A stretch of DNA of 57,169 nucleotides from Candidatus Azobacteroides sp. (GTDB taxonomy: Bacteria; Bacteroidota; Bacteroidia; Bacteroidales; Azobacteroidaceae), in contig WRFY01000121.1 in assembly GCA_009783445.1 (NCBI GenBank), positions 1 through 57,169 of the forward strand. The letters are read 5' to 3'. Made by a program: the position numbers and the translations under genes. Each line of letters begins with the position of its first letter. The stretch's first letter is position 1. Below are positions 1-57,169 of the stretch, one piece after another. The notes below the pieces were generated by a model. That model was given only the letters and a program-made list of their open reading frames with translations. It was not told the DNA's origin and made no database searches.

Positions 1-14
1 TTTTCCGTGCTTTT

Positions 15-164
15 TATTAACCTTATTTTTGAAAGTTCCCTTCGTAGCCGAGGATAATGACATATTCCCCTCCCCTTATTAATTAATTGAAAATAAGAGA
101 ATAAGGGAGAATGTCAAGAGGACTGTCAAGGCTATTGAGGGCGCCTTCGAAAATAAGGTTAATA
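15..164. repeat. Long imperfect palindrome (about 150 bp)
   Basis: The arm TATTAACCTTATTTTTGAA (15-33) is the reverse complement, with one mismatch, of 146-164. Inside it the arms keep matching with small gaps: TAGCC near 43-47 against GGCTA near 130-134, and TGACAT..CCCCTTATT against AATAAGGGAGAATGTCA. The centre (about 77-107) is itself palindromic. The whole unit could fold into one long hairpin. It lies beyond the 3' end of the minus-strand gene starting at 1018, so it could be a terminator or a MITE/REP-like repeat. No coding potential was seen in 1-229. Confidence 0.6.
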
Positions 165-229
165 GATAAGGAACTAATCCATTGAACGCATTTTCTAAAA
201 AAATGAACTTACATTTTTTATAGTCTGCC

Positions 230-1018
230 CTATGGCAAGGAAGGGAGAGCGCTAATCCAACGGTTCAAACTGTCGAGTAGGAGAGGGGAATCTTTTCGTA
301 CCGCCCACGCCTGCAACTGAGTAAAACTAATGTCCGTATTGATGTCGATTCCAGGGAATAGGGTCTTGTTTTTCAATGCGATTTTTTTATCGACGACGGC
401 ATAATCAATTTGCCGGTACGCTACCATATATAATATTTGCTCCTGCGTATAATCGTCCAGTTCTTTGATGTAAATAGGTTCGGCAATTTCTTCCGACAAG
501 TTTCGCAGTCGGAGGATGCAAGGCGAATTCTTGGGAACAAAAATAGTTTTGCGGCCCAATTCGATTTGGTTTCGTATCAAAGGACGGTCTTTGGAGTCGA
601 TGGGTTTTCGCTGGATTAAAACTTGTTTGTTGTGCGCGATGGGAACGGTAAATGCCAGCGTCTTTTTGCCCTCGTTTGTAACCGGAATATTCAGCGCAAT
701 GACGTCGTAGGTTTTATTCTCTAATTTTTGAATGCAAGTTTTCAGGCTATTTTCCAGGAATATATTGACTTTCAATCCCGAACGTTTTTCAATGTATTTG
801 CAAAGTTCGTATTGCATTCCTGCAATGGAATCTCCCGACACATAGTAATCGACCAAATTGTATTCGGTGACGATATTTAAAGCGCTGTCTGCCGCTATCT
901 CCGGCCAGTCTCTGGGAGCGCTTGAGGAATAAAAAAATCTGTGACATACAAGGTATGCCACAGAAAGACCGATGAGAATACTCATGATGATCGCACATGT
1001 TCGTTTTTTGTAAGCCAT
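230..1018 (-). CDS. Periplasmic solute-binding-like protein (SBP_bac_3 / MltF N-domain type)
   Basis: A 262-residue protein with one N-terminal membrane segment (about residues 10-27), then a domain that reads like family 3 solute-binding proteins: LNIVTEYNLVDYYV, then GMQYELCKYIEKRSGLKVN (the usual 'G.dyel...a..lgl.v' stretch), and later YDVIALNIPVT. This fold binds amino acids in transporters and also forms the N-terminal regulatory half of the lytic transglycosylase MltF. Here the protein ends after the binding domain, with no transglycosylase domain, and no ABC permease or ATPase is nearby. It is probably a membrane-anchored periplasmic sensor or binding protein. It lies 12 bp downstream of the DUF2807 gene on the same strand and is probably cotranscribed with it. 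The ligand is unknown. Confidence 0.6.
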   Translation of the reverse strand: MAYKKRTCAIIMSILIGLSVAYLVCHRFFYSSSAPRDWPEIAADSALNIVTEYNLVDYYVSGDSIAGMQYELCKYIEKRSGLKVNIFLENSLKTCIQKLENKTYDVIALNIPVTNEGKKTLAFTVPIAHNKQVLIQRKPIDSKDRPLIRNQIELGRKTIFVPKNSPCILRLRNLSEEIAEPIYIKELDDYTQEQILYMVAYRQIDYAVVDKKIALKNKTLFPGIDINTDISFTQLQAWAVRKDSPLLLDSLNRWISALPSLP

Positions 1019-1030
1019 ACCTTTCTGTAT

Positions 1031-1759
1031 TTACTGACGGACATTGCTGTTTCCCGATGTGTTGACGGAAATATTTCTCGATGTCAAATTTTGGACATCA
1101 ATATCAGAATTTTCTGACGCGGTAGCGCTTGCATAGTTGGCATTTCCGCTCACGTGAACGCTGGAACCTTCCGAAGCCGTTACAAATAAGTTGCCTGTAA
1201 GACTTAAGTCGATTTTCATGTCGCTGCCTCCAATGGCAGACAAAAAGCAATTTCTACTTTGCAAAGATTCGATAGCGCAATCAGAGGCTCCAGAACTCGA
1301 AATTGTTGTATTTCCGGAGACGGTCAAAGAAGTGATATGAATATCGGAACCTCCCGAAGCGGTGGCTTGAAAAGAAGTTCTGCAATTCAGATTATCGGCA
1401 TAAAAGTCGGATCCGTCAGACAGCGTTATTTCGCTAAGCATAGACGAAGAAACATACACTTTGATGGCCTTATTTTTCTTAACAATGTGGAAGACGCTTT
1501 TGTCCTTTTCCCGCGAAATAATCAGCGCATCGTCTTCCACATCGGTAGTAATTTTCTTAATCATCTCTTCATCAGCTTCTATTTCAATTGTTTTTGAATT
1601 TTCCTGAGTAAAATAAACGTCAATACCCAATTCCACTCGTATTTCCTGAAACGAATCCACTCGCCGAGTTTCAGTTACAACAGCAGCCTTAACACTGCAA
1701 ACACTGGAAACAAACGCACAAAGTAATAATGCTAAATTTTTGATTTTCATTGTTTTCAA
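1031..1759 (-). CDS. Secreted DUF2807 (GIN domain) protein
   Basis: A 242-residue protein with a signal peptide (about residues 1-25, ending KAA). The mature part begins with the typical TETRRVDSFQEIRVELGIDVYF pattern of the DUF2807 'putative auto-transporter adhesin head' domain. It then runs as a right-handed beta-helix-like series in which a turn of the form SGGSD, SGASD, IGGSD, SEGSS, SENSD or SGNSN recurs about every 20 residues. Such proteins are abundant in Bacteroidota and are exported. Their exact function is not established. It is the first gene of a two-gene unit with the binding-protein-like gene 12 bp downstream. Confidence 0.8.
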   Translation of the reverse strand: MKTMKIKNLALLLCAFVSSVCSVKAAVVTETRRVDSFQEIRVELGIDVYFTQENSKTIEIEADEEMIKKITTDVEDDALIISREKDKSVFHIVKKNKAIKVYVSSSMLSEITLSDGSDFYADNLNCRTSFQATASGGSDIHITSLTVSGNTTISSSGASDCAIESLQSRNCFLSAIGGSDMKIDLSLTGNLFVTASEGSSVHVSGNANYASATASENSDIDVQNLTSRNISVNTSGNSNVRQ

Positions 1760-1841
1760 ATTTTGATGGTTAATTTTTATTTTTGAGTATAGTGATCTAT
1801 ACCTTAGGTTAATTTTCTTAAACTGTTTTTTTTTAATAATT

Positions 1842-2183
1842 TCAATTTGCTATATTCAAGTCTTTCTGATGGAGATTGAATTCAAAATTGCTTGACAAAT
1901 CCAGCAAAGATAAGTCGCTATGCCTACAATAAATAAAGGGTTTTGCATCCTTGAATGCCTTGGCTTTCAAGGATGCAGAAACTAACACTAAATCAATAGC
2001 GAAAAAGCCGTAAAAATTGTTCATTTGTATTTTTTCATCTTTCAGGTCGGCAGAGAGCATTAATTGGGTGAATGTTGTGTGATAAGAAACCGCAATCGGG
2101 TCGTTGATTTTTTGAGAAGGCCTTCCATAAGACAATCTTGGGAGCCTCTTATATAAGGTGAATAATAGTAAACGCTTTTTCAT
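1842..2183 (-). CDS. Hypothetical protein, doubtful
   Basis: A 113-residue open frame on the minus strand. It begins with a basic, hydrophobic stretch (MKKRLLLFTLYKRLPRL) but has no convincing signal peptidase site, no motif I recognise and no strong promoter. It sits 82 bp upstream of the DUF2807 gene on the same strand. It may be a real small protein, a decayed gene or chance. I keep it because the stretch is otherwise empty. Confidence 0.25.
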   Translation of the reverse strand: MKKRLLLFTLYKRLPRLSYGRPSQKINDPIAVSYHTTFTQLMLSADLKDEKIQMNNFYGFFAIDLVLVSASLKAKAFKDAKPFIYCRHSDLSLLDLSSNFEFNLHQKDLNIAN

Positions 2184-2244
2184 GACTTTTCAATATTAGA
2201 TATTTCTTCCCTTTGGTCTTATGAAGTTTATGGTTGCAATCAAC

Positions 2245-2294
2245 TTATTTCCGCTTGTTCTTCCGGAATGGACGCGGGAGGAAGCTGGAAATAA
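2245..2294. other. Intergenic hairpin (in 2184-2535)
   Basis: TTATTTCC (2245-2252) pairs with GGAAATAA (2287-2294), and inside it CTTCC (2260-2264) pairs with GGAAG (2280-2284). This two-tier stem lies in a 380-bp gap before the methyltransferase gene, in which I see nothing else except its promoter. There is no U-tract, so it is not a classical terminator. It may be a structured leader or chance. Confidence 0.3.
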
Positions 2295-2535
2295 ACGCTC
2301 CTCTCGCTATTTTGTATCCCGCAATTAATCTATACCTGCAACTCTTAATCGAAAATTACCTCTAAATGAAGAGAAAAATTCATTACTTATATCCATGAAG
2401 CAGTGTTGATTCCGCCGATACAAAACTTTTTACAAAAGTAAGATTTATTTTTTATATTATCTATTTTCAATTTGCCTTTTATTCTTATTTGATTAAATTT
2501 AACAAAAGCTTTATGCCTGTGATAATAAAAAAAAC

Positions 2536-2543
2536 TATTTTTG
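2536..2543 (+). promoter_or_regulatory. Bacteroidota -7 box TATTTTTG
   Basis: TATTTTTG matches the Bacteroidota primary sigma -7 consensus TAnnTTTG and lies 21 bp before the ATG at 2564. No clear TTTG -33 element is present. Its position inside the longer possible reading frame argues for the 2564 start of the methyltransferase. Confidence 0.45.
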
Positions 2544-2563
2544 TAGAAAAAACAATTCGATAT

Positions 2564-3289
2564 ATGTCTGTACAACTCGTTCTCATACCGGTCACTCTGG
2601 GTCAAACGTCTGTTTCTAAAGCGCTTCCAGCTTATAATAGAGAACTTATATTGTCTATTCAATATTTTGTAGTGGAAGATATACGCAGCGCTCGGCGTTT
2701 TTTGAAGCAGTTGGATTCGGATATTCGTCTGGAGGCCATCACCTTTTTTACATTAAATAAGCACACTTCGAAAGAAGAACTTTCCGGTTTCCTGCAGCCG
2801 CTCGGCGAAGGACATTCGGTAGGGATTCTCTCGGAAGCCGGTTGTCCGGCAGTAGCCGATCCGGGAGGAGAACTGGTATTTCTTGCTCAGCAAAAAGACA
2901 TTCCTGTTGTTCCCCTGGTGGGACCATCCTCCATTTTGCTGGCCTTGATGGCTTCCGGATTTAATGGTCAGAATTTTGCATTCGAGGGTTATCTGCCAGT
3001 CGATAGCGGCCTGCGGATAAAAACATTGAAGCGATTGGAGCAGCGGCTGACTATTGAAAATCAAACGCAGATTTTTATAGAGACGCCGTATCGCAACCAT
3101 AAATTGCTGGAAGATATAATCAAAACATGCAAGCCGGCTACTTACTTGTGTATAGCCGCGGATATTACTTTAGAAACGGAATGGATTAAAACAAAAAGTA
3201 TTAAGGAATGGAAAAAACACCTTCCGGAATTATCCAAACGACCTTGTATCTTTGCCCTTGGGCAACCGTCTGTCAATGCATCTTTATAA
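2564..3289 (+). CDS. SAM-dependent methyltransferase, RsmI-like tetrapyrrole methylase family
   Basis: A 241-residue protein. Recognisable family elements: ILSEAGCPAVADPG (compare RsmI SDAGTPLISDPG), LVGPSSILLALMASGF (the Gly-Pro-Ser SAM-binding loop) and IETPYRNHKLLEDI. RsmI methylates the 2'-O of C1402 of 16S rRNA. This protein is shorter than the usual 270-290 residues and its N-terminus (SVQLVLIPVTLGQ) departs from the standard LYLVPTPIGN, so it is probably the second, divergent Bacteroidota paralogue rather than RsmI itself. An in-frame start 75 bp upstream exists, but a promoter box lies between the two, so the 2564 ATG is preferred. It is monocistronic by position. Confidence 0.75.
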   Translation: MSVQLVLIPVTLGQTSVSKALPAYNRELILSIQYFVVEDIRSARRFLKQLDSDIRLEAITFFTLNKHTSKEELSGFLQPLGEGHSVGILSEAGCPAVADPGGELVFLAQQKDIPVVPLVGPSSILLALMASGFNGQNFAFEGYLPVDSGLRIKTLKRLEQRLTIENQTQIFIETPYRNHKLLEDIIKTCKPATYLCIAADITLETEWIKTKSIKEWKKHLPELSKRPCIFALGQPSVNASL

Positions 3290-3310
3290 GAGTTAAACAA
3301 TCTTATATCG

Positions 3311-3341
3311 TTGGTTTAAACGCATTTTTTGTTTATCTTTG
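3311..3341 (+). promoter_or_regulatory. Promoter of the AraC-family gene
   Basis: TTGG (3311-3314) followed after 19 bp by TATCTTTG (3334-3341), a full match to TAnnTTTG. Transcription would start near 3348, so the usable start codon is the ATG at 3366, not the upstream TTG that overlaps the promoter. Confidence 0.6.
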
Positions 3342-3365
3342 CATAACACGGAAATTCTGAGGACT

Positions 3366-4232
3366 ATGAAAACGAATCAGGAAGAAGTGATGCTGGAACA
3401 TCCGACGACTCTGGGAGAAAAAATTCCAAATAGTTGGCAAAGTTTACACTTCTCAAAAAATTGCACTCTGGAAAACAATACTTCTTATGACGCAACCATC
3501 TTTTTTGTAATCAAAGGAAGCATTTACTTTTCCATTGAAAATGCGGAAAATCATCGAATCGGTGCGCAAGAAATGTGCGTCATTTCGAGCGAAAATTCAG
3601 GAAAGATGAAAGTGGAGGAAAACACGCATATCATGATGTGTTCGTTTCAAATTGAATCTCTTGTCTCTGAGCAAAACGCGATTAATGAATTAATGAATCA
3701 GGAAGGCGATCAATCGGGTCGTTTTGAAAAACTTCCAATCAAAGAACGAATCGGCGGTTATCTCGGCGAATTGGATTTATGCTTGCAAGAAGGCTTAGAT
3801 TCGGCCTATTTTCAGGAAATTAAAAGACGGGAATTATTTTTATTATTATTTTTTTATTACTCCAAGCAAAGCCTGGCAAAGTTTTTGCAAGGTATTTTAT
3901 TTGAAGATATTCAATTCAGGGGATTCATAATGAAGAACTATCAAAGGGTTAAAAATGTGCAAGATCTAGCAGTTTTGGCTAATTATTCGACGTCGGGATT
4001 CATAAAAAGATTTCACCGGTGCTTTAATGAATCGCCGTATAAGTGGATGCAGAGGCAAAAAGCGAGTCAAATTTTGTTTGATATCAAAGGAGGAACAAAA
4101 TCGTTGCAGGAAATAGCCACCTTGTACAATTTCTCATCCTATCAGCACTTTGCGAATTTTTGCAAAGTACAGTTCGGTTTTCCTCCTACGAGAATTCTTG
4201 ATAAATATGTGGTAAATGAATCGAGTAATTAA
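3366..4232 (+). CDS. AraC-family transcriptional regulator
   Basis: A 288-residue protein. The N-terminal part (about 1-130) reads as a cupin-like sensing domain (ATIFFVIKGSIYFSIENAEN). The C-terminal 90 residues contain the double helix-turn-helix of the AraC family: VQDLAVLANYSTSGFIKRFHRCFNESPYKWM, then SLQEIATLYNFSSYQHFANFCKVQFGFPPTRI. It probably activates or represses a nearby unit in response to a small ligand. The target is not evident; the envelope gene run starting at 4347 is the nearest downstream unit. The start is fixed by the promoter box ending at 3341. Confidence 0.85.
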   Translation: MKTNQEEVMLEHPTTLGEKIPNSWQSLHFSKNCTLENNTSYDATIFFVIKGSIYFSIENAENHRIGAQEMCVISSENSGKMKVEENTHIMMCSFQIESLVSEQNAINELMNQEGDQSGRFEKLPIKERIGGYLGELDLCLQEGLDSAYFQEIKRRELFLLLFFYYSKQSLAKFLQGILFEDIQFRGFIMKNYQRVKNVQDLAVLANYSTSGFIKRFHRCFNESPYKWMQRQKASQILFDIKGGTKSLQEIATLYNFSSYQHFANFCKVQFGFPPTRILDKYVVNESSN

Positions 4233-4296
4233 AAGAAAGGTAAAAATACATGTTAATTGGGCAAAAATATATGAGTGTTAATTATATTAAAGGGTG

Positions 4297-4304
4297 TATC
4301 TTTG
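4297..4304 (+). promoter_or_regulatory. Bacteroidota -7 box TATCTTTG
   Basis: TATCTTTG lies 42 bp upstream of the small gene at 4347 and matches TAnnTTTG perfectly. The -33 region has no strong TTTG. It probably drives the 4347-6539 gene pair. Confidence 0.5.
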
Positions 4305-4346
4305 CTGCGTTTTAGTACACTCTGGTATATGTAAAAATTTATTGCA

Positions 4347-4628
4347 ATGGCAAAACAAACATCTATTGCGCACCAAAAGTATGTTTTGGAGCAGTTTCTA
4401 TTATTACTTTCCGGCTTCGAAAACGAATTTAAGAGTCTGGTTCAAAGATATGAACAAAGTATTACCACTCTTTATGAGGATTTAGGATTGATCGAGGAAA
4501 TATATGAAGATTATAGAAATCTATATATGACTCCGCTAAAAACGGCTATGATGGAATTGATTTCGAGAATCAGAGAGGAAGACATTCCTTTTATAGAGAA
4601 AGAAATTGATTTTATGTCGTCGCGATAG
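4347..4628 (+). CDS. Small conserved-looking hypothetical protein
   Basis: A 93-residue, acidic, probably all-helical cytoplasmic protein without a signal peptide or membrane segment. Heptad-like stretches (LEQFLLLLSGFENEFKSLVQ and IEEIYEDYRNLYMTPLKTAM) suggest a small helical bundle. I do not recognise a family. It lies 24 bp upstream of the HU-domain gene and shares its promoter, so the two products may act together. Confidence 0.6.
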   Translation: MAKQTSIAHQKYVLEQFLLLLSGFENEFKSLVQRYEQSITTLYEDLGLIEEIYEDYRNLYMTPLKTAMMELISRIREEDIPFIEKEIDFMSSR

Positions 4629-4652
4629 TTAAATTAATTATCTTTTATCATT

Positions 4653-6539
4653 ATGAATGAATACTCTGGAAAAGTTAAGGGACTAATTGATGGAAAGATC
4701 CAGAAAGAATCGGTGGGGTCGATTATTGCGGATGTTTTATTGAAAGGACGGAATGTCGTGATTCCGGGCTTAGGGTATTTGGAATTAAAACCTCTTTCGA
4801 ATCGATATGCCGTTTTATTTAGAGCTGCGAAATCGGAAGCTGAAATGGAATCAACGCAGCATTTTTTCGGAGGATATGAAAAAGAAGAATTTTTGTCGCT
4901 GATTTATCATTTTGTATCTGCCCCCCTAATGGAAGGAAAAGTAGTTTCATGGCCTGAATTAGGTTTTTTTCACCCAATTAAAAATGAAGATGGAAGCTTA
5001 CGTATTTCATTCACTCCCTCCAATTCATTCCGCAAGCAAGTAAGTGGAGTGAATTTTTTAGTGAATGAAGAATTAAACAAAATTCTTTCAAACGACGAGG
5101 TTAAAACGATCGGCGAGATTAAAAAAGTCGAAGAGATTAAACGACTTGAAGAAGTTAGAAAGATCGAAGAAGAAGCGAAAAAAATCAAAGAAGAAGCGAA
5201 ACGACTTGAAACTAAGAAAATCGAAGAAGAAGCAAGAAAAATCGAGGAAGAAGCCAAACGAATCGAAGAAGAGGAGGCCAAAAGGCAGGAAACTAAACGA
5301 TTAGAAGAAGAAGCCAAACGGATCGAAGAAGAAGAGGCCAAAAGACTGGAAGCCAAATGGCTCGAAGAAGAAGCCAAACGGCTCGAAGAAGAAGCCAAAC
5401 GACTGGAGGCCAAACGGCTCGAAGAAGAAGAGGCCAGACGACGGGAAGAAGCTAAAAAACTTGAAGAAGAAGAGGCCAAACGACTGGAGGCTAAACGGCT
5501 CGAAGAAGAAGCAAGAAGACTGGAAGAAGAAGCCAAAAAACTCGAAGAGGAAGAGATTAAACGGCGGGAAGAAGAAGCGAAGAGAATTGAAGCGAAAAAA
5601 CGGGAAGAAGAAATTAAAAAGTTCGAAGCGAAACGACTGGAAGAAATTAAAAAAATTGAAGAAGCGAAAAGTAAAAAGGAAGAAATCAAAAAAAAGGAAG
5701 AACCAGAAATTATAATAGCCGCTAAGAAAACAGAAGAAACGACGGCGCCTATAATTGAGAAAACAAAGGTTGAAAAACCAAAGGAATTATCGAGCGAAGA
5801 ATTGGAGAGGTTGCTCTTTGAAGATTCGAAAAAGACGTTTGCCTCAAAAGAACCGGAAAAAATTGCCGGCGAGGAAAAAACGGAGAAAGTGGAAGAAGAC
5901 GAGTGGGTCGAATATACCCCTTTTTTCAAAACAAGACAAGCAAAACAAACGATTCGGGACCACGAAAGCGAAGAAATAGAAGAAGTGGAGGAGGAATTGC
6001 CTGTCGATTTAGAAATAAAAAAATGGCGAGAAGAACGGAATAACAAATATCGTGAGCCGGAAGTGAAAATCGAGTTTTCCAAACCAGCTGATCAAAAAGT
6101 AATTAACAAAACAAAAGAAAGAAAAGGAAAGAATGAAAAAGATGAAAAAAGAACCGTGCATTTACGCGCGAAGAATGATTCCAAGCGATGGAATAGAAGC
6201 GCATTAGGGTTTATGATGTTGTTTGTTGCCGTAATCATAGCGTTAGGTATGATGGTGAAAATTTTTTCTTCCAAGGAAAAAAATAAATCAACCAATTTAG
6301 AGCAACAACAAGTAGTAGGCTCCCTTCCCTATTTGGCCGAACAAAATTATGGAAATCCTGCTTTTTGGGTATATATCTACGAAGCAAATCGTGATAAATT
6401 GACTTCTCCGATCAATATACCTGCGAAAATAGAACTGGAAATTCCCGATTTGTCTGAATATAACGTCGATGTGAAAGACAGTCTGGAGATCAAAAGAGCA
6501 AAAGTGATGTCTGATATGATTTTGAAACAAAAGTATTAA
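4653..6539 (+). CDS. HU-CCDC81-type domain / charged helix / TM / LysM-like envelope protein
   Basis: A 628-residue protein. Residues about 1-145 read as an HU-CCDC81 tandem domain (VIPGLGYLELKP, then SWPELGFFHPIKNEDGSLRISFTPS), found in Bacteroidota proteins that couple the cell interior to the envelope. Residues about 148-355 are an almost uninterrupted Glu/Lys/Arg/Ala-rich stretch built on EEAKRLEEEAKRLEAK-like units, expected to form a long single charged helix or coiled coil. A transmembrane segment lies near 518-540 (ALGFMMLFVAVIIALGMMV). The last 75 residues (LPYLAEQNYGNPAFWVYIYE, then ANRDKL, then IELEIPDL) resemble a LysM peptidoglycan-binding module; a SPOR module is more usual in this family. 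This gives a cytoplasmic DNA-binding-like head, a long spacer and a periplasmic wall-binding tail. It is cotranscribed with the 93-residue gene. Confidence 0.75.
   Translation: MNEYSGKVKGLIDGKIQKESVGSIIADVLLKGRNVVIPGLGYLELKPLSNRYAVLFRAAKSEAEMESTQHFFGGYEKEEFLSLIYHFVSAPLMEGKVVSWPELGFFHPIKNEDGSLRISFTPSNSFRKQVSGVNFLVNEELNKILSNDEVKTIGEIKKVEEIKRLEEVRKIEEEAKKIKEEAKRLETKKIEEEARKIEEEAKRIEEEEAKRQETKRLEEEAKRIEEEEAKRLEAKWLEEEAKRLEEEAKRLEAKRLEEEEARRREEAKKLEEEEAKRLEAKRLEEEARRLEEEAKKLEEEEIKRREEEAKRIEAKKREEEIKKFEAKRLEEIKKIEEAKSKKEEIKKKEEPEIIIAAKKTEETTAPIIEKTKVEKPKELSSEELERLLFEDSKKTFASKEPEKIAGEEKTEKVEEDEWVEYTPFFKTRQAKQTIRDHESEEIEEVEEELPVDLEIKKWREERNNKYREPEVKIEFSKPADQKVINKTKERKGKNEKDEKRTVHLRAKNDSKRWNRSALGFMMLFVAVIIALGMMVKIFSSKEKNKSTNLEQQQVVGSLPYLAEQNYGNPAFWVYIYEANRDKLTSPINIPAKIELEIPDLSEYNVDVKDSLEIKRAKVMSDMILKQKY
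5100..5705 (+). repeat. Imperfect coding repeats for the charged helix
   Basis: The region is made of degenerate units such as GAAGAAGCCAAACGGCTCG and GAAGAGGAGGCCAAACGAC. It is almost pure purine on the plus strand and encodes Glu/Ala/Lys/Arg. Units differ in length by whole codons, so the stretch is likely to vary in copy number between strains. Long complementary frames here are artefacts of this composition. Confidence 0.7.
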
Positions 6540-6601
6540 CATGAAAAATTTTAGGAGAATTAATGAAATTAACTGAATTAACTAAATTAAATGGAAATAA
6601 T

Positions 6602-8287
6602 ATGAAAAGATTAATTATTACTTTGTTATCGTCCATCGCGTTTTTGGTGGTTGTGGGGCAAAGCAATCCTACGGTAGTAGTGGGAGACATGAAAATTGCC
6701 GCGAATGGGACGATGAAATCTGTGGGGGCCGTAAATATGAAAGCAACCGATGTGCAGAATTCCAGAATGGTGAACAATGGAACGCTCAATGTGGCGGGAG
6801 GAGGAATTATTTTTTATTCAGCTCCGGGTAAAGACGGTTTGCTATTGACTAATGAAGGGGCTACTGTAACGGCGCCTACCGATTCAAGGAATGTAAAAAT
6901 GCATAAGGTTTTTGAGGATAATGAATTTTATTATGCCATCTCTTTTCCTTTTGATGTGAATACCAATTCGATTACAAATGCCGCTACGGGCGAAGTCCTT
7001 TCGGTAAACTACGACCCAAGCGATGGCGTTTCGTATAAAGGTTTGTATATATTTGAGTATGATTCTCAAAACCGAGCTAATACAGGTCTGTTCGGGAGTA
7101 ATTGGAAAAATTTTTCCGGTTCGGTTCTAAAAAGGGGAACGGGCTACAGGATATTGTCTTATGATGCACCCGAGGTGGAATTTCCTGCGGCTACCTATCC
7201 ATCTTCAAACTCAGATTCGTTATTTGCTTACAGCAATAAAAACTTGAACGGTCTGATCGATTATATAAAGAGAGACGCTTCGGGTAACCCCTCCCAGGTT
7301 GGAGATTATCCGGAAGGACGGGGCTGGAATTATATCGGCGGATTGAATACAAGCGCTTTCGACTTGAGAAAAGCGCTGGATTTTACCATTGATGGTAGTA
7401 ATGAGTGGAATCAGGCCATTTACTACATGAAGCCTAATGAAACTTATGTGCAATTACTTCTTCGAGTCAATGATGCAATCGCTTCTCCTTATGTTCCATT
7501 TTTTGTTCAGGTAAGGGGAGGAGATAATTCAGGAAATGCTACAATTGCGGCACACTTTTATAAAGATGGAGTTACTATAAGCGATGCAGTTCCTACTGAT
7601 TTTCGAGCTTCTGAGGCTGCCAACGAAGACGTTATTTGCTCCTTGACTCTTCGAAGCGATCTTCGGGACGACGATTCAGATGATATTTACCTTGTATTTG
7701 GCGACAAATACAAGGATGAGTATCGAATACAAGAAGACGCTGTCAAAATGTTTTCGAACAATGAACCACAGTTGTGGGCCAATGTAAATTCTATTCAACT
7801 ATTTGCCAACGCGCTTCCACGAGACGGAGAGGGAAAAGTGGTGAATCTGGGCTTTTCTGTACCGAAAGCTGGACAGTATACATTTGAATTCGCTAATAAA
7901 CTCGGTGATGGTCAGTTTGTAAAAAAAGCGATACTGGAGGATAAAACCACGGGAACCCAAACCGACGTTTTGACGAAAACGTATTCGTTTACTGCAAACG
8001 ATGCGTCGAAGGCGAGCGATCGTTTTGTACTATACGTCAATCGCTCTGCCACGGGAATCGATGCAGTGGAAAGCCCCACAGTTTATGCTTACGTGCAGGA
8101 CGGTCGGTTGACGGTTAAAAATGTGGCGAACGGCGATAAGATACAGGTAGTGGATTTGGCTGGACGGGTCGTTGCCTCAGGCATTGCTCAATCCAGCGAG
8201 TTTTCAACCCTGTTGAACCAAAAAGGAGTCTTCATTGTCAATGTGAAAGGCGAAAAAAATGCGGTTTTGAAAGTCCTGAGTAAATGA
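6602..8287 (+). CDS. Secreted protein with T9SS type A sorting domain
   Basis: A 561-residue protein. It has a signal peptide (about residues 1-20, MKRLIITLLSSIAFLVVVGQ) and a large beta-rich, Asn/Thr/Gly-rich body. The C-terminal part of about 65 residues (RLTVKNVANGDKIQVVDLAG, then RVVASG, ending KNAVLKVLSK) fits the type IX secretion sorting domain, which is cleaved when the cargo reaches the cell surface. The start at 6602 is preferred over an upstream ATG at 6563 because the signal peptide begins directly there. The body matches no enzyme family I know. The T9SS machinery itself is not in this window. It heads a run of secreted proteins leading into the polysaccharide export genes. Confidence 0.75.
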   Translation: MKRLIITLLSSIAFLVVVGQSNPTVVVGDMKIAANGTMKSVGAVNMKATDVQNSRMVNNGTLNVAGGGIIFYSAPGKDGLLLTNEGATVTAPTDSRNVKMHKVFEDNEFYYAISFPFDVNTNSITNAATGEVLSVNYDPSDGVSYKGLYIFEYDSQNRANTGLFGSNWKNFSGSVLKRGTGYRILSYDAPEVEFPAATYPSSNSDSLFAYSNKNLNGLIDYIKRDASGNPSQVGDYPEGRGWNYIGGLNTSAFDLRKALDFTIDGSNEWNQAIYYMKPNETYVQLLLRVNDAIASPYVPFFVQVRGGDNSGNATIAAHFYKDGVTISDAVPTDFRASEAANEDVICSLTLRSDLRDDDSDDIYLVFGDKYKDEYRIQEDAVKMFSNNEPQLWANVNSIQLFANALPRDGEGKVVNLGFSVPKAGQYTFEFANKLGDGQFVKKAILEDKTTGTQTDVLTKTYSFTANDASKASDRFVLYVNRSATGIDAVESPTVYAYVQDGRLTVKNVANGDKIQVVDLAGRVVASGIAQSSEFSTLLNQKGVFIVNVKGEKNAVLKVLSK

Positions 8288-8296
8288 GGCAATCGA

Positions 8297-9136
8297 ATGA
8301 AAAAGTATGTAGCGATAGGGATCGTATGTATTTGGATATGTGGAAATGTGGGCGCAACGCCTCGTTTTCGGGAAGCGGGTATTTTGGATAAAATAACGCT
8401 GAAACATTGGGATAACAATACGCCGCAAACAGGTAATGCGCTAGGCATAGTTTACCTTTATACTCAGGAAAACTCGACCGCCAAAATGGATCGCATAGAT
8501 GCTCTTCGAATGACAGGGAGCTTGTGGTCGCTGAGCGCTGATAGCATAGCGGCGCCGTTGTTTGTGGATTGTCGACCGTATAGCGGTTATTATGTGGATT
8601 TTCCATTGGCAATCGCAATTAGGGCTGCAGGTAAGCAAACAATCACTTATGAAAAGACAGCATCCAATGAAGCGTCATTGGATGTGGCTACGGCTATTGA
8701 GTTGCGAAGCACGGCAGACTCAAACGTACGCGTTGACTTTCTTACGAAAAACAGTTATGATTTTGATGCATACGCATTTGACGCAAAAAAAGTTAATGAT
8801 ACGATCAAAGTCCTGTTTTTGAGAGTGTGGGGCGCCAACAGAGTGAAAGAGAATGTGCAGAATGCCCAGTGGAACGACCCTAACAGTTGGTTGGGAGTAG
8901 CGCCGAAGCCTGAGATTAAGAACCTTTATATACTGATTCCTGAGGCTGCAACGATTGCGATTCCTTCGGGAAGCATAGAGGTGGATACGGTTAATAATGA
9001 AGGTACTTTAACCAATGGCGGTACGCTAACGGCTGAAAGAGTTTTCAATACCGGTACGATTACGAATAATAAAGGATCGACGATCGTGGTGACGAAAGCC
9101 TTATATCTGGGTTCGAATTCTTCTGAATCGCAATAA
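8297..9136 (+). CDS. Secreted hypothetical protein
   Basis: A 279-residue protein with a signal peptide (about residues 1-20, cleaved after VGA). The body is beta-rich. The last 70 residues hold repeated short Asn/Thr/Gly turns (VDTVNNEGTLTNGGTLTAER and FNTGTITNNKG), typical of surface beta-helix or adhesin-like repeats. There is no T9SS domain at the C-terminus. It begins 9 bp after the T9SS cargo gene, so it is cotranscribed with it and may be its partner. I do not recognise the family. Confidence 0.65.
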   Translation: MKKYVAIGIVCIWICGNVGATPRFREAGILDKITLKHWDNNTPQTGNALGIVYLYTQENSTAKMDRIDALRMTGSLWSLSADSIAAPLFVDCRPYSGYYVDFPLAIAIRAAGKQTITYEKTASNEASLDVATAIELRSTADSNVRVDFLTKNSYDFDAYAFDAKKVNDTIKVLFLRVWGANRVKENVQNAQWNDPNSWLGVAPKPEIKNLYILIPEAATIAIPSGSIEVDTVNNEGTLTNGGTLTAERVFNTGTITNNKGSTIVVTKALYLGSNSSESQ

Positions 9137-9168
9137 ATTACTAACGTATAAAAATAATAAAAAAGAAA

Positions 9169-9480
9169 ATGAAAAAGAAACGAAAATTTTTAGTCATATC
9201 GATGTTCTTATTTTCTCTGTTCATTTTTAATAAAATGAACGCGCAACAACCAGGGCTATATGATAATGATAATAGCAATGACAATACGCCTTCAACGTCA
9301 AATGAAGGAGGAAGTACTCAGACAGGTGTTTTTCGTGTTGGCCCGGGAGGCGGCCCAGGTGGTGATCCGGGAAAGGAAGACACGCCTATTGGAGAAGGAC
9401 TGCTTATTCTTTCGGTACTGGCGGGCGGATATGCAGTAATAAAAAAGAAAAAATCAAAAATAAAAAGTAATGAAGTTTAA
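9169..9480 (+). CDS. Small secreted protein with a PxGEG, hydrophobic, basic sorting-type C-terminus
   Basis: A 103-residue protein with a signal peptide (about 1-25, ending MNAQ), a low-complexity Asp/Asn/Gly/Pro linker (DNDNSNDNTPSTSNEGG) and a tripartite tail: TPIGEG, a hydrophobic segment LLILSVLAGGYAVI and the basic end KKKKSKIKS. The layout is that of PEP-CTERM/PID-CTERM or LPXTG-type sorting signals, although this motif is not one I can assign to a named sortase or exosortase. Its gene overlaps the Wza-like gene by 11 bp, which places it in the polysaccharide export operon. Confidence 0.65.
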   Translation: MKKKRKFLVISMFLFSLFIFNKMNAQQPGLYDNDNSNDNTPSTSNEGGSTQTGVFRVGPGGGPGGDPGKEDTPIGEGLLILSVLAGGYAVIKKKKSKIKSNEV

Positions 9481-10282
9481 TATTGGATTATTATTAATTT
9501 GCCTTTTGGCCGTTATGGTGGGTGCGTCGTGCACTTCCTCCCGAAAAGTAACGTATCTTCAGTATGATTCGAACTTGGGAGAAGCTGATTTTTATACTCA
9601 GTCGAGAGATAATGTAATTCGTTATCAACCGGATGACGTGTTAGGTATTGTGGTAAATGTGGTAGGACAACCAGCGGTAGCTTATGACTTTAATTTACCG
9701 CTTCAACCTGCGGCTACTACCGACAATTCGAGCGACTATGTGGATCAGGGAGTAGGACGGCAAACCTATATGGTAAACAAAGAAGGACAAATTGATTTTC
9801 CTGTATTAGGGGCTGTGAAAGTATCCGGTTTGACCCAAGCGGAGTTAGAGAGATATCTCAAGATGGCTCTACGCGCTTATTTAAAGGTCGAACCGGTCGT
9901 AACAGTTCGCATGATGAATTTTCGAATAACTATTTTGGGCGAAGTCCAGCGTCCGGGTCAATACAGCGTAAGTAAAGACCACGTAAGCGTTTTGGAAGCT
10001 TTAGCCCTGGCAGGTGACATGACTATCTATGGTAAACGAGATGATGTACGGCTAATACGAGAAATGCCGAATGGAGAGGTGAAAATAGTGTCGATGGATA
10101 TTAGTAAGGCTCAGATTGTTTCTTCCCCTTATTTTTATCTTCATCAGAATGATCAACTGTATGTTGTACCAAATTCAGCAAAAGCGAAGTCGGCTGATAT
10201 AGGATCTCAAACCTCTCTTTGGTTTTCTATCGCTTCTGTAGCATTTACAGTATTTAATATAGTGGTTTCGCTTACTAGATAA
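9470..10282 (+). CDS. Wza-like polysaccharide export lipoprotein
   Basis: A 270-residue outer-membrane export protein. The signal peptide ends in a lipobox (VGASC, lipidated Cys near residue 20). The polysaccharide export domain follows (YMVNKEGQIDFPVLGAVKVS, then GLTQAEL), then a SLBB-type domain (FRITILGEVQRPGQYSVSKD, then SVLEALALAGDMTIYG). The C-terminus ends in a hydrophobic segment (LWFSIASVAFTVFNIVVSL). It forms the outer-membrane channel for capsule or exopolysaccharide and works with the Wzc-like kinase encoded 15 bp downstream. Confidence 0.92.
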   Translation: MKFNIGLLLICLLAVMVGASCTSSRKVTYLQYDSNLGEADFYTQSRDNVIRYQPDDVLGIVVNVVGQPAVAYDFNLPLQPAATTDNSSDYVDQGVGRQTYMVNKEGQIDFPVLGAVKVSGLTQAELERYLKMALRAYLKVEPVVTVRMMNFRITILGEVQRPGQYSVSKDHVSVLEALALAGDMTIYGKRDDVRLIREMPNGEVKIVSMDISKAQIVSSPYFYLHQNDQLYVVPNSAKAKSADIGSQTSLWFSIASVAFTVFNIVVSLTR

Positions 10283-10297
10283 TGAAAAAAATGAAGA

Positions 10298-12679
10298 ATG
10301 GAAAAAAGTACAGGCAATAGGAAAACACAGGAAAGGGAAATTAATTTTCAATGGTTTATCGTGACTTTTTTAGTCCATTGGAAATGGTTTCTCCTTTCTA
10401 TTGTTTCTTTCCTTTTGGGAGGATATCTCTATTTGCGTTATGCAACGCCTATTTATCAGGTCGCTTCGAGTATTATTTTGAAAGATAGTAAACGCGGCGG
10501 CTTAGGAAACAGCGAACTTTCTGTTTTTGAGAATATGGGTATTCTTGAGAACAATAGCAATGTGGATAATGAAATGGAGATTCTTCGTTCGCGCAATTTG
10601 ATTGAAGCGGTCGTTATTGAACAAGAGCTTTATATCCGCTATGTGATAAAGGGTAAATTCAAAGATACCGAATTGTATAATGGATCGTACACAAAATTTT
10701 ATACTTCTACTCCGGTGAAGGTTTTTGCAGACGCCAAAATCATTTCGGCTCTTAATGGAACAATTTATCTAAATGTATCTCTTACGGATAAATCAACGAT
10801 TCGGGTAATTGGACATTATGGAGGAAGAGAGTTTATGAGCGAATATTCTTCTCTTCCGGCGGTATTGAAAACTCCAATTGGGGAAGTGCTTCTTCTGTCG
10901 GACGAAAAGTTTCTTTTGAAAAAAGAATATCCGTTGGATATACAAATTATTCCTCCTCTGTGGATGGCCCAACGCTACATGGGAGCTTTGAGGTTGAATC
11001 TGACAGATAAGAATACAACAGTTGTGCAGTTGTTGTTAAAGGAAACGCATACGAAAAGAGGAGAAGATTTTCTTTCCAAATTGGTTGAACTTTACAATAG
11101 GGATGCAATGGACGATAAAAACAAGGCAGCAACGAATGCCTCTCGTTTCATTTCCGACCGTTTGATAGGGTTGACTGACGAGTTGATCATTTCTGAAAAA
11201 TCCATTGAGGATTACCGGAAGAAAAACCGAATCACCAGTTTGGATGTAGAATCTGAAATGTTGATGAAGGAAGATAACGAATATGAGAAAAAATTGGTGC
11301 AAAATGGGACAGAGAAACTTTTGCTTTCCTACCTGGAAGAAGAATTAAACAACGATAATTCCAGTTTATTGCCAGCTACGCTGGGAGGAATTAATCCATC
11401 TTTGTCTTCGGGAATCGAGAACTATAACCGTACCCTTTTAGAAAGGGAAAGATTATTGGCCTATACCAGCGATGAAAGTCCGGTTGTCATACGAGTAGAC
11501 GAACGGCTAAATATGTTGAAAGAAGATATCAGGGCGGGTATAAAAGCATTGAAGTATACTTTGACGCGTCAAGAAGAAGAGTATGCGAAGATGAATAAGT
11601 ACTACGGAGGAGATATAGAGGATGTTCCGCGTAGAGAAAGAGAACTGACAGAATTAGTTCGTCAACAGATGATTAAAGCTAATCTATACGTAGATTTATT
11701 GAAAAGAAGAGAAGAGATAGACTTAACGCTGGCTGTTACGGCGCCGAGAGCAAAAGTTTTGGAATCGCCTCTTGCGTCAGGGCCTATTGCTCCGCGCAGA
11801 TCGATGATCTACTTGATGTGTTTGGCGGGAGGATTTCTTTTTCCGTTTTTCATAAGCGGTTTCAGAGAAATGCTGAATTACAAGCTTTCGGATGAAGAAG
11901 AAGTTCGTCGTTTGTCGGAGGTGCCGATCATTGTGTCTTTGCCTTATGTGAGAAGCAACGATGCCTTGGTGGTAACGCCTACAGCCACAACCGCGATTGT
12001 AGAACGTTTTCGTCTGCTGCGAACCAATTTGCAATTTACACTGGATAATGTTGACAAAAAATCCATATTGGTAACCTCTACCATTAGCGGTGAGGGAAAA
12101 ACATTCGTTTCAATCAATTTGGCGATGATTTTTTCATTGAAATACAAAACCTTATTAGTGGGTCTGGACATCCGTCGACCAAAAATAACGGATCATTTAG
12201 GCTTGCCGAAACAATTGGGGCTGATCTCTTACCTGACAGGAGAAGAAACCGATGTAAATAAATTGATCAATCGAAACGTCAAAGGAACCAATCTGGATGC
12301 TTTGGTATCGGGCGTTGTTCCTCCTAATCCCAATGAGCTTTTAATTGAAAGAACCTTGGATAAGATGTTTGCTGATCTTCGTAAGCAATACGATTATATT
12401 ATCATCGACAGTTCGCCTGTGGGCAGCGTTTCGGATGCCTTCTTGTTGAGTCGAGTTTCAGATGCTTCGCTTTTTGTAGTACGGAAAGATTGGACTCCTA
12501 AATCGGCTATTTTCTTGGTAAACAACATTAATGAAGAAAAAAGATTAAATAATGTAAATCTTGTGTTAAATGCTTTTAATAGCGGAAAAGGAGGCCGCTA
12601 TGGATACGGCTATGGATACGGCTATGGATACGGCTATGGATACGGCTATGGATACGGCTATGGTTCGGAAGAAAAATAA
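10298..12679 (+). CDS. Wzc-like tyrosine kinase / polysaccharide co-polymerase
   Basis: A 793-residue inner-membrane protein. The N-terminal Wzz domain follows a first membrane segment (about 25-45). A long periplasmic coiled-coil part follows, then a second membrane segment (about 505-525, MIYLMCLAGGFLFPFFISGF). The C-terminal cytoplasmic BY-kinase domain has Walker A (STISGEGKTFVSINLAMIF), Walker A' (VGLDIRRPK) and Walker B (YDYIIIDSSP). The end is an 11-fold Tyr-Gly tail, the autophosphorylation cluster that controls chain length and export. The tail is encoded by a perfect 12-bp tandem repeat. It acts with the Wza-like lipoprotein just upstream. Confidence 0.93.
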   Translation: MEKSTGNRKTQEREINFQWFIVTFLVHWKWFLLSIVSFLLGGYLYLRYATPIYQVASSIILKDSKRGGLGNSELSVFENMGILENNSNVDNEMEILRSRNLIEAVVIEQELYIRYVIKGKFKDTELYNGSYTKFYTSTPVKVFADAKIISALNGTIYLNVSLTDKSTIRVIGHYGGREFMSEYSSLPAVLKTPIGEVLLLSDEKFLLKKEYPLDIQIIPPLWMAQRYMGALRLNLTDKNTTVVQLLLKETHTKRGEDFLSKLVELYNRDAMDDKNKAATNASRFISDRLIGLTDELIISEKSIEDYRKKNRITSLDVESEMLMKEDNEYEKKLVQNGTEKLLLSYLEEELNNDNSSLLPATLGGINPSLSSGIENYNRTLLERERLLAYTSDESPVVIRVDERLNMLKEDIRAGIKALKYTLTRQEEEYAKMNKYYGGDIEDVPRRERELTELVRQQMIKANLYVDLLKRREEIDLTLAVTAPRAKVLESPLASGPIAPRRSMIYLMCLAGGFLFPFFISGFREMLNYKLSDEEEVRRLSEVPIIVSLPYVRSNDALVVTPTATTAIVERFRLLRTNLQFTLDNVDKKSILVTSTISGEGKTFVSINLAMIFSLKYKTLLVGLDIRRPKITDHLGLPKQLGLISYLTGEETDVNKLINRNVKGTNLDALVSGVVPPNPNELLIERTLDKMFADLRKQYDYIIIDSSPVGSVSDAFLLSRVSDASLFVVRKDWTPKSAIFLVNNINEEKRLNNVNLVLNAFNSGKGGRYGYGYGYGYGYGYGYGYGYGYGSEEK
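12599..12663 (+). repeat. 12-bp tandem repeat encoding the Tyr-Gly tail
   Basis: Five perfect head-to-tail copies of TATGGATACGGC (12599-12658) plus a partial sixth copy. Each unit encodes Tyr-Gly-Tyr-Gly. Gain or loss of a unit keeps the frame and changes the number of phosphorylatable tyrosines. Confidence 0.95.
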
Positions 12680-12697
12680 TTAATAAAATAAAAAAAG

Positions 12698-14020
12698 ATG
12701 AAAAAAGTAACTAATTTAGTATGCGCATTAATTTTATATGCCTTTGTGTTTTCTGCGTCAGCTCAGGATAATAAACAACAATTTGACACTAAGCCTAAAA
12801 GTAAAATAGGCGATAATTGGTTTGTTTCTCTGGGAGGAGGATTGAGCCTGTTGCAAGGCGAACAAGATGGCGACCGATCCCTTTCGGAGCGTATGACTTA
12901 TGGAGGTGAATTTTCTGTGGGAAAATGGTTTAACTCCAAATTTGGCATGCGCCTTCAAGCTTCGATGGGTCAGTTGAAAGGATTCAATTATACACTTTAT
13001 CATGAGGGGAAATACATCTTCGGCACAGACCGCCACATGACACAGTATCCGGTTGGGTTTAATACAGACTATGCCGATGGCGACAAATTTAAAGGCGATT
13101 GGAGTTTCTATAAAGAAGGGTATAACAACGGAAATTTCAAGTTGGTAGGCGATGATGAAGGTTTTTGGCAGGAGTTTGGTTATCAAACGGTAACTGTCGA
13201 TGCGATGGCTAATCTTACTAATCTTTTCCGGAGTTATCCAAAAGACAACCAAGTGGATTTTATACCTTATGTAGGCGTAGGGATGGCGCATGCCAACAGT
13301 AGCCCTACGAATCTGGCTTACACCGGATTTATGGGAAAATTTGGCGTACGGGTAGCCTTTAACTTTTCGAGTCTTGCTGTTTTTCTGGAACCGCAATTAA
13401 ACTTTATGAGTACAGACATGGATGGTTACATTGGGAATCGTAACATGGATTTGGTCGCTAATCTGATGTTGGGTTTGCAGTACAATATCAATCGTAACTT
13501 TGCGAATGAATTTACTTTATCACCCGAAGAAATCAATTATTTGAACGGTAGGATCAATGAAAATCGTCGAATAATTGAAGGACAACAAGATATTATAGAA
13601 CGGCAACAAGCTTTATTGGATAAGTTAAGTTCCAATCCTCCAGCTCAACCCCAAAGTAACACTACAGTAATAGAAAAAGAGGTAACTTCGAACGACAAGT
13701 TATTACCGGGATATATCTATTTTGGGCTGGATTCTTATGTCATTTCTTCTGGCGAACAGACAAAAATAAATGCTGTGGTTAGTTATTTGAAAGCAAATCC
13801 GGATAGTCGTTTGCTTTTAATTGGCTATGCCGACAAGAAAACAGGAAAAACTGCATATAATCTTAACTTGAGCCGTCAGAGGGTACAAACGGTAGCTGCA
13901 GAACTTGAACGACAAGGAATTAATACACGTCGACTGCTTACGGAATGGAAGGGCGACAGTGAACAACCATTTGTTCAAAATGACTGGAACAGAGTGGTTG
14001 TTATGGTAGAAAGAAAGTAA
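12698..14020 (+). CDS. OmpA-family outer-membrane protein
   Basis: A 440-residue protein. It has a signal peptide (about 1-22, ending SASAQ), an N-terminal beta-barrel-like part of about 270 residues rich in aromatic alternation, a short coiled linker (IIEGQQDIIERQQALLDKL) and a C-terminal OmpA peptidoglycan-binding domain (IYFGLDSYVISSGEQTKINA, then LLLIGYADKKTGKTAYNLNL, then SRQRVQTVAAEL). It tethers the outer membrane to the cell wall. It begins 18 bp after the kinase gene and is probably the last gene of the export operon, since a strong palindrome follows. Confidence 0.9.
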   Translation: MKKVTNLVCALILYAFVFSASAQDNKQQFDTKPKSKIGDNWFVSLGGGLSLLQGEQDGDRSLSERMTYGGEFSVGKWFNSKFGMRLQASMGQLKGFNYTLYHEGKYIFGTDRHMTQYPVGFNTDYADGDKFKGDWSFYKEGYNNGNFKLVGDDEGFWQEFGYQTVTVDAMANLTNLFRSYPKDNQVDFIPYVGVGMAHANSSPTNLAYTGFMGKFGVRVAFNFSSLAVFLEPQLNFMSTDMDGYIGNRNMDLVANLMLGLQYNINRNFANEFTLSPEEINYLNGRINENRRIIEGQQDIIERQQALLDKLSSNPPAQPQSNTTVIEKEVTSNDKLLPGYIYFGLDSYVISSGEQTKINAVVSYLKANPDSRLLLIGYADKKTGKTAYNLNLSRQRVQTVAAELERQGINTRRLLTEWKGDSEQPFVQNDWNRVVVMVERK

Positions 14021-14035
14021 AAATATAAAACCTGA

Positions 14036-14084
14036 TTCAAAAGTCCATATATCTTTTATTATCCTTTCTATATGGACTTTTGAA
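14036..14084 (+). terminator. Perfect 16-bp inverted repeat between ompA-like and transferase genes
   Basis: TTCAAAAGTCCATATA (14036-14051) is the exact reverse complement of TATATGGACTTTTGAA (14069-14084), with a 17-nt loop. It follows the OmpA gene stop and precedes the sugar transferase start. A possible TTG start at 14080 falls inside the right arm, which supports the ATG at 14110. It may act as a terminator/attenuator between the export and assembly parts of the locus. Confidence 0.7.
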
Positions 14085-14109
14085 GAAAGGGTTGAAAAAA
14101 CGTATTCTT

Positions 14110-15507
14110 ATGAAAAGGTTGTTTTATATCGTTATAGATCTTTTGATCACGTATGGAAGTATATTTTTGGCATTTTACATATTAGCGAATATCAATATGT
14201 TAGAGGATTTTCAGAGGAATTTTGAAGCGTTCGTAATTATAACTCCTTTCATAGGCCTTTTGTACTTTGTTTTAATGTACGCTTTTGGTTTGTATAGCAT
14301 TACTCGAAAAGAACTTGGCGAGGTGATTTATACCGTTTTTCTCATATCGCTCTGTCTAATGGTTGGCATCATGGGTATTTGCTTCTTTGTGAGGAATATA
14401 GCCTTTGCATTCCCTCGTAGCGTGATTCTTCTTGGCGCTCTTTTCTATTTTGTGTTTCTAACTATCTGGCGTATTTCTGTCTGGGTAATGGAACGGAAGG
14501 CGCATGGTATAAAAACAATCACTATTATAGGGGATGATACGGAGAAATTGCGGACGGCAATTATTCGTAAATATTCCAATCTGTATCATATTGTAAATTT
14601 GTGTAAAGAAGATGATCCTTACTTATCCACAAAAATTCGTTCGGTGGATGAGATATTCATTGGTTCCGATGTTTCGTCACAAACCAGAAATAAAATTTTG
14701 CCGATCTGTATTAAATACGAGAAAAATGTTTGCTTTGTGCCGGAATATTTCGATTTGAGCATTATGGCTTCTTCGTTTCGTAAAACCGATGATATTCCTA
14801 CCTATAGTTTATCCAACATGTCATTGTCGCCGGAAGAAAATTTTGTAAAACGCACTATTGACTTGATTTTTGGAATGGTAGCTTTCATCGTTGCTTTACC
14901 AATCGGCTTAATAGTTTCAATTTTGATAAAATTGGATGGAGGACCAGTGTTTTATGCACAAGAACGGTTGACAGAAGGCGGAAGAAAATTCAAGATACTT
15001 AAATTTAGAACCATGATTCCAAATGCTGAAAAAATTTCGGGTCCTATATTGGCTGGAGAAAATGACCCGCGCATTACAAAAATCGGTCGATTTATTCGCG
15101 CGATTCGTTTGGATGAAATTCCTCAAATAATCAATATTTTGAGGGGAGATATGAGTATAGTAGGGCCGCGGCCAGAACGTTCTTTTTTCGTGGCTCAATT
15201 CGAAAAAGATATTCCCGAATATCATTACCGTTTGAAAGTGAAAGCCGGATTAACCGGTTTGGCGCAAATCGAAGGAAAATACAATACAAGCGTAGAAGAT
15301 AAATTGCGTTATGATCTGATTTATATCAATAATTATTCCATACTGAAGGATATGCTGATCATGCTGCAAACCATTAAAATTTTGTTCATGAAAGAAAGTA
15401 CGGAAGGGGTTGTATCCAATGAGATCGCATTGAGTTCTCAAAAAGAAAAAACAACCCAGCCTTTATGGGAAAAACACGCCATGCCAAGAAGCGTAAAAGT
15501 GAGATGA
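14110..15507 (+). CDS. Initiating polyprenyl-phosphate sugar-phosphate transferase (WcaJ/WbaP type)
   Basis: A 465-residue membrane enzyme. It has four or five N-terminal membrane segments (about 1-130), a middle nucleotide-binding-like domain (IKTITIIGDDTEKLRTAI) and a C-terminal bacterial sugar transferase domain: FVKRTIDLIFGMVAFIVALP, then KFRTMIPNAE, then RLDEIPQIINILRGDMSIVG followed by PRPE, then KAGLTGLAQIEGKYNT. It moves a sugar-1-phosphate onto undecaprenyl phosphate to begin a repeat unit. The ATG at 14110 is chosen because the upstream TTG lies in a palindrome. A second enzyme of this kind is encoded at 54407-55825. Confidence 0.92.
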   Translation: MKRLFYIVIDLLITYGSIFLAFYILANINMLEDFQRNFEAFVIITPFIGLLYFVLMYAFGLYSITRKELGEVIYTVFLISLCLMVGIMGICFFVRNIAFAFPRSVILLGALFYFVFLTIWRISVWVMERKAHGIKTITIIGDDTEKLRTAIIRKYSNLYHIVNLCKEDDPYLSTKIRSVDEIFIGSDVSSQTRNKILPICIKYEKNVCFVPEYFDLSIMASSFRKTDDIPTYSLSNMSLSPEENFVKRTIDLIFGMVAFIVALPIGLIVSILIKLDGGPVFYAQERLTEGGRKFKILKFRTMIPNAEKISGPILAGENDPRITKIGRFIRAIRLDEIPQIINILRGDMSIVGPRPERSFFVAQFEKDIPEYHYRLKVKAGLTGLAQIEGKYNTSVEDKLRYDLIYINNYSILKDMLIMLQTIKILFMKESTEGVVSNEIALSSQKEKTTQPLWEKHAMPRSVKVR

Positions 15508-15523
15508 TTATATTAAAAAGTTA

Positions 15524-15958
15524 ATGCGAATTAGAATGAATGCAACAGTTTACAACTGCAATGTATTTACTTTACAAAAAATACATAATAGGGCGGGGAA
15601 TATTACGGCGTTGAACAATTTTATCGATTTGTCGTTCAAGATAGAGCGGGCATATTATCTATATGATGTGCCGGGAGGCGAGGTACGGGGGGGGCATGCT
15701 CACAAAGAATTGCAACAATTAATTATTGCGGCAAGTGGGGGGTTTGATGTAACTCTGGATGACGGCATTAATAGAAAGACAGTATCCTTGAATAGGCCCT
15801 ATTATGGTTTATACATTGTTCCTGGTATATGGCGGGACTTGAGTAATTTTTCTTCTGGATCGATTTGTTTGGTGTTAGCTTCTCATAAATACGATGAAAA
15901 TGATTATGTGAGAGATTACAGCGAATTTAAAAAATTAAGAGAAAGATATAGAAGATAA
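15524..15958 (+). CDS. FdtA/QdtA-family sugar 3,4-ketoisomerase (cupin)
   Basis: A 144-residue single-domain cupin with the family signature FKIERAYYLYDVPGGEVRGG followed by HAHK, then LNRPYYGLYIVPGIWRDL. FdtA-type enzymes convert dTDP-4-keto-6-deoxyglucose to the 3-keto isomer, the step before 3-amination. Both His residues of the HAH motif are kept. It starts 16 bp after the transferase gene. A second, diverged copy lies at 22133-22537 on the other strand beside the aminotransferase gene. The remnant HAD gene begins immediately after its stop codon. Confidence 0.85.
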   Translation: MRIRMNATVYNCNVFTLQKIHNRAGNITALNNFIDLSFKIERAYYLYDVPGGEVRGGHAHKELQQLIIAASGGFDVTLDDGINRKTVSLNRPYYGLYIVPGIWRDLSNFSSGSICLVLASHKYDENDYVRDYSEFKKLRERYRR

Positions 15959-15961
15959 TAG

Positions 15962-16423
15962 ACCCCTAATGCGGAAAAAATCATAGCAGAGTGGGTAAAA
16001 AGAATTGAGTATAAAAAATATTTGCGATTAGACGTTTTGTATCCGGACGCTTTACAAGCTTTGGAAATTTTATCGGAAAGATACAATCTATTTTTAATTA
16101 CTGCACGTTCAAATCAACAAAATACTTGTTGGCAGTTATCTCAATTGAATATTTTTCGCTATTTTTGCAAAGCAATAGTGGTCAAGAGCAAGGGAAATGC
16201 AGGATTAAATAAGTATAATGCAATCAGCACGCTGCCTATTTTTGCTGTGATTGGAGATACGGAAACTGATTTTGCATTATCGGAATACGCGCAATGTCTC
16301 TTTTATCCTTTAAATAACGGATTTCGTTCGCTGGATTATTGGAAGCAACGAAAACAAAAGTCTTGTCAAAACATGGAGGAAGTTGTTCTCTTGATGAATG
16401 AAATAGAATTTAATTTCAGGTAA
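15962..16423 (+). pseudogene. N-terminally truncated HAD-family hydrolase remnant
   Basis: The frame is open from the codon after the stop at 15959-15961 and reads NAEKIIAEWVKRIEYKKYLR, then LYPDALQALEILSERYNLFL, then ITARSN, then VIGDTETDFALSEY. The later HAD motifs (the Thr/Ser motif II region LITAR, the Lys motif III region and the GDTETD motif IV) are present, but the N-terminal nucleophile motif DxDGT and the cap are missing, and there is no good start codon in the 5' part (only a TTG at 16022). It looks like a hydrolase gene that lost its first 200 or more bases when it was joined to the cupin gene. A translated fragment would lack the catalytic Asp. Confidence 0.65.
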
Positions 16424-16465
16424 AACTTGACACAACATTCAAATAAATGAGGTAAATAATATATT

Positions 16466-17398
16466 ATGGGCGAAAGTAATGAAACACGCTATCAGGGTCC
16501 TTTAGTTTCGGCAATAGTTCCATCATACAATCATGCACCGTATATTCAAGAGTGCGTTTTAAGTATTGTAAACCAAACATATAAAAATATCGAAATCATT
16601 GTGATCGATGATGGTTCGAGTGATAATTCCAGAGAAATTCTGGAAGAAATGCAAAAACGTTTGGGCTTTCGGCTGGAATTTCAGGCTAATCAAGGTTTAT
16701 CTAAAACCTTGAATAAAGGTATTCGGTCTGCCCAAGGGAAGTATATCAGTTGTTCAGCTTCCGACGATTTTTGGGAATTAGACAAAGTTGAGCGACAAGT
16801 TGCTTTTTTAGAAAATCATCCAGAATATTCTTTTGTGTGTGGGAAAATACACATGGTAGACGCTCAAAGTCGGATCATTGAAGGATTGACAATTATTGAC
16901 CCCGTGCGCGATCCCATTGAAAGCGTGAAATTCGAATCGTTGTTGGAGCGGAATTGCATTCCGGCCCCCAGCGTGATGTTTACCAAAGAAATATGGGAAA
17001 AATGCGGAGGTTATAATGAAAATACAATTGTCGAAGATTTTGATTTTTGTTTGAAAGTGGCTTCCAAAAGTAAAATAGTATATATTGACGAGTATTTTGC
17101 CAATTACCGATGGCATGGACAAAATATAACCGTTTATACACTGAAAATGTGCGATGCTGTCTGGGAGATTGTTCAGAGTTGGAAAAACCAAATGGATGCT
17201 GGCTTATATAAAAAAATAGCGCATAGAAGAAGTTCTTCCTTTTTCAGCAGATTGGCGCGAAAACACAAAAAAGAGTCGTTTAAATATTTGAAATACTGTA
17301 ATTCCTATTGGGATTCGCTCATAGTAACGAATTACATGAAAGGATTTTATAAGTTACTTTTTTGTTGGAAAAAAAATGACGGAACGGTCTGGCAATAG
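16466..17398 (+). CDS. Glycosyltransferase family 2
   Basis: A 310-residue cytoplasmic enzyme with a GT-A fold: VSAIVPSYNHAPYIQECVLS, then IEIIVIDDGSSDNSREIL (the DDGS nucleotide-binding motif near residue 50), then SCSASDDFWELDKVE (the DxD-like metal site) and VEDFDFCLKVASKSKI. It is an inverting transferase that should add one sugar to the lipid-linked repeat unit. It is probably cotranscribed with the polymerase gene 24 bp downstream. The donor and linkage cannot be told from sequence. Confidence 0.88.
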   Translation: MGESNETRYQGPLVSAIVPSYNHAPYIQECVLSIVNQTYKNIEIIVIDDGSSDNSREILEEMQKRLGFRLEFQANQGLSKTLNKGIRSAQGKYISCSASDDFWELDKVERQVAFLENHPEYSFVCGKIHMVDAQSRIIEGLTIIDPVRDPIESVKFESLLERNCIPAPSVMFTKEIWEKCGGYNENTIVEDFDFCLKVASKSKIVYIDEYFANYRWHGQNITVYTLKMCDAVWEIVQSWKNQMDAGLYKKIAHRRSSSFFSRLARKHKKESFKYLKYCNSYWDSLIVTNYMKGFYKLLFCWKKNDGTVWQ

Positions 17399-17422
17399 AT
17401 AAATGAACGAAAGGGTAGAACA

Positions 17423-18724
17423 ATGAAGTTTTTTTTTAAAGTAGTCGTTTTTTTCTTGATCGTATTCAATTTTAGGTTACCAATAGTTTATAATTCGGTA
17501 GCAATAGCCGCCATATTGGCGAGTATTTATTATGTGTTTATTCGAAAAAGCATACCTTTTTCTTATTTCTTTTTTCGATACAATACAATAATATTGGCAG
17601 CTACCATTCTGTTGACGTTGATAACACTGTCTTTTACAATTGCTCATGACGAATTTTCTGTCCTTTTCACGAAACGGTGCTTGGTAATGCTCTCCATGTT
17701 GCTGGCTCTCGTTTACGTATTGCCCTTGTTGATTGAAGGGAACGAAAAAACGGCCTATGAAGAAGCGGCATTTATTCTCTGTTATGCTTTTGCCTTGCAA
17801 GGAGCTATCCATTTGACTGGTTTTTTAGTTCCGCCTGTAGGCGATTTCCTTTTCGATATGAAACCAGAGGGAACGAAGGCAGCGATTTTAGATCCAAGCG
17901 CTAATATAGATAAGTTCAGAGCTTATGCTTTGACAGGCAGTATTTTTTTTGAATTGCCCTCTGCTTATGGAGTGGCTTGCATAATGTTTTTACGAATTCA
18001 ATTAATGGAAGATCAGCAATATATTACAAGCTATAAAAGTTATGCTATCTTTTTTCTGCTGATCATAGGAATTTGTCTTTCCGGAAGAACTGGTTTTGTG
18101 GGTATAGCTTTAGGTTTGGTATGGTATCTATTTTTTGCATATAATAAATTAGGCGCTATTTTTAAGACTGGGGTAAGAGTATTGGCGGGATATGTTGTTT
18201 TACTATGCGCCTTTTATCTTTTTTTGTCGCCGAAGCAACAAGCTTCATTTGTAGACGATTTATTTCCTTTTGCTTTTGAAATGTATTATAATTATGTAGA
18301 TGAGGGGCAATTGAGAACTGCTTCGACCGATGTGACGATGAAGAATTTTTATTATCCTTTAGAAGATAAAACCCTACTATATGGAGATGGCGTGGGTTCC
18401 AGAGAGCACCAATTCTATAAAGGTACAGATGCAGGGTACATGAATGCTTTGATTTATGGCGGTATTCCTTATCTTTTGGTTTTACTTGTTTACCAAGCAT
18501 TGTATTTTATTCAACCTGTGTCGGTCGCTTATAAGAGAAACACAAGGGAAAATATGATCGATTTATCCTGTTTTGTTCTTCTTTATATTTATATGTTGAT
18601 TTTGGAATACAAAGATACGGCCTTAGGAACGCAGCATCTTACAGAAGTAATATTTCTTTTTTTGGGAAGCTGTTATTTGATAAAATATTACGAAAATCAA
18701 GAAGAAAGCGAAAATGAAAACTAA
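17423..18724 (+). CDS. Wzy-like O-antigen/capsule polymerase
   Basis: A 433-residue integral membrane protein with about ten to twelve hydrophobic segments. A central segment LSGRTGFVGIALGLVWYLFF resembles the conserved core of the O-antigen ligase/polymerase superfamily, and there is a large loop near residues 270-345 with DGVGSREHQFYKGTDAGYMN. These proteins link repeat units in the periplasm. The assignment rests on topology and gene context, since Wzy sequences diverge strongly. Its 3' end overlaps the next glycosyltransferase gene by 11 bp. Confidence 0.75.
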   Translation: MKFFFKVVVFFLIVFNFRLPIVYNSVAIAAILASIYYVFIRKSIPFSYFFFRYNTIILAATILLTLITLSFTIAHDEFSVLFTKRCLVMLSMLLALVYVLPLLIEGNEKTAYEEAAFILCYAFALQGAIHLTGFLVPPVGDFLFDMKPEGTKAAILDPSANIDKFRAYALTGSIFFELPSAYGVACIMFLRIQLMEDQQYITSYKSYAIFFLLIIGICLSGRTGFVGIALGLVWYLFFAYNKLGAIFKTGVRVLAGYVVLLCAFYLFLSPKQQASFVDDLFPFAFEMYYNYVDEGQLRTASTDVTMKNFYYPLEDKTLLYGDGVGSREHQFYKGTDAGYMNALIYGGIPYLLVLLVYQALYFIQPVSVAYKRNTRENMIDLSCFVLLYIYMLILEYKDTALGTQHLTEVIFLFLGSCYLIKYYENQEESENEN

Positions 18725-19883
18725 AATTCTCTATTTACTTCCGGGAGGACTTTTTAATTCGGGTGGAATGGAACGGGTGATTACTCTTAAAGCAAATTAC
18801 TTAACTGAAAAATTAAATTACGATGTTTCTATTGCGACTACGGAGCAAATGGGACGTCCCATTTTTTATCCGGTATCTACACAAGTGCATCTGTATCATT
18901 TGGATGTGGGAATTCATGTTAATTTCGGTAAAGAATCTTATTTGGAAAAATGCGTTTCCCGTTTCCAAAAGACGAGGGAATATAAAAAAGTTTTGGAGAA
19001 TTTATTGAAAAAACTTCGACCTGATTTTACCATTTCTACCTTGGGGGGATTAGATATTGGTTTTCTGAACAATTTGGATGATGGTAGTATCAAATTGGGC
19101 GAACTGCATTTTCCGGGAAATTACCGTCAATTGATGGCTCGCAAACTATCCAATGCTTTTCTTCCAAACTTGGTAGCTCGATGCCGGACGCAAGAATTTA
19201 AAAATAAATGTGAGAAACTTTCCCGGTTGGTGGTATTAACGGAAGAAGAAAAATTATCGTGGAAAAATCAACGAAATATAGAAGTGATCCCCAATCCTTT
19301 GCCTTTTTCTTCTTTGTCGGAATCGTCGACAACTCAACAGAAGAAAGCTATTGCTGTGGGACGACTAGCCTACGAAAAGGGATTTGATCTATTGATTGAA
19401 GCATGGAAAAATGTTTTCAAAAAACATCCCGATTGGGAGTTGAATATTTATGGCAAGGGAGATCAAAGAGATGCTTTAATTCGTTTGATTAAAGATAGCG
19501 GTTTGGAAGGGGTAGTTAAAATAAATGATCCCTCAAACGATATTCAAAAACTTTATATAGAACATTCCATGTTGATTTTGCCTTCGAGATATCTGGAAGC
19601 GCTTCCAATGGTTTTGATAGAAGCGATGGCTTGCGGACTTCCTTTAGTCGCCTTTGACGCACCCTGCGGGCCGAAAGATGTCATTATCGACGGAGTAAAC
19701 GGTTTTCTGGTTGAATCCGGAAATAAGGAGAAATTGGCGGAAAAAATCAACGATTTGATTGAATCGGATGAATTAAGAAAATCCATGGGAAATGCCGCTC
19801 AAAAAGCCTCGTTGAATTATAGTCCAGATCGAATAATGGAACGCTGGCATTGTTTATTTGAAGAATTGAAAAATGGAAAATGA
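18714..19883 (+). CDS. Glycosyltransferase family 4
   Basis: A 389-residue GT-B enzyme. The N-terminal half has the glycine-rich acceptor region (LLPGGLFNSGGMERVITLKA). The C-terminal half has VGRLAYEKGFDLLIEAWKNV and the EX7E donor motif in LEALPMVLIEAMACGLPLVA. It is a retaining transferase for polysaccharide assembly. It overlaps the polymerase gene (11 bp) and the next transferase gene (4 bp), so it belongs to one translationally coupled unit. It resembles the amylovoran-type GalE/AmsK group, but the substrate is not assignable. Confidence 0.88.
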   Translation: MKTKILYLLPGGLFNSGGMERVITLKANYLTEKLNYDVSIATTEQMGRPIFYPVSTQVHLYHLDVGIHVNFGKESYLEKCVSRFQKTREYKKVLENLLKKLRPDFTISTLGGLDIGFLNNLDDGSIKLGELHFPGNYRQLMARKLSNAFLPNLVARCRTQEFKNKCEKLSRLVVLTEEEKLSWKNQRNIEVIPNPLPFSSLSESSTTQQKKAIAVGRLAYEKGFDLLIEAWKNVFKKHPDWELNIYGKGDQRDALIRLIKDSGLEGVVKINDPSNDIQKLYIEHSMLILPSRYLEALPMVLIEAMACGLPLVAFDAPCGPKDVIIDGVNGFLVESGNKEKLAEKINDLIESDELRKSMGNAAQKASLNYSPDRIMERWHCLFEELKNGK

Positions 19884-21013
19884 AAACAATTGTTGTATCC
19901 GGAATTAATTTGTTTACGGGAGGAACGCTCAAAGTGATGCAGGATTGCATCGCCTCTCTGTCTTCTTTTGCAGGAGATGAATATGCAATTATTGCATTGG
20001 TACACAATGAGAATCAGTATTCTTCCTTTGCTAATGTACGCTACATTTCTTATCCTAAATCGCGCAAATCCTATGTATACCGTTTGTATTGCGAATATTG
20101 GGGATTTAAAAAACTTTCCCGACAATTGAAGCCGTACCTTTGGTTATCCTTGCACGATGTGACTCCCAATGTGGAAGCTGAAAAAAGGATGGTCTATTGC
20201 CACAATTCATTTCCTTTTTATAAGGCAGGATTACGGGGCTTATGGTTGCAAAAAAGTATTTTTCTGTTCAGTCTGTTTTCCAGATATATGTACCAAATCA
20301 ACATTCAAAAAAATGATTATGTAATCGTACAGCAACAATGGCTGAGGGAGGCTTTTCAGCGAATGTTTTCGATTAATAATATAGTTGTTTCTACTCCGGT
20401 ATATGAACGATCTGTCTCTAAAAAAGGAGTGAAAATTCTTCAAAAACAGACAGATAAATTCATGTTTTTCTATCCGGCCACTCCGATGATTCACAAGAAT
20501 CTGGAAGTTGTTTGCCAAGCAGTGGCTATTTTGGAAAAAGAAGGCGTGTATAGCATGGAAGTGCAGCTCACTACCAATGGTACGGAAAACAAATATGCGG
20601 GAAGCATTTATAAAAAATACCACTCGCTAAAAACGTTGCGTTTTTGTGGTTTTTTGAAGCGGACAGAAATGGATCAGTATTATCAGAACAGCGATTGTTT
20701 GGTTTTTCCGTCAAAAGCGGAAACTTGGGGTTTGCCTTTGACAGAAGCAAAGGAACACCACAAATCCATTTTAGCAGCCGATCTTCCGTATGCACGGGAA
20801 ACAGTGGGAAAATACGATCAAGTAAAATTTTTCGATCCGGACAATGCAGAGGAATTAGCCGAATGCATGAAAAATTGCATGAAAGGTACAATTGCATACG
20901 ACCAAACGCACGAAATTATTTATAATAAGCCATTTACCCGTAACTGGGATGAGCTGTTCCGTTTTTTACTTTTGGGTGAACAGCCTTGCGAATCGTCTGA
21001 AAAACGCTCATGA
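19880..21013 (+). CDS. Glycosyltransferase family 4
   Basis: A 377-residue GT-B enzyme. It begins [20 protein letters not shown], has a C-terminal half with [20 protein letters not shown], and has the EX7E motif in [17 protein letters not shown]. The ATGA overlap with the preceding GT4 gene shows translational coupling. Its 3' end overlaps the convergent aminotransferase gene by 6 bp, so this is where the plus-strand part of the polysaccharide operon ends. Confidence 0.85.
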
Positions 21014-22129
21014 ACGATAGGCGCAAAGAACTTGAGTTACTTTTTGTATTTCTTCTTCGCTCATTACAGGACTGATGGGTAAGCTGACGACTTCTCGATG
21101 TATTTTTTCCGTGACCGGAAATGACAATGAATTCCATTCTTTGTAACATTGCTGTTTATGGGGAGGAATGGGATAATGAATCAACGTTTGAATATCGTGT
21201 GCTGTTAGAAACGATTGCAACTGATCTCTGTTTTTCGTTTGCACAACAAAAACGTGTTGCACATGCGATTCGCGATGTTCGGCGGGGATGGGAAAAACAA
21301 TCTGTTCATTCTTGCCGTTTTCAAGATAATATTCGGCAATTTTTCGCCTGATTTCGTTTTCCGCATCTAAATATTTCAACTTAACAGAAAGAAAAGCAGC
21401 TTGTATTTCATCCATCCGGCTATTTAAACCTTGGTATTGATTGACATATTTTTCTTGCGAGCCATAGTTTGCCAAAGCTCGAACGACAGTAGCCAATTGG
21501 TCGTCGTTTGTGGTAACGGCTCCGCTATCGCCTAAAGCGCCCAAATTTTTTCCCGGATAAAAACTATTGCCTGCTGCCTCTCCTAAATTTCCCGTTCGTT
21601 TTTTTGTCCCATCTGCATAAAAAAAGTAAGCTCCCACGGCTTGGGCATTGTCTTCAATCACTTTTAGTTGATATTTTTTTGCAATGTTTTCCAACTCTTC
21701 CGACCAGCAGGTTCTTCCATACAGATGTACCACAAGAATCGCTTTTGTCTTGGACGTAATCGCTTGTTCAATCAAAGAAATATCTAAGTTGAAAGTGCGA
21801 ATGTCGGGTTCGATCAACACGGGTTTCAAGCGGTTGTCCGTAATGGAAAGAATAGTAGCAATATAAGTATTGGCAGGAACTATGATTTCGTCGCCTTCCT
21901 GCATGCAGCCTAATTCTTTATATGCTTTCAGGATCAATCTCAAAGCATCTAATCCATTGGCACAAGCAATGGTATGTTTTGTCCCTATATAATTGCAAAA
22001 CTGTTGTTCAAAAGTTTTAACTCGTTCGCCTAACAAAAACCATCCGGAATCTATTACTTCGCCAGCAACTTGTTTCAGTTCGCCAGCATGTTGTGCATTT
22101 ATTTTTTGTAAATCAAGAAATTTTATCAT
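21008..22129 (-). CDS. DegT/DnrJ/EryC1/StrS-family sugar aminotransferase (FdtB-like)
   Basis: A 373-residue PLP enzyme. Signatures: [20 protein letters not shown] at the N-terminus, [17 protein letters not shown], a central acidic motif [11 protein letters not shown] and the PLP lysine in [17 protein letters not shown] (near residue 190). Next to an FdtA-type isomerase it most likely makes dTDP-3-amino-3,6-dideoxyhexose (Fuc3N or Qui3N) from the 3-keto sugar. The isomerase gene lies 3 bp upstream on the same strand. No acetyltransferase for the amine is adjacent. Confidence 0.87.
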
Positions 22130-22132
22130 GAG

Positions 22133-22537
22133 TTAATCGTTTCTTAAATCTTTAAATACTTCGTAATCTCTTATATAATCATTTTCGTCGTAAATGGTAG
22201 AAGACAAAATCAAAGCTAACGAATTGGTTGAGAAGTTTTTAATTTGTCTCCAGATTCCATTGGGGACATAGAGCCCGTAATAGGAACGGTTGAGATAGAA
22301 TGTTTCTTCTTCTTTTCCATCATTCAATAGCACGTCAAAACTTCCGGATAGGGCAACGATAAATTCTTCGTTTTTTTTGTAGGCATGTCCCCCCCGTACC
22401 TCTCCTCCCGGCACGTCGTAAATCCAATACGCTCGTTCAATTTTAAAAGGCGTATTTTTGAACTCTTCTATCACAGATAAATTTCCCCGTTCATCTAAAA
22501 TTTTAGGCAGTTGAATTATTTTTACATTACTTATCAT
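22133..22537 (-). CDS. FdtA/QdtA-family cupin, second copy with HAY in place of HAH
   Basis: A 134-residue cupin clearly related to the one at 15524-15958: FKIERAYWIYDVPGGEVRGG, then HAYK, then LNRSYYGLYVPNGIWRQI, then YDENDYIRDYEVFKDL. The family is expected to isomerise dTDP-4-keto-6-deoxyglucose at C3/C4. In this copy the second His of the HAH motif is Tyr, which may alter or abolish activity. It lies 3 bp before the aminotransferase gene and forms a two-gene unit with it, so it is the copy placed to feed the transaminase. Confidence 0.82.
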   Translation of the reverse strand: MISNVKIIQLPKILDERGNLSVIEEFKNTPFKIERAYWIYDVPGGEVRGGHAYKKNEEFIVALSGSFDVLLNDGKEEETFYLNRSYYGLYVPNGIWRQIKNFSTNSLALILSSTIYDENDYIRDYEVFKDLRND

Positions 22538-22617
22538 GAAAAACAGTATTGATTATTATAGACATTCTTTTCATTGTGCGTCGATTCTGTTTGTTTTTTT
22601 ATTTAGAAAATGACATA

Positions 22618-22625
22618 CAAAGGTA
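22618..22625 (-). promoter_or_regulatory. Possible -7 box for the isomerase/aminotransferase unit
   Basis: CAAAGGTA on the plus strand reads TACCTTTG on the minus strand, matching TAnnTTTG, 81 bp before the cupin start. No clear -33 element at the right spacing. Confidence 0.4.
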
Positions 22626-22698
22626 CAATTTTTTTTTGTTTTATCCATCGGATCAAATATTTTTTTTACTCTTTATACATTCAAACCCAAATTTTTAG

Positions 22699-22706
22699 TA
22701 TCTTTG
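22699..22706 (+). promoter_or_regulatory. Bacteroidota -7 box TATCTTTG
   Basis: A perfect TAnnTTTG match 89 bp upstream of the GT4 gene at 22796. With the minus-strand box at 22618-22625 it makes this 258-bp gap a divergent promoter region. Confidence 0.5.
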
Positions 22707-22795
22707 CTTCGGATGAAAAAATGTGCTATAAATATATGCCTGAAATCATTTCACACATTTCAAAACTGCATCTATATTATTGAAAATAAGGCAAA

Positions 22796-23911
22796 ATGAA
22801 TAAAAAGATACTGCATATCCCTAACTATTATTCTCCTCATATTGGAGGAATCGAAGATGTATGCCATACGATTGTATCGGCTATGACTAATTACCAGCAT
22901 GAGGTAATTTGTTTTCACGATGAAAAAAAAACACAAAAAGATTATTATGAAGGAATACGCATTATCCGATGCGGCGTATTCAAAAAACTGTTCAGTCAGT
23001 CTATTTCCTTTTCTTTTTATAAGGAATTGAAAAACGTATTTGAAAATTTTGATCCGGATATTGTCCATTTTCATGGGCCAAATCCATTGGTTAGCGTATA
23101 CCTATTGATGTTGTTACCCAAAAAAACAAAACTGATTGTCCACTGGCATTCGGATATTGTCGAGCAAAATTTGTTGTATGCTTTTTATCGTCCGATTGAA
23201 AGACAATTATTATCGCGGGCGAATAAAATAGTGATAACAAGTCCCGCCTACCTTGCGGGATCGAAAGCCTTGTCGGCTTGGACAAGCAAAGTGTCGGTTA
23301 TTCCAAACACCCTCTATACCGAAAAATTGCAAAAACAAGCGGGAGACGACGAAGCTGTTGAAAAAATAAGAAAACTGTACGGAGGGAAAAAAATCATTTT
23401 TACCTTTGGACGTCATGTTTCTTACAAAGGACTTCATCATTTGATCGACATCGCTCCATTGCTTAAAGAAGAAGCGGCAATTGTTATTGCCGGACAAGGC
23501 CCCTTGAGCGAAACTTTGAAAAAAAGGTCGAATCATCCGTCTTTGCATTTTCCTGGTCGATTGACAGATGATGAATTACGGCAATATTTATACGCATCCG
23601 ACCTTTTTGCTTTCCCTTCCGTTACCCGGAATGAAGCGTTTGGAATCGCTTTGGCCGAAGCCATGTACTGTGGTCTTCCAGCAGTCACCTTTACTATTCC
23701 GGATTCGGGAGTCAATTGGGTTTGTGTTCACGGAGAAACGGGTTTGGAATCGGAAAATGGAAATACGCAAGCTCTTGCTTTCGCCGTGAATCAATTGTTA
23801 ATGGATCCTGTTTTGAGAAAAAAAATGGGAGCAAACGCTTCTCTCCGAGCAAAAAACTTTTTTACGACAGACACAATCAAAGAGAAGTTGATCGATTTAT
23901 ACAATGATTAG
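22796..23911 (+). CDS. Glycosyltransferase family 4
   Basis: A 371-residue GT-B enzyme: HIPNYYSPHIGGIEDVCHTI (N-terminal Gly-rich loop), PDIVHFHGPNPLVSV, LIVHWHSDIVEQNLL, FGRHVSYKGLHHLIDIAPLL, and the EX7E motif in NEAFGIALAEAMYCGLPAV. It is a typical capsule/O-antigen mannosyl- or glucosyl-transferase type. It has its own promoter and is transcribed away from the isomerase/aminotransferase pair. It closes the polysaccharide locus. Confidence 0.87.
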   Translation: MNKKILHIPNYYSPHIGGIEDVCHTIVSAMTNYQHEVICFHDEKKTQKDYYEGIRIIRCGVFKKLFSQSISFSFYKELKNVFENFDPDIVHFHGPNPLVSVYLLMLLPKKTKLIVHWHSDIVEQNLLYAFYRPIERQLLSRANKIVITSPAYLAGSKALSAWTSKVSVIPNTLYTEKLQKQAGDDEAVEKIRKLYGGKKIIFTFGRHVSYKGLHHLIDIAPLLKEEAAIVIAGQGPLSETLKKRSNHPSLHFPGRLTDDELRQYLYASDLFAFPSVTRNEAFGIALAEAMYCGLPAVTFTIPDSGVNWVCVHGETGLESENGNTQALAFAVNQLLMDPVLRKKMGANASLRAKNFFTTDTIKEKLIDLYND

Positions 23912-23960
23912 GCGCTTCGCAAAAAAACATACCGGTTGAGAAATCCGGATCGTTTCCCTT

Positions 23961-25109
23961 TCAAGGTGAATCCGTCTTATTCGATATAATGTAGAGAGGG
24001 AGAGCAACTGTCTCTTTTCTCAATTTTATACCAAAATTACTTTCCAAGTCTTCACTCATCAAGTTGTCGTATCGATAATGAAAAGTCCAGTCGTAGAGTT
24101 TGTTATCGTTTCCTTTGTAGTAATAAATATTTTTTTTTATGTCGCTCAGCAGGTTCGCAACCTCTTTCAATGATATATTGTCCGCTTCGACACGATCATT
24201 TCCTACAATATAAGTATGGTCGCCGCCCAAATTTATCTGTTTGTTGTCCCATAACAGCTTAGGTTTGACGACCTCCAAAACGTAAACCTCCAACTGTTTG
24301 CTTTCGATCCGGAGGTTTAACGATAAGTGACTTTCAATCAGATGTAAAATATCAGTTTTTGATTTTGACAATTCTGATCCGCTGCAACTCATCGAAACTC
24401 CATAGTCCGTAATTCCATCGAATACGATCTGATAACTCGAGCAATCGGTCAGATATTTGATCAGTCCCGAAAGAGGGCCGGAATAATAAAATGTGTCGTT
24501 ATTGTTATATATTTTCTTTTCTACCGAGGATTGTTGGGCGTCCAATGGACTCTTCTCGGGTCGTATGGGTTGCAATGGAGCGTTTGAAGGGCTTGCATTT
24601 TGTACAGCAACAAACAAGTCGTTCCAGTTCTTGTTCGGTTTCGATTTTATTTGTGAAGCGTAATTATCTATCATGCTGGCTGTAATATCTGAAGGATGTC
24701 CTCTATACAATACTTTTCCGTCCATTGAAAGCAATATGGCATAAGGACGCCTTTCTACCTTAAAAAGTTTTATCATGCCGTTCGACAGATGGTCTTTCAT
24801 CACAGTGAGTCTGATAGGCCTTTTTTGCAAATAAGTCAAAATAGTCTTTTCTCTTTCGTCGGTTACCGAAACGATGAATACATCGTTCGGTTTTGTTTCC
24901 TGCAATATTTCCAATTGTTCAGTAGCCGGCGCACAGGGAGCACACCAGGTAGCCCAGAAATCAATAATCAAAAGCTTTTGATTATTGAAGTTCGTTATTT
25001 TATTTTCAGATATGACTTTCTCAATCTTATAAGGGGTTTGACAGATGGCAGATAGAGAAACAAACATCATACCGATGAGACGAATAGATATCATGCAATT
25101 TTTATGCAT
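23961..25109 (-). CDS. TlpA-like thioredoxin fused to a DUF3738-like domain
   Basis: A 382-residue secreted protein. It has a signal peptide (ending SAICQ, about residue 24; an internal Met at residue 6 is an alternative start), then a thioredoxin fold with the redox site WATWCAPCAP (about residues 52-61) and the cis-Pro region RRPYAILL. The second half (about 205-375) reads like DUF3738: GLIKYLTDCSSYQIVFDGIT, KQLEVYVLEVVKPKLL, then YDWTFHYRYDN and FGIKLRKETVALPLYII at the end. The first half should reduce or oxidise periplasmic disulphides. The second half's role is unknown. It is single-gene and convergent with the GT4 gene. Confidence 0.8.
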   Translation of the reverse strand: MHKNCMISIRLIGMMFVSLSAICQTPYKIEKVISENKITNFNNQKLLIIDFWATWCAPCAPATEQLEILQETKPNDVFIVSVTDEREKTILTYLQKRPIRLTVMKDHLSNGMIKLFKVERRPYAILLSMDGKVLYRGHPSDITASMIDNYASQIKSKPNKNWNDLFVAVQNASPSNAPLQPIRPEKSPLDAQQSSVEKKIYNNNDTFYYSGPLSGLIKYLTDCSSYQIVFDGITDYGVSMSCSGSELSKSKTDILHLIESHLSLNLRIESKQLEVYVLEVVKPKLLWDNKQINLGGDHTYIVGNDRVEADNISLKEVANLLSDIKKNIYYYKGNDNKLYDWTFHYRYDNLMSEDLESNFGIKLRKETVALPLYIISNKTDSP

Positions 25110-25195
25110 ATTTTTTCGGAATCTTTTTTTTCAGAATATTATAAACCTTTTTTCGGAATAGGATGTAAATATAGACATTTACTTTATAAAAAGAA

Positions 25196-25228
25196 GAGGT
25201 TGTTTCGCTTTTCAGGCGAGACAGCCTC
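25196..25228 (-). terminator. Terminator of the OmpA-like gene
   Basis: A 13-bp stem (GAGGTTGTTTCGC with GCGAGACAGCCTC, two G-U pairs) with a 7-nt loop, followed on the minus strand by TTCTTTTTATAAAG. It lies 20 bp beyond the OmpA stop codon. Confidence 0.8.
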
Positions 25229-25248
25229 CCCTTAATTGTTGGTACGGT

Positions 25249-26361
25249 TTACTGAATGATTCTAAATTCAGTTCTTCTGTTCTGCTGGTGTTGTTCTTCC
25301 GTACAATTTACGCCATTGCTACAATTGTTTTTCAATCTTGTTTCCCCATAACCTCTTGCAACTAATCTGTCGCGCGAGATACCATTGTTTACGAGATAGT
25401 TTACTACTGATTGCGCTCTTTGTTGGGATAATGCCAAATTGTAATCATCGCTGCCGCGAGAGTCGGTATGCGACATGATTTCGATTCTTAGTCCCGGTTT
25501 GTCTTTCATCATTTTCAACAGATACTCGTCGATGATTCTTTCCGAGTCTGAAGTAAGTTTAGCGCTGTTGAATTCATAAAAAATAGGAAGGAGAATTGCA
25601 TCATCAAGAAGGCGGCAATCGACTTCTTCCCAAGTGGTGATTCCTCCTTTTTTCACTAATTCCTTTTTGGTAACAGTTTTTGTCACTGCGGGAATAACGG
25701 CTTCTTTGACTCCTGCCGGAACGTCAATCACCACTTTCTTAATGGTCTTGTACTCAGCTGGAACAGCGATTTCTTCTACGCTGGCAGGCGTTTTCAACAC
25801 ATCCTTTTTGTAAGCAGCGGTAATAGCAGGCTTGGTTACTGATTTGGTTGTAGCCGCCGCTTCTAATACCGTGATCGGAATTGTTTCATTAGCTTCCGGG
25901 TATTCTACATAACATGCCACCATACAGTCTTCCTTGTTGGCTGAGGGGCAGTTTTCCAGCGTTTTGTATTCCCACCGCCCTGATTTCGGTTGTACTTGAA
26001 CTGTTTTGGATGAATTTCCAAAGCGGGCAGGAATAACTTCCATGTTGGTTTCTTCACTTTTACTTTCGTAATTTACAGAAACAGTTTCATAAACTGCAGG
26101 ATGAATAACATACCTCTTGGACGCTTCCTTAACCAATACATTTTCATCAACGGTTTTGAAAGTGGGAGGCGTTGCTGTTAAGACTTTGTATTCCGGTTTA
26201 ATTACAACAGTTTCAGTAACTTCGCGGTATTCGTCCGGCGTAATACATTTCACATAGCACTTACCTGGTTGTGCCGTTGGGGGTAATTCTTGCGCATTTA
26301 CTGCCCCCGCAAAAAACAAAGAGGGCAAGATCAATAAAGTTAAACGTTTTACCGAATTCAT
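25249..26361 (-). CDS. OmpA-family protein with repeated 'PA.YKTV'-type beta units
   Basis: A 370-residue protein. It has a signal peptide (about 1-23, ending VNAQ), then CYVKCITPDEYREVTETVVI, then six or more loosely repeated units of the form (P-x-x-x-y-x-T/K-V): IKPEYKVLTATPPTFKTVDE, IHPAVYETVSV, VPAEYKTIKKVVIDV, VIPAVTKTVTKKEL. The C-terminal OmpA domain follows (IFYEFNSAKLTSDSERIIDE, then IEIMSHTDSRGSDDYNLALS followed by QQRAQSVVNYL, then RRTEFRI). It is expected in the outer membrane or periplasm, bound to peptidoglycan. It is single-gene, with a strong terminator behind it. Confidence 0.88.
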   Translation of the reverse strand: MNSVKRLTLLILPSLFFAGAVNAQELPPTAQPGKCYVKCITPDEYREVTETVVIKPEYKVLTATPPTFKTVDENVLVKEASKRYVIHPAVYETVSVNYESKSEETNMEVIPARFGNSSKTVQVQPKSGRWEYKTLENCPSANKEDCMVACYVEYPEANETIPITVLEAAATTKSVTKPAITAAYKKDVLKTPASVEEIAVPAEYKTIKKVVIDVPAGVKEAVIPAVTKTVTKKELVKKGGITTWEEVDCRLLDDAILLPIFYEFNSAKLTSDSERIIDEYLLKMMKDKPGLRIEIMSHTDSRGSDDYNLALSQQRAQSVVNYLVNNGISRDRLVARGYGETRLKNNCSNGVNCTEEQHQQNRRTEFRIIQ

Positions 26362-26660
26362 GATTAAAATTAATTAGTAAGTTAAACAAATAAATATACT
26401 ATATAAAAAAACGATGCAAAGTAAGCAAAAAAATCCTAATAACGTAAATTTTTGAAAATTATTCTTTCTTTTTTTTCTCTTTTTTTTCTACAAAAAAATA
26501 CTTTGGTATTAATCAAAAAAATATTCCATTGATAATCAGCAATTAATAAATGGGAGCAATTTTTGACATTGATGCTATTTTTTGTTCCTCTCTAACTTGC
26601 TGAGGGTAATTTTGGACAACAATTAAATTTTCATTCCAAATAACAAACGCGTGGAGAAAT
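26362..26660. other. AT-rich intergenic stretch before the OmpA-like gene
   Basis: About 300 bp of A/T-rich sequence between the end of rnc and the start of the OmpA-like gene. It must hold the OmpA promoter, but I could not pick out a convincing TAnnTTTG box on the minus strand. No ORF or RNA was seen. Confidence 0.4.
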
Positions 26661-27488
26661 TCAAAAAAGATCCGTTTGCGCGTCTCCTTTTTCTCCTGTA
26701 TCGATTTTTTTCTCCTCCTCCTTCTTGTTCAAGTCTAATATTTCCTTGACAAATGTTTTGTCTATTCTAATTTTTTTCAGGCTCATGTGCGCTGCTTGTT
26801 GCTGAGATTCCTTTTTAGAATAACCGGTTCCGACTCCCGATAACAAACCGTTCAATAAAGCTTGACTTTGAAAAACAGGGTTGGAGTCTTTGTCCGTATA
26901 GTTTTCGAGCAATTCAAAGCTCAAGTCCACTCGATATTTTTGACTCCATTCCAGCAGTTTGGACTTGAAATTGACTTCTTTTTTAGCCAACTTGTCGATA
27001 TTGATATAAGGTTTTATGATTTTTTCTTCGACAAATTTCAATGTTTTCTCATATCCTTGATCCAGATAGACTGCACCGATGAACGCTTCCAGGGCATTTC
27101 CTAAAATATGATTTTTGGATCCTCGATTATGCGTCGACGAGATAATCAATTTGTGTAAGCCCAATTCGCTTGCTATTTTATCCAGTGTTTCTCTTTTTAC
27201 GATTTTGGAACGAGTATTCGTCAGGAATCCTTCGTTTTGGGTAGGAAATTTTTTAAAGGCGACATCAGCGATGATCGCATCTAAAATAGCGTCGCCCAAA
27301 AATTCCAGGCGTTCATTATTAAGGTAACGTCCATCTTTGCTTTCTTTTGAAGACGACTTGTGCAACAAGGCTTCTTCATAAAAGTCTATTTGATTCGGAA
27401 GAAACCCAAGGACCTTATACAAAGTAAAATAAGACTCTTTTTTTGCACGACGAAAGAGTCTTATTTTTTGAACAATATGCTTAATCAC
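26661..27488 (-). CDS. rnc: Ribonuclease III
   Basis: A 275-residue enzyme that cuts double-stranded RNA in rRNA precursors and mRNAs. The signature NERLEFLGDAILDAIIADVA (about residues 58-77) and the second catalytic Glu in LGNALEAFIGAVYLDQGYE are present. A dsRNA-binding domain follows (SKLLEWSQKYRVDLSFELLE, then GTGYSKKESQQQAAHMSLKK). It has an extra acidic/basic tail of about 30 residues (LNKKEEEKKIDTGEKG). It lies 2 bp after fabF in the acpP-fabF-rnc operon conserved in Bacteroidota. Confidence 0.96.
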   Translation of the reverse strand: MIKHIVQKIRLFRRAKKESYFTLYKVLGFLPNQIDFYEEALLHKSSSKESKDGRYLNNERLEFLGDAILDAIIADVAFKKFPTQNEGFLTNTRSKIVKRETLDKIASELGLHKLIISSTHNRGSKNHILGNALEAFIGAVYLDQGYEKTLKFVEEKIIKPYINIDKLAKKEVNFKSKLLEWSQKYRVDLSFELLENYTDKDSNPVFQSQALLNGLLSGVGTGYSKKESQQQAAHMSLKKIRIDKTFVKEILDLNKKEEEKKIDTGEKGDAQTDLF

Positions 27489-27490
27489 TC

Positions 27491-28753
27491 CTATCTGATG
27501 AATTTCTTAACAATGATGCAAGCGTTATGCCCTCCAAAGCCAAATGTGTTGGAAAGAGCGGCTCTCACTATCCGCCTTTCGGATTGATTGAATGTAAAGT
27601 TCAGTTTGTAATCAATATCAGGATCGTCGTCGCCCGGTTCGTGGTTGATGGTAGGAGGTACAATATCATTCTGCACTGCCAAGATGCAAGCCATTGCTTC
27701 GACGGCTCCTGCCGCACCCAGCATGTGTCCGGTCATTGATTTGGTCGAACTGATATTCAACTTGTAAGCGTTTTCCCCAAATACATCCTTGATTGCTTTT
27801 ACTTCGGAAGGATCGCCTACGGGGGTAGATGTTCCGTGAACGTTGATATAATCGATTTCGGAAGGACTCATTAGAGCGTCGGCCAAGGCGTTTTGCATTA
27901 CCAAACGGGCGCCCAAACCTTCCGGATGGGAAGCTGTCAAATGATAAGCGTCGCCCGATGCGCCGCTGCCAGCTATTTCCGCATAGATTTTTGCGTTCCG
28001 CGCCAAAGCATGCTCCAATTCTTCCAAAATGACGCATACGCTTCCTTCACCCATTACAAAACCGTCGCGACTGGCGCTGAAAGGTCTTGACGCCGTTTCA
28101 GGAGAATCGTTTCGCGTTGAAAGAGCATTCATCGCATTGAATCCGCCTATGCCGGAAATCGTAATGGCCGCTTCGGCTCCTCCGGTGACGATTGCATTGG
28201 CTTTTCCCAAACGGATAATATCGAATGCCGAAATAATGCTGTTGGTTGAAGAGGCGCAAGCCGAAACTGTTCCGAAATTCGGTCCTCTGAATCCGTATAT
28301 AATTGAAATATGACCGGCTGCTATGTCGCTGATCATTTTCGGTATAAAAAACGGATTGATTCTGGGGCCTGCTTCTTCGTGCTGATAATAATTACCTACT
28401 TCTTGTTCGAATGTTCCAATTCCTCCGATACCGGACGAAAATACTACGCCCACTCTATCATGGTCGATGGCTTCGTTGTCTAATCCCGAATCTCTGACCG
28501 CTTCTTTGGCGGCTACCACTGCGAATTGGGTATAGCGGTCCATCTTCCTCACTTCTTTGCGATCAATATACAAATTGGGATCAAAATTTTTTACTTCGCA
28601 AGCAAAGCGAGTTTTGAATTTGGAAACATCCATTAAGGTAATGGGTTTGGCTCCGCTTACTCCGCTAATCAAGGATTGCCATGTTGTTTGTACATCGTTT
28701 CCCAATGGAGTAATAGCTCCCAAACCCGTTACCACTACTCTTTTTAGTTCCAT
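27491..28753 (-). CDS. fabF: Beta-ketoacyl-ACP synthase II
   Basis: A condensing enzyme of fatty acid elongation, 420 residues from the ATG at 28753. Motifs: MELKRVVVTGLGAITPLGND at the start, the nucleophile Cys in GTVSACASSTNSII, the His residues in INVHGTSTPVGD and STKSMTGHMLGAAGAVEAMA, and SNTFGFGGHNACIIVKK at the end. A longer frame reaching 28810 would overlap the acpP gene and lacks family similarity, so it is rejected. It lies between acpP and rnc. Confidence 0.96.
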   Translation of the reverse strand: MELKRVVVTGLGAITPLGNDVQTTWQSLISGVSGAKPITLMDVSKFKTRFACEVKNFDPNLYIDRKEVRKMDRYTQFAVVAAKEAVRDSGLDNEAIDHDRVGVVFSSGIGGIGTFEQEVGNYYQHEEAGPRINPFFIPKMISDIAAGHISIIYGFRGPNFGTVSACASSTNSIISAFDIIRLGKANAIVTGGAEAAITISGIGGFNAMNALSTRNDSPETASRPFSASRDGFVMGEGSVCVILEELEHALARNAKIYAEIAGSGASGDAYHLTASHPEGLGARLVMQNALADALMSPSEIDYINVHGTSTPVGDPSEVKAIKDVFGENAYKLNISSTKSMTGHMLGAAGAVEAMACILAVQNDIVPPTINHEPGDDDPDIDYKLNFTFNQSERRIVRAALSNTFGFGGHNACIIVKKFIR

Positions 28754-28778
28754 AAGGTTGAAAATTTCAAGCGTATGC

Positions 28779-29030
28779 TTAATCTTGACCTTCTGTGGCG
28801 TGGGCTTCAATATAGGCTATTGCATCACCTACAGTTTGAATGGTTTGAGCTTGGTCGTCTGGAATCGGTTTCATATTAAACTCCTTCTCAAAATCCATAA
28901 TTAACTCTACTGTATCTAAAGAGTCGGCACCTAAATCGTTGGTAAAGTTAGCTTCTGGAGTAACTTCCGATTTTTCTACGCTTAGCTTATCGGCAATAAG
29001 TTCTTTAACTCTTTCTGCAATTTCTGACAT
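28779..29030 (-). CDS. acpP: Acyl carrier protein
   Basis: An 83-residue acidic protein with the phosphopantetheine site [20 protein letters not shown] (Ser near residue 38). It carries the growing acyl chain in fatty acid synthesis. It is first in the acpP-fabF-rnc operon, divergent from purN, with a 176-bp shared upstream region. Confidence 0.97.
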
Positions 29031-29068
29031 AATTTTTAGTTTTTAATTAATTATATAAAGATTAGTTT

Positions 29069-29076
29069 TATTTTTG
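29069..29076 (+). promoter_or_regulatory. Possible purN -7 box TATTTTTG
   Basis: TATTTTTG matches TAnnTTTG, 130 bp before purN in the acpP/purN divergent region. There is no clear -33 element. Confidence 0.35.
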
Positions 29077-29206
29077 CAGTGCAAAGGAAAGCATTTTTAT
29101 TGAAAGAAAAAAGGATTTTAGTAAATAATTGCACAATAAATGATTTATTGTGCATTTGAAAAGCGCGAGGAACAAAAAAAATAACAAATAATCTAAATGA
29201 ATTCGT

Positions 29207-29776
29207 ATGCAAAGAGTGGCTATATTAGCATCCGGATCAGGTTCGAATGCGGAAAACATTATTCGCTATTTTGAAAATAGGCAGTTATGCGTATTTTCTT
29301 TCATTTTAAGCAATAAAACAGACGCTTATGTGCATGAACGCGCAAGAAAGCTGGATATCCCGTCCTTCACCATTTCTAAACAGGGCTTTGAAAGAGGAGA
29401 AGCCCTGCAGTTATTAAAAGCGTACGGGATTGATTTCATTGTCTTGGCTGGTTTTCTGTTAAAAATACCTGAAAATATTCTGAAAGAATATCCCAACAAA
29501 ATCATCAATATTCATCCGGCGTTATTGCCCAAATACGGCGGAAAAGGAATGTATGGCACGCATGTACACGAAGCGGTGACAGCCAATAAAGAAACCGAAT
29601 CGGGAATTACAATCCATTATGTAAATGAAAATTACGATGAAGGAGCGATTATTTTTCAAGCCAAATGCGAGGTCTTGCCTACCGATTCTGCTGAAGACGT
29701 TGCAAAAAAAGTACACGCTTTGGAGTATGCGTATTTTCCGAGAGTGATAGAAAGCTTGCTTTTAAACCGACTTTGA
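29207..29776 (+). CDS. purN: Phosphoribosylglycinamide formyltransferase
   Basis: A 189-residue enzyme that formylates GAR in purine synthesis using 10-formyl-tetrahydrofolate. Motifs: VAILASGSGSNAENIIRYFE (phosphate-binding loop), VLAGFLLKIPENIL, the catalytic region KIINIHPALLPKYGGKGMYG followed by THVHEAV, and ESGITIHYVNENYDEGAIIF. It is divergent from acpP, an arrangement usual in Bacteroidales. Confidence 0.95.
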   Translation: MQRVAILASGSGSNAENIIRYFENRQLCVFSFILSNKTDAYVHERARKLDIPSFTISKQGFERGEALQLLKAYGIDFIVLAGFLLKIPENILKEYPNKIINIHPALLPKYGGKGMYGTHVHEAVTANKETESGITIHYVNENYDEGAIIFQAKCEVLPTDSAEDVAKKVHALEYAYFPRVIESLLLNRL

Positions 29777-29810
29777 TCGAACAATTTTTTTAATATAGAA
29801 AAATTTTCCT

Positions 29811-29818
29811 TACTTTTG
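29811..29818 (+). promoter_or_regulatory. -7 box TACTTTTG before the GTPase cluster
   Basis: TACTTTTG matches TAnnTTTG, 120 bp before the first gene of the GTPase/membrane cluster. A T-rich tract replaces the -33 element. Confidence 0.45.
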
Positions 29819-29864
29819 AAACGAAATTCCTTAGGGTGAAAAAATAAATGTAGATACTCATTCT

Positions 29865-29924
29865 ATGACAACCGTTTCAAATCAAGGAAGAGCAAGCATG
29901 CCTTCGAGTGAAGAAGACAATTAA
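29865..29924 (+). other. 19-codon open frame in the cluster leader
   Basis: ATG at 29865 opens a frame MTTVSNQGRASMPSSEEDN, ending TAA at 29922-29924, 14 bp before the ATG of the first cluster gene. It lies downstream of the -7 box, so it would be transcribed. It could be a leader peptide or chance. Confidence 0.25.
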
Positions 29925-29938
29925 TAAATAAATAACAT

Positions 29939-31075
29939 ATGACTAAATCAACAAAAACACCTAACTTTATTAAATTTTTATACTTAGCTATAAGTATAAT
30001 TTGTTTTGGGTTCGGCACTTTACATACCTATCTGGGATTCCGCGTGTTAAATATTGGAGGTTCTGTTTACGGAAGTATTTTTTTGGCTGTATTGATATTA
30101 ATGGCATTGATCACTTGTTATTATTATGCAATTAAAGGCAAAAAATTAGCTCTTGTTTTTTATCTTGTTTTTGCAATGGCATTTTTTATATCCAATCTAA
30201 ATTATTTTTATCCTCAATATTCAAAAAATTCCTTGATAAAGGAAGAAGCCGGAGAAGTAAAAAATATTTTAAATAACTATAAGGAAAAGATTGATAAAGA
30301 AGTGAATCCGACGCAATCGGATTATCTTCGGAAATTGCAGGAATTGAATGATCACAAGACCTCGCTGATTCGTGAAATAAGGGATAGAGGAGGTTTTGGC
30401 ATTTATGCTACAAAAGAATTAGAGCAATTCAATAAATTGGCGGGAAGCTCCATAAGTCCCGATCGAGATTTGGGAAAAACCGATGCGGAACGCGAAGAAA
30501 AGGCGCTTCATTTTGAAAAAGAGTTGAATAATGCCATCAAGACATTTGAAAAAAATACCTTAAAGGAACAAGATCAGGCTGCCATCGCTTTGTTTGAAGC
30601 GAAAGATGAAATGAACGAAAAATACATGTATTATAGCGATACTTTATTACACATTGTGAAAGATAAAATCAATATTAACCTCAATGATATTGATTCGGTT
30701 CCATACATACCGGAGATAAAGGTTATTACGGAAATAGTCGATTTTCTGGACGCTATTAGCGTAAAGGTAAATACGGCCAAAGACATGCAATTGTTGACCC
30801 CGTTTGAAAAAGATAAAAAGGGCGCCTTGCTGATGCCTACCGTAAAAAATTTAGGACGGGCAGAACATACGATTAATTCTATCATTAAACGAAGAGACAA
30901 AGGGGATACATGGGTATCCATTATTCTATGTTTTTTCATTGACATCATTATCCCGTTATTTATGTATTTTGTCATACGAAAAAATAGTGGTGAAGAAACG
31001 GATGCGGGCAATGAAAAAAGGAAGGGAAGCGGAGGCCCTAAAAGTTTAGGAGATTACAAACGGCATTTAAAATAA
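29939..31075 (+). CDS. Membrane protein with coiled-coil loop (GTPase cluster gene A)
   Basis: A 378-residue protein I do not recognise. There are three hydrophobic segments near the N-terminus (FLYLAISIICFGFGTLHTYL, VYGSIFLAVLILMALITCYY, LALVFYLVFAMAFFISNLNY), a large charged, mostly helical domain (about residues 105-335, rich in Lys/Glu), and one C-terminal segment (VSIILCFFIDIIIPLFMYFV) followed by a short Gly/Lys-rich tail. It begins a tight run of four genes (gaps of 11, 12 and 2 bp) that includes a P-loop GTPase-like protein. Both termini of the big domain are next to the membrane, so it could sit in the periplasm. Confidence 0.75.
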   Translation: MTKSTKTPNFIKFLYLAISIICFGFGTLHTYLGFRVLNIGGSVYGSIFLAVLILMALITCYYYAIKGKKLALVFYLVFAMAFFISNLNYFYPQYSKNSLIKEEAGEVKNILNNYKEKIDKEVNPTQSDYLRKLQELNDHKTSLIREIRDRGGFGIYATKELEQFNKLAGSSISPDRDLGKTDAEREEKALHFEKELNNAIKTFEKNTLKEQDQAAIALFEAKDEMNEKYMYYSDTLLHIVKDKININLNDIDSVPYIPEIKVITEIVDFLDAISVKVNTAKDMQLLTPFEKDKKGALLMPTVKNLGRAEHTINSIIKRRDKGDTWVSIILCFFIDIIIPLFMYFVIRKNSGEETDAGNEKRKGSGGPKSLGDYKRHLK

Positions 31076-31086
31076 AGCTTGGTATT

Positions 31087-32190
31087 ATGGAAGATATGGT
31101 ATTTGATAAAAACTTGATCGACGATCAACAAGAAAGCGCTATTAATGTTCGAAAAGAAAACAAACAAAAATTACTTTTGGATTTACGTAATGAAGAAATT
31201 CAAGAAGTATTTGCTATTGGATTGCAATCGGTCGATAATCAGGATCGAACCTTAAAAGGGCGAAAACGCACCATTATTATTCCGATTGGTTTTCCCAATG
31301 CTGGGAAAACGCAATTGATTTCTTCATTGCTTTATTACGCTAAGTGCAGCTTTAGCGAAGAACGGAGTATTGAGATTCAGGAAAACGTGAAAGACGAAAT
31401 ATACCCTCTTTTCAGCATCGAAGAAATTGATAAAAGTATAAACGACATTAATCCTTACGCTCAAGGACGCGCGGAAATGAATCGTCTGATTAATAGTTAT
31501 ATAAAAGGAGAATTAGCAGGGACTACCGCCACTGGCACTTTGAATTTGATCGGAATAAACGTTATTCCGAAAGATTTGAAAAAGAAAAATTTGCCTAAAT
31601 TGAATTTAGCTTTTATAGATGTAGCAGGCGAAGACATAAAAAAAATCAAATTTGATTTAGATAAAGGAGAAAAAGGTTTCTTTACTCACAAATTCGATGC
31701 AGTATTTAGAGGATTAAACGATAGCGATCATCCCGTCATTTTTATGTTGATAACTCCCTATCAGACGGTTGGAGAAAATGAACACATGAATGAAGCTGAT
31801 TTGCATGTCGATTTCTTAAACCACATAAGGGATTACTACCCTGAATTGTTCAAACGGGCTTCTTTTTATGTTTTTATTTCGCAATGGGATAAATGCAAGG
31901 ATGAAAATATGACTGACATCGAATTTGTGAAGAAAAACCGGAGCAAAATTTACGATAAAATCGAAGAATGCAGGAAAGAATATGGTACAGTTGTTAGTTA
32001 TATGGGATATTCGATTGGTCAAATTTCTGAAGTGGTGAAAAATGACGATGGAAGCAATTCAACGGCTAAATTAAGGCGAATTAATTACATCTGTCCTTCT
32101 GTGGTATGGAATGATTTGTACTATCGCTGTACAAATAAACGTTTGAACAAAAAAACTTTGTGGAATCGAATCATAGACTTTTTTAGATAA
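31087..32190 (+). CDS. P-loop GTPase-like protein (GTPase cluster gene B)
   Basis: A 367-residue soluble protein. The Walker A (G1) motif is IPIGFPNAGKTQLISSLLYY (about residues 71-90). A Thr-rich stretch AGTTATGTLNL could be the switch I (G2) region. The Walker B/G3 motif is LAFIDVAGED (DxxG form). The sequence FYVFISQWDKCKDE is in the place of G4 but reads SQWDK rather than NKxD. This looks like a divergent TRAFAC-type GTPase; GTPases of conflict-type systems such as the 'double-GTPase' proteins are a possible relative. It has no membrane segment, while its three neighbours all do, so it is probably the nucleotide switch of a membrane complex. Confidence 0.75.
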   Translation: MEDMVFDKNLIDDQQESAINVRKENKQKLLLDLRNEEIQEVFAIGLQSVDNQDRTLKGRKRTIIIPIGFPNAGKTQLISSLLYYAKCSFSEERSIEIQENVKDEIYPLFSIEEIDKSINDINPYAQGRAEMNRLINSYIKGELAGTTATGTLNLIGINVIPKDLKKKNLPKLNLAFIDVAGEDIKKIKFDLDKGEKGFFTHKFDAVFRGLNDSDHPVIFMLITPYQTVGENEHMNEADLHVDFLNHIRDYYPELFKRASFYVFISQWDKCKDENMTDIEFVKKNRSKIYDKIEECRKEYGTVVSYMGYSIGQISEVVKNDDGSNSTAKLRRINYICPSVVWNDLYYRCTNKRLNKKTLWNRIIDFFR

Positions 32191-32202
32191 TTGGCGATTT
32201 TT

Positions 32203-33261
32203 ATGGATAATAAAGAAAAGGTTACCTATTTGATTTTTTTTGGAAAATCGCAAAGTTTTACTGTCAGGGCTTTTGATCGTTATTCCTTTTTCGAAAATTT
32301 AGATCAGGTTATACCCGATTTTAGTTTGTTGGAATCAAAGATTTTTACCGTCGACCGAGTAGACAATAAACCCATTTTGGCAAAATATACATTCAAAAGT
32401 GTAAAAAACTATACCTTAATAAAATTGTATGCTTATGCGCAAGCTTTCGACAGCAATCGAGTAGCAGGCAGCATCTATGGAGTCGCGTTTTTATCGGAAG
32501 GCAATCTTTGTTTGTGTCCGGATAATATCAAATTGTTGAAGGATGTTACGGATTTTTTTGCGGAAATTTGTTTGCAGAACAATAAATTTAAGAACAGTGA
32601 TTTCAAATCGGAAGTAATTGGAATCTGGCGGCAATTTTGCGATTTAGGCGGTTTTTCAAAAATACGTTATGTCGAAAATGCTCGTCCCGTCAAAAAGGAA
32701 ACGATAGGAGTTTATGTGCAGTCGATTGTCGACGCAGAAGATTTGAATTTCGAACGAATGTATTTTTCGGAAGACCTTGAACATTTGAAGCGTACCCATG
32801 AAATATGGAAAGACCGGTTTGTGATTTGTCATAAAGTGAAGGGAGAATATATAGTATATAAAGAGCCTAATCCAACTCAATCGAAACAACTATCGTCTAA
32901 AACCGAACCCGATTCGGACGACTTGCATACAATTGTTGAACAGACTTCGAAAATCAATGCCCTTAAATTTGAAAATCATAAAATACGAAAAGCAAAAAGA
33001 AAGTTTAAAAGACTTTCATATTTTCTGGCTCTTTTATTGATTGCCACATTAGCTGTTGTTGCTGTTCGTTTTTATGGCGGAGAAATGGATGGAGCAGGCG
33101 TAAGACACTTAAAATTTCTTCAGGAGCAAGTGGAATTAACCAAAAAGGAAACTCAAAAAAATACCGAAGCAATAAAAAGCCTCGCGAAAGAGATAGAACA
33201 ACTAAGACAAACCATTGATAAAATGAATAATAATAACAAAAACGAAAATCATAAACAATAA
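32203..33261 (+). CDS. Single-pass membrane protein with C-terminal coiled coil (GTPase cluster gene C)
   Basis: A 352-residue protein from the ATG at 32203 (a TTG at 32191, directly after the GTPase stop, would add 4 residues). Residues about 1-150 form a globular domain (VTYLIFFGKSQSFTVRAFDR, then AQAFDSNRVAGSIYGVAFLS) that I cannot assign but which is the sort of N-terminal adaptor domain found next to GTPases. One membrane segment (about 272-294, LSYFLALLLIATLAVVAVRF) is followed by a 50-residue coiled coil (ELTKKETQKNTEAIKSLAKE, then IEQLRQTIDKM) that would be periplasmic. Confidence 0.7.
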   Translation: MDNKEKVTYLIFFGKSQSFTVRAFDRYSFFENLDQVIPDFSLLESKIFTVDRVDNKPILAKYTFKSVKNYTLIKLYAYAQAFDSNRVAGSIYGVAFLSEGNLCLCPDNIKLLKDVTDFFAEICLQNNKFKNSDFKSEVIGIWRQFCDLGGFSKIRYVENARPVKKETIGVYVQSIVDAEDLNFERMYFSEDLEHLKRTHEIWKDRFVICHKVKGEYIVYKEPNPTQSKQLSSKTEPDSDDLHTIVEQTSKINALKFENHKIRKAKRKFKRLSYFLALLLIATLAVVAVRFYGGEMDGAGVRHLKFLQEQVELTKKETQKNTEAIKSLAKEIEQLRQTIDKMNNNNKNENHKQ

Positions 33262-33263
33262 CC

Positions 33264-34130
33264 ATGAATAAAGATTTACAGACAGTTCTTAAAAAGAAGG
33301 AAGATGAAGAAACAAATTTGTTTCTGATAAAAGGAAGGATTACACTTAAAACGTATTTTTTTCGTTTTATGTTTTGTTTAATTTTATATGCCTTCGTGTG
33401 GATGACTTGTAAGTATTATGAACAAGCTGGCGTTGAAAAAGTTTTCGGAATAGACCCTGAGCGATACTGTTTTTTTCTGAAGAATATCGTTTTATTTCTA
33501 ATCCTTATTTTTCTTTTGATCCAGCGAATCAAAAGAATGCACGACATCAATAAAAACGGATGGTATAGCGTGATCCCTTTTTATGTTTTCAAAAGTGGAA
33601 CGAAGGGACCGAACAACTATGGAGTTGATCCGAAAGTCGAATTTCCACAATACTTTGATCAGAGAGAAGATTTTGAAAGGCAAATTACCGCTTTGTTAAA
33701 GAAAAAGAAAAAACGACGATTCATTTATGGTTCTGTTTTGGGAGCTTACCTTCTCATCTTTTTGGCTTCTTTCATCCGATTTAATCAGAGCATGCCGCCG
33801 GAGGTTGCTGAAGAAACGATAGAAGATGATTCTATAGTGACGAATGACGATATTCTGGGGAAATATACCGTCAAACAGTTGCATTATGACGATACGAAAA
33901 CAGAGCCGATGTATGCAGATGTGGAAAGCAATGACGAAAATACATTTGATATTTGCTTAAAAAGCGAGTCGGGTGACCAGAAAATCACTTTTTCGCGCGA
34001 GGGAGATGAAACCTTATATTCGGAGCAGCTGGGGACGGGAACGATCAAGCATTATGAATCTTTAACTACGAAAAGAATTAGCTTGACGTTTATCGATAAA
34101 AACAATGTTGTATGGTATTTTACAAAGTGA
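33264..34130 (+). CDS. DUF805-like membrane protein with C-terminal beta domain (GTPase cluster gene D)
   Basis: A 288-residue protein. Residues about 20-125 match the DUF805 pattern: GRITLKTYFFRFMFCLILYA, then IQRIKRMHDINKNGWYSVIP, then GTKGPNNYGVDP. This gives two or three membrane segments. A further segment follows (FIYGSVLGAYLLIFLASFIR, about 152-171), then an acidic linker and a C-terminal beta-rich domain (ILGKYTVKQLHYDD to VVWYFTK) that is not part of DUF805. It lies 2 bp behind gene C and closes the four-gene run. DgkA follows 33 bp later. Confidence 0.75.
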   Translation: MNKDLQTVLKKKEDEETNLFLIKGRITLKTYFFRFMFCLILYAFVWMTCKYYEQAGVEKVFGIDPERYCFFLKNIVLFLILIFLLIQRIKRMHDINKNGWYSVIPFYVFKSGTKGPNNYGVDPKVEFPQYFDQREDFERQITALLKKKKKRRFIYGSVLGAYLLIFLASFIRFNQSMPPEVAEETIEDDSIVTNDDILGKYTVKQLHYDDTKTEPMYADVESNDENTFDICLKSESGDQKITFSREGDETLYSEQLGTGTIKHYESLTTKRISLTFIDKNNVVWYFTK

Positions 34131-34163
34131 AAATGTTTGCATGAACGGCTGAAAAAAACGAAC

Positions 34164-34550
34164 ATGAAACACGAAAAATTCTCGATACAGGAGCAATTGA
34201 AAAGTTTCCAATATGCTTTTAACGGCTTAAAAATACTGATAAGCGAAGAACCTAAGGCTCGCATTCATCTTGTAGCCTCCTGTTGTGCAGGGATAGCGGG
34301 GTGGGTATTTCGGATATCGAAGAACGAATGGATCGCCGTGATTTTATGTATTGCTGGAGTATGGGCTTTGGAAGCGGTCAATTCGGCTATTGAAGATTTA
34401 TCCGACTTTGTTTCAATCGAACAGCACGAAACGATAAAAAAAATCAAGGACTTATCTGCGGCAGCGGTATTCATAGCGGCTATTGCAGCGGCGATTATCG
34501 GAGTGATTGTGTTTTTACCTAAAATAATAGGAATATTATATAGCGATTAA
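34164..34550 (+). CDS. dgkA: Diacylglycerol kinase family protein
   Basis: A 128-residue small integral-membrane kinase. Motifs: SFQYAFNGLKILISEEPKAR, EWIAVILCIAGVWALEAVNS followed by AIEDLSD (the ExxNSAIE motif of the active site), IKKIKDLSAAAVFIAAIAAA. In this group the substrate may be diacylglycerol or undecaprenol; undecaprenol kinases of the same family recycle the lipid carrier used for wall and capsule synthesis. The ATG at 34164 is preferred to a TTG at 34137. It may be cotranscribed with the GTPase cluster. Confidence 0.9.
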   Translation: MKHEKFSIQEQLKSFQYAFNGLKILISEEPKARIHLVASCCAGIAGWVFRISKNEWIAVILCIAGVWALEAVNSAIEDLSDFVSIEQHETIKKIKDLSAAAVFIAAIAAAIIGVIVFLPKIIGILYSD

Positions 34551-34561
34551 ACAGAATAAAA

Positions 34562-34688
34562 GGCGTATAGCGCTTCTGCATTTATAGCTGTACGCGAAAA
34601 GGGAGGGTATGGAAAATGTTCTCGGAGAGAGCTAAGCTGTCTAATAATACGTTCAGCGTTAATTACTTCGGTTAGCTCTATCCGAGAA
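34562..34688 (-). ncRNA. Hairpin element, copy 1 (minus orientation)
   Basis: TTCTCGGAGAGAGCTAA (34619-34635) pairs with TTAGCTCTATCCGAGAA (34672-34688), 16 of 17 positions. Read on the minus strand, the element carries three blocks in the same order as copy 2 at 35527-35632: GCTGAACGTA (34648-34657), CTCTCCGAGAA (34619-34629) and GCAGAAGCGCTA (34568-34579). It fills most of the 34551-34941 gap. It may be a structured RNA or a mobile palindromic repeat; the class is unknown. Confidence 0.45.
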
Positions 34689-34941
34689 TAGGACAACAGC
34701 TTGTAGTGAGAAAAACTATAGCGATTTTCATAAATCGCGACAATTTGATTTGTGTTAGGACTGGAGTTCTGAATTTACCAAGAAACCGCTTGATATACAA
34801 AATTATTAATAATAGGGGGATAGGAAGGGAGCAATTTATTTTTAAATTATAAATTACTCTATGCAATAAAATAAAAAATATACCGTTGCATTTTTAAATA
34901 CTTTTAAATATATGAGATATTAAATTTATACTAAGTATATT

Positions 34942-35409
34942 ATGGTTGATAAAAAATGTTTTATAACAATTGTAATTACTCTACTTTTAGTAAGTTCATG
35001 TTCTAATGATAATGGTAAAGAAGAAAAGATTTATCTTGAAGTAACGGATATTACTTTGAAAGATATTGGGAAAAAACCCTCCGAATTTGAATTTGATATA
35101 GAATCAATTAATGATAGCATACAAAAATGTATAATGAGAACGCGTGCTATTAAGAAAAATGATAATGTAGAGTCCATAAAAGCATTTATTCAAGGGAAAA
35201 ATTTGAACATAGATGTTATATCATATCCTTATGATTTTGAGTGCGACAATGATAGTTGTTTTACTGTACATGATGTAAGCTTTAATTTAATCGGATTAAA
35301 TAAAGGATATTACAATGTTTATACAAGGGTTAATTTTAGTGAGACAAATATATTTTATTATGCTATACTAAGCGTCTCAAATAAATGTATACTTATAAAT
35401 TTAAAATAA
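34942..35409 (+). CDS. Putative lipoprotein, very AT-rich gene
   Basis: A 155-residue protein. The signal peptide ends in a lipobox (LLLVSSC, Cys near residue 20) and is followed by SNDNGKEEKIYLEVTDITLK. The rest is beta-rich, with three Cys-containing stretches (IQKCIMRTRA, FECDNDSCFTVH, SNKCILINL). I know no family. Base composition is clearly more A/T-rich than its neighbours, and it is flanked by two inverted copies of a hairpin element, which suggests acquisition by transfer. It interrupts the dgkA-rplU neighbourhood. Confidence 0.65.
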   Translation: MVDKKCFITIVITLLLVSSCSNDNGKEEKIYLEVTDITLKDIGKKPSEFEFDIESINDSIQKCIMRTRAIKKNDNVESIKAFIQGKNLNIDVISYPYDFECDNDSCFTVHDVSFNLIGLNKGYYNVYTRVNFSETNIFYYAILSVSNKCILINLK

Positions 35410-35526
35410 TGATAATCAATCGAATAAATGTAAATATTAAAACTTATCAGTAAATAATAATGACGTTTATTATATTAAATAGACGCAGCAAATATTTATA
35501 GCTAGGTAAAAGACGTTTGGTGGAAT

Positions 35527-35632
35527 CGCTTGGAGAGAACAGAAAATAAAGCAGTAGGCTGAACGTACGGGTTCGATAGATTACTCTCCGAGAATTTATT
35601 TGTTGGCAAAGTATCCAAACGCAGCAGCGCTA
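35527..35632 (+). ncRNA. Hairpin element, copy 2 (plus orientation)
   Basis: CTTGGAGAG (35528-35536) pairs with CTCTCCGAG (35584-35592), nine pairs with one G-U. The blocks GCTGAACGTA (35558-35567), GATAGATTA, CTCTCCGAGAA (35584-35594) and GCAGCAGCGCTA (35621-35632) match copy 1 in order, on the opposite strand. It sits in the 35410-35716 gap, where I see no ORF. A TTCGATA in the loop recalls a tRNA T-loop, but the flanking stem is wrong for a tRNA. Confidence 0.45.
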
Positions 35633-35693
35633 CTCGGACACATGATTTTCAGTACTATTCCCTTATTTGCTTTCAAAATTAATCTCTTTGTAC

Positions 35694-35724
35694 TTGTATA
35701 ATACAAAACAATATACTACTTTTG
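35694..35724 (+). promoter_or_regulatory. Promoter of rplU-rpmA
   Basis: TTG (35694-35696) followed after 20 bp by TACTTTTG (35717-35724), a TAnnTTTG match. Transcription would start near 35731, giving an 80-nt leader before rplU. Confidence 0.6.
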
Positions 35725-35730
35725 TGGGCT

Positions 35731-35811
35731 AAAATTCCTCAGGGGGTAATTCAAGCGAAAAGGCAATACCCGATCCACCCCCGGGACATAACCTGTAAAT
35801 TAAAAAAACAG
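35731..35811 (+). promoter_or_regulatory. Candidate rplU leader RNA
   Basis: GGGGGT (35742-35747) can pair with ACCCCC (35777-35782) across a 29-nt loop, just before the bL21 start codon. Ribosomal-protein leaders often bind the encoded protein, so autoregulation by bL21 is possible. The stem is GC-rich compared with its surroundings. This is inference from one sequence. Confidence 0.35.
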
Positions 35812-36126
35812 ATGTACGTAATTGTAGACATTCAAGGACAACAATTTAAAGTTGAAAAGAACCAGAAGTTGTTTGTTCACCATTTGAGAGGTGAAGAAGG
35901 AGCGCAAGTAGAATTTGACAAAGTTCTCTTGGCCGACAACGAAGGCAGCGTAACGGTGGGAACTCCCATAATTGAAGGCGCTAAAGTAATAGCGGAAATT
36001 ATCGTTCCTTTGGTAAAAGGAGACAAAGTGCTGATTTTCCATAAAAAAAGGAGAAAAGGGCACCGTAAATTAAACGGACACCGTCAGCAATTTTCTCAAA
36101 TCGTGATCAAAGACATTCAAGCTTAA
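35812..36126 (+). CDS. rplU: 50S ribosomal protein bL21
   Basis: A 104-residue protein of the large ribosomal subunit. It begins [20 protein letters not shown] and contains [40 protein letters not shown] and [20 protein letters not shown]. The ATG at 35812 gives the normal bL21 N-terminus; an in-frame extension upstream lies within the leader. It is cotranscribed with rpmA, 20 bp downstream. Confidence 0.96.
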
Positions 36127-36146
36127 TTCGTTAAAATCGTAAAAAA

Positions 36147-36404
36147 ATGGCACATAAAAAAGGAGTCGGAAGTTCAAAGAACGGACGCGAATCGCATAGC
36201 AAACGGTTAGGTGTTAAAATTTTTGGCGGAGAAATCTGCCGAGCGGGGAATATCATCATTCGCCAGCGAGGAACTCAGCATCACCCAGGTAATAACGTAG
36301 GAATGGGAAGAGACCATACTTTATACGCTCTTATCGATGGGAAAGTTTCATTCAGAAAAAGACGAGACAACAGGTCTTATGTTTCCATAGAAGAAGTGTT
36401 TTAA
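36147..36404 (+). CDS. rpmA: 50S ribosomal protein bL27
   Basis: An 85-residue basic protein of the peptidyl-transferase region of the large subunit. It begins [20 protein letters not shown] and continues [20 protein letters not shown] followed by RGTQHHPG. There is no cleavable N-terminal extension. It is in the usual rplU-rpmA pair and is followed by a terminator. Confidence 0.97.
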
Positions 36405-36430
36405 GGAAAATCGAACCCAGAAAAACAGAA

Positions 36431-36480
36431 AAGCGAGTAAACGAAATGCGTGTTTCAACCGGTTCGTTTATTCGCTTTTT
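36431..36480 (+). terminator. Terminator after rpmA
   Basis: AAGCGAGTAAACGAA (36431-36445) pairs with TTCGTTTATTCGCTT (36463-36477), one mismatch, followed by TTTTTTATTT. It separates rplU-rpmA from serS. Confidence 0.85.
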
Positions 36481-36515
36481 TATTTATGTCCGCTAATCCG
36501 TTAAATTCTCAAATT

Positions 36516-37787
36516 ATGCTTACACTTAAAATTATTACGGAAAATACGCAGGAAGTCATCGACCGGCTGGCGAAAAAACAATACGAAGCCAAAGAAATCA
36601 TTGCCGAAGTGGTCGAAACAGATCAAAAAAGAAAGTCTGCCCAACAAGCGCTGGACAACAATCTGGCGAGCGTAAATAAACTTTCCAAATCCATTGGACA
36701 ATGGATGAAAGAAGGCCAAAAAGTGCTTGCAGAATCGGCTCGCGAGCAGGTCGCCGCTCTCAAAGAAGAAAATAGACAGTTGGAGATTCATCAGAAAGAA
36801 GCAGAAAAGAAATTGATCGAGCTTCTTTGCCGGATTCCCAATCTTCCATCCGACCGTGTTCCGGAAGGGAAAAACGCCGAAGATAATCAAATTGAAAGAT
36901 CAGGGGGCCTTATGCCCTCTTTACCCGCAGACGCATTGCCTCATTGGGAATTGGCTCGAAAATACGATTTGATTGATTTTGAATTGGGCGTTAAAATCAC
37001 AGGCGCCGGTTTTCCGGTCTACAAGCAAAAAGGCGCTCAATTGCAACGGGCTTTGATTAATTTTTTCTTGGACAATGCCCGCCAAGCCGGTTATATGGAA
37101 ATTCAACCGCCATATATGGTCAATGCCGATTCAGGTTACGGAACGGGTCAATTACCCGATAAAGAGGGGCAAATGTATCATGCAGTACTCGATGATTTGT
37201 ATTTGATCCCAACGGCGGAAGTTCCGGTCACGAATATTTACAGAGACGTCATTTTGGAAGAAAAAAACCTACCCATCAAAAATGCCGCTTATTCGGCTTG
37301 TTTTCGACGCGAAGCTGGATCGTATGGGAAAGATGTACGAGGATTGAACCGTTTGCATCAATTCGATAAGGTTGAGATCGTGCGCATTGATACGCCGGAA
37401 CATTCTTACGAATCGTTGGAAGAAATGGTCGATTATGTTCAGTTTTTGGTCGATCAATTGGAATTACCATGGCGCATCCTCCGTCTTTGCGGCGGAGATA
37501 TGGGTTTTACTTCCGCGCTGACTTTCGATTTTGAAGTATTTTCCGCTGCTCAAAAACGGTGGTTGGAAGTCAGTTCGGTTTCTAATTTTGAGAGTTATCA
37601 GGCCAATCGGTTGAAATGCCGTTACCGCGGAGAAGATAAGAAAATTCAGTTATGCCATACCCTCAACGGCAGTGCGCTCGCTTTGCCTCGCGTAGTGGCC
37701 GCTTTGCTGGAAAACAATCAAACGGAGGAGGGAATTCGGATTCCCCAAGCCTTAATTCCTTACACTGGATTTGATTGGATTGAATGA
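36516..37787 (+). CDS. serS: Seryl-tRNA synthetase
   Basis: A 423-residue class II synthetase that charges tRNA-Ser with serine. The N-terminal coiled-coil arm (about 1-105) binds the long variable arm. Class II motif 2 is in FRREAGSYGKDVRGLNRLHQ followed by FDKVEIV, and motif 3 in LNGSALALPRVVAALLENNQ followed by TEEG. The ATG at 36516 (MLTLKIITENTQEVIDRL) fits the family start; the upstream in-frame extension lies in the terminator region. A cognate tRNA-Ser(GGA) gene is at 51326-51413. Confidence 0.96.
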   Translation: MLTLKIITENTQEVIDRLAKKQYEAKEIIAEVVETDQKRKSAQQALDNNLASVNKLSKSIGQWMKEGQKVLAESAREQVAALKEENRQLEIHQKEAEKKLIELLCRIPNLPSDRVPEGKNAEDNQIERSGGLMPSLPADALPHWELARKYDLIDFELGVKITGAGFPVYKQKGAQLQRALINFFLDNARQAGYMEIQPPYMVNADSGYGTGQLPDKEGQMYHAVLDDLYLIPTAEVPVTNIYRDVILEEKNLPIKNAAYSACFRREAGSYGKDVRGLNRLHQFDKVEIVRIDTPEHSYESLEEMVDYVQFLVDQLELPWRILRLCGGDMGFTSALTFDFEVFSAAQKRWLEVSSVSNFESYQANRLKCRYRGEDKKIQLCHTLNGSALALPRVVAALLENNQTEEGIRIPQALIPYTGFDWIE

Positions 37788-37790
37788 AAG

Positions 37791-37872
37791 AACGCAGATG
37801 ACGCGAATAAACAGAGAAATACAGATTTTTATTTTATCTGCGCTTGTCTGTTTGATCCGCGTCATCTGCGTT
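37791..37872. terminator. Large inverted repeat between convergent serS and GH57 genes
   Basis: AACGCAGATGACGCG (37791-37805) is the exact reverse complement of CGCGTCATCTGCGTT (37858-37872). Inside, AAACAGA (37809-37815) pairs with TCTGTTT (37847-37853) and CAGAT (37822-37826) with ATCTG (37836-37840). It is a three-tier hairpin suited to stop transcription from both sides. The 'CATCTGCG' wording resembles short interspersed repeats seen in several bacterial genomes. Confidence 0.8.
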
Positions 37873-37880
37873 CCAAGTAA

Positions 37881-39167
37881 TTACAATTGCTTCTGATTTT
37901 CTTTGACCTTTTTTTGCAACCGTTTGATTTCTTTTTCCTGATTCAGAATAGTTGTCAACAAAGCATTTAACTCTTCATTTTCAACTCCTTCCGGAAATTG
38001 TCCGTTTACTCGGTCGATAAAATCGCTCAATACATTCATGTAATTATTGAATGCATCGTACGCATTTTCGTAAGGGCTGTATACGCTTGGACCGGGAAAT
38101 AGCTTGGTGCTCATAAAATTGAAATGATCGCTGGCTTGAAGGTAAGTCCAATCTTGCAAAATTCGACGGTCGGTCACCAAATGCACTTTTTCGGCGATGT
38201 TGTATAATTTGTTTATGGCCTCTTTTTGAAGGATATTTCCTAACCAGGGGCTGGTATCTTTTTCTTCGCCCGCCCACGAGCAAGGATAGGGAACCGCCAA
38301 TTCGTCTACCGATTTCAAGGTGTTGGAAACTTCGGAAGGAGTAGAAAAGCTGATTCCTTTAGCCAGAGCAAAACGCGGAATGGCTTTGAAAAATTCAAAA
38401 ATGCCGGTTTCTGCCGACTGCAAGCTCCCTAATACCTCATAATTCATGAAAATATTGATGAGCTGTTCCGATTCGGGAGTAGCGGCAATCCAATTAATTA
38501 ACTTGTCGGCTACCAACGGATATTCGTTCCAGTCGTAATTGGAAAAGCGATACGAAATATCGTCGCTGAATTTCATGTTCCGGGTCAACAGTTTCAATTG
38601 GGGAGCGGAGGCAGAAGAATAGAGATAATTAGGACTTTTCCAGCCGAGTACGTGTTTGGCTCCTTCGGTCAGCATGGTTGTGAATCCCATGGCCGTTACT
38701 AACGAGGCAATCTCGTCGGAATAGATTAGTTCGGTATTACGGAAAACCTTGGGTTTTTGCCCAAAAAGCAATTCGATTTTTTCGGAATGCGCTTTCACCT
38801 GCCGCCTGAATTCTTCCGGGTTAGTCAAAGAGGCCAGCGAATGATCGTAAGTTTCCGCCAGAAATTCCACACAACCCGTTTTCGCCAATTCTTTGAATTG
38901 TTCAATTGCTTCAGGGACATATACTTCTAATTGTTCCAACGCGATACCTGAAATGGAAAAAGCCAATTTGAATTTGCCGTTGTATTCCTTGATTAAATCC
39001 AACATCATGTTGTTGGCAGGAAACAAACTGCGTTGTGCAATTCCATGGATTATATCTTCATTGGAAAAGTCGTCGTAGTAATAATGATCGGCGCCGATAT
39101 CAAAGAAACGATAGCGTTTGAGACGAAACGGCTGATGAATTTGAAAGTAAAAACAAATGGTTTTCAT
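37881..39167 (-). CDS. Glycoside hydrolase family 57 alpha-amylase-like protein
   Basis: A 428-residue cytoplasmic protein. It begins MKTICFYFQIHQPFRLKRYR, the HQP motif of GH57 region 1; region 3 (FRNTELIYSDEI) keeps the catalytic Glu nucleophile. In the region where the acid/base Asp is expected (usually MDYETFG) the sequence is FMNYEVLGSLQ, with Asn for Asp. If so, it may be a weak or inactive homologue or a regulator of alpha-glucan metabolism. The last 40 residues form a coiled coil (LLTTILNQEKEIKRLQKKVK). It is the third gene of the glycogen cluster, 18 bp after the synthase gene. Confidence 0.87.
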   Translation of the reverse strand: MKTICFYFQIHQPFRLKRYRFFDIGADHYYYDDFSNEDIIHGIAQRSLFPANNMMLDLIKEYNGKFKLAFSISGIALEQLEVYVPEAIEQFKELAKTGCVEFLAETYDHSLASLTNPEEFRRQVKAHSEKIELLFGQKPKVFRNTELIYSDEIASLVTAMGFTTMLTEGAKHVLGWKSPNYLYSSASAPQLKLLTRNMKFSDDISYRFSNYDWNEYPLVADKLINWIAATPESEQLINIFMNYEVLGSLQSAETGIFEFFKAIPRFALAKGISFSTPSEVSNTLKSVDELAVPYPCSWAGEEKDTSPWLGNILQKEAINKLYNIAEKVHLVTDRRILQDWTYLQASDHFNFMSTKLFPGPSVYSPYENAYDAFNNYMNVLSDFIDRVNGQFPEGVENEELNALLTTILNQEKEIKRLQKKVKENQKQL

Positions 39168-39185
39168 GATGTGTTGTTTTTTTGT

Positions 39186-40445
39186 TTAATTTAATACTTG
39201 ATTGTAAATGTCTCGGACTTTCCATCCTGCTTTTTCCCAAGTGATTTGATTCACTTCGTTTTGTCCTTCCACACTTAAATATTCTGCCATACTGGGATAG
39301 CTAACAATCGAATACATAGCATCTGCCATCGCTTCGATATCCCAATAATCTATTTTAATCGTTTTCTCCAGAATTTCGGCGCATCCCGATTGTTTGGAAA
39401 TGATGGTTGGAACGCCGCACTGCATGGCTTCCAAAGGTGAAATTCCGAAAGGTTCCGAAACCGACGGCATGACATATACATCACTGGATTTTAAGACTTC
39501 ATATACTTGGGTTCCTTTCATAAATCCGGTAAAATGAAATCGGTCGGAAATTTCCCGCTGAGCGGCTAAACGAATCATTTGGTTCATCATGTCGCCGCTT
39601 CCTGCCATGACGAAACGGACATTGTTGGTTTTCGACAACACTTTCGCGGCCGCTTCTACGAAATATTCCGGTCCTTTTTGCATGGTAATCCGTCCCAGAA
39701 AAGTGATCACTTTGTCTTTCGTTCCTTTTTTCGAACTGATGGCAGCGATCTCAGGACTCATGGGTTCGACAGCATTGTGAACAGTTGTTACTTTGCGCGG
39801 ATCTTGATGGTATTTTTCGATGACCGTATTGCGAGTTAAATTGCTGACCGTAATGATGTGATCGGCATGGTTCATTCCGTCTCGTTCAATTCCGTAAACC
39901 GTTGGATTCACTTTTCCCCGACTCCGGTCGAAATCGGTTGCATGGACATGCACCACCAATGGCTTTCCGGTAACGGTTTTGGCATGCATGCCTGCTGGAT
40001 ACGTCAACCAATCGTGCGAATGGATAATATCGCAGGGAATCGTTCGCGCGATCACCCCTGCTACGATGGAATAATTGTTGATTTCTTCCAACAAGTTATC
40101 AGGGTATCTTCCTGAAAACTCAATACATCCCAAACTATTTGTGTAATAATGGCTAAAGTTGGCGTAAATATGATCCCTCAAATCGAAATACAATTGAGGA
40201 TTCATAAATTTGCCTATGCGTTCTTTTACTTCTTCCCACTGGACATCTTTCCATACGATAGGTGTGTAAGATGTGCCGATCAGGCGGAGAAAACTTTGGT
40301 CTTCGTCACCCCAAGGTTTAGGCATCACGAATGTAATATCCATATCTGGCTGCAAAGCCATTCCTTTGGTCAGTCCGTAACTCGCCGTTCCAAGTCCTCC
40401 TAAAATATGGGGTGGAAATTCCCAACCGAACATTAATGCTTTCAT
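39186..40445 (-). CDS. GT4 glycogen/starch synthase-like glycosyltransferase
   Basis: A 419-residue GT-B enzyme. It begins MKALMFGWEFPPHILGGLGT followed by ASYGLTKGMA, typical of glycogen-synthase-like GT4 proteins. It continues DIIHSHDWLTYPAGMHAKTV, FLGRITMQKGPEYFVEAAAK, and the EX7E motif in SEPFGISPLEAMQCGVPTII. It should extend alpha-1,4-glucan from a nucleotide sugar. It lies between the debranching enzyme (37 bp upstream) and the GH57 gene, an arrangement conserved in Bacteroidota. Confidence 0.88.
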   Translation of the reverse strand: MKALMFGWEFPPHILGGLGTASYGLTKGMALQPDMDITFVMPKPWGDEDQSFLRLIGTSYTPIVWKDVQWEEVKERIGKFMNPQLYFDLRDHIYANFSHYYTNSLGCIEFSGRYPDNLLEEINNYSIVAGVIARTIPCDIIHSHDWLTYPAGMHAKTVTGKPLVVHVHATDFDRSRGKVNPTVYGIERDGMNHADHIITVSNLTRNTVIEKYHQDPRKVTTVHNAVEPMSPEIAAISSKKGTKDKVITFLGRITMQKGPEYFVEAAAKVLSKTNNVRFVMAGSGDMMNQMIRLAAQREISDRFHFTGFMKGTQVYEVLKSSDVYVMPSVSEPFGISPLEAMQCGVPTIISKQSGCAEILEKTIKIDYWDIEAMADAMYSIVSYPSMAEYLSVEGQNEVNQITWEKAGWKVRDIYNQVLN

Positions 40446-40482
40446 ATATAATGTAATGATGTAATAATGGGATAAAGCCGCA

Positions 40483-42423
40483 TTATTGCATGGTTTTCAA
40501 TAAATTTAATACTCGTAAAATGGCTGATACGTTCATGGCAAAAGAGATAGCTCCCCTGCTTTGAAAGGGAGGATTGCCGTCGAATAATTCGGAGAGCGAA
40601 CCGATGCAATGAGTGTTCATTTCTTCGTCCAAGCCGATTAACATTCTTTCTACAAACGATATTCCACTGTATTGATATAATCTCAAATAGGCTTCCAAGT
40701 AAAATCCCATCAACCAAGGCCAACCGGTTCCCTGATGGTAAGCCAAATCGCGTTCATATTGGGGTCCTGTGTAATAAGGGCGGTATCCTTCGCTTTTGGG
40801 ACTTAACGAACGGATGCCTTTGGGGGTCAGTAATTCTTTGGTGATAATATTCAATACGGTTCTTTTCTGGCTTCTGCTTAATGGCGAATAATCCAGTGAA
40901 ACAGCAAACAGCATATTGGGACGTACGCTCCAATCTATATAATTTCCATCTACATAATCGTACAGATAACCGTATCCGTTCATAAAAGTTTCGACAAAGG
41001 AAGCCGCTGTTTTTTGTGCCGCTTTTTCCAATAACTCTACTCTTACCGAATCGTTGTTAAGTCCAGCTAATTCGGAAGCAAATTTCAATGCATTATACCA
41101 CAAAGCATTAAATTCTACAATATATCCCGAACGCGGAACAATGGGACGACCTTCGGATGTGGAATTCATCCATGTGATGGCTTTTCCCTTTCCGTCGGAA
41201 TGCAGCAAGCCGTTGGGTTCAAGTTTCAAATTTGGATGTTTATTTTCACTTACGTAGTCAACGATTTCCTGAATAAAATCTCCATACCGCTTGTTGCAAT
41301 CAACAGGCGAAATAGCTTTGGCGTATTGCTGCAAAGACCAGATAGCCCAAAGAAGCACATCCGGTAAGTCGATTTCCTGAATGACTTTATCCGGACTTCC
41401 GTCGGCCATGAAACGGCGCAAAGCCGGAATGGCCGTGTTGCTGAGTTTTTCGAAACGAACAGGGTCGTCGATAGACAATGAACATCCGGGCATGGAAATA
41501 AATAAGTCTCGCGCCCGTACTTTAAACCACGGGTAGCCAGCCAGCAAATAAGCGTCGTTTTCTGTAGGACGATAATAAAATTGCTGAGCGGAATTTTTCA
41601 GGCAATTATAAAAACTTGTGCGGGGAACCCGCGTTTGCGACTCCACCTCATATTGTTTAGAAATCAGATAAGCATCGATGAACGTATCGCCTCCTGAAAA
41701 ATAGATGGATTCGTTTTTTTCGATTTCCATTTCAAAATAGCCGGGTACAAACAGGTCTTCTTTGAATGGAAATCCTCGTTCCATTTCTTTGGAATATTCA
41801 ATATCTTTGTACCAATCCGGTTGATAAACGAATTTGACCGGTTTGCTGAATTGCAAATGTAAATCGGGATAGCCATTGTACATGCAAATTTTTATGCCGT
41901 TTTCTATTTCTGTATAATTCCGGTTGGCGACAGGGTTAGCATAGGTCAAACTATTGACATTGCGAAAAGCAAGAAAAGGTTTCAACCGCAGCGTAGTCGG
42001 AGAATGCGCATCCAGGAGGGTATATTTGATAAGTATACGGTTTTCAAAAGCTGTAAAGACTTTTTCTTTAGAAAGGATAACTCCTCCTACGCGGTAAGTG
42101 GTGCGCGGAATTCCTTCAAATTCAAATTGGCGAACATATTTATGTCCATTGGGGCTAAAGTGATAGTTACTGTATTGGTGTACTCCCAGATTGAATTCGG
42201 CTCCGTGTTGAATCACCGTTTCGTCCAGAGAAGACAACAAAACATGATTATCGGAATCCAATTGTGGAACGGGGCATACCAGCAATCCGTGATATTTACG
42301 CGTATTGCAGTCGACAATAGTAGTGGAATGAAAAGCTCCACCCCTGTTGGTTCGCAAAATTTCCCTTTTCAAAGACTCTTCCAAGTTTATCAAAAGCGTT
42401 TTGTCAAATTTAAGATATCCCAT
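40483..42423 (-). CDS. Glycogen debranching enzyme (amylo-alpha-1,6-glucosidase type)
   Basis: A 646-residue protein. The N-terminal domain reads RGGAFHSTTIVDCNTRKYHG followed by LLVCPVPQLDSDNHV, as in GDE N-terminal domains. The C-terminal (alpha/alpha)6 barrel reads LLWAIWSLQQYAKAI, then RSGYIVEFNALWYNALKFAS, then YERDLAYHQGTGWPWLMGFY followed by LEAYLRLYQYS. It hydrolyses alpha-1,6 branches of glycogen in the cytoplasm. It is the first gene of the three-gene glycogen unit transcribed leftwards. Confidence 0.92.
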   Translation of the reverse strand: MGYLKFDKTLLINLEESLKREILRTNRGGAFHSTTIVDCNTRKYHGLLVCPVPQLDSDNHVLLSSLDETVIQHGAEFNLGVHQYSNYHFSPNGHKYVRQFEFEGIPRTTYRVGGVILSKEKVFTAFENRILIKYTLLDAHSPTTLRLKPFLAFRNVNSLTYANPVANRNYTEIENGIKICMYNGYPDLHLQFSKPVKFVYQPDWYKDIEYSKEMERGFPFKEDLFVPGYFEMEIEKNESIYFSGGDTFIDAYLISKQYEVESQTRVPRTSFYNCLKNSAQQFYYRPTENDAYLLAGYPWFKVRARDLFISMPGCSLSIDDPVRFEKLSNTAIPALRRFMADGSPDKVIQEIDLPDVLLWAIWSLQQYAKAISPVDCNKRYGDFIQEIVDYVSENKHPNLKLEPNGLLHSDGKGKAITWMNSTSEGRPIVPRSGYIVEFNALWYNALKFASELAGLNNDSVRVELLEKAAQKTAASFVETFMNGYGYLYDYVDGNYIDWSVRPNMLFAVSLDYSPLSRSQKRTVLNIITKELLTPKGIRSLSPKSEGYRPYYTGPQYERDLAYHQGTGWPWLMGFYLEAYLRLYQYSGISFVERMLIGLDEEMNTHCIGSLSELFDGNPPFQSRGAISFAMNVSAILRVLNLLKTMQ

Positions 42424-42497
42424 ATTTTTTTGTAAATTTATTGACGAATGTTATTACAAATGTGATGAATATTTCGAATGTGCAAATTCTTAGACTA

Positions 42498-42505
42498 CAA
42501 AATTA
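42498..42505 (-). promoter_or_regulatory. Possible -7 box of the glycogen cluster
   Basis: CAAAATTA on the plus strand reads TAATTTTG on the minus strand, matching TAnnTTTG, 75 bp before the debranching enzyme start. No clear -33 element. Confidence 0.4.
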
Positions 42506-42615
42506 GTCTTTTTGTATAAAATATTATTGAAAAATAAAAAAAAAATAGGGTAAAAAAGAAAGAATATTCTTATGCAAGGTTCTTTTCTGCTTTTTGAGCA
42601 TTTTCTTAACACCAT

Positions 42616-42650
42616 TTTGCAGGCGATTCGAAATATTTCGTGTAAATTTG
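42616..42650 (+). promoter_or_regulatory. Promoter of the rhomboid gene
   Basis: TTTG (42616-42619), then 23 bp, then TAAATTTG (42643-42650), a TAnnTTTG match 18 bp before the ATG. The spacing is a little longer than the ideal. Confidence 0.5.
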
Positions 42651-42668
42651 CTATAAAGAATTTGCCTT

Positions 42669-43292
42669 ATGAAAGTTGAAATAAAACGGATACTTTACGC
42701 CTTTCTTTTCCCTTGCCTGTTTGTATTTGTTCTGTGGTTGATTCTTCTGCTCGAAAAGGGACTAAATGCCGATTGGTATCGGTTGGGAATTTATCCACGC
42801 AACGAATTTGGTTTGGGGGGAATCCTGACGGCGCCCCTGATGCATTCCGGTTGGCGCCATTTATTTTCCAACAGCATTCCGCTCATTGTTTTAGGATGGT
42901 GTTTGTTTTATTTCTACAACGAGATCGGCTTATTGGTTGCTCTTGCACTTTGGATTCTTTCCGGGGCATTTACCTGGTGCATAGGACGGGAATCTTGGCA
43001 TATCGGCGCCAGTGGTTTGATTTATGCTTTTTCGTTCTTTTTATTTTTCAGCGGGATTTTCCGAAAATACATTTCCTTGATGGCTGTGTCTTTACTGGTT
43101 GTTTTCCTGTATGGCGGCATGTGGTGGAGCATGTTTCCGGTGGCGCAGATTGTCGATCCGAGCATCTCGTGGGAAGGTCATTTATCGGGGGTGCTGAGTG
43201 GTTTGCTTTGCGCGGTCGTTTTCAGGAAATACGGACCGCAAAAACCGGAAGAAGAGGAAGAAGAGGAGGAGGACGAAGATACGGAAGAATAA
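42669..43292 (+). CDS. Rhomboid-family intramembrane serine protease
   Basis: A 207-residue membrane protease with six hydrophobic segments. Key features: LTAPLMHSGWRHLFSNSIPL (the HxxxN loop motif), the catalytic Ser in HIGASGLIYAFSFF (GASG) and the catalytic His in SWEGHLSGVLSGLLCA. It cuts membrane proteins within the bilayer. The C-terminus is an unusual run of acids (PEEEEEEEEDEDTEE). It has its own promoter and a bidirectional terminator. Confidence 0.92.
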   Translation: MKVEIKRILYAFLFPCLFVFVLWLILLLEKGLNADWYRLGIYPRNEFGLGGILTAPLMHSGWRHLFSNSIPLIVLGWCLFYFYNEIGLLVALALWILSGAFTWCIGRESWHIGASGLIYAFSFFLFFSGIFRKYISLMAVSLLVVFLYGGMWWSMFPVAQIVDPSISWEGHLSGVLSGLLCAVVFRKYGPQKPEEEEEEEEDEDTEE

Positions 43293-43352
43293 AAAATGGA
43301 TGCGCGAATCTTTCGAATTGTTTATATTTCGACATTTAGGCATCCATTTTTT
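43291..43352. terminator. Bidirectional terminator after the rhomboid gene
   Basis: AAAAAATGGATGC (43291-43303) is the exact reverse complement of GCATCCATTTTTT (43340-43352). A poly-A/poly-T pair on either side of the stem allows use on both strands. Confidence 0.85.
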
Positions 43353-43370
43353 GATCGTAGAGGAGTACTT

Positions 43371-43496
43371 TTAATCATCCTTTTTTCCCAGATAGATGTG
43401 AACCGATCGATAATCTCTATTTGTGAAGACAGTTTTTTGATGCCACCAATGTTTTAGGTAAGTAAATTGTTTTTTAATCTTTTTAATCATTGTCAT
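43371..43496 (-). CDS. Small 41-residue protein, unknown
   Basis: ATG at 43496 to TAA at 43371 encodes MTMIKKIKKQFTYLKHWWHQ followed by KTVFTNRDYRSVHIYLGKKD and D. It is strongly basic, with two adjacent Trp and an ordered-looking composition. The stop codon lies 19 bp before a bidirectional terminator, which would otherwise have no reason to work on the minus strand. Together these suggest a real small gene. I know no family. A -7 box on the minus strand (TAACTTTG, 43684-43691) could serve it. Confidence 0.5.
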   Translation of the reverse strand: MTMIKKIKKQFTYLKHWWHQKTVFTNRDYRSVHIYLGKKDD

Positions 43497-43518
43497 TATG
43501 CTGATTTTTTATAGGTAA

Positions 43519-43560
43519 GCGCTTTCCTCTTTTTAACAAAGAACTAACAAAGGAAAGCGC
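43519..43560. other. Hairpin upstream of the 41-residue gene
   Basis: GCGCTTTCC (43519-43527) pairs exactly with GGAAAGCGC (43552-43560), with a 24-nt loop, followed on the plus strand by ATTTTTAT. On the minus strand it lies in the 5' leader of the small gene, 22 bp before its ATG. It may be a leader structure, or a plus-strand terminator. Confidence 0.45.
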
Positions 43561-43838
43561 ATTTTTATCAATTCTTTGTAATAAAAACATAAAAATAACA
43601 AATTGTTTTACTTTGATAGCAAAGAACAGAACAGGATTAAAGTGTGTGTATGTGTCCGTTACTTATTGTTTCATTTCTGATTACAAAGTTAAGTATAGTT
43701 TTGCGGATCATACTTATTTTTTCCTTTAAAATTAGTCGTTATATGTGATTTTACTATAGAAAAAAACTCAAAAAAGGTGTATTTTTGTATTTGTGAAACA
43801 AAAAAAAATCGAATTGTGATAAATTAATTAAAAATGAT
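43561..43838. other. Intergenic stretch with candidate promoter boxes on both strands
   Basis: About 280 bp without a credible ORF. It holds TAACTTTG on the minus strand (43684-43691), facing the small gene, and TATTTTTG on the plus strand (43780-43787), facing the AraC genes. Confidence 0.4.
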
Positions 43839-43846
43839 TATATTTG
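43814..43846 (+). promoter_or_regulatory. Promoter of the tandem AraC genes
   Basis: TTG (43814-43816), then 22 bp, then TATATTTG (43839-43846), matching TAnnTTTG, 34 bp before the ATG at 43881. Confidence 0.5.
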
Positions 43847-43880
43847 CATTCGAATTATTTCTGCATTAATTATTATCTGT

Positions 43881-44714
43881 ATGGAAAATAAAAATAACAT
43901 GGGCTTTTGGACATTTCCGATGGAAAATCCCGAATATTATCATCTGCACCGGATGCAGGAGAATCAGGCCTCTTTATTTTACATTCTCTGGATTCAGGAA
44001 ATTCATTCTCCCTTATCGCCTGAGATAACAGAGCTATTGCATATAAGACCTGATGCGATTTTATTGGTCGACGCTTATTTGATTCCTTTTTTTTTCAGCT
44101 TAAACCTGAAAGGTCAACTCATCGTTTTTTCCGAGTCTTTTTGTAGGACAAAGGAAAACATGGATTTACTGAAACTCGTTTTTTTTCATTGCCATGATGA
44201 AGGAGTCGTTGAGATTGATACTTTGAACGAAAGTCAACACGAATGCCTGCATCTGATGGAAATGGAATACAACGCTCCTTACGACTCGTTTCAACCGGCC
44301 ATCTTGCTTAATCTTTTGTCGAATTTTTTGTTATTAACTACGTCCTACACTTATTACGATGAGCAATTGATGCAAAGTCATTTTCTCGATTATGCCTTGC
44401 AATTCGAAAATTTGGTAGATAAGTATGCTTTGACAGAAAAAAAGATTCCTTTTTATGCGTTCCAAATAGGCATTACCGAAAAAACATTGGTCAAATCCCT
44501 GCAACTGATTTTTAATACTTCACCCAAAGCTATCATTAAAAACAGAATTATATTTTTAACCCGGCGGATGGTGGTATTTAGCGAAAAGAGCATTACGCAA
44601 ATTGCTCATGAAGCGGGATTTGATGTCTCCTATTTTGTGAAGTTCTTTTTTCAAGCTACAGGAATGTCTCCCAAAGCGTTCAGGGAAAAATATGCTGCAC
44701 TTTTTAATGTATAA
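43881..44714 (+). CDS. AraC-family transcriptional regulator (first of a tandem pair)
   Basis: A 277-residue protein. The N-terminal 160 residues (GFWTFPMENPEYYHLHRMQE to LLNLLSNFLLLTTSYTYYDE) are a sensing domain I do not recognise. The C-terminal 90 residues are the AraC helix-turn-helix pair, with KIPFYAFQIGITEKTLVKSL and ITQIAHEAGFDVSYFVKFFF followed by QATGMSPKAFREKY. It precedes a second AraC gene by 6 bp and is in one unit with a PAP2 phosphatase. Confidence 0.85.
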   Translation: MENKNNMGFWTFPMENPEYYHLHRMQENQASLFYILWIQEIHSPLSPEITELLHIRPDAILLVDAYLIPFFFSLNLKGQLIVFSESFCRTKENMDLLKLVFFHCHDEGVVEIDTLNESQHECLHLMEMEYNAPYDSFQPAILLNLLSNFLLLTTSYTYYDEQLMQSHFLDYALQFENLVDKYALTEKKIPFYAFQIGITEKTLVKSLQLIFNTSPKAIIKNRIIFLTRRMVVFSEKSITQIAHEAGFDVSYFVKFFFQATGMSPKAFREKYAALFNV

Positions 44715-44720
44715 ACAAAC

Positions 44721-45581
44721 ATGTCGAAGCAAATTCCACGTCATAGAGCAAAAACGATTTTGCATCCCAAAGGAATCGAAGTGATTTCGTTTGAGGAAAT
44801 GTATCAAGCAAAATCTAAAAAAAGAATAATGTTTAATCTTCACCGAGTTTCTTTTTATCATCTTTTTTGGTTTAAAGGAGAAGATTGCTCGTTGCATATT
44901 AAAGGAGAAAAAATTAATATCGAAAACAACAATCTGCTATTCTTAAATAAAGACGTCATTCACCAGTATTCGCTCAATACTTGCGAGGGTGAAATCATTC
45001 TTTTTGCAAGTAGTTTTTTGGGAAATACGCAGGAAAAAATTAATTTCATCAATACTTGTTCTTTATTCAAAAGCGACTATTCGATTATTAGACCTCGATC
45101 GGAGCATTTTGTTTTCCTTTTAAACACTTATTTTTCTTTTATGAAAAGAAAAACAGATAAAAGTAAAGATCACGAACTATCGATATTGCGAAATAACCTG
45201 CATAATTTATTGATGATTGCCGAAAGGGAGTGTTCTCAACAAATCATAAAATATGGCACAACCTTTTCTTTTAGTTTGATTTCCCAATTCAATTCGTTGT
45301 TGGACGAGTATTATAAAACACAAAAGCAGGTGAATTTTTATGCCGACGAATTGGATGTATCGGAAAGAAAATTATCTCAAATCGTTGTGAAAGCTTTTGG
45401 AATAACAGCCAAAGAATATATTAATGAAAAAATATTTATAGAAGCCAAGCGTTTATTAAAATATTCGACCTTCAGTCAAAAAGAAATTGCGAATGAAATC
45501 GGATTCGATTTAACTTATTTTGTTAAATTTTTTAAAAAACACAATGATACAACTCCCGGTCAATTCCGGAAAAATGGCTAA
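44721..45581 (+). CDS. AraC-family transcriptional regulator (second of a tandem pair)
   Basis: A 286-residue protein. The N-terminal part reads as a cupin-type domain (HRVSFYHLFWFKGEDCSLHI). The C-terminal AraC motif reads VNFYADELDVSERKLSQIVV and QKEIANEIGFDLTYFVKFFK followed by KHNDTTPGQFRKNG, close to that of the upstream gene. The two share a C-terminus but not an N-terminus, so they are probably diverged paralogues with different ligands. Its stop codon overlaps the PAP2 start (TAATG). Confidence 0.87.
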   Translation: MSKQIPRHRAKTILHPKGIEVISFEEMYQAKSKKRIMFNLHRVSFYHLFWFKGEDCSLHIKGEKINIENNNLLFLNKDVIHQYSLNTCEGEIILFASSFLGNTQEKINFINTCSLFKSDYSIIRPRSEHFVFLLNTYFSFMKRKTDKSKDHELSILRNNLHNLLMIAERECSQQIIKYGTTFSFSLISQFNSLLDEYYKTQKQVNFYADELDVSERKLSQIVVKAFGITAKEYINEKIFIEAKRLLKYSTFSQKEIANEIGFDLTYFVKFFKKHNDTTPGQFRKNG

Positions 45582-46363
45582 TGAAGCGAATATTGATTTT
45601 TTATATACTTTGGATGATTGCAAGCGTTGGTTTGTATGCGCAAGAAACAACGATGCAGATAGATTCTATATCGGAATCGGGAAAAAATGTGGATACTCCC
45701 GTAGTTTGCAAAAAAAAATATGTTTCCTACCTCGTTCCTGCCGTATTGATATCGTATGGTGTAGTGGGAAAAATGAATACCCCTTTGAAAAAGCTCGATC
45801 AATCGACGGATAAAGCGGTGCAACGACAGATGAAAACCCGCATACGAGCGGACGATTATTTGTTTTGCCTTCCAGCTTTGAGCGTATATGCGCTGGATTG
45901 GATGCCCGGCATCCAGGCGCAGCACAATTTCAGGGATCGGACGATTATTCTGGCTGGCTCGTATTTAGTGGCCGAGTTTGCTACTCTTTCGTTGAAATAT
46001 ACCACGAAGGTCGAACGTCCCGATGCTTCTAATGACGATTCATTTCCTTCGAATCATACCGTCATCGCTTTTACCGGCGCACATATTCTTTTCAGGGAAT
46101 ACAAAGACCATTCGCCTTGGATTGGAGTGGCGGGTTATGCGGCGGCGAGTCTTACGGGAACTTTGCGTGTAATCAACCGAAAACATTGGATCAGTGATGT
46201 GGTTGCAGGAGCGGGCATTGGAATACTCAGCGCCGAAGCTGGCTATGCATTGCTTCCGATCGTGCATCGTTACTTGGGAATCAAAAATACGGACAAAAAT
46301 TGTGCAATTGTTCCGTTAGTGGGAAATGGTCATTATGGAGCTGGATTATCGTATCGCTTTTGA
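45581..46363 (+). CDS. PAP2-family phosphatase, secreted or membrane-associated
   Basis: A 260-residue protein with a signal peptide (about 1-20, ending GLYAQ). The PAP2 signature is present: KYTTKVERP (KxxxxxxRP), SFPSNHT (usual PSGH, here Asn for Gly), and LRVINRKHWISDVVAGAGIG (RxxxxxHxxxD). It is expected to remove phosphate from a lipid pyrophosphate or lipid A in the periplasm. It is translationally coupled to the AraC gene upstream, so it may be the target, or part of the response, of these regulators. Confidence 0.85.
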   Translation: MKRILIFYILWMIASVGLYAQETTMQIDSISESGKNVDTPVVCKKKYVSYLVPAVLISYGVVGKMNTPLKKLDQSTDKAVQRQMKTRIRADDYLFCLPALSVYALDWMPGIQAQHNFRDRTIILAGSYLVAEFATLSLKYTTKVERPDASNDDSFPSNHTVIAFTGAHILFREYKDHSPWIGVAGYAAASLTGTLRVINRKHWISDVVAGAGIGILSAEAGYALLPIVHRYLGIKNTDKNCAIVPLVGNGHYGAGLSYRF

Positions 46364-46374
46364 GGGTATTATCA

Positions 46375-47295
46375 ATGAATTGTTTGTATGAATTAATTAC
46401 GATATTGGGGCCTACTGCATCGGGAAAAACGGCTTTTGCCGCTGCGTTGGCCGATCGATGGGGAACCGAAGTCATCAGCGCCGATTCCCGTCAAGTATAC
46501 CGAGGCATGGATATCGGCACGGGAAAAGATTTGAAGGATTATAGAGTCGATGACCGGCAAGTACCTTACCATCTGATTGATATTTGCTCTCCGGGCGATA
46601 AATACAGCGTTTTTGCATTCCAGCATGATTTTCATGTCATTTTTAACCGCTTGCGGGAGAAAGGGAAAACGCCTGTTTTATGCGGAGGCACGGGATTGTA
46701 TATCGAGTCGGTTTTGAAAGGCTACAAACTGTTGGATGTCCCTGAAAACGGGGAATTGCGGGAGCGTCTGAAGGATAAAAGTCTCGATGAATTGGGAAAA
46801 ATTCTGCAATCGTACAAAAAATTGCATAATAAAACAGAGACAGATTCGGTGCAACGAGCGATACGCGCCATCGAAATAGAAGAGTATTACTTGATGCAGG
46901 AACCGGAAAAGAGAGATTACGAACCCATCCACAGTTTGATTGTCGGAATAGCAATCGACCGAGAATTGCGGCGAGCAAGAATCAGTCAACGCTTGAAAAG
47001 TCGTCTGGAGGAAGGGATGGTGGAAGAGGTTCAAGCTCTATTAGACGCAGGCGTTTCACCTGACGATTTGCTCTATTACGGTTTGGAATACAAATATCTT
47101 ACTCTCTACCTCATGGGACAAATAACTCGTTCCGAGATGTTTGAACGCTTGGAAATAGCGATACGCCAATTTGCTAAACGACAAATGACCTGGTTCAGAG
47201 GAATGGAACGGAAAGGATTCAAAATTCACTGGCTCGATGCCCAAATGCCGTTGGAAGAAAAAATAAATTTTGTGGAAACTATCCGAGTTTGCTGA
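46375..47295 (+). CDS. miaA: tRNA dimethylallyltransferase
   Basis: A 306-residue enzyme that adds the dimethylallyl group to A37 of tRNAs reading UNN codons. Motifs: ITILGPTASGKTAFAAALAD (P-loop), EVISADSRQVYRGMDIGTGK, VPYHLIDICSPGDKYSVFAF, VLCGGTGLYIESVLKGYKLL, and RQFAKRQMTWFRGMERKGFK. The ATG at 46375 is chosen because the P-loop follows directly as in other MiaA. The 3' end overlaps the convergent Crp-type gene by 17 bp. Confidence 0.96.
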   Translation: MNCLYELITILGPTASGKTAFAAALADRWGTEVISADSRQVYRGMDIGTGKDLKDYRVDDRQVPYHLIDICSPGDKYSVFAFQHDFHVIFNRLREKGKTPVLCGGTGLYIESVLKGYKLLDVPENGELRERLKDKSLDELGKILQSYKKLHNKTETDSVQRAIRAIEIEEYYLMQEPEKRDYEPIHSLIVGIAIDRELRRARISQRLKSRLEEGMVEEVQALLDAGVSPDDLLYYGLEYKYLTLYLMGQITRSEMFERLEIAIRQFAKRQMTWFRGMERKGFKIHWLDAQMPLEEKINFVETIRVC

Positions 47296-47977
47296 TCTTT
47301 CTCAGTTTCTCTTCGTCTATGACTTTGATTTTACGACCGTCCACAGCGATGATTTTTTCGGAAACAAAAGTAGACAAGGTGCGAATGGCATTGGAAGTAG
47401 TCATATTGGACAGATTGGCCAGATCTTCGCGAGCGAGATAAATATTGATGGTCGCATCGTCTTCCAGTCCATAACTGTCGATAAGAAAAACCAACGATTC
47501 GGCTAATCGACCCCGGATATGTTTCTGGGTGAGGTTAACGGTGCGTTCATCGGCAATCCCCAAGTCGACCGAAAGCTGCCGGATGAAAAACTTGCAAATG
47601 TTGTAATTGTGCTTCATTATTTCCCGTACCACTTTCATGGGAATCAGACACACAGAAGAGGCCTCAAATGCCACCGCATCCGTCAAATATTTTTCCCGCG
47701 CAAAATAAGCCCTATAGGCAAAATATTGGACAGGTTTAATCATTCGAATGATCTGGTTACGTCCTCCGACTCCTTCTTTGTAAATTTTGACTTTCCCTTT
47801 CACTAAACACATCAAATGAGTGGGTTCATCCCCCTCTGTGTAAATCTGCTGGTTTTTTTTATAATGCTGTATAGCAGCATTTTTTCGGAGTAATTCACGT
47901 TCTTGCTCATTCAATAATCTCCATACATCCGTTAAACTTGCAGAAAAATCAATTATATCTTCGTCTTTCTCATGCAT
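47279..47977 (-). CDS. Crp/Fnr-family transcriptional regulator
   Basis: A 232-residue protein. The N-terminal cyclic-nucleotide-binding-type domain (AAIQHYKKNQQIYTEGDEPT, then HLMCLVKGKVKIYKEG) is followed by a dimer helix and a C-terminal winged helix (LAREDLANLSNMTTSNAIRT followed by LSTFVSEKIIAVDG). There are no Cys residues of the FNR iron-sulphur kind in the right place, so it is not an oxygen sensor of that type. The ligand is unknown. It overlaps the miaA gene tail to tail. Confidence 0.88.
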   Translation of the reverse strand: MHEKDEDIIDFSASLTDVWRLLNEQERELLRKNAAIQHYKKNQQIYTEGDEPTHLMCLVKGKVKIYKEGVGGRNQIIRMIKPVQYFAYRAYFAREKYLTDAVAFEASSVCLIPMKVVREIMKHNYNICKFFIRQLSVDLGIADERTVNLTQKHIRGRLAESLVFLIDSYGLEDDATINIYLAREDLANLSNMTTSNAIRTLSTFVSEKIIAVDGRKIKVIDEEKLRKISKLG

Positions 47978-48004
47978 TATGCTCTACAACCATGTTTTAT
48001 AGCA

Positions 48005-48012
48005 CAAAAGTA
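48005..48012 (-). promoter_or_regulatory. Promoter box of the Crp-type gene
   Basis: CAAAAGTA on the plus strand reads TACTTTTG on the minus strand (TAnnTTTG), 28 bp before the ATG. A CAAA at 48036-48039 (TTTG on the minus strand) lies 23 bp further out and could be the -33 element. Confidence 0.5.
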
Positions 48013-48120
48013 GTAAAAAATTTTAAAGTATCACACAAACGGAATAATTTTTTCATTTTGTACTATTTGTATAAAAGTAAATTATGTAAATTTACGCAAT
48101 AAAATAATCCTTTTTCTTTT

Positions 48121-50298
48121 TTGAACAAGAAACGAAAAAATATTTGGTGGATCATCCGGAAAAATGTTTTCATTTTATCGGCGTTTTTTTTATGTTTTTC
48201 GGCTTCTTTATTGGCGCAAGACCACTCGGACAAAGCTGATTCGATAATGATAAAAGTTTTGGGAATAAGGGATTTATATCGAAAATACATTTACGAATAC
48301 GAGGCTGAAGCTTATATCAAAGGAAGTACGCACATTGTAAAGCGAAACTTGCTTTACCGGTATGCTCCGCGGTTTTTGTATTTAAATAGAAAGGGACATA
48401 ATATGTTTGTAGAGTCAATTGTTGATATTCACTATACGGCTCCCAACTATTTTGCGCAACAGATCAAAGCGCTTAATGGAAATAAATTAAATGCTGACGA
48501 CATCCGGAAAAGAGTGATGCCGTTTTTGAATGTGAATATTTACAATCCCACCCTTTTTAACGATCATGTGCTTTTTCCCGGAATCAACAGGATATTCCAC
48601 TATTATCGTTTTGAATACATTGCTTCGTCCGATACGCTGGGCAAAACCATTCATCAAATCAAGATCATCCCCAAAATGCGCAGTCAAAAATTGATTTCCG
48701 GATTTCTTTATATTGTCGATGGAACATGGATGATCTATCGTTTTGATATTTTGGGAAAATGGGAATTTTCTAAATTTAGGGTACAAACGGAATTCGGTCT
48801 GCAACCCGACAATTTTCTTCTTCCGTTGAATAGCACCGTTATTTTTTATATGGATTTGCTGGGGAATGAAACGATCAATTATTATTTTTCAAATTTCAAA
48901 TATCGTTCAGTCAAATCTTTTCAATCGCAAGAAAAAGAAGCAAAGGTCAATTACGATGTAAGCGATTATTTTAGCGTTCGCGTCGATTCGTTGCCGATTA
49001 TAAAAGATTCCCTGTTTTGGGCGGAAAACAGACCCGTTCCTTTATCCAACTATGAAAAATCTTTGATCGAAGACAGTCGAAAGCGGGAAAGAGAGCCGGA
49101 TTCTACGGCTCTGAATAAACCGCAATTCAAATATTCTTCCGAAGGTCTGATCGCTCCTCAAAGCGTAAAGTACAACAATACTCAATTTTCGTATTCAGGT
49201 TTATTGAATCCGTTGAAATTAGCTTATTCCAAGTTAGAAGGAGTGATGTATTGGCAACAGTTCAAATTGCATAAGGATTTTGCCAGTGGAAAAGAATTGC
49301 AATTTAGTCCCCAGTTCGGCATTTTGTTCCGAAGGCAGGAACTTTATTTCAACTTGCCGGCTTACTGGTTGTTTGCTCCCGGTAAATTCGGAAATATTTC
49401 CTGTTCTTTTGGTAACCGCAACCGATCGTATTCCTCCGCCATTATCGATCAGATAAATAAGGAAACTCCCGTCAATATCCATTTTGAGGATTTTAATTTG
49501 GAATATTATAAACATTTTTATACTGAATTGGGCATTCAATACGAACTCACAAATGGCTTGCTGCTCTATGGCGGATTGAATTACGATTGGTATATTCCGG
49601 TGAAGACTGGAAAAGAAGAAATGCAGTTTACGGGAAATTATTCGAATGGCGATGTGATCGATCTGGTTCAAAACCGGTATCGCGCTTTTGTTCCAATGAT
49701 TGGCCTGCAATGGACTCCGGGTCAATATTATCGCATCAACGGGAAGCGGAAAGAGTATGTTGGTTCGAGTTTTCCTACTTTTACGCTGGAATATGCGAAA
49801 GGAATAAAAAATTGGTTTCACAGCAACAGTGATTACCGGCGGATAGAAATTGATGCGCAGCAAAGGATACCACTCGGATTGATGCGTTCTTTCCAGTACT
49901 ACTTGGGAGCAGGAAAGTTTATGCAAGCTAAATCAATTTATTTTGCCGACTTCAATCATTTTCAACGGCGATACATTCCCCAATCGTGGAATGATCCGAT
50001 TGGAGGGTATTTTCATTTGCTGCGAGGCGACTGGTACAATGCAGCCAATGCCTATATACAAGTGCATTGCATGTATGAGTTACCGTTTGGCGTATTGAAA
50101 TTTTTCCGCAGCGTCAGTCGGGACATCTTGAAAGAACGCTTTTATGTCGCTCAATTATACACCCCCGCGCTGCCTTGCTATACAGAATTAGGGTATGGAG
50201 TCGGAAATTTTCTGGGAAACATCGGTTTTTTTGTCTCTTTCAATCGCGGAAAGTACGAATCCATTGGAGCCAAATTTGCATTTGAATTAGGGCGTTAA
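48121..50298 (+). CDS. DUF5686-family outer-membrane protein
   Basis: A 725-residue protein. A signal peptide is visible (FILSAFFLCFSASLLAQ, ending about residue 33). The first 180 mature residues read IYEYEAEAYIKGSTHIVKRN, FLYLNRKGHNMFVESIVDIH and LISGFLYIVDGTWMIYRFDI, typical of DUF5686. The remainder is beta-rich with alternating aromatics and ends in GAKFAFELGR, as in an outer-membrane barrel. The usual N-terminal carboxypeptidase-regulatory-like domain is absent. The start appears to be a TTG at 48121; no ATG lies suitably near. Function unknown. Confidence 0.82.
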   Translation: MNKKRKNIWWIIRKNVFILSAFFLCFSASLLAQDHSDKADSIMIKVLGIRDLYRKYIYEYEAEAYIKGSTHIVKRNLLYRYAPRFLYLNRKGHNMFVESIVDIHYTAPNYFAQQIKALNGNKLNADDIRKRVMPFLNVNIYNPTLFNDHVLFPGINRIFHYYRFEYIASSDTLGKTIHQIKIIPKMRSQKLISGFLYIVDGTWMIYRFDILGKWEFSKFRVQTEFGLQPDNFLLPLNSTVIFYMDLLGNETINYYFSNFKYRSVKSFQSQEKEAKVNYDVSDYFSVRVDSLPIIKDSLFWAENRPVPLSNYEKSLIEDSRKREREPDSTALNKPQFKYSSEGLIAPQSVKYNNTQFSYSGLLNPLKLAYSKLEGVMYWQQFKLHKDFASGKELQFSPQFGILFRRQELYFNLPAYWLFAPGKFGNISCSFGNRNRSYSSAIIDQINKETPVNIHFEDFNLEYYKHFYTELGIQYELTNGLLLYGGLNYDWYIPVKTGKEEMQFTGNYSNGDVIDLVQNRYRAFVPMIGLQWTPGQYYRINGKRKEYVGSSFPTFTLEYAKGIKNWFHSNSDYRRIEIDAQQRIPLGLMRSFQYYLGAGKFMQAKSIYFADFNHFQRRYIPQSWNDPIGGYFHLLRGDWYNAANAYIQVHCMYELPFGVLKFFRSVSRDILKERFYVAQLYTPALPCYTELGYGVGNFLGNIGFFVSFNRGKYESIGAKFAFELGR

Positions 50299-50415
50299 GG
50301 TCATGCGCGGAGCATTTTTTGGATGAGTCTATATTCTTTCTTTTTATCAGCAACTCAGCAAGAAAAAAAGTTAAAAAATAATCTATTGAAAATAAAAAGT
50401 TTATAAAGAGCAAAA

Positions 50416-50447
50416 TTTGGAAAGTAAAAAAAATTTGATTATTTTCG
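50416..50447 (+). promoter_or_regulatory. Promoter of the acyltransferase gene
   Basis: TTTG (50416-50419), then 20 bp, then TATTTTCG (50440-50447), one base off TAnnTTTG, 38 bp before the ATG at 50486. Confidence 0.55.
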
Positions 50448-50485
50448 CAAAATCAAATAATAATTTTTTAAATAGAGATTAAGGT

Positions 50486-51160
50486 ATGAATCGAAAGATT
50501 GAATATTTTTTCAGTTTTCCCAAGTCTTTGTATTTTAACCTGAAATATTTTCCTATCAGAATAGCTTTTAGATTTCCTGTATTCATCTCATACCATACAC
50601 ATTTGTTAGCTTTGAAAGGATATGTAATATTGTCGAATAGTGATAAAATAAAAACAGGACAAATAAAAATTGGATTTGGCCAAGTAGGTGTGTACGACAA
50701 AAAATATTCGAGAAGCGTTGTGGAATTATATGGTCGCATTGTTTTTGAAGGAATTGCCGATTTCGGGCATGGAACCAAGATTGTTGTGGGAGAAAATGGA
50801 TACTTAACAATAGGAAATGGTTTTTCCAATACAGCAGAAATCAAAATTATATGTTTTGATAAAGTTACTATCGGAACAAATGTTATAACAAGTTGGGAAG
50901 TATTGATTATGGATACAGATTTTCACGCTATCCAAGATACGGTAACAAATGAGCTATCTCCTTATCACTCGCCTATTTTAATAGATGATAATGTTTGGAT
51001 AGGAACCAAGGCATTGATACTCAAAGGAAGCAATATTCCTAAAGGATGTATTATCGGAGCAAGCGCATTAGTCAATAAAAAATTTACTGAGGATAATTGT
51101 TTGATAGCCGGAAATCCGGCAAAGATATGTAAGCAGAATGTTAGCATCTTCAGAGATTAA
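50486..51160 (+). CDS. Left-handed beta-helix acyltransferase
   Basis: A 224-residue hexapeptide-repeat protein of the CysE/LacA/LpxA type. The N-terminus is basic and amphipathic. Hexapeptide turns run through VELYGRIVFEGIADFGHGTK, VGENGYLTIGNGFSNTAEIK and VWIGTKALILKGSNIPKGCI followed by IGASALVNK. The catalytic His is probably in IMDTDFHAIQ. The end is CLIAGNPAKICKQN. It probably acetylates a sugar or amino sugar of a surface glycan. It has its own promoter. Confidence 0.8.
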   Translation: MNRKIEYFFSFPKSLYFNLKYFPIRIAFRFPVFISYHTHLLALKGYVILSNSDKIKTGQIKIGFGQVGVYDKKYSRSVVELYGRIVFEGIADFGHGTKIVVGENGYLTIGNGFSNTAEIKIICFDKVTIGTNVITSWEVLIMDTDFHAIQDTVTNELSPYHSPILIDDNVWIGTKALILKGSNIPKGCIIGASALVNKKFTEDNCLIAGNPAKICKQNVSIFRD

Positions 51161-51325
51161 TTAGTGTCTGACAGAAAACATGAAATTTTTTGATAGGCAT
51201 TAATTTTTGTATTTTTCCGCTATCTTTTCGACTTCTGAGAAAGATAAATAAATGGTTCATCAACAATTATATATCATTTGGTTTTTTCGTAAAATATTCA
51301 TTGTTAATGAACTGTAAACTGTCAG

Positions 51326-51413
51326 CGGAAAGGACGGGATTCGAACCCGTGATACCCTTTAGAGGTATACACGCTTTCCAGGCGTGCCTCTTCAACCACT
51401 CGAGCACCTTTCC
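51326..51413 (-). tRNA. tRNA-Ser (anticodon GGA)
   Basis: Read on the minus strand: acceptor stem GGAAAGG / CCTTTCC with discriminator G, anticodon loop CTGGAAA giving anticodon GGA, a long variable arm (TATACCTCTAAAGGGTAT) as expected of serine tRNAs, and T-loop GGTTCGAATCC. 88 nt without CCA, which is not encoded. Confidence 0.97.
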
Positions 51414-51630
51414 TGATATTTTTTTTTGCGGCACGAAGGTACGAATAAAAAATCAAATACCCAATTATCCATAAATGTTTTTATTGACCGTAGATTCAAC
51501 CACTGAATGCAACTTAAGAGTTCAAATTTAGGAAGAAAATTTCTTTTGGTGAATAAAAATTAATTTTTCTCTCGGCCTGTTATTAATCTGATATAGAATC
51601 CTCGTGATAACACTTGATTAGCGGTGGCTT

Positions 51631-52587
51631 TCAACTCACGAATCTCCGACCGCGCAAAAATTCTTCGATCGCCATTCGTTTTTTCCCAGTTTGTTGAATG
51701 CTTTTTAGCCGGATAAATCCATCCATTGCGCTGACGTCCATAAAATTTTTTCCATCGGAAACGATCGTTCCGGGCGGCAATTCATGCGTTTGATAAATTT
51801 TTTCAGTTTCAAATATTTTGAGCGAAAACATTTCTCCCGTAGGGGTGGTTAAATCGCTCCATGCGCTAGGGTAAGGCGAAAGTCCGCGAACGAAGTCATG
51901 GATTTCTCCGATTGTTTTGTTCCAGTTGATCCGGCAAGTCTCTTTGAAAATTTTAGGAGCCAGTTTCAATTCCCTCTCATCGGTTACCATTTCCGATTGA
52001 GAAATAGGTTTTATGCTATGGCTGAATACATCGTTTACCGTTTTGATCACTAAATTAGCGCCCAGACGCATCAGCTTGTCGTGAACCGTTCCAGCATTGT
52101 CTGTCGCTTCAATGGGTATTTTTTTTTGGTAAATGATTTGACCAGTATCTATTTCATGCGTAAGGAAAAAAGTAGTAACTCCGGTTTCTGTTTCGCCGTT
52201 GATAATAGCCCAATGGATGGGAGCAGCCCCACGGTATTGCGGCAGTAAGGAAGCATGCAAATTGAACGTTCCCAAACGAGGCATATTCCAAACTACTTCA
52301 GGAAGCATGCGAAAAGCCGCTACGATTTGCAAATCGGCTTTCCAGTCTTTTAATGCATCCAGAAATAGGGGGTCTTTCAATTTTTCTGGTTGGAGCAAAG
52401 GCAGATTTTGCGATAAAGCATATTCTTTGACAGGCGAAGCCTGTAATTTGTATCCGCGTCCAGCCGGTTTATCAGGCATAGTGATTACGCCGACAACGTT
52501 GTAACCTCCTTCCACCAAGGCCTGTAAACTTTCGACGGCAAATTCGGGCGTACCCATAAAAACGATTCGGTTGTTCATATCAATCAT
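51631..52587 (-). CDS. fmt: Methionyl-tRNA formyltransferase
   Basis: A 318-residue enzyme that formylates initiator Met-tRNA. Motifs: RIVFMGTPEFAVESLQALVE, VITMPDKPAGRGYKLQASPV, and the catalytic region FNLHASLLPQYRGAAPIHWA followed by IINGETETGVTTFF. The C-terminal OB-like domain ends in IEEFLRGRRF. A second ATG (residue 4) is equally possible as the start. It lies 11 bp after the ClC gene stop and is probably in the same unit. Confidence 0.95.
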   Translation of the reverse strand: MIDMNNRIVFMGTPEFAVESLQALVEGGYNVVGVITMPDKPAGRGYKLQASPVKEYALSQNLPLLQPEKLKDPLFLDALKDWKADLQIVAAFRMLPEVVWNMPRLGTFNLHASLLPQYRGAAPIHWAIINGETETGVTTFFLTHEIDTGQIIYQKKIPIEATDNAGTVHDKLMRLGANLVIKTVNDVFSHSIKPISQSEMVTDERELKLAPKIFKETCRINWNKTIGEIHDFVRGLSPYPSAWSDLTTPTGEMFSLKIFETEKIYQTHELPPGTIVSDGKNFMDVSAMDGFIRLKSIQQTGKKRMAIEEFLRGRRFVS

Positions 52588-52598
52588 GGAAATAAAAA

Positions 52599-54395
52599 CT
52601 ATTGGTCTTCCGAAAAATGTTCTTGCAATATTCCTCTGTAAGCATTGAATATCTTAGATTTGGAAATAAATCCCAAGTAGTGGTTTTCGTCGTCGACGAC
52701 TGGCAGATTCCAAGCGTTGGTTTCTTCAAACAACTGCATAATCTTGCTCATAGGAAGATGAATGTTGATTTTAGCCGGAGGCGAAACCATAAATTTCTTT
52801 ACGCTGAGGCGTTCGTATAGTTCTGGACGAAACATGATGTTGCGGATATTGTCTAATAATACGACTCCTCGCAACACATTCTGGCTGTCGGTAACAGGGA
52901 AAACGTTTCTGCGCGATTGGGCAATCGCTTTGACCATTTCTCCTAAGCTCATTTCTGGATGAACAATCATGAAATCGTTTTCAATGACCGACTGGGTACT
53001 TAACAAGGTCAATACGGCCTTGTCTTTATCGTGCGTTAGCAATTCCCCTTTTTGTGCCAATCGAATAGAATAAATACTATGCTTTTCGAATAGCATAATG
53101 GTGAAATAGGAGCTGATGCTAACAATCATCAAGGGTAGAAACAAATCGAAACCGCCGGTCAGTTCGGCGATCAGGAAGACGGCTGTGAGTGGAGAATGCA
53201 TGACGGCTGCCATCATTCCCGCCATTCCTATCAAGGCAAAATTCTCTTCCGGCAAATACGTATGCATTAGAGGAAAAGAGAAATGGTTGACAGTGTAGGA
53301 GTAAGCGAATCCGACCGTGCAACCCAGAAATAAGGACGGCGCAAATATTCCGCCGCAACCGCCGCCGCCATTGGTTGCGCTCGAAGCAAAAACTTTCAGG
53401 AAAATAATCATCAGCAGGAAAATGGTGATCCCCCAGTAATTGTTTTTCAATCCGTAAAATAAACTTCCATTTAATAAATCTTCATAATTCTTGCCAAGTA
53501 GACTTTCGATGGAGTTATAACCTTCTCCGTATAAAGGGGGAAGCAAAAAAATAAGGACACTCAACAAGGAAGCGCCCAGCAAAAATTTTTTACGAAATGT
53601 TTTTAATTTTCGAAATACCCCTTCGATCCAGATTGTGGAACGGGTGAAATGCAAAGCAATCAATCCGCAGACGACTCCCAGAAAGAGTACGTAAGGAATT
53701 CGATCCATGATAAAACTTTCCTTTTGGCTGAATGGAAACATCGCTTCGCTTCCCGTGTAAATATAAGAAACGCAAGCTGCTGTTACGGAAGAAATTAATA
53801 ATGGAAGAACGGAAGCGGTCGTTAGATCCAACATCAAGACTTCGACAGTGAAAAGAAGTCCGGCGATCGGAGCCTTGAAAATTCCAGCGATGGCTCCCGC
53901 TGCCCCGCAGCCAATCAACAACATCAGCGTTTTTTGTTCCATTTTGAACAATCGGCCTAAATTGGAACCGATAGCCGAACCCGTCAAAACAATGGGCGCT
54001 TCCGCTCCGACCGATCCACCGAATCCAATGGTAATCGAACTGGCCACCAAGGACGACCATGTATTGTGTGGTTTTATCCGGCTTTTGCGTTGCGAAATTG
54101 CATAGAGAATCTTGGTTACTCCATGCCCGATATCGTCTTTGACAATATATTTCACAAACAAACCGCTCAACAAAATGCCGATAACTGGATAGACAAGATA
54201 CATCCAGTTGGCATTGGCCGCATCGATCCGTTCTGTCAACAAGTGTTGGATGGTATGAATAGTCGTTTTAAGTATAATCGATGCAAATGCCGTCAAAATA
54301 CCAATTACGAAACTCAAGATCAGAATAAAATGTTTTTCTTTGATATGTTTTTCCCGCCAATTGAGTAAGGCGTCAAACCATGTTTTTTTCTCCAT
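52599..54395 (-). CDS. ClC-family chloride channel/antiporter with CBS domains
   Basis: A 598-residue membrane protein from the ATG at 54395. About eleven hydrophobic helices come first. ClC signatures are GGSVGAEAPIVLTGSAIGS (the Glu-containing G-x-E-x-P loop; the gating Glu is kept) and GGGGCGGIFAPSLFLG (GxFxP motif). The first selectivity loop reads GHGV rather than GSGIP. Two C-terminal CBS domains (IVHPEMSLGEMVKAIAQSRR followed by NVFPVTD, then PAKINIHLPMSKIMQLFEET followed by NAWNLPVVD) may bind adenine nucleotides. A start at 54410 would overlap the neighbouring gene. Confidence 0.93.
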   Translation of the reverse strand: MEKKTWFDALLNWREKHIKEKHFILILSFVIGILTAFASIILKTTIHTIQHLLTERIDAANANWMYLVYPVIGILLSGLFVKYIVKDDIGHGVTKILYAISQRKSRIKPHNTWSSLVASSITIGFGGSVGAEAPIVLTGSAIGSNLGRLFKMEQKTLMLLIGCGAAGAIAGIFKAPIAGLLFTVEVLMLDLTTASVLPLLISSVTAACVSYIYTGSEAMFPFSQKESFIMDRIPYVLFLGVVCGLIALHFTRSTIWIEGVFRKLKTFRKKFLLGASLLSVLIFLLPPLYGEGYNSIESLLGKNYEDLLNGSLFYGLKNNYWGITIFLLMIIFLKVFASSATNGGGGCGGIFAPSLFLGCTVGFAYSYTVNHFSFPLMHTYLPEENFALIGMAGMMAAVMHSPLTAVFLIAELTGGFDLFLPLMIVSISSYFTIMLFEKHSIYSIRLAQKGELLTHDKDKAVLTLLSTQSVIENDFMIVHPEMSLGEMVKAIAQSRRNVFPVTDSQNVLRGVVLLDNIRNIMFRPELYERLSVKKFMVSPPAKINIHLPMSKIMQLFEETNAWNLPVVDDENHYLGFISKSKIFNAYRGILQEHFSEDQ

Positions 54396-54406
54396 ACGTA
54401 ATGCTC

Positions 54407-55825
54407 TCAAATCCCTTTTCCAGTGATAATCGTTTTTATTGTATAAATTATTATTTTCATATCCAAAGCCAAAGACATATTTTCATAATACAATAGGTCG
54501 TATTGCATGCGTTCAATCATTTGTTGTACGTTCGAAGCATATCCATATTTCACCATTCCCCATGAAGTAATTCCCGGGCGGACATTGTGGAGCAGGTAAT
54601 AATAAGGCGCTTCTTTTACTATTTGATCAATATAAAATTTTCTTTCCGGACGAGGCCCTACCAACGACATGTCTCCCTTCAATACATTCCAGAATTGAGG
54701 CAACTCGTCTAACCGGTATTTTCTCAATATTTTTCCGCAAGGCGTAATCCTTTCATCGTTGAGAGAAGAAAGCAAAGGTCCATCTTTTTCGGCGTCTTTT
54801 CTCATTGTTCTGAATTTATAAATAATAAAAGGTTTGCCTCCATAGCCAATTCGTTCCTGTCGAATGAAAATCGGCCCTTCGGAATCCCATTTGATTCGGA
54901 TCATCAAGCCAATATACACTGGAGATAAAAAAATTAAAACCAGCAAGGAAATTAACTTGTCCAGCGTCAACTTAATGTTTTTTTCGGCTTCCGAAAAATT
55001 ATTGTCCGTTACGTTGATCAACGGAACACCCGCAATTGTCTTGACTTTTATTCTTCCCGTAAGCATCTTCGAACGACTCAAAGGCAACTTAATAGGTAAT
55101 TTGTAAGGATACAAAGAATATAATAATGGTAACAGTTCATTATCTTTTTCGCTGTCTGTCGCAACGATGAATTCTTCCGTTCCATATTCCTTGACAATGG
55201 CATCCAAATTTTCCACACTCCCAATCGTTGGAAGGTGAATCCCGCTACGATTCGGACAAATCGAATCTATATTGACGCAACCTTGCACGGTATATCCCAA
55301 AGCATTGGCAGGCTTATTCAATATTTTTTTTATTTCTTTTGCCTTTTCCCCATTTCCTAAAATAAGGGCTTGGATAGACCATTCTTTTTTTTGAATTTTA
55401 CGACTGGTATGGATCGTAATCAACAATCGTCCCGTGTATGTAAAAACAAAAGAAAAGAGAAATAAGAAAGAAAACTGCTGGTAATAAATGCTGAGAGATT
55501 CCGGCAATGTTTTCAGCAACAAGGAAAAAAAAATTACGATAGTACCCATGAGAGTCATCTGAATCGTAGTAACGAATTCTGATAAGCGCGACTTTTCGTA
55601 TGGATTGTTATAATATCCCGAATAATAATGAAGCGCCAACCATCCCACAGGAATAACGATTTGCCCAGCGATTACATGCGTATACTGGATATACTCCCAT
55701 GGAGATGTAAATCCTTGATATTTAGCAATTAAATGATACCTCAAAAGATTAAAAGCAAACCACGCCAAACTGGCGGCCAAAAAATCCGAAATAAGATATT
55801 GAATCAACAAAACTCGCTTCCTCAT
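54407..55825 (-). CDS. Second polyprenyl-phosphate sugar-phosphate transferase
   Basis: A 472-residue enzyme of the same family as the one at 14110-15507. It has N-terminal membrane segments (about 1-135), a Rossmann-like middle (IQALILGNGEKAKEIKKILN) and a C-terminal transferase domain: LTLDKLISLLVLIFLSPVYI, KFRTMRKDAEKDGPLLSSLN, YRLDELPQFWNVLKGDMSLV followed by GPRPE, and VRPGITSWGMVKYGYASNVQ. It may start another glycan. It lies between clc and tsaC genes, away from the main polysaccharide locus. Confidence 0.9.
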   Translation of the reverse strand: MRKRVLLIQYLISDFLAASLAWFAFNLLRYHLIAKYQGFTSPWEYIQYTHVIAGQIVIPVGWLALHYYSGYYNNPYEKSRLSEFVTTIQMTLMGTIVIFFSLLLKTLPESLSIYYQQFSFLFLFSFVFTYTGRLLITIHTSRKIQKKEWSIQALILGNGEKAKEIKKILNKPANALGYTVQGCVNIDSICPNRSGIHLPTIGSVENLDAIVKEYGTEEFIVATDSEKDNELLPLLYSLYPYKLPIKLPLSRSKMLTGRIKVKTIAGVPLINVTDNNFSEAEKNIKLTLDKLISLLVLIFLSPVYIGLMIRIKWDSEGPIFIRQERIGYGGKPFIIYKFRTMRKDAEKDGPLLSSLNDERITPCGKILRKYRLDELPQFWNVLKGDMSLVGPRPERKFYIDQIVKEAPYYYLLHNVRPGITSWGMVKYGYASNVQQMIERMQYDLLYYENMSLALDMKIIIYTIKTIITGKGI

Positions 55826-55847
55826 TAGAATGTGTCGTCGCTTTACT

Positions 55848-56411
55848 TCATTCGCGGATCATCTTAATTAAACCGCCCTTACCCAGTTGAATAATGCTCG
55901 AAGGTTTCGCTTTTTGTTTTTCCTCCCGCCGGTAATTCACCACATAATCTACAGCCCCGATAATTTCCGGATTGATTTCAGAAAAATTACCCGGAGCCGC
56001 TTGTCCACTGATATTTGCGGAAGTAGACACTAAAGGCTTTTTTAGCCCTTGGCATAATCTCCGCGAAAATTCTTCTTTTGTTACTCGAATACCCAAGCTT
56101 CCATCCGATGCAATCAAATTATCTGCCACATTTCGTGCATTCGAATAAATAATGGTTAGCGGCTTATCGGAAATATCAATCAAATCGAGAGCTATCTCAG
56201 GAAAGTCATCTACATAATAATCCAAAAGAGCAGTCGAATCAAGCAATACCAACATAGACTTCGAATCCAAACGTTGCTTAATAGCATAAATCCTTTTTAC
56301 AGCCTCTGCATTAGTCGCATCACAACCGATTCCCCAAACGGTATCAGTAGGATAGAGGATAACTCCCCCCTTTCGCACGGCTTTCAAAGCATTTTGTATC
56401 TCTTCTTCCAT
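55848..56411 (-). CDS. tsaC: L-threonylcarbamoyladenylate synthase
   Basis: A 187-residue protein of the Sua5/YciO/YrdC family that makes threonylcarbamoyl-AMP for the t6A37 modification of tRNA. Motifs: GGVILYPTDTVWGIGCDATN, AVKRIYAIKQRLDSKSMLVL and LIASDGSLGIRVTKEEFSRR, then KKPLVSTSANISGQAAPG. The ATG at 56411 (MEEEIQNALKAVRKGG) gives the usual length; a further ATG 15 bp upstream is possible. It is 22 bp upstream of the sugar transferase gene on the same strand. Confidence 0.93.
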   Translation of the reverse strand: MEEEIQNALKAVRKGGVILYPTDTVWGIGCDATNAEAVKRIYAIKQRLDSKSMLVLLDSTALLDYYVDDFPEIALDLIDISDKPLTIIYSNARNVADNLIASDGSLGIRVTKEEFSRRLCQGLKKPLVSTSANISGQAAPGNFSEINPEIIGAVDYVVNYRREEKQKAKPSSIIQLGKGGLIKMIRE

Positions 56412-56429
56412 GAATGTTATTTTCAAACG

Positions 56430-56880
56430 AGTTGCAAATATAAAACATAATTATTACATTTCTTAAAAAAAGAAAGCATATTTAATTTTTGACGGCTTTC
56501 TACAAAGTATACTACTATAGTTAGTTGATATTCAAACTATTATTTTATTGAACATATTGTTATAGGTTTAGTATCATAAAAATGTTATATGTTGATTATC
56601 AATTATATATATTGATAATGAATAATGGTTTATAATTATTAAATACGCATTAATTCTATTGTAAATTATTATTTTACAGTAGATTAATGAGTATATTTTA
56701 GAATGTCGCTTAATTTTTTTGTAATATAATAAATACGATAGTTTAATATTGCTAAAGAGATGCATTTTACGCAATTTCATATATTACAATTGGGGAAATT
56801 CGATCTTCGAGAAAAAAATATAAAAATATTATTTTGATACAAAGACAATTAAGTGACAAATAAAAAATAAAAAGGTAAAA
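56430..56880. other. AT-rich region upstream of the rRNA operon
   Basis: About 450 bp of very A/T-rich DNA with no credible gene. It contains short palindromes such as ATTATCAAT (56595-56603) with ATTGATAAT (56611-56619), and CTATTGTAAA against TTTACAGTAG near 56657-56684. Such A/T-rich stretches upstream of rRNA promoters can act as UP-like elements or Fis/HU-type binding zones. Confidence 0.4.
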
Positions 56881-56884
56881 AGTG

Positions 56885-56915
56885 TTTGCAAGAACAAAAA
56901 AAGTTTCTATCTTTG
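56885..56915 (+). promoter_or_regulatory. rRNA operon promoter
   Basis: TTTG (56885-56888), exactly 19 bp, then TATCTTTG (56908-56915): a perfect Bacteroidota primary promoter. Transcription should start near 56922, about 200 nt before the 16S gene. Confidence 0.85.
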
Positions 56916-56921
56916 CAACCG

Positions 56922-57124
56922 CTTTTAAGAAAACCGCCTGTTAGAGGGCGGGGAAAAAGAGAGCGAAAGAGGTCTTTGAAAGTATTCCATGATTACGCAG
57001 TACAAGACAACCGGAAGACGGAGCCGTCGTCCGGAAGAAGAATAACCCGTCAAGGTATTGGAAACTGGAGAGCAGTTTTTGGTACGAACGACAGCAGAGC
57101 GAGGAAATTAAAAAAAACAAAATA
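56922..57124 (+). other. 16S rRNA leader
   Basis: Leader between the promoter and 16S. It holds two hairpins: CCGCC/GGCGG (56934-56938 with 56947-56951) and CCGGA.GACGG/CCGTC.TCCGG (57011-57034). It also holds TCTTTGAAAG near 56972-56981, the kind of element found in rRNA antitermination leaders. An open frame across it is not a gene. Confidence 0.6.
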
Positions 57125-57169
57125 ACAAAGAAGAGTTTGATCCTGGCTCAGGATGAACGCTAGCGACAG
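57125..57169 (+). rRNA. 16S ribosomal RNA, 5' end (partial)
   Basis: AGAGTTTGATCCTGGCTCAG begins at 57132 and corresponds to E. coli position 8, so position 1 is about 57125. It continues GATGAACGCTAGCGACAG, consistent with Bacteroidales. The gene runs off the right edge. Confidence 0.97.

Follow-up and report, generated by a model that had tools for sequence, protein, structure and literature searches.

A conserved gene unit around a relative of DO-GTPase1 in Bacteroidota: a possible G-protein switch across the inner membrane

The window, by which we mean the whole stretch of 57,169 nucleotides analysed here (Candidatus Azobacteroides sp., assembly GCA_009783445.1, contig WRFY01000121.1, positions 1-57,169 of the forward strand), contains four consecutive plus-strand open reading frames, A, B, C and D (Table 1). 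They lie where the original prediction had placed them, and the intergenic gaps of 11, 12 and 2 nt that it gave hold when C is read from the ATG at 32203. The longest frame of C opens at TTG 32191; the ATG is taken as the start because two close relatives, P0177 and P0227, begin at the corresponding residue. The unit is preceded by purN (recognised by Pfam), acpP and fabF (both by eye), and followed by a dgkA-like gene (Pfam), then by ribosomal protein and serS genes (by eye). A tight link between the operon and dgkA was considered and dropped, as only L093 among the fetched A-B-C loci has a dgkA nearby (phmmer). The stretch TACTTTTG, a candidate promoter element, resembles TAnnTTTG, which we take to be the Bacteroidota -7 box.

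Table 1. Genes, motifs and predicted domains of the four-gene unit, in window coordinates.
Feature	Coordinates	Strand	Basis or remark
TACTTTTG, likeness to Bacteroidota -7 box	29811..29818	+	by eye; consensus TAnnTTTG
Gene A	29939..31075	+	378 aa; ORF, hydropathy, relatives
Predicted periplasmic domain of A, residues 90-325	30206..30913	+	between third and fourth membrane segments; helical by eye
Gene B	31087..32190	+	367 aa; predicted GTPase, relative of DO-GTPase1
P-loop GFPNAGKT of B, residues 68-75	31288..31311	+	GFPxAGK[ST] in 45/45 homologues
G3/Walker B DVAGED of B, residues 178-183	31618..31635	+	D[VIL]AG[ED]D in 44/45 homologues
G4-like SQWDK of B, residues 265-269	31879..31893	+	[STA]xWD in 45/45 homologues
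Gene C	32203..33261	+	352 aa from ATG; ORF, relatives, hydropathy, AlphaFold model
Predicted longin-like domain of C, residues 11-159 from TTG 32191	32221..32667	+	AlphaFold model, VIA-align
Predicted membrane helix of C, residues 274-292	33010..33066	+	hydropathy
Predicted periplasmic coiled coil of C, residues 302-352 from TTG	33094..33246	+	hydropathy, AlphaFold model
Gene D	33264..34130	+	288 aa; ORF, Pfam, hydropathy
DUF805 domain of D, residues 20-120	33321..33623	+	Pfam
C-terminal tail of D, residues 190-288, predicted periplasmic	33831..34127	+	other tails or none in other loci

Gene B, single-copy in its own genome, has the P-loop, G3 and G4-like motifs that had been read in it. The looser Walker B pattern D..G[ED] is kept in all 45 homologues, a few of them with D replacing that E, and distant loci have E instead of the first D of G3. 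The W-D pair of the G4-like site is invariant in nine canonical DO-GTPase1 rows too. DO-GTPase1 proteins are described as having a conserved glutamate in the Walker B region (PMC7159879), and B has it, within DVAGED. Profile comparison by hhalign links the B family to canonical DO-GTPase1 at 98.8% (E 4.9e-17) and to DO-GTPase2 at 95.4% (E 1.7e-8), which bears out the suggested relation to double-GTPases. The Pfam model PF19975 matches window B at E 0.0036 and 17.1 bits, under its curated cut-off of 27, so that we call B a relative rather than a member. The same model is precomputed on 17 of the 45 homologues, is found at E <= 0.1 in 16 of 19 aligned B-family rows (best 1.4e-8), and passes the cut-off in relatives from genomes G365 and G354 and likewise from G222, there with the neighbours in frame. 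Pfam gave no Ras-family match for window B, and one B relative matched Gtr1/RagA at E 0.0014. Matches of the B sequence to a reductase (E 0.0018) and a tRNA ligase (E 0.047) in PDB were judged to be chance; PDB profile searches with A, B, C and the canonical rows gave nothing decisive. By its sequence, then, B is a relative of DO-GTPase1 with a predicted role as a GTP switch, and the membrane-linked GTPase switch of the original prediction stands on these motifs and on the profile kinship.

Topology of A, C and D was derived from hydropathy and flanking charges. Hydropathy gives A four membrane segments (residues 10-28, 47-65, 70-88 and 328-346), with a large region, helical by eye, between the third and the fourth, much as had been described; this region is predicted to lie outside and the short tails in the cytosol. 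A was rejected as a GASH protein (0.2% against the GASH profile, no Pfam GASH match), and tetraspanin matches, weak in 8 of 14 rows (best E 6.2e-6; window A 20.7 bits, cut-off 32.1), were taken as membrane-helix noise. D does carry DUF805 (PF05656; 42.7 bits, curated cut-off 25.7, E 8.9e-11) and has about three membrane segments by hydropathy (residues 31-49, 68-93 and 153-171). Its tail varies from locus to locus. The protein is 288 aa long in the window and similar in L008; L004 and L005 have versions of 224-230 aa, and L006 and L009 of 665 aa, the one in L006 containing two stretches of DUF805. The tail in L010 matches DUF1036 and, at a score below cut-off, a thrombospondin-type repeat, and that of L044 is absent.

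For C, the single membrane segment (hydropathy) and the periplasmic coiled coil (AlphaFold model) foreseen earlier hold as predictions. The longin fold has the order beta-beta-alpha-beta-beta-beta-alpha-alpha, and the model of C shows this order, with a short first helix (44-47). The predicted arrangement has the longin-like part inside with B and the coiled coil outside. Proteins whose fold was likened to the modelled C are mostly regulators and adaptors; the type VI secretion protein TagF is among the structural neighbours, and a literature search for papers pairing TagF with longin found none that looked to the point. Pfam at E <= 1 returned neither a longin family nor a roadblock family of MglB type for window C, and none of the 25 of 38 families listed for the C-family rows is a longin family. 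It is possible, though somewhat unlikely, that the likeness to longin reflects a common alpha/beta arrangement, that C is an unrelated scaffold, and that control of B falls to A or to B itself. Such an explanation concerns one step and overlaps the others discussed below. Two points speak against it: one kind of entry makes up 29 of the 33 top structural neighbours of the model (VIA-align), a strong enrichment, and the partner gene encodes a GTPase, the usual client of the longin fold.

Other matches of C were of several sorts. Those to spanins and helical families were weak, came mostly from the helix of C, and were set aside. One phrog of unknown function matches residues 158-230 (E 5.8e-4). 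LysM domains form the tail of C in L044 (E 8.1e-6) and of the C-like gene in L083 (E 5.2e-7), and in L044 a further LysM protein (E 3.7e-12) is encoded between C and D.

The three-gene order A-B-C recurs as a conserved unit in other Bacteroidota and their relatives. A contig scan with B gave eight loci, and genome searches with B added more. In single-sequence searches with the window proteins, A and C adjoin B in L003-L007, L009, L010 and L044 (L008 begins inside B), and A adjoins B in L039, L041 and L042; such searches found no C in L039-L043 and no A in L040 and L043. With family profiles, ordered A-B-C units are seen in 16 distinct loci (the window, L003-L007, L009, L010, L039-L044, L093 and L094), a count that leaves out duplicates such as L001, L011, L012 and L038, and whose E-values are not independent, since most of the sequences were already in the profiles. 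Kinship of the two kinds of C is drawn from an hhalign match of 90.5% between them. Certain loci are closely related to one another, L004 to L005 and L006 to L009. L006 belongs to Psychroflexus salis, a culturable member of the Bacteroidota. In the profile loci the A-B gaps are 3 to 25 nt and the B-C gaps -8 to 98 nt, with ORF starts called by script, and A stands first in every unit seen. L083, located via B only (E 5e-9), has A-like and C-like genes by eye.

When A was used as bait, 8 of 252 genomes matched, and seven of the matches are genuine (G000, G365, G389, G354, G222, G306 and G157); B and C adjoin A in all seven. Five of these genomes were already bait rows, known via B, and G306 and G157 are new. 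The eighth match, in G211, looks transporter-like by eye, and neither B nor C was matched in the locus around it. Given the 45 homologues of B and the A-B-C order in other genomes, the four-gene set is more than a chance arrangement. The original prediction would have been refuted had A, C and D not been kept beside B elsewhere; for A and C, which are conserved there, this objection falls away. For D, conservation is limited to the nearer group: D is present in eight loci (the window, L004, L005, L006, L008, L009, L010 and L044) and was not found in L007, in the distant L039-L043 or in L083 (L003 ends within C, and the search covered loci other than L093 and L094). Patterns of divergence are alike among A, B and C (r 0.88-0.93), which fits a complex but would also fit common descent.

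The unit is patchily distributed. B was found in its own genome and in one of 145 other relatives, and in 7 of 392 genomes of the phylum, own included. Among 249 genomes of one family three had B, in two cases with modest or weak scores. PF19975 matches 15 of 296 phylum genomes. Five matches are above the cut-off, G174 and G319 being canonical, with GAP1-N1, and G354, G365 and G222 of the A-B-C kind; among the ten below it, G459 (L042) belongs to the A-B-C kind and the nine others are only weak matches. At 19 other purN loci of the same genus (L019-L037), fabF is kept upstream in 14, and A is found within 1.5 kb downstream in none. At E <= 1e-3 there were no relatives of B in phages, plasmids or IMG/VR, and no relatives of C in IMG/VR.

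Such a distribution bears on a role in defence, which had been put forward as one option. The unit could be a membrane-bound branch of DO-GTPase conflict (anti-invader) systems, in which B would be a threshold switch, C and A would take the places of GAP1 and GASH, and, once triggered, an accessory protein or membrane component would kill or arrest the cell. We consider this rather unlikely. It agrees with the likeness of B to DO-GTPase1, with an order of helical protein, GTPase and third protein that mirrors GASH - GTPases - GAP1, with the patchiness just described and with the different D tails. A neighbour scan, which sampled chosen genes, adds circumstantial support, and the idea gains weight from restriction genes near two units of the distant type: in L039, about 1.8 kb past A, genes for GmrSD (E 5.2e-31) and DUF6602, and in L043, about 3.4 kb past A, HsdM (E 1.4e-114) with two HsdS (E 2.3e-31 and 1.1e-27). 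In L042 and L094 the neighbours of A are RHS-repeat proteins; an IS110-type transposase lies near L044, and a CHAT-TPR gene is adjacent in L010. In L005 and L083 the unit has an aspartyl protease gene next to it (E 4.2e-14 and 1.6e-10), and in L004 an ORF of 126 aa matches the start of this domain (E 6.2e-4); peptidase effectors do occur in the DO-GTPase systems described in PMC7159879. Against a conflict role, PADLOC has no match for B, C or D and matches A only at E 0.14, and searches of phages, plasmids and IMG/VR gave no relatives of B. The neighbours in the window are housekeeping genes by eye, with no restriction, RHS, transposase or CHAT-type gene among them, no toxin is recognised in its unit, and nothing toxic was recognised among the D tails or aspartyl protease neighbours. 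We infer that envelope signalling fits the anatomy of the unit better than defence.

A machine for envelope maintenance or transport, as opposed to a sensor relay, would also suit the three predicted membrane partners, with the periplasmic parts predicted for them, and TagF among the neighbours of C. In such a machine B would serve as motor or assembly GTPase and would move or assemble A, C and D. This is improbable: reading the loci by eye turned up no gene for secretion, pili or gliding that travels with A-B-C, the patchy distribution is unlike that of a core machine, and the fold likeness of C is mostly to regulators and adaptors.

The reading that we tentatively prefer, a real possibility though short of a probable one, is that B and the three predicted inner-membrane proteins make up a single G-protein switch spanning the inner membrane, where the predicted longin-like, cytosolic domain of C would control the GTP cycle of B on signals coming from the envelope. 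Its basis in sequence is the motifs of B, the DO-GTPase1 kinship, the A-B-C order and the DUF805 of D; topology and the longin-like fold of C are predictions. A and C would pick up these signals through the parts of them predicted to be periplasmic, and A, contributing the large outer domain, may together with C sense the condition of the wall or envelope. With its predicted anchor, a regulator-like domain beside B and a periplasmic tail, C would be the natural coupler of outside and inside, and might bind and regulate B as activator, exchange factor or scaffold; GTP-bound B would be the active form. D, with its variable tail, may be a later-added, optional modulator or output. Proteolysis would be one possible output, as an aspartyl protease gene adjoins the unit in some relatives. 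By analogy, the unit would probably pass envelope signals to the cell interior as small G proteins do in animals and yeast. If so, this is a G-protein signalling operon built into the membrane, whose predicted GTPase regulator itself crosses it. The small three-gene system would allow a direct test of the role of DO-GTPases, which the papers cited here draw from gene neighbourhoods, and it bears on whether bacteria had longin-type control of GTPases apart from roadblock proteins.

A broader version of this switch is distinctly doubtful. It would make A-B-C an inner-membrane longin-GTPase relay in which C reads the wall and sets the DO-GTPase, with GAP1-N1 as a second, diverged longin and the DO-GTPase world as the bacterial counterpart of Rag-GATOR/FLCN and Rab-DENN control. 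By sequence, an assignment of C to GAP1-N1 is unsupported: the comparison gives 0.1%, the scores of 11.6 and 12.1 are below the best of 44 decoy comparisons (18.9), and the best alignment sits on a look-alike stretch, Y-x-[FA]...R-x-G. A crude Chou-Fasman prediction for GAP1-N1 settles nothing; applied to C, the method is right for only 54% of residues.

In the definition of Kaur et al. 2020 (PMC7159879), a DO-GTPase system comprises the GTPase and GAP1, accompanied by GASH or FNIII proteins, and that account gives transmembrane components in 67% of the systems; a DO-GTPase near psp operons is predicted to act in membrane stress (PMC11237479). The canonical order GASH - GTPase - GTPase - GAP1-N1 is seen in L062 and in five annotated plasmid loci. 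Common to these systems and the window are a GTPase of DO-GTPase1 kind with a glutamate after the Walker B region, a gene for a helical protein upstream of it and a partner gene downstream. The window differs in having one GTPase instead of two, the zinc-ribbon GTPase being absent, in having neither a detected GAP1-N1 or GASH nor a recognised effector, and in its three predicted integral-membrane partners. GAP1-N1 (PF20012) had no match in the own genome, and since GAP1-N1 and GASH were tested and not found, we do not file the window as a DO-GTPase/GAP1-N1 system. Like other DUF805 membrane proteins, D matches PF05656 above cut-off; it adds a membrane segment, variable tails and linkage to a GTPase unit.

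To our knowledge, few bacterial G-protein signalling operons have been described (MglAB, conservons), and in literature searches no paper was seen to describe this one; one paper with both DUF805 and GTPase looked to be off the point. MglA/MglB and the conservons share with it an operon of a G protein and a small alpha/beta regulator, and conservons carry a sensor kinase-like protein (both as given in PMC13343842); longin domains have been traced to roadblock proteins of MglB type (PMC3521125). In contrast to these, window B has no Ras-family match and the unit has no histidine kinase, and C, by its model, is longin-like rather than roadblock and is predicted to be membrane-anchored. In eukaryotes, Rag GTPases are paired with GATOR1 and FLCN-FNIP, and Rabs with DENN or Mon1-Ccz1; the comparison draws in part on the structural neighbours of C. 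What the window would have in common with Rag and Rab control is a GTPase with a longin-domain regulator at a membrane, the fold of C being predicted by its model; C differs in that no sequence kinship to those regulators was seen, and in that the bacterial protein would itself span the membrane.

The gene that follows D in the window, encoding a protein similar to the lipid kinase DgkA, has no match in nine of the ten genomes of the same genus that were searched, the completeness of which varies; the only match was in genome G016, where one internal TGA is reported. This gene may have been acquired together with the A-D operon. Elsewhere in the window (9470-24000), genes resemble, by eye, a polysaccharide export and glycosyltransferase cluster.

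Neighbours of related operons, and of the distant type, which consists of A-B-C units such as those in loci L039-L043, where D was not found, are collected in the table.

Genes flanking the operon and its relatives
Locus	Coordinates	Gene or product	Placement
Window	34164-34550	dgkA-like lipid kinase	same strand as D (+), start 33 nt past D
L006	2705-6434	LytTR response regulator, propeller-type histidine kinase	upstream of operon
L010	7991-10888	CHAT protease + TPR	adjoins D, opposite strand
L044	123-1349	protein with N-terminal membrane segments (by eye)	adjoins D
L083	7718-8638	CxxC-bearing membrane protein (by eye)	after C-like gene
L042	169-3792	large RHS-repeat protein	immediately adjoins A, distant type
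L094	5227-10563	large RHS-repeat protein	immediately adjoins A, distant type
L039	10716-13690	GmrSD, DUF6602	few kb from distant-type unit
L043	7720-11816	type I modification gene, two specificity genes	few kb from distant-type unit

The L044 protein contains a DMSGS motif, which to the eye resembles the vWA metal site, and vWA was not matched in it in Pfam. In L083, a locus found through B only, the membrane protein has no Pfam match and appears on inspection to contain two similar outer repeats. ORFs equal in length to the regulator and kinase genes of L006 occupy the corresponding position in L009.
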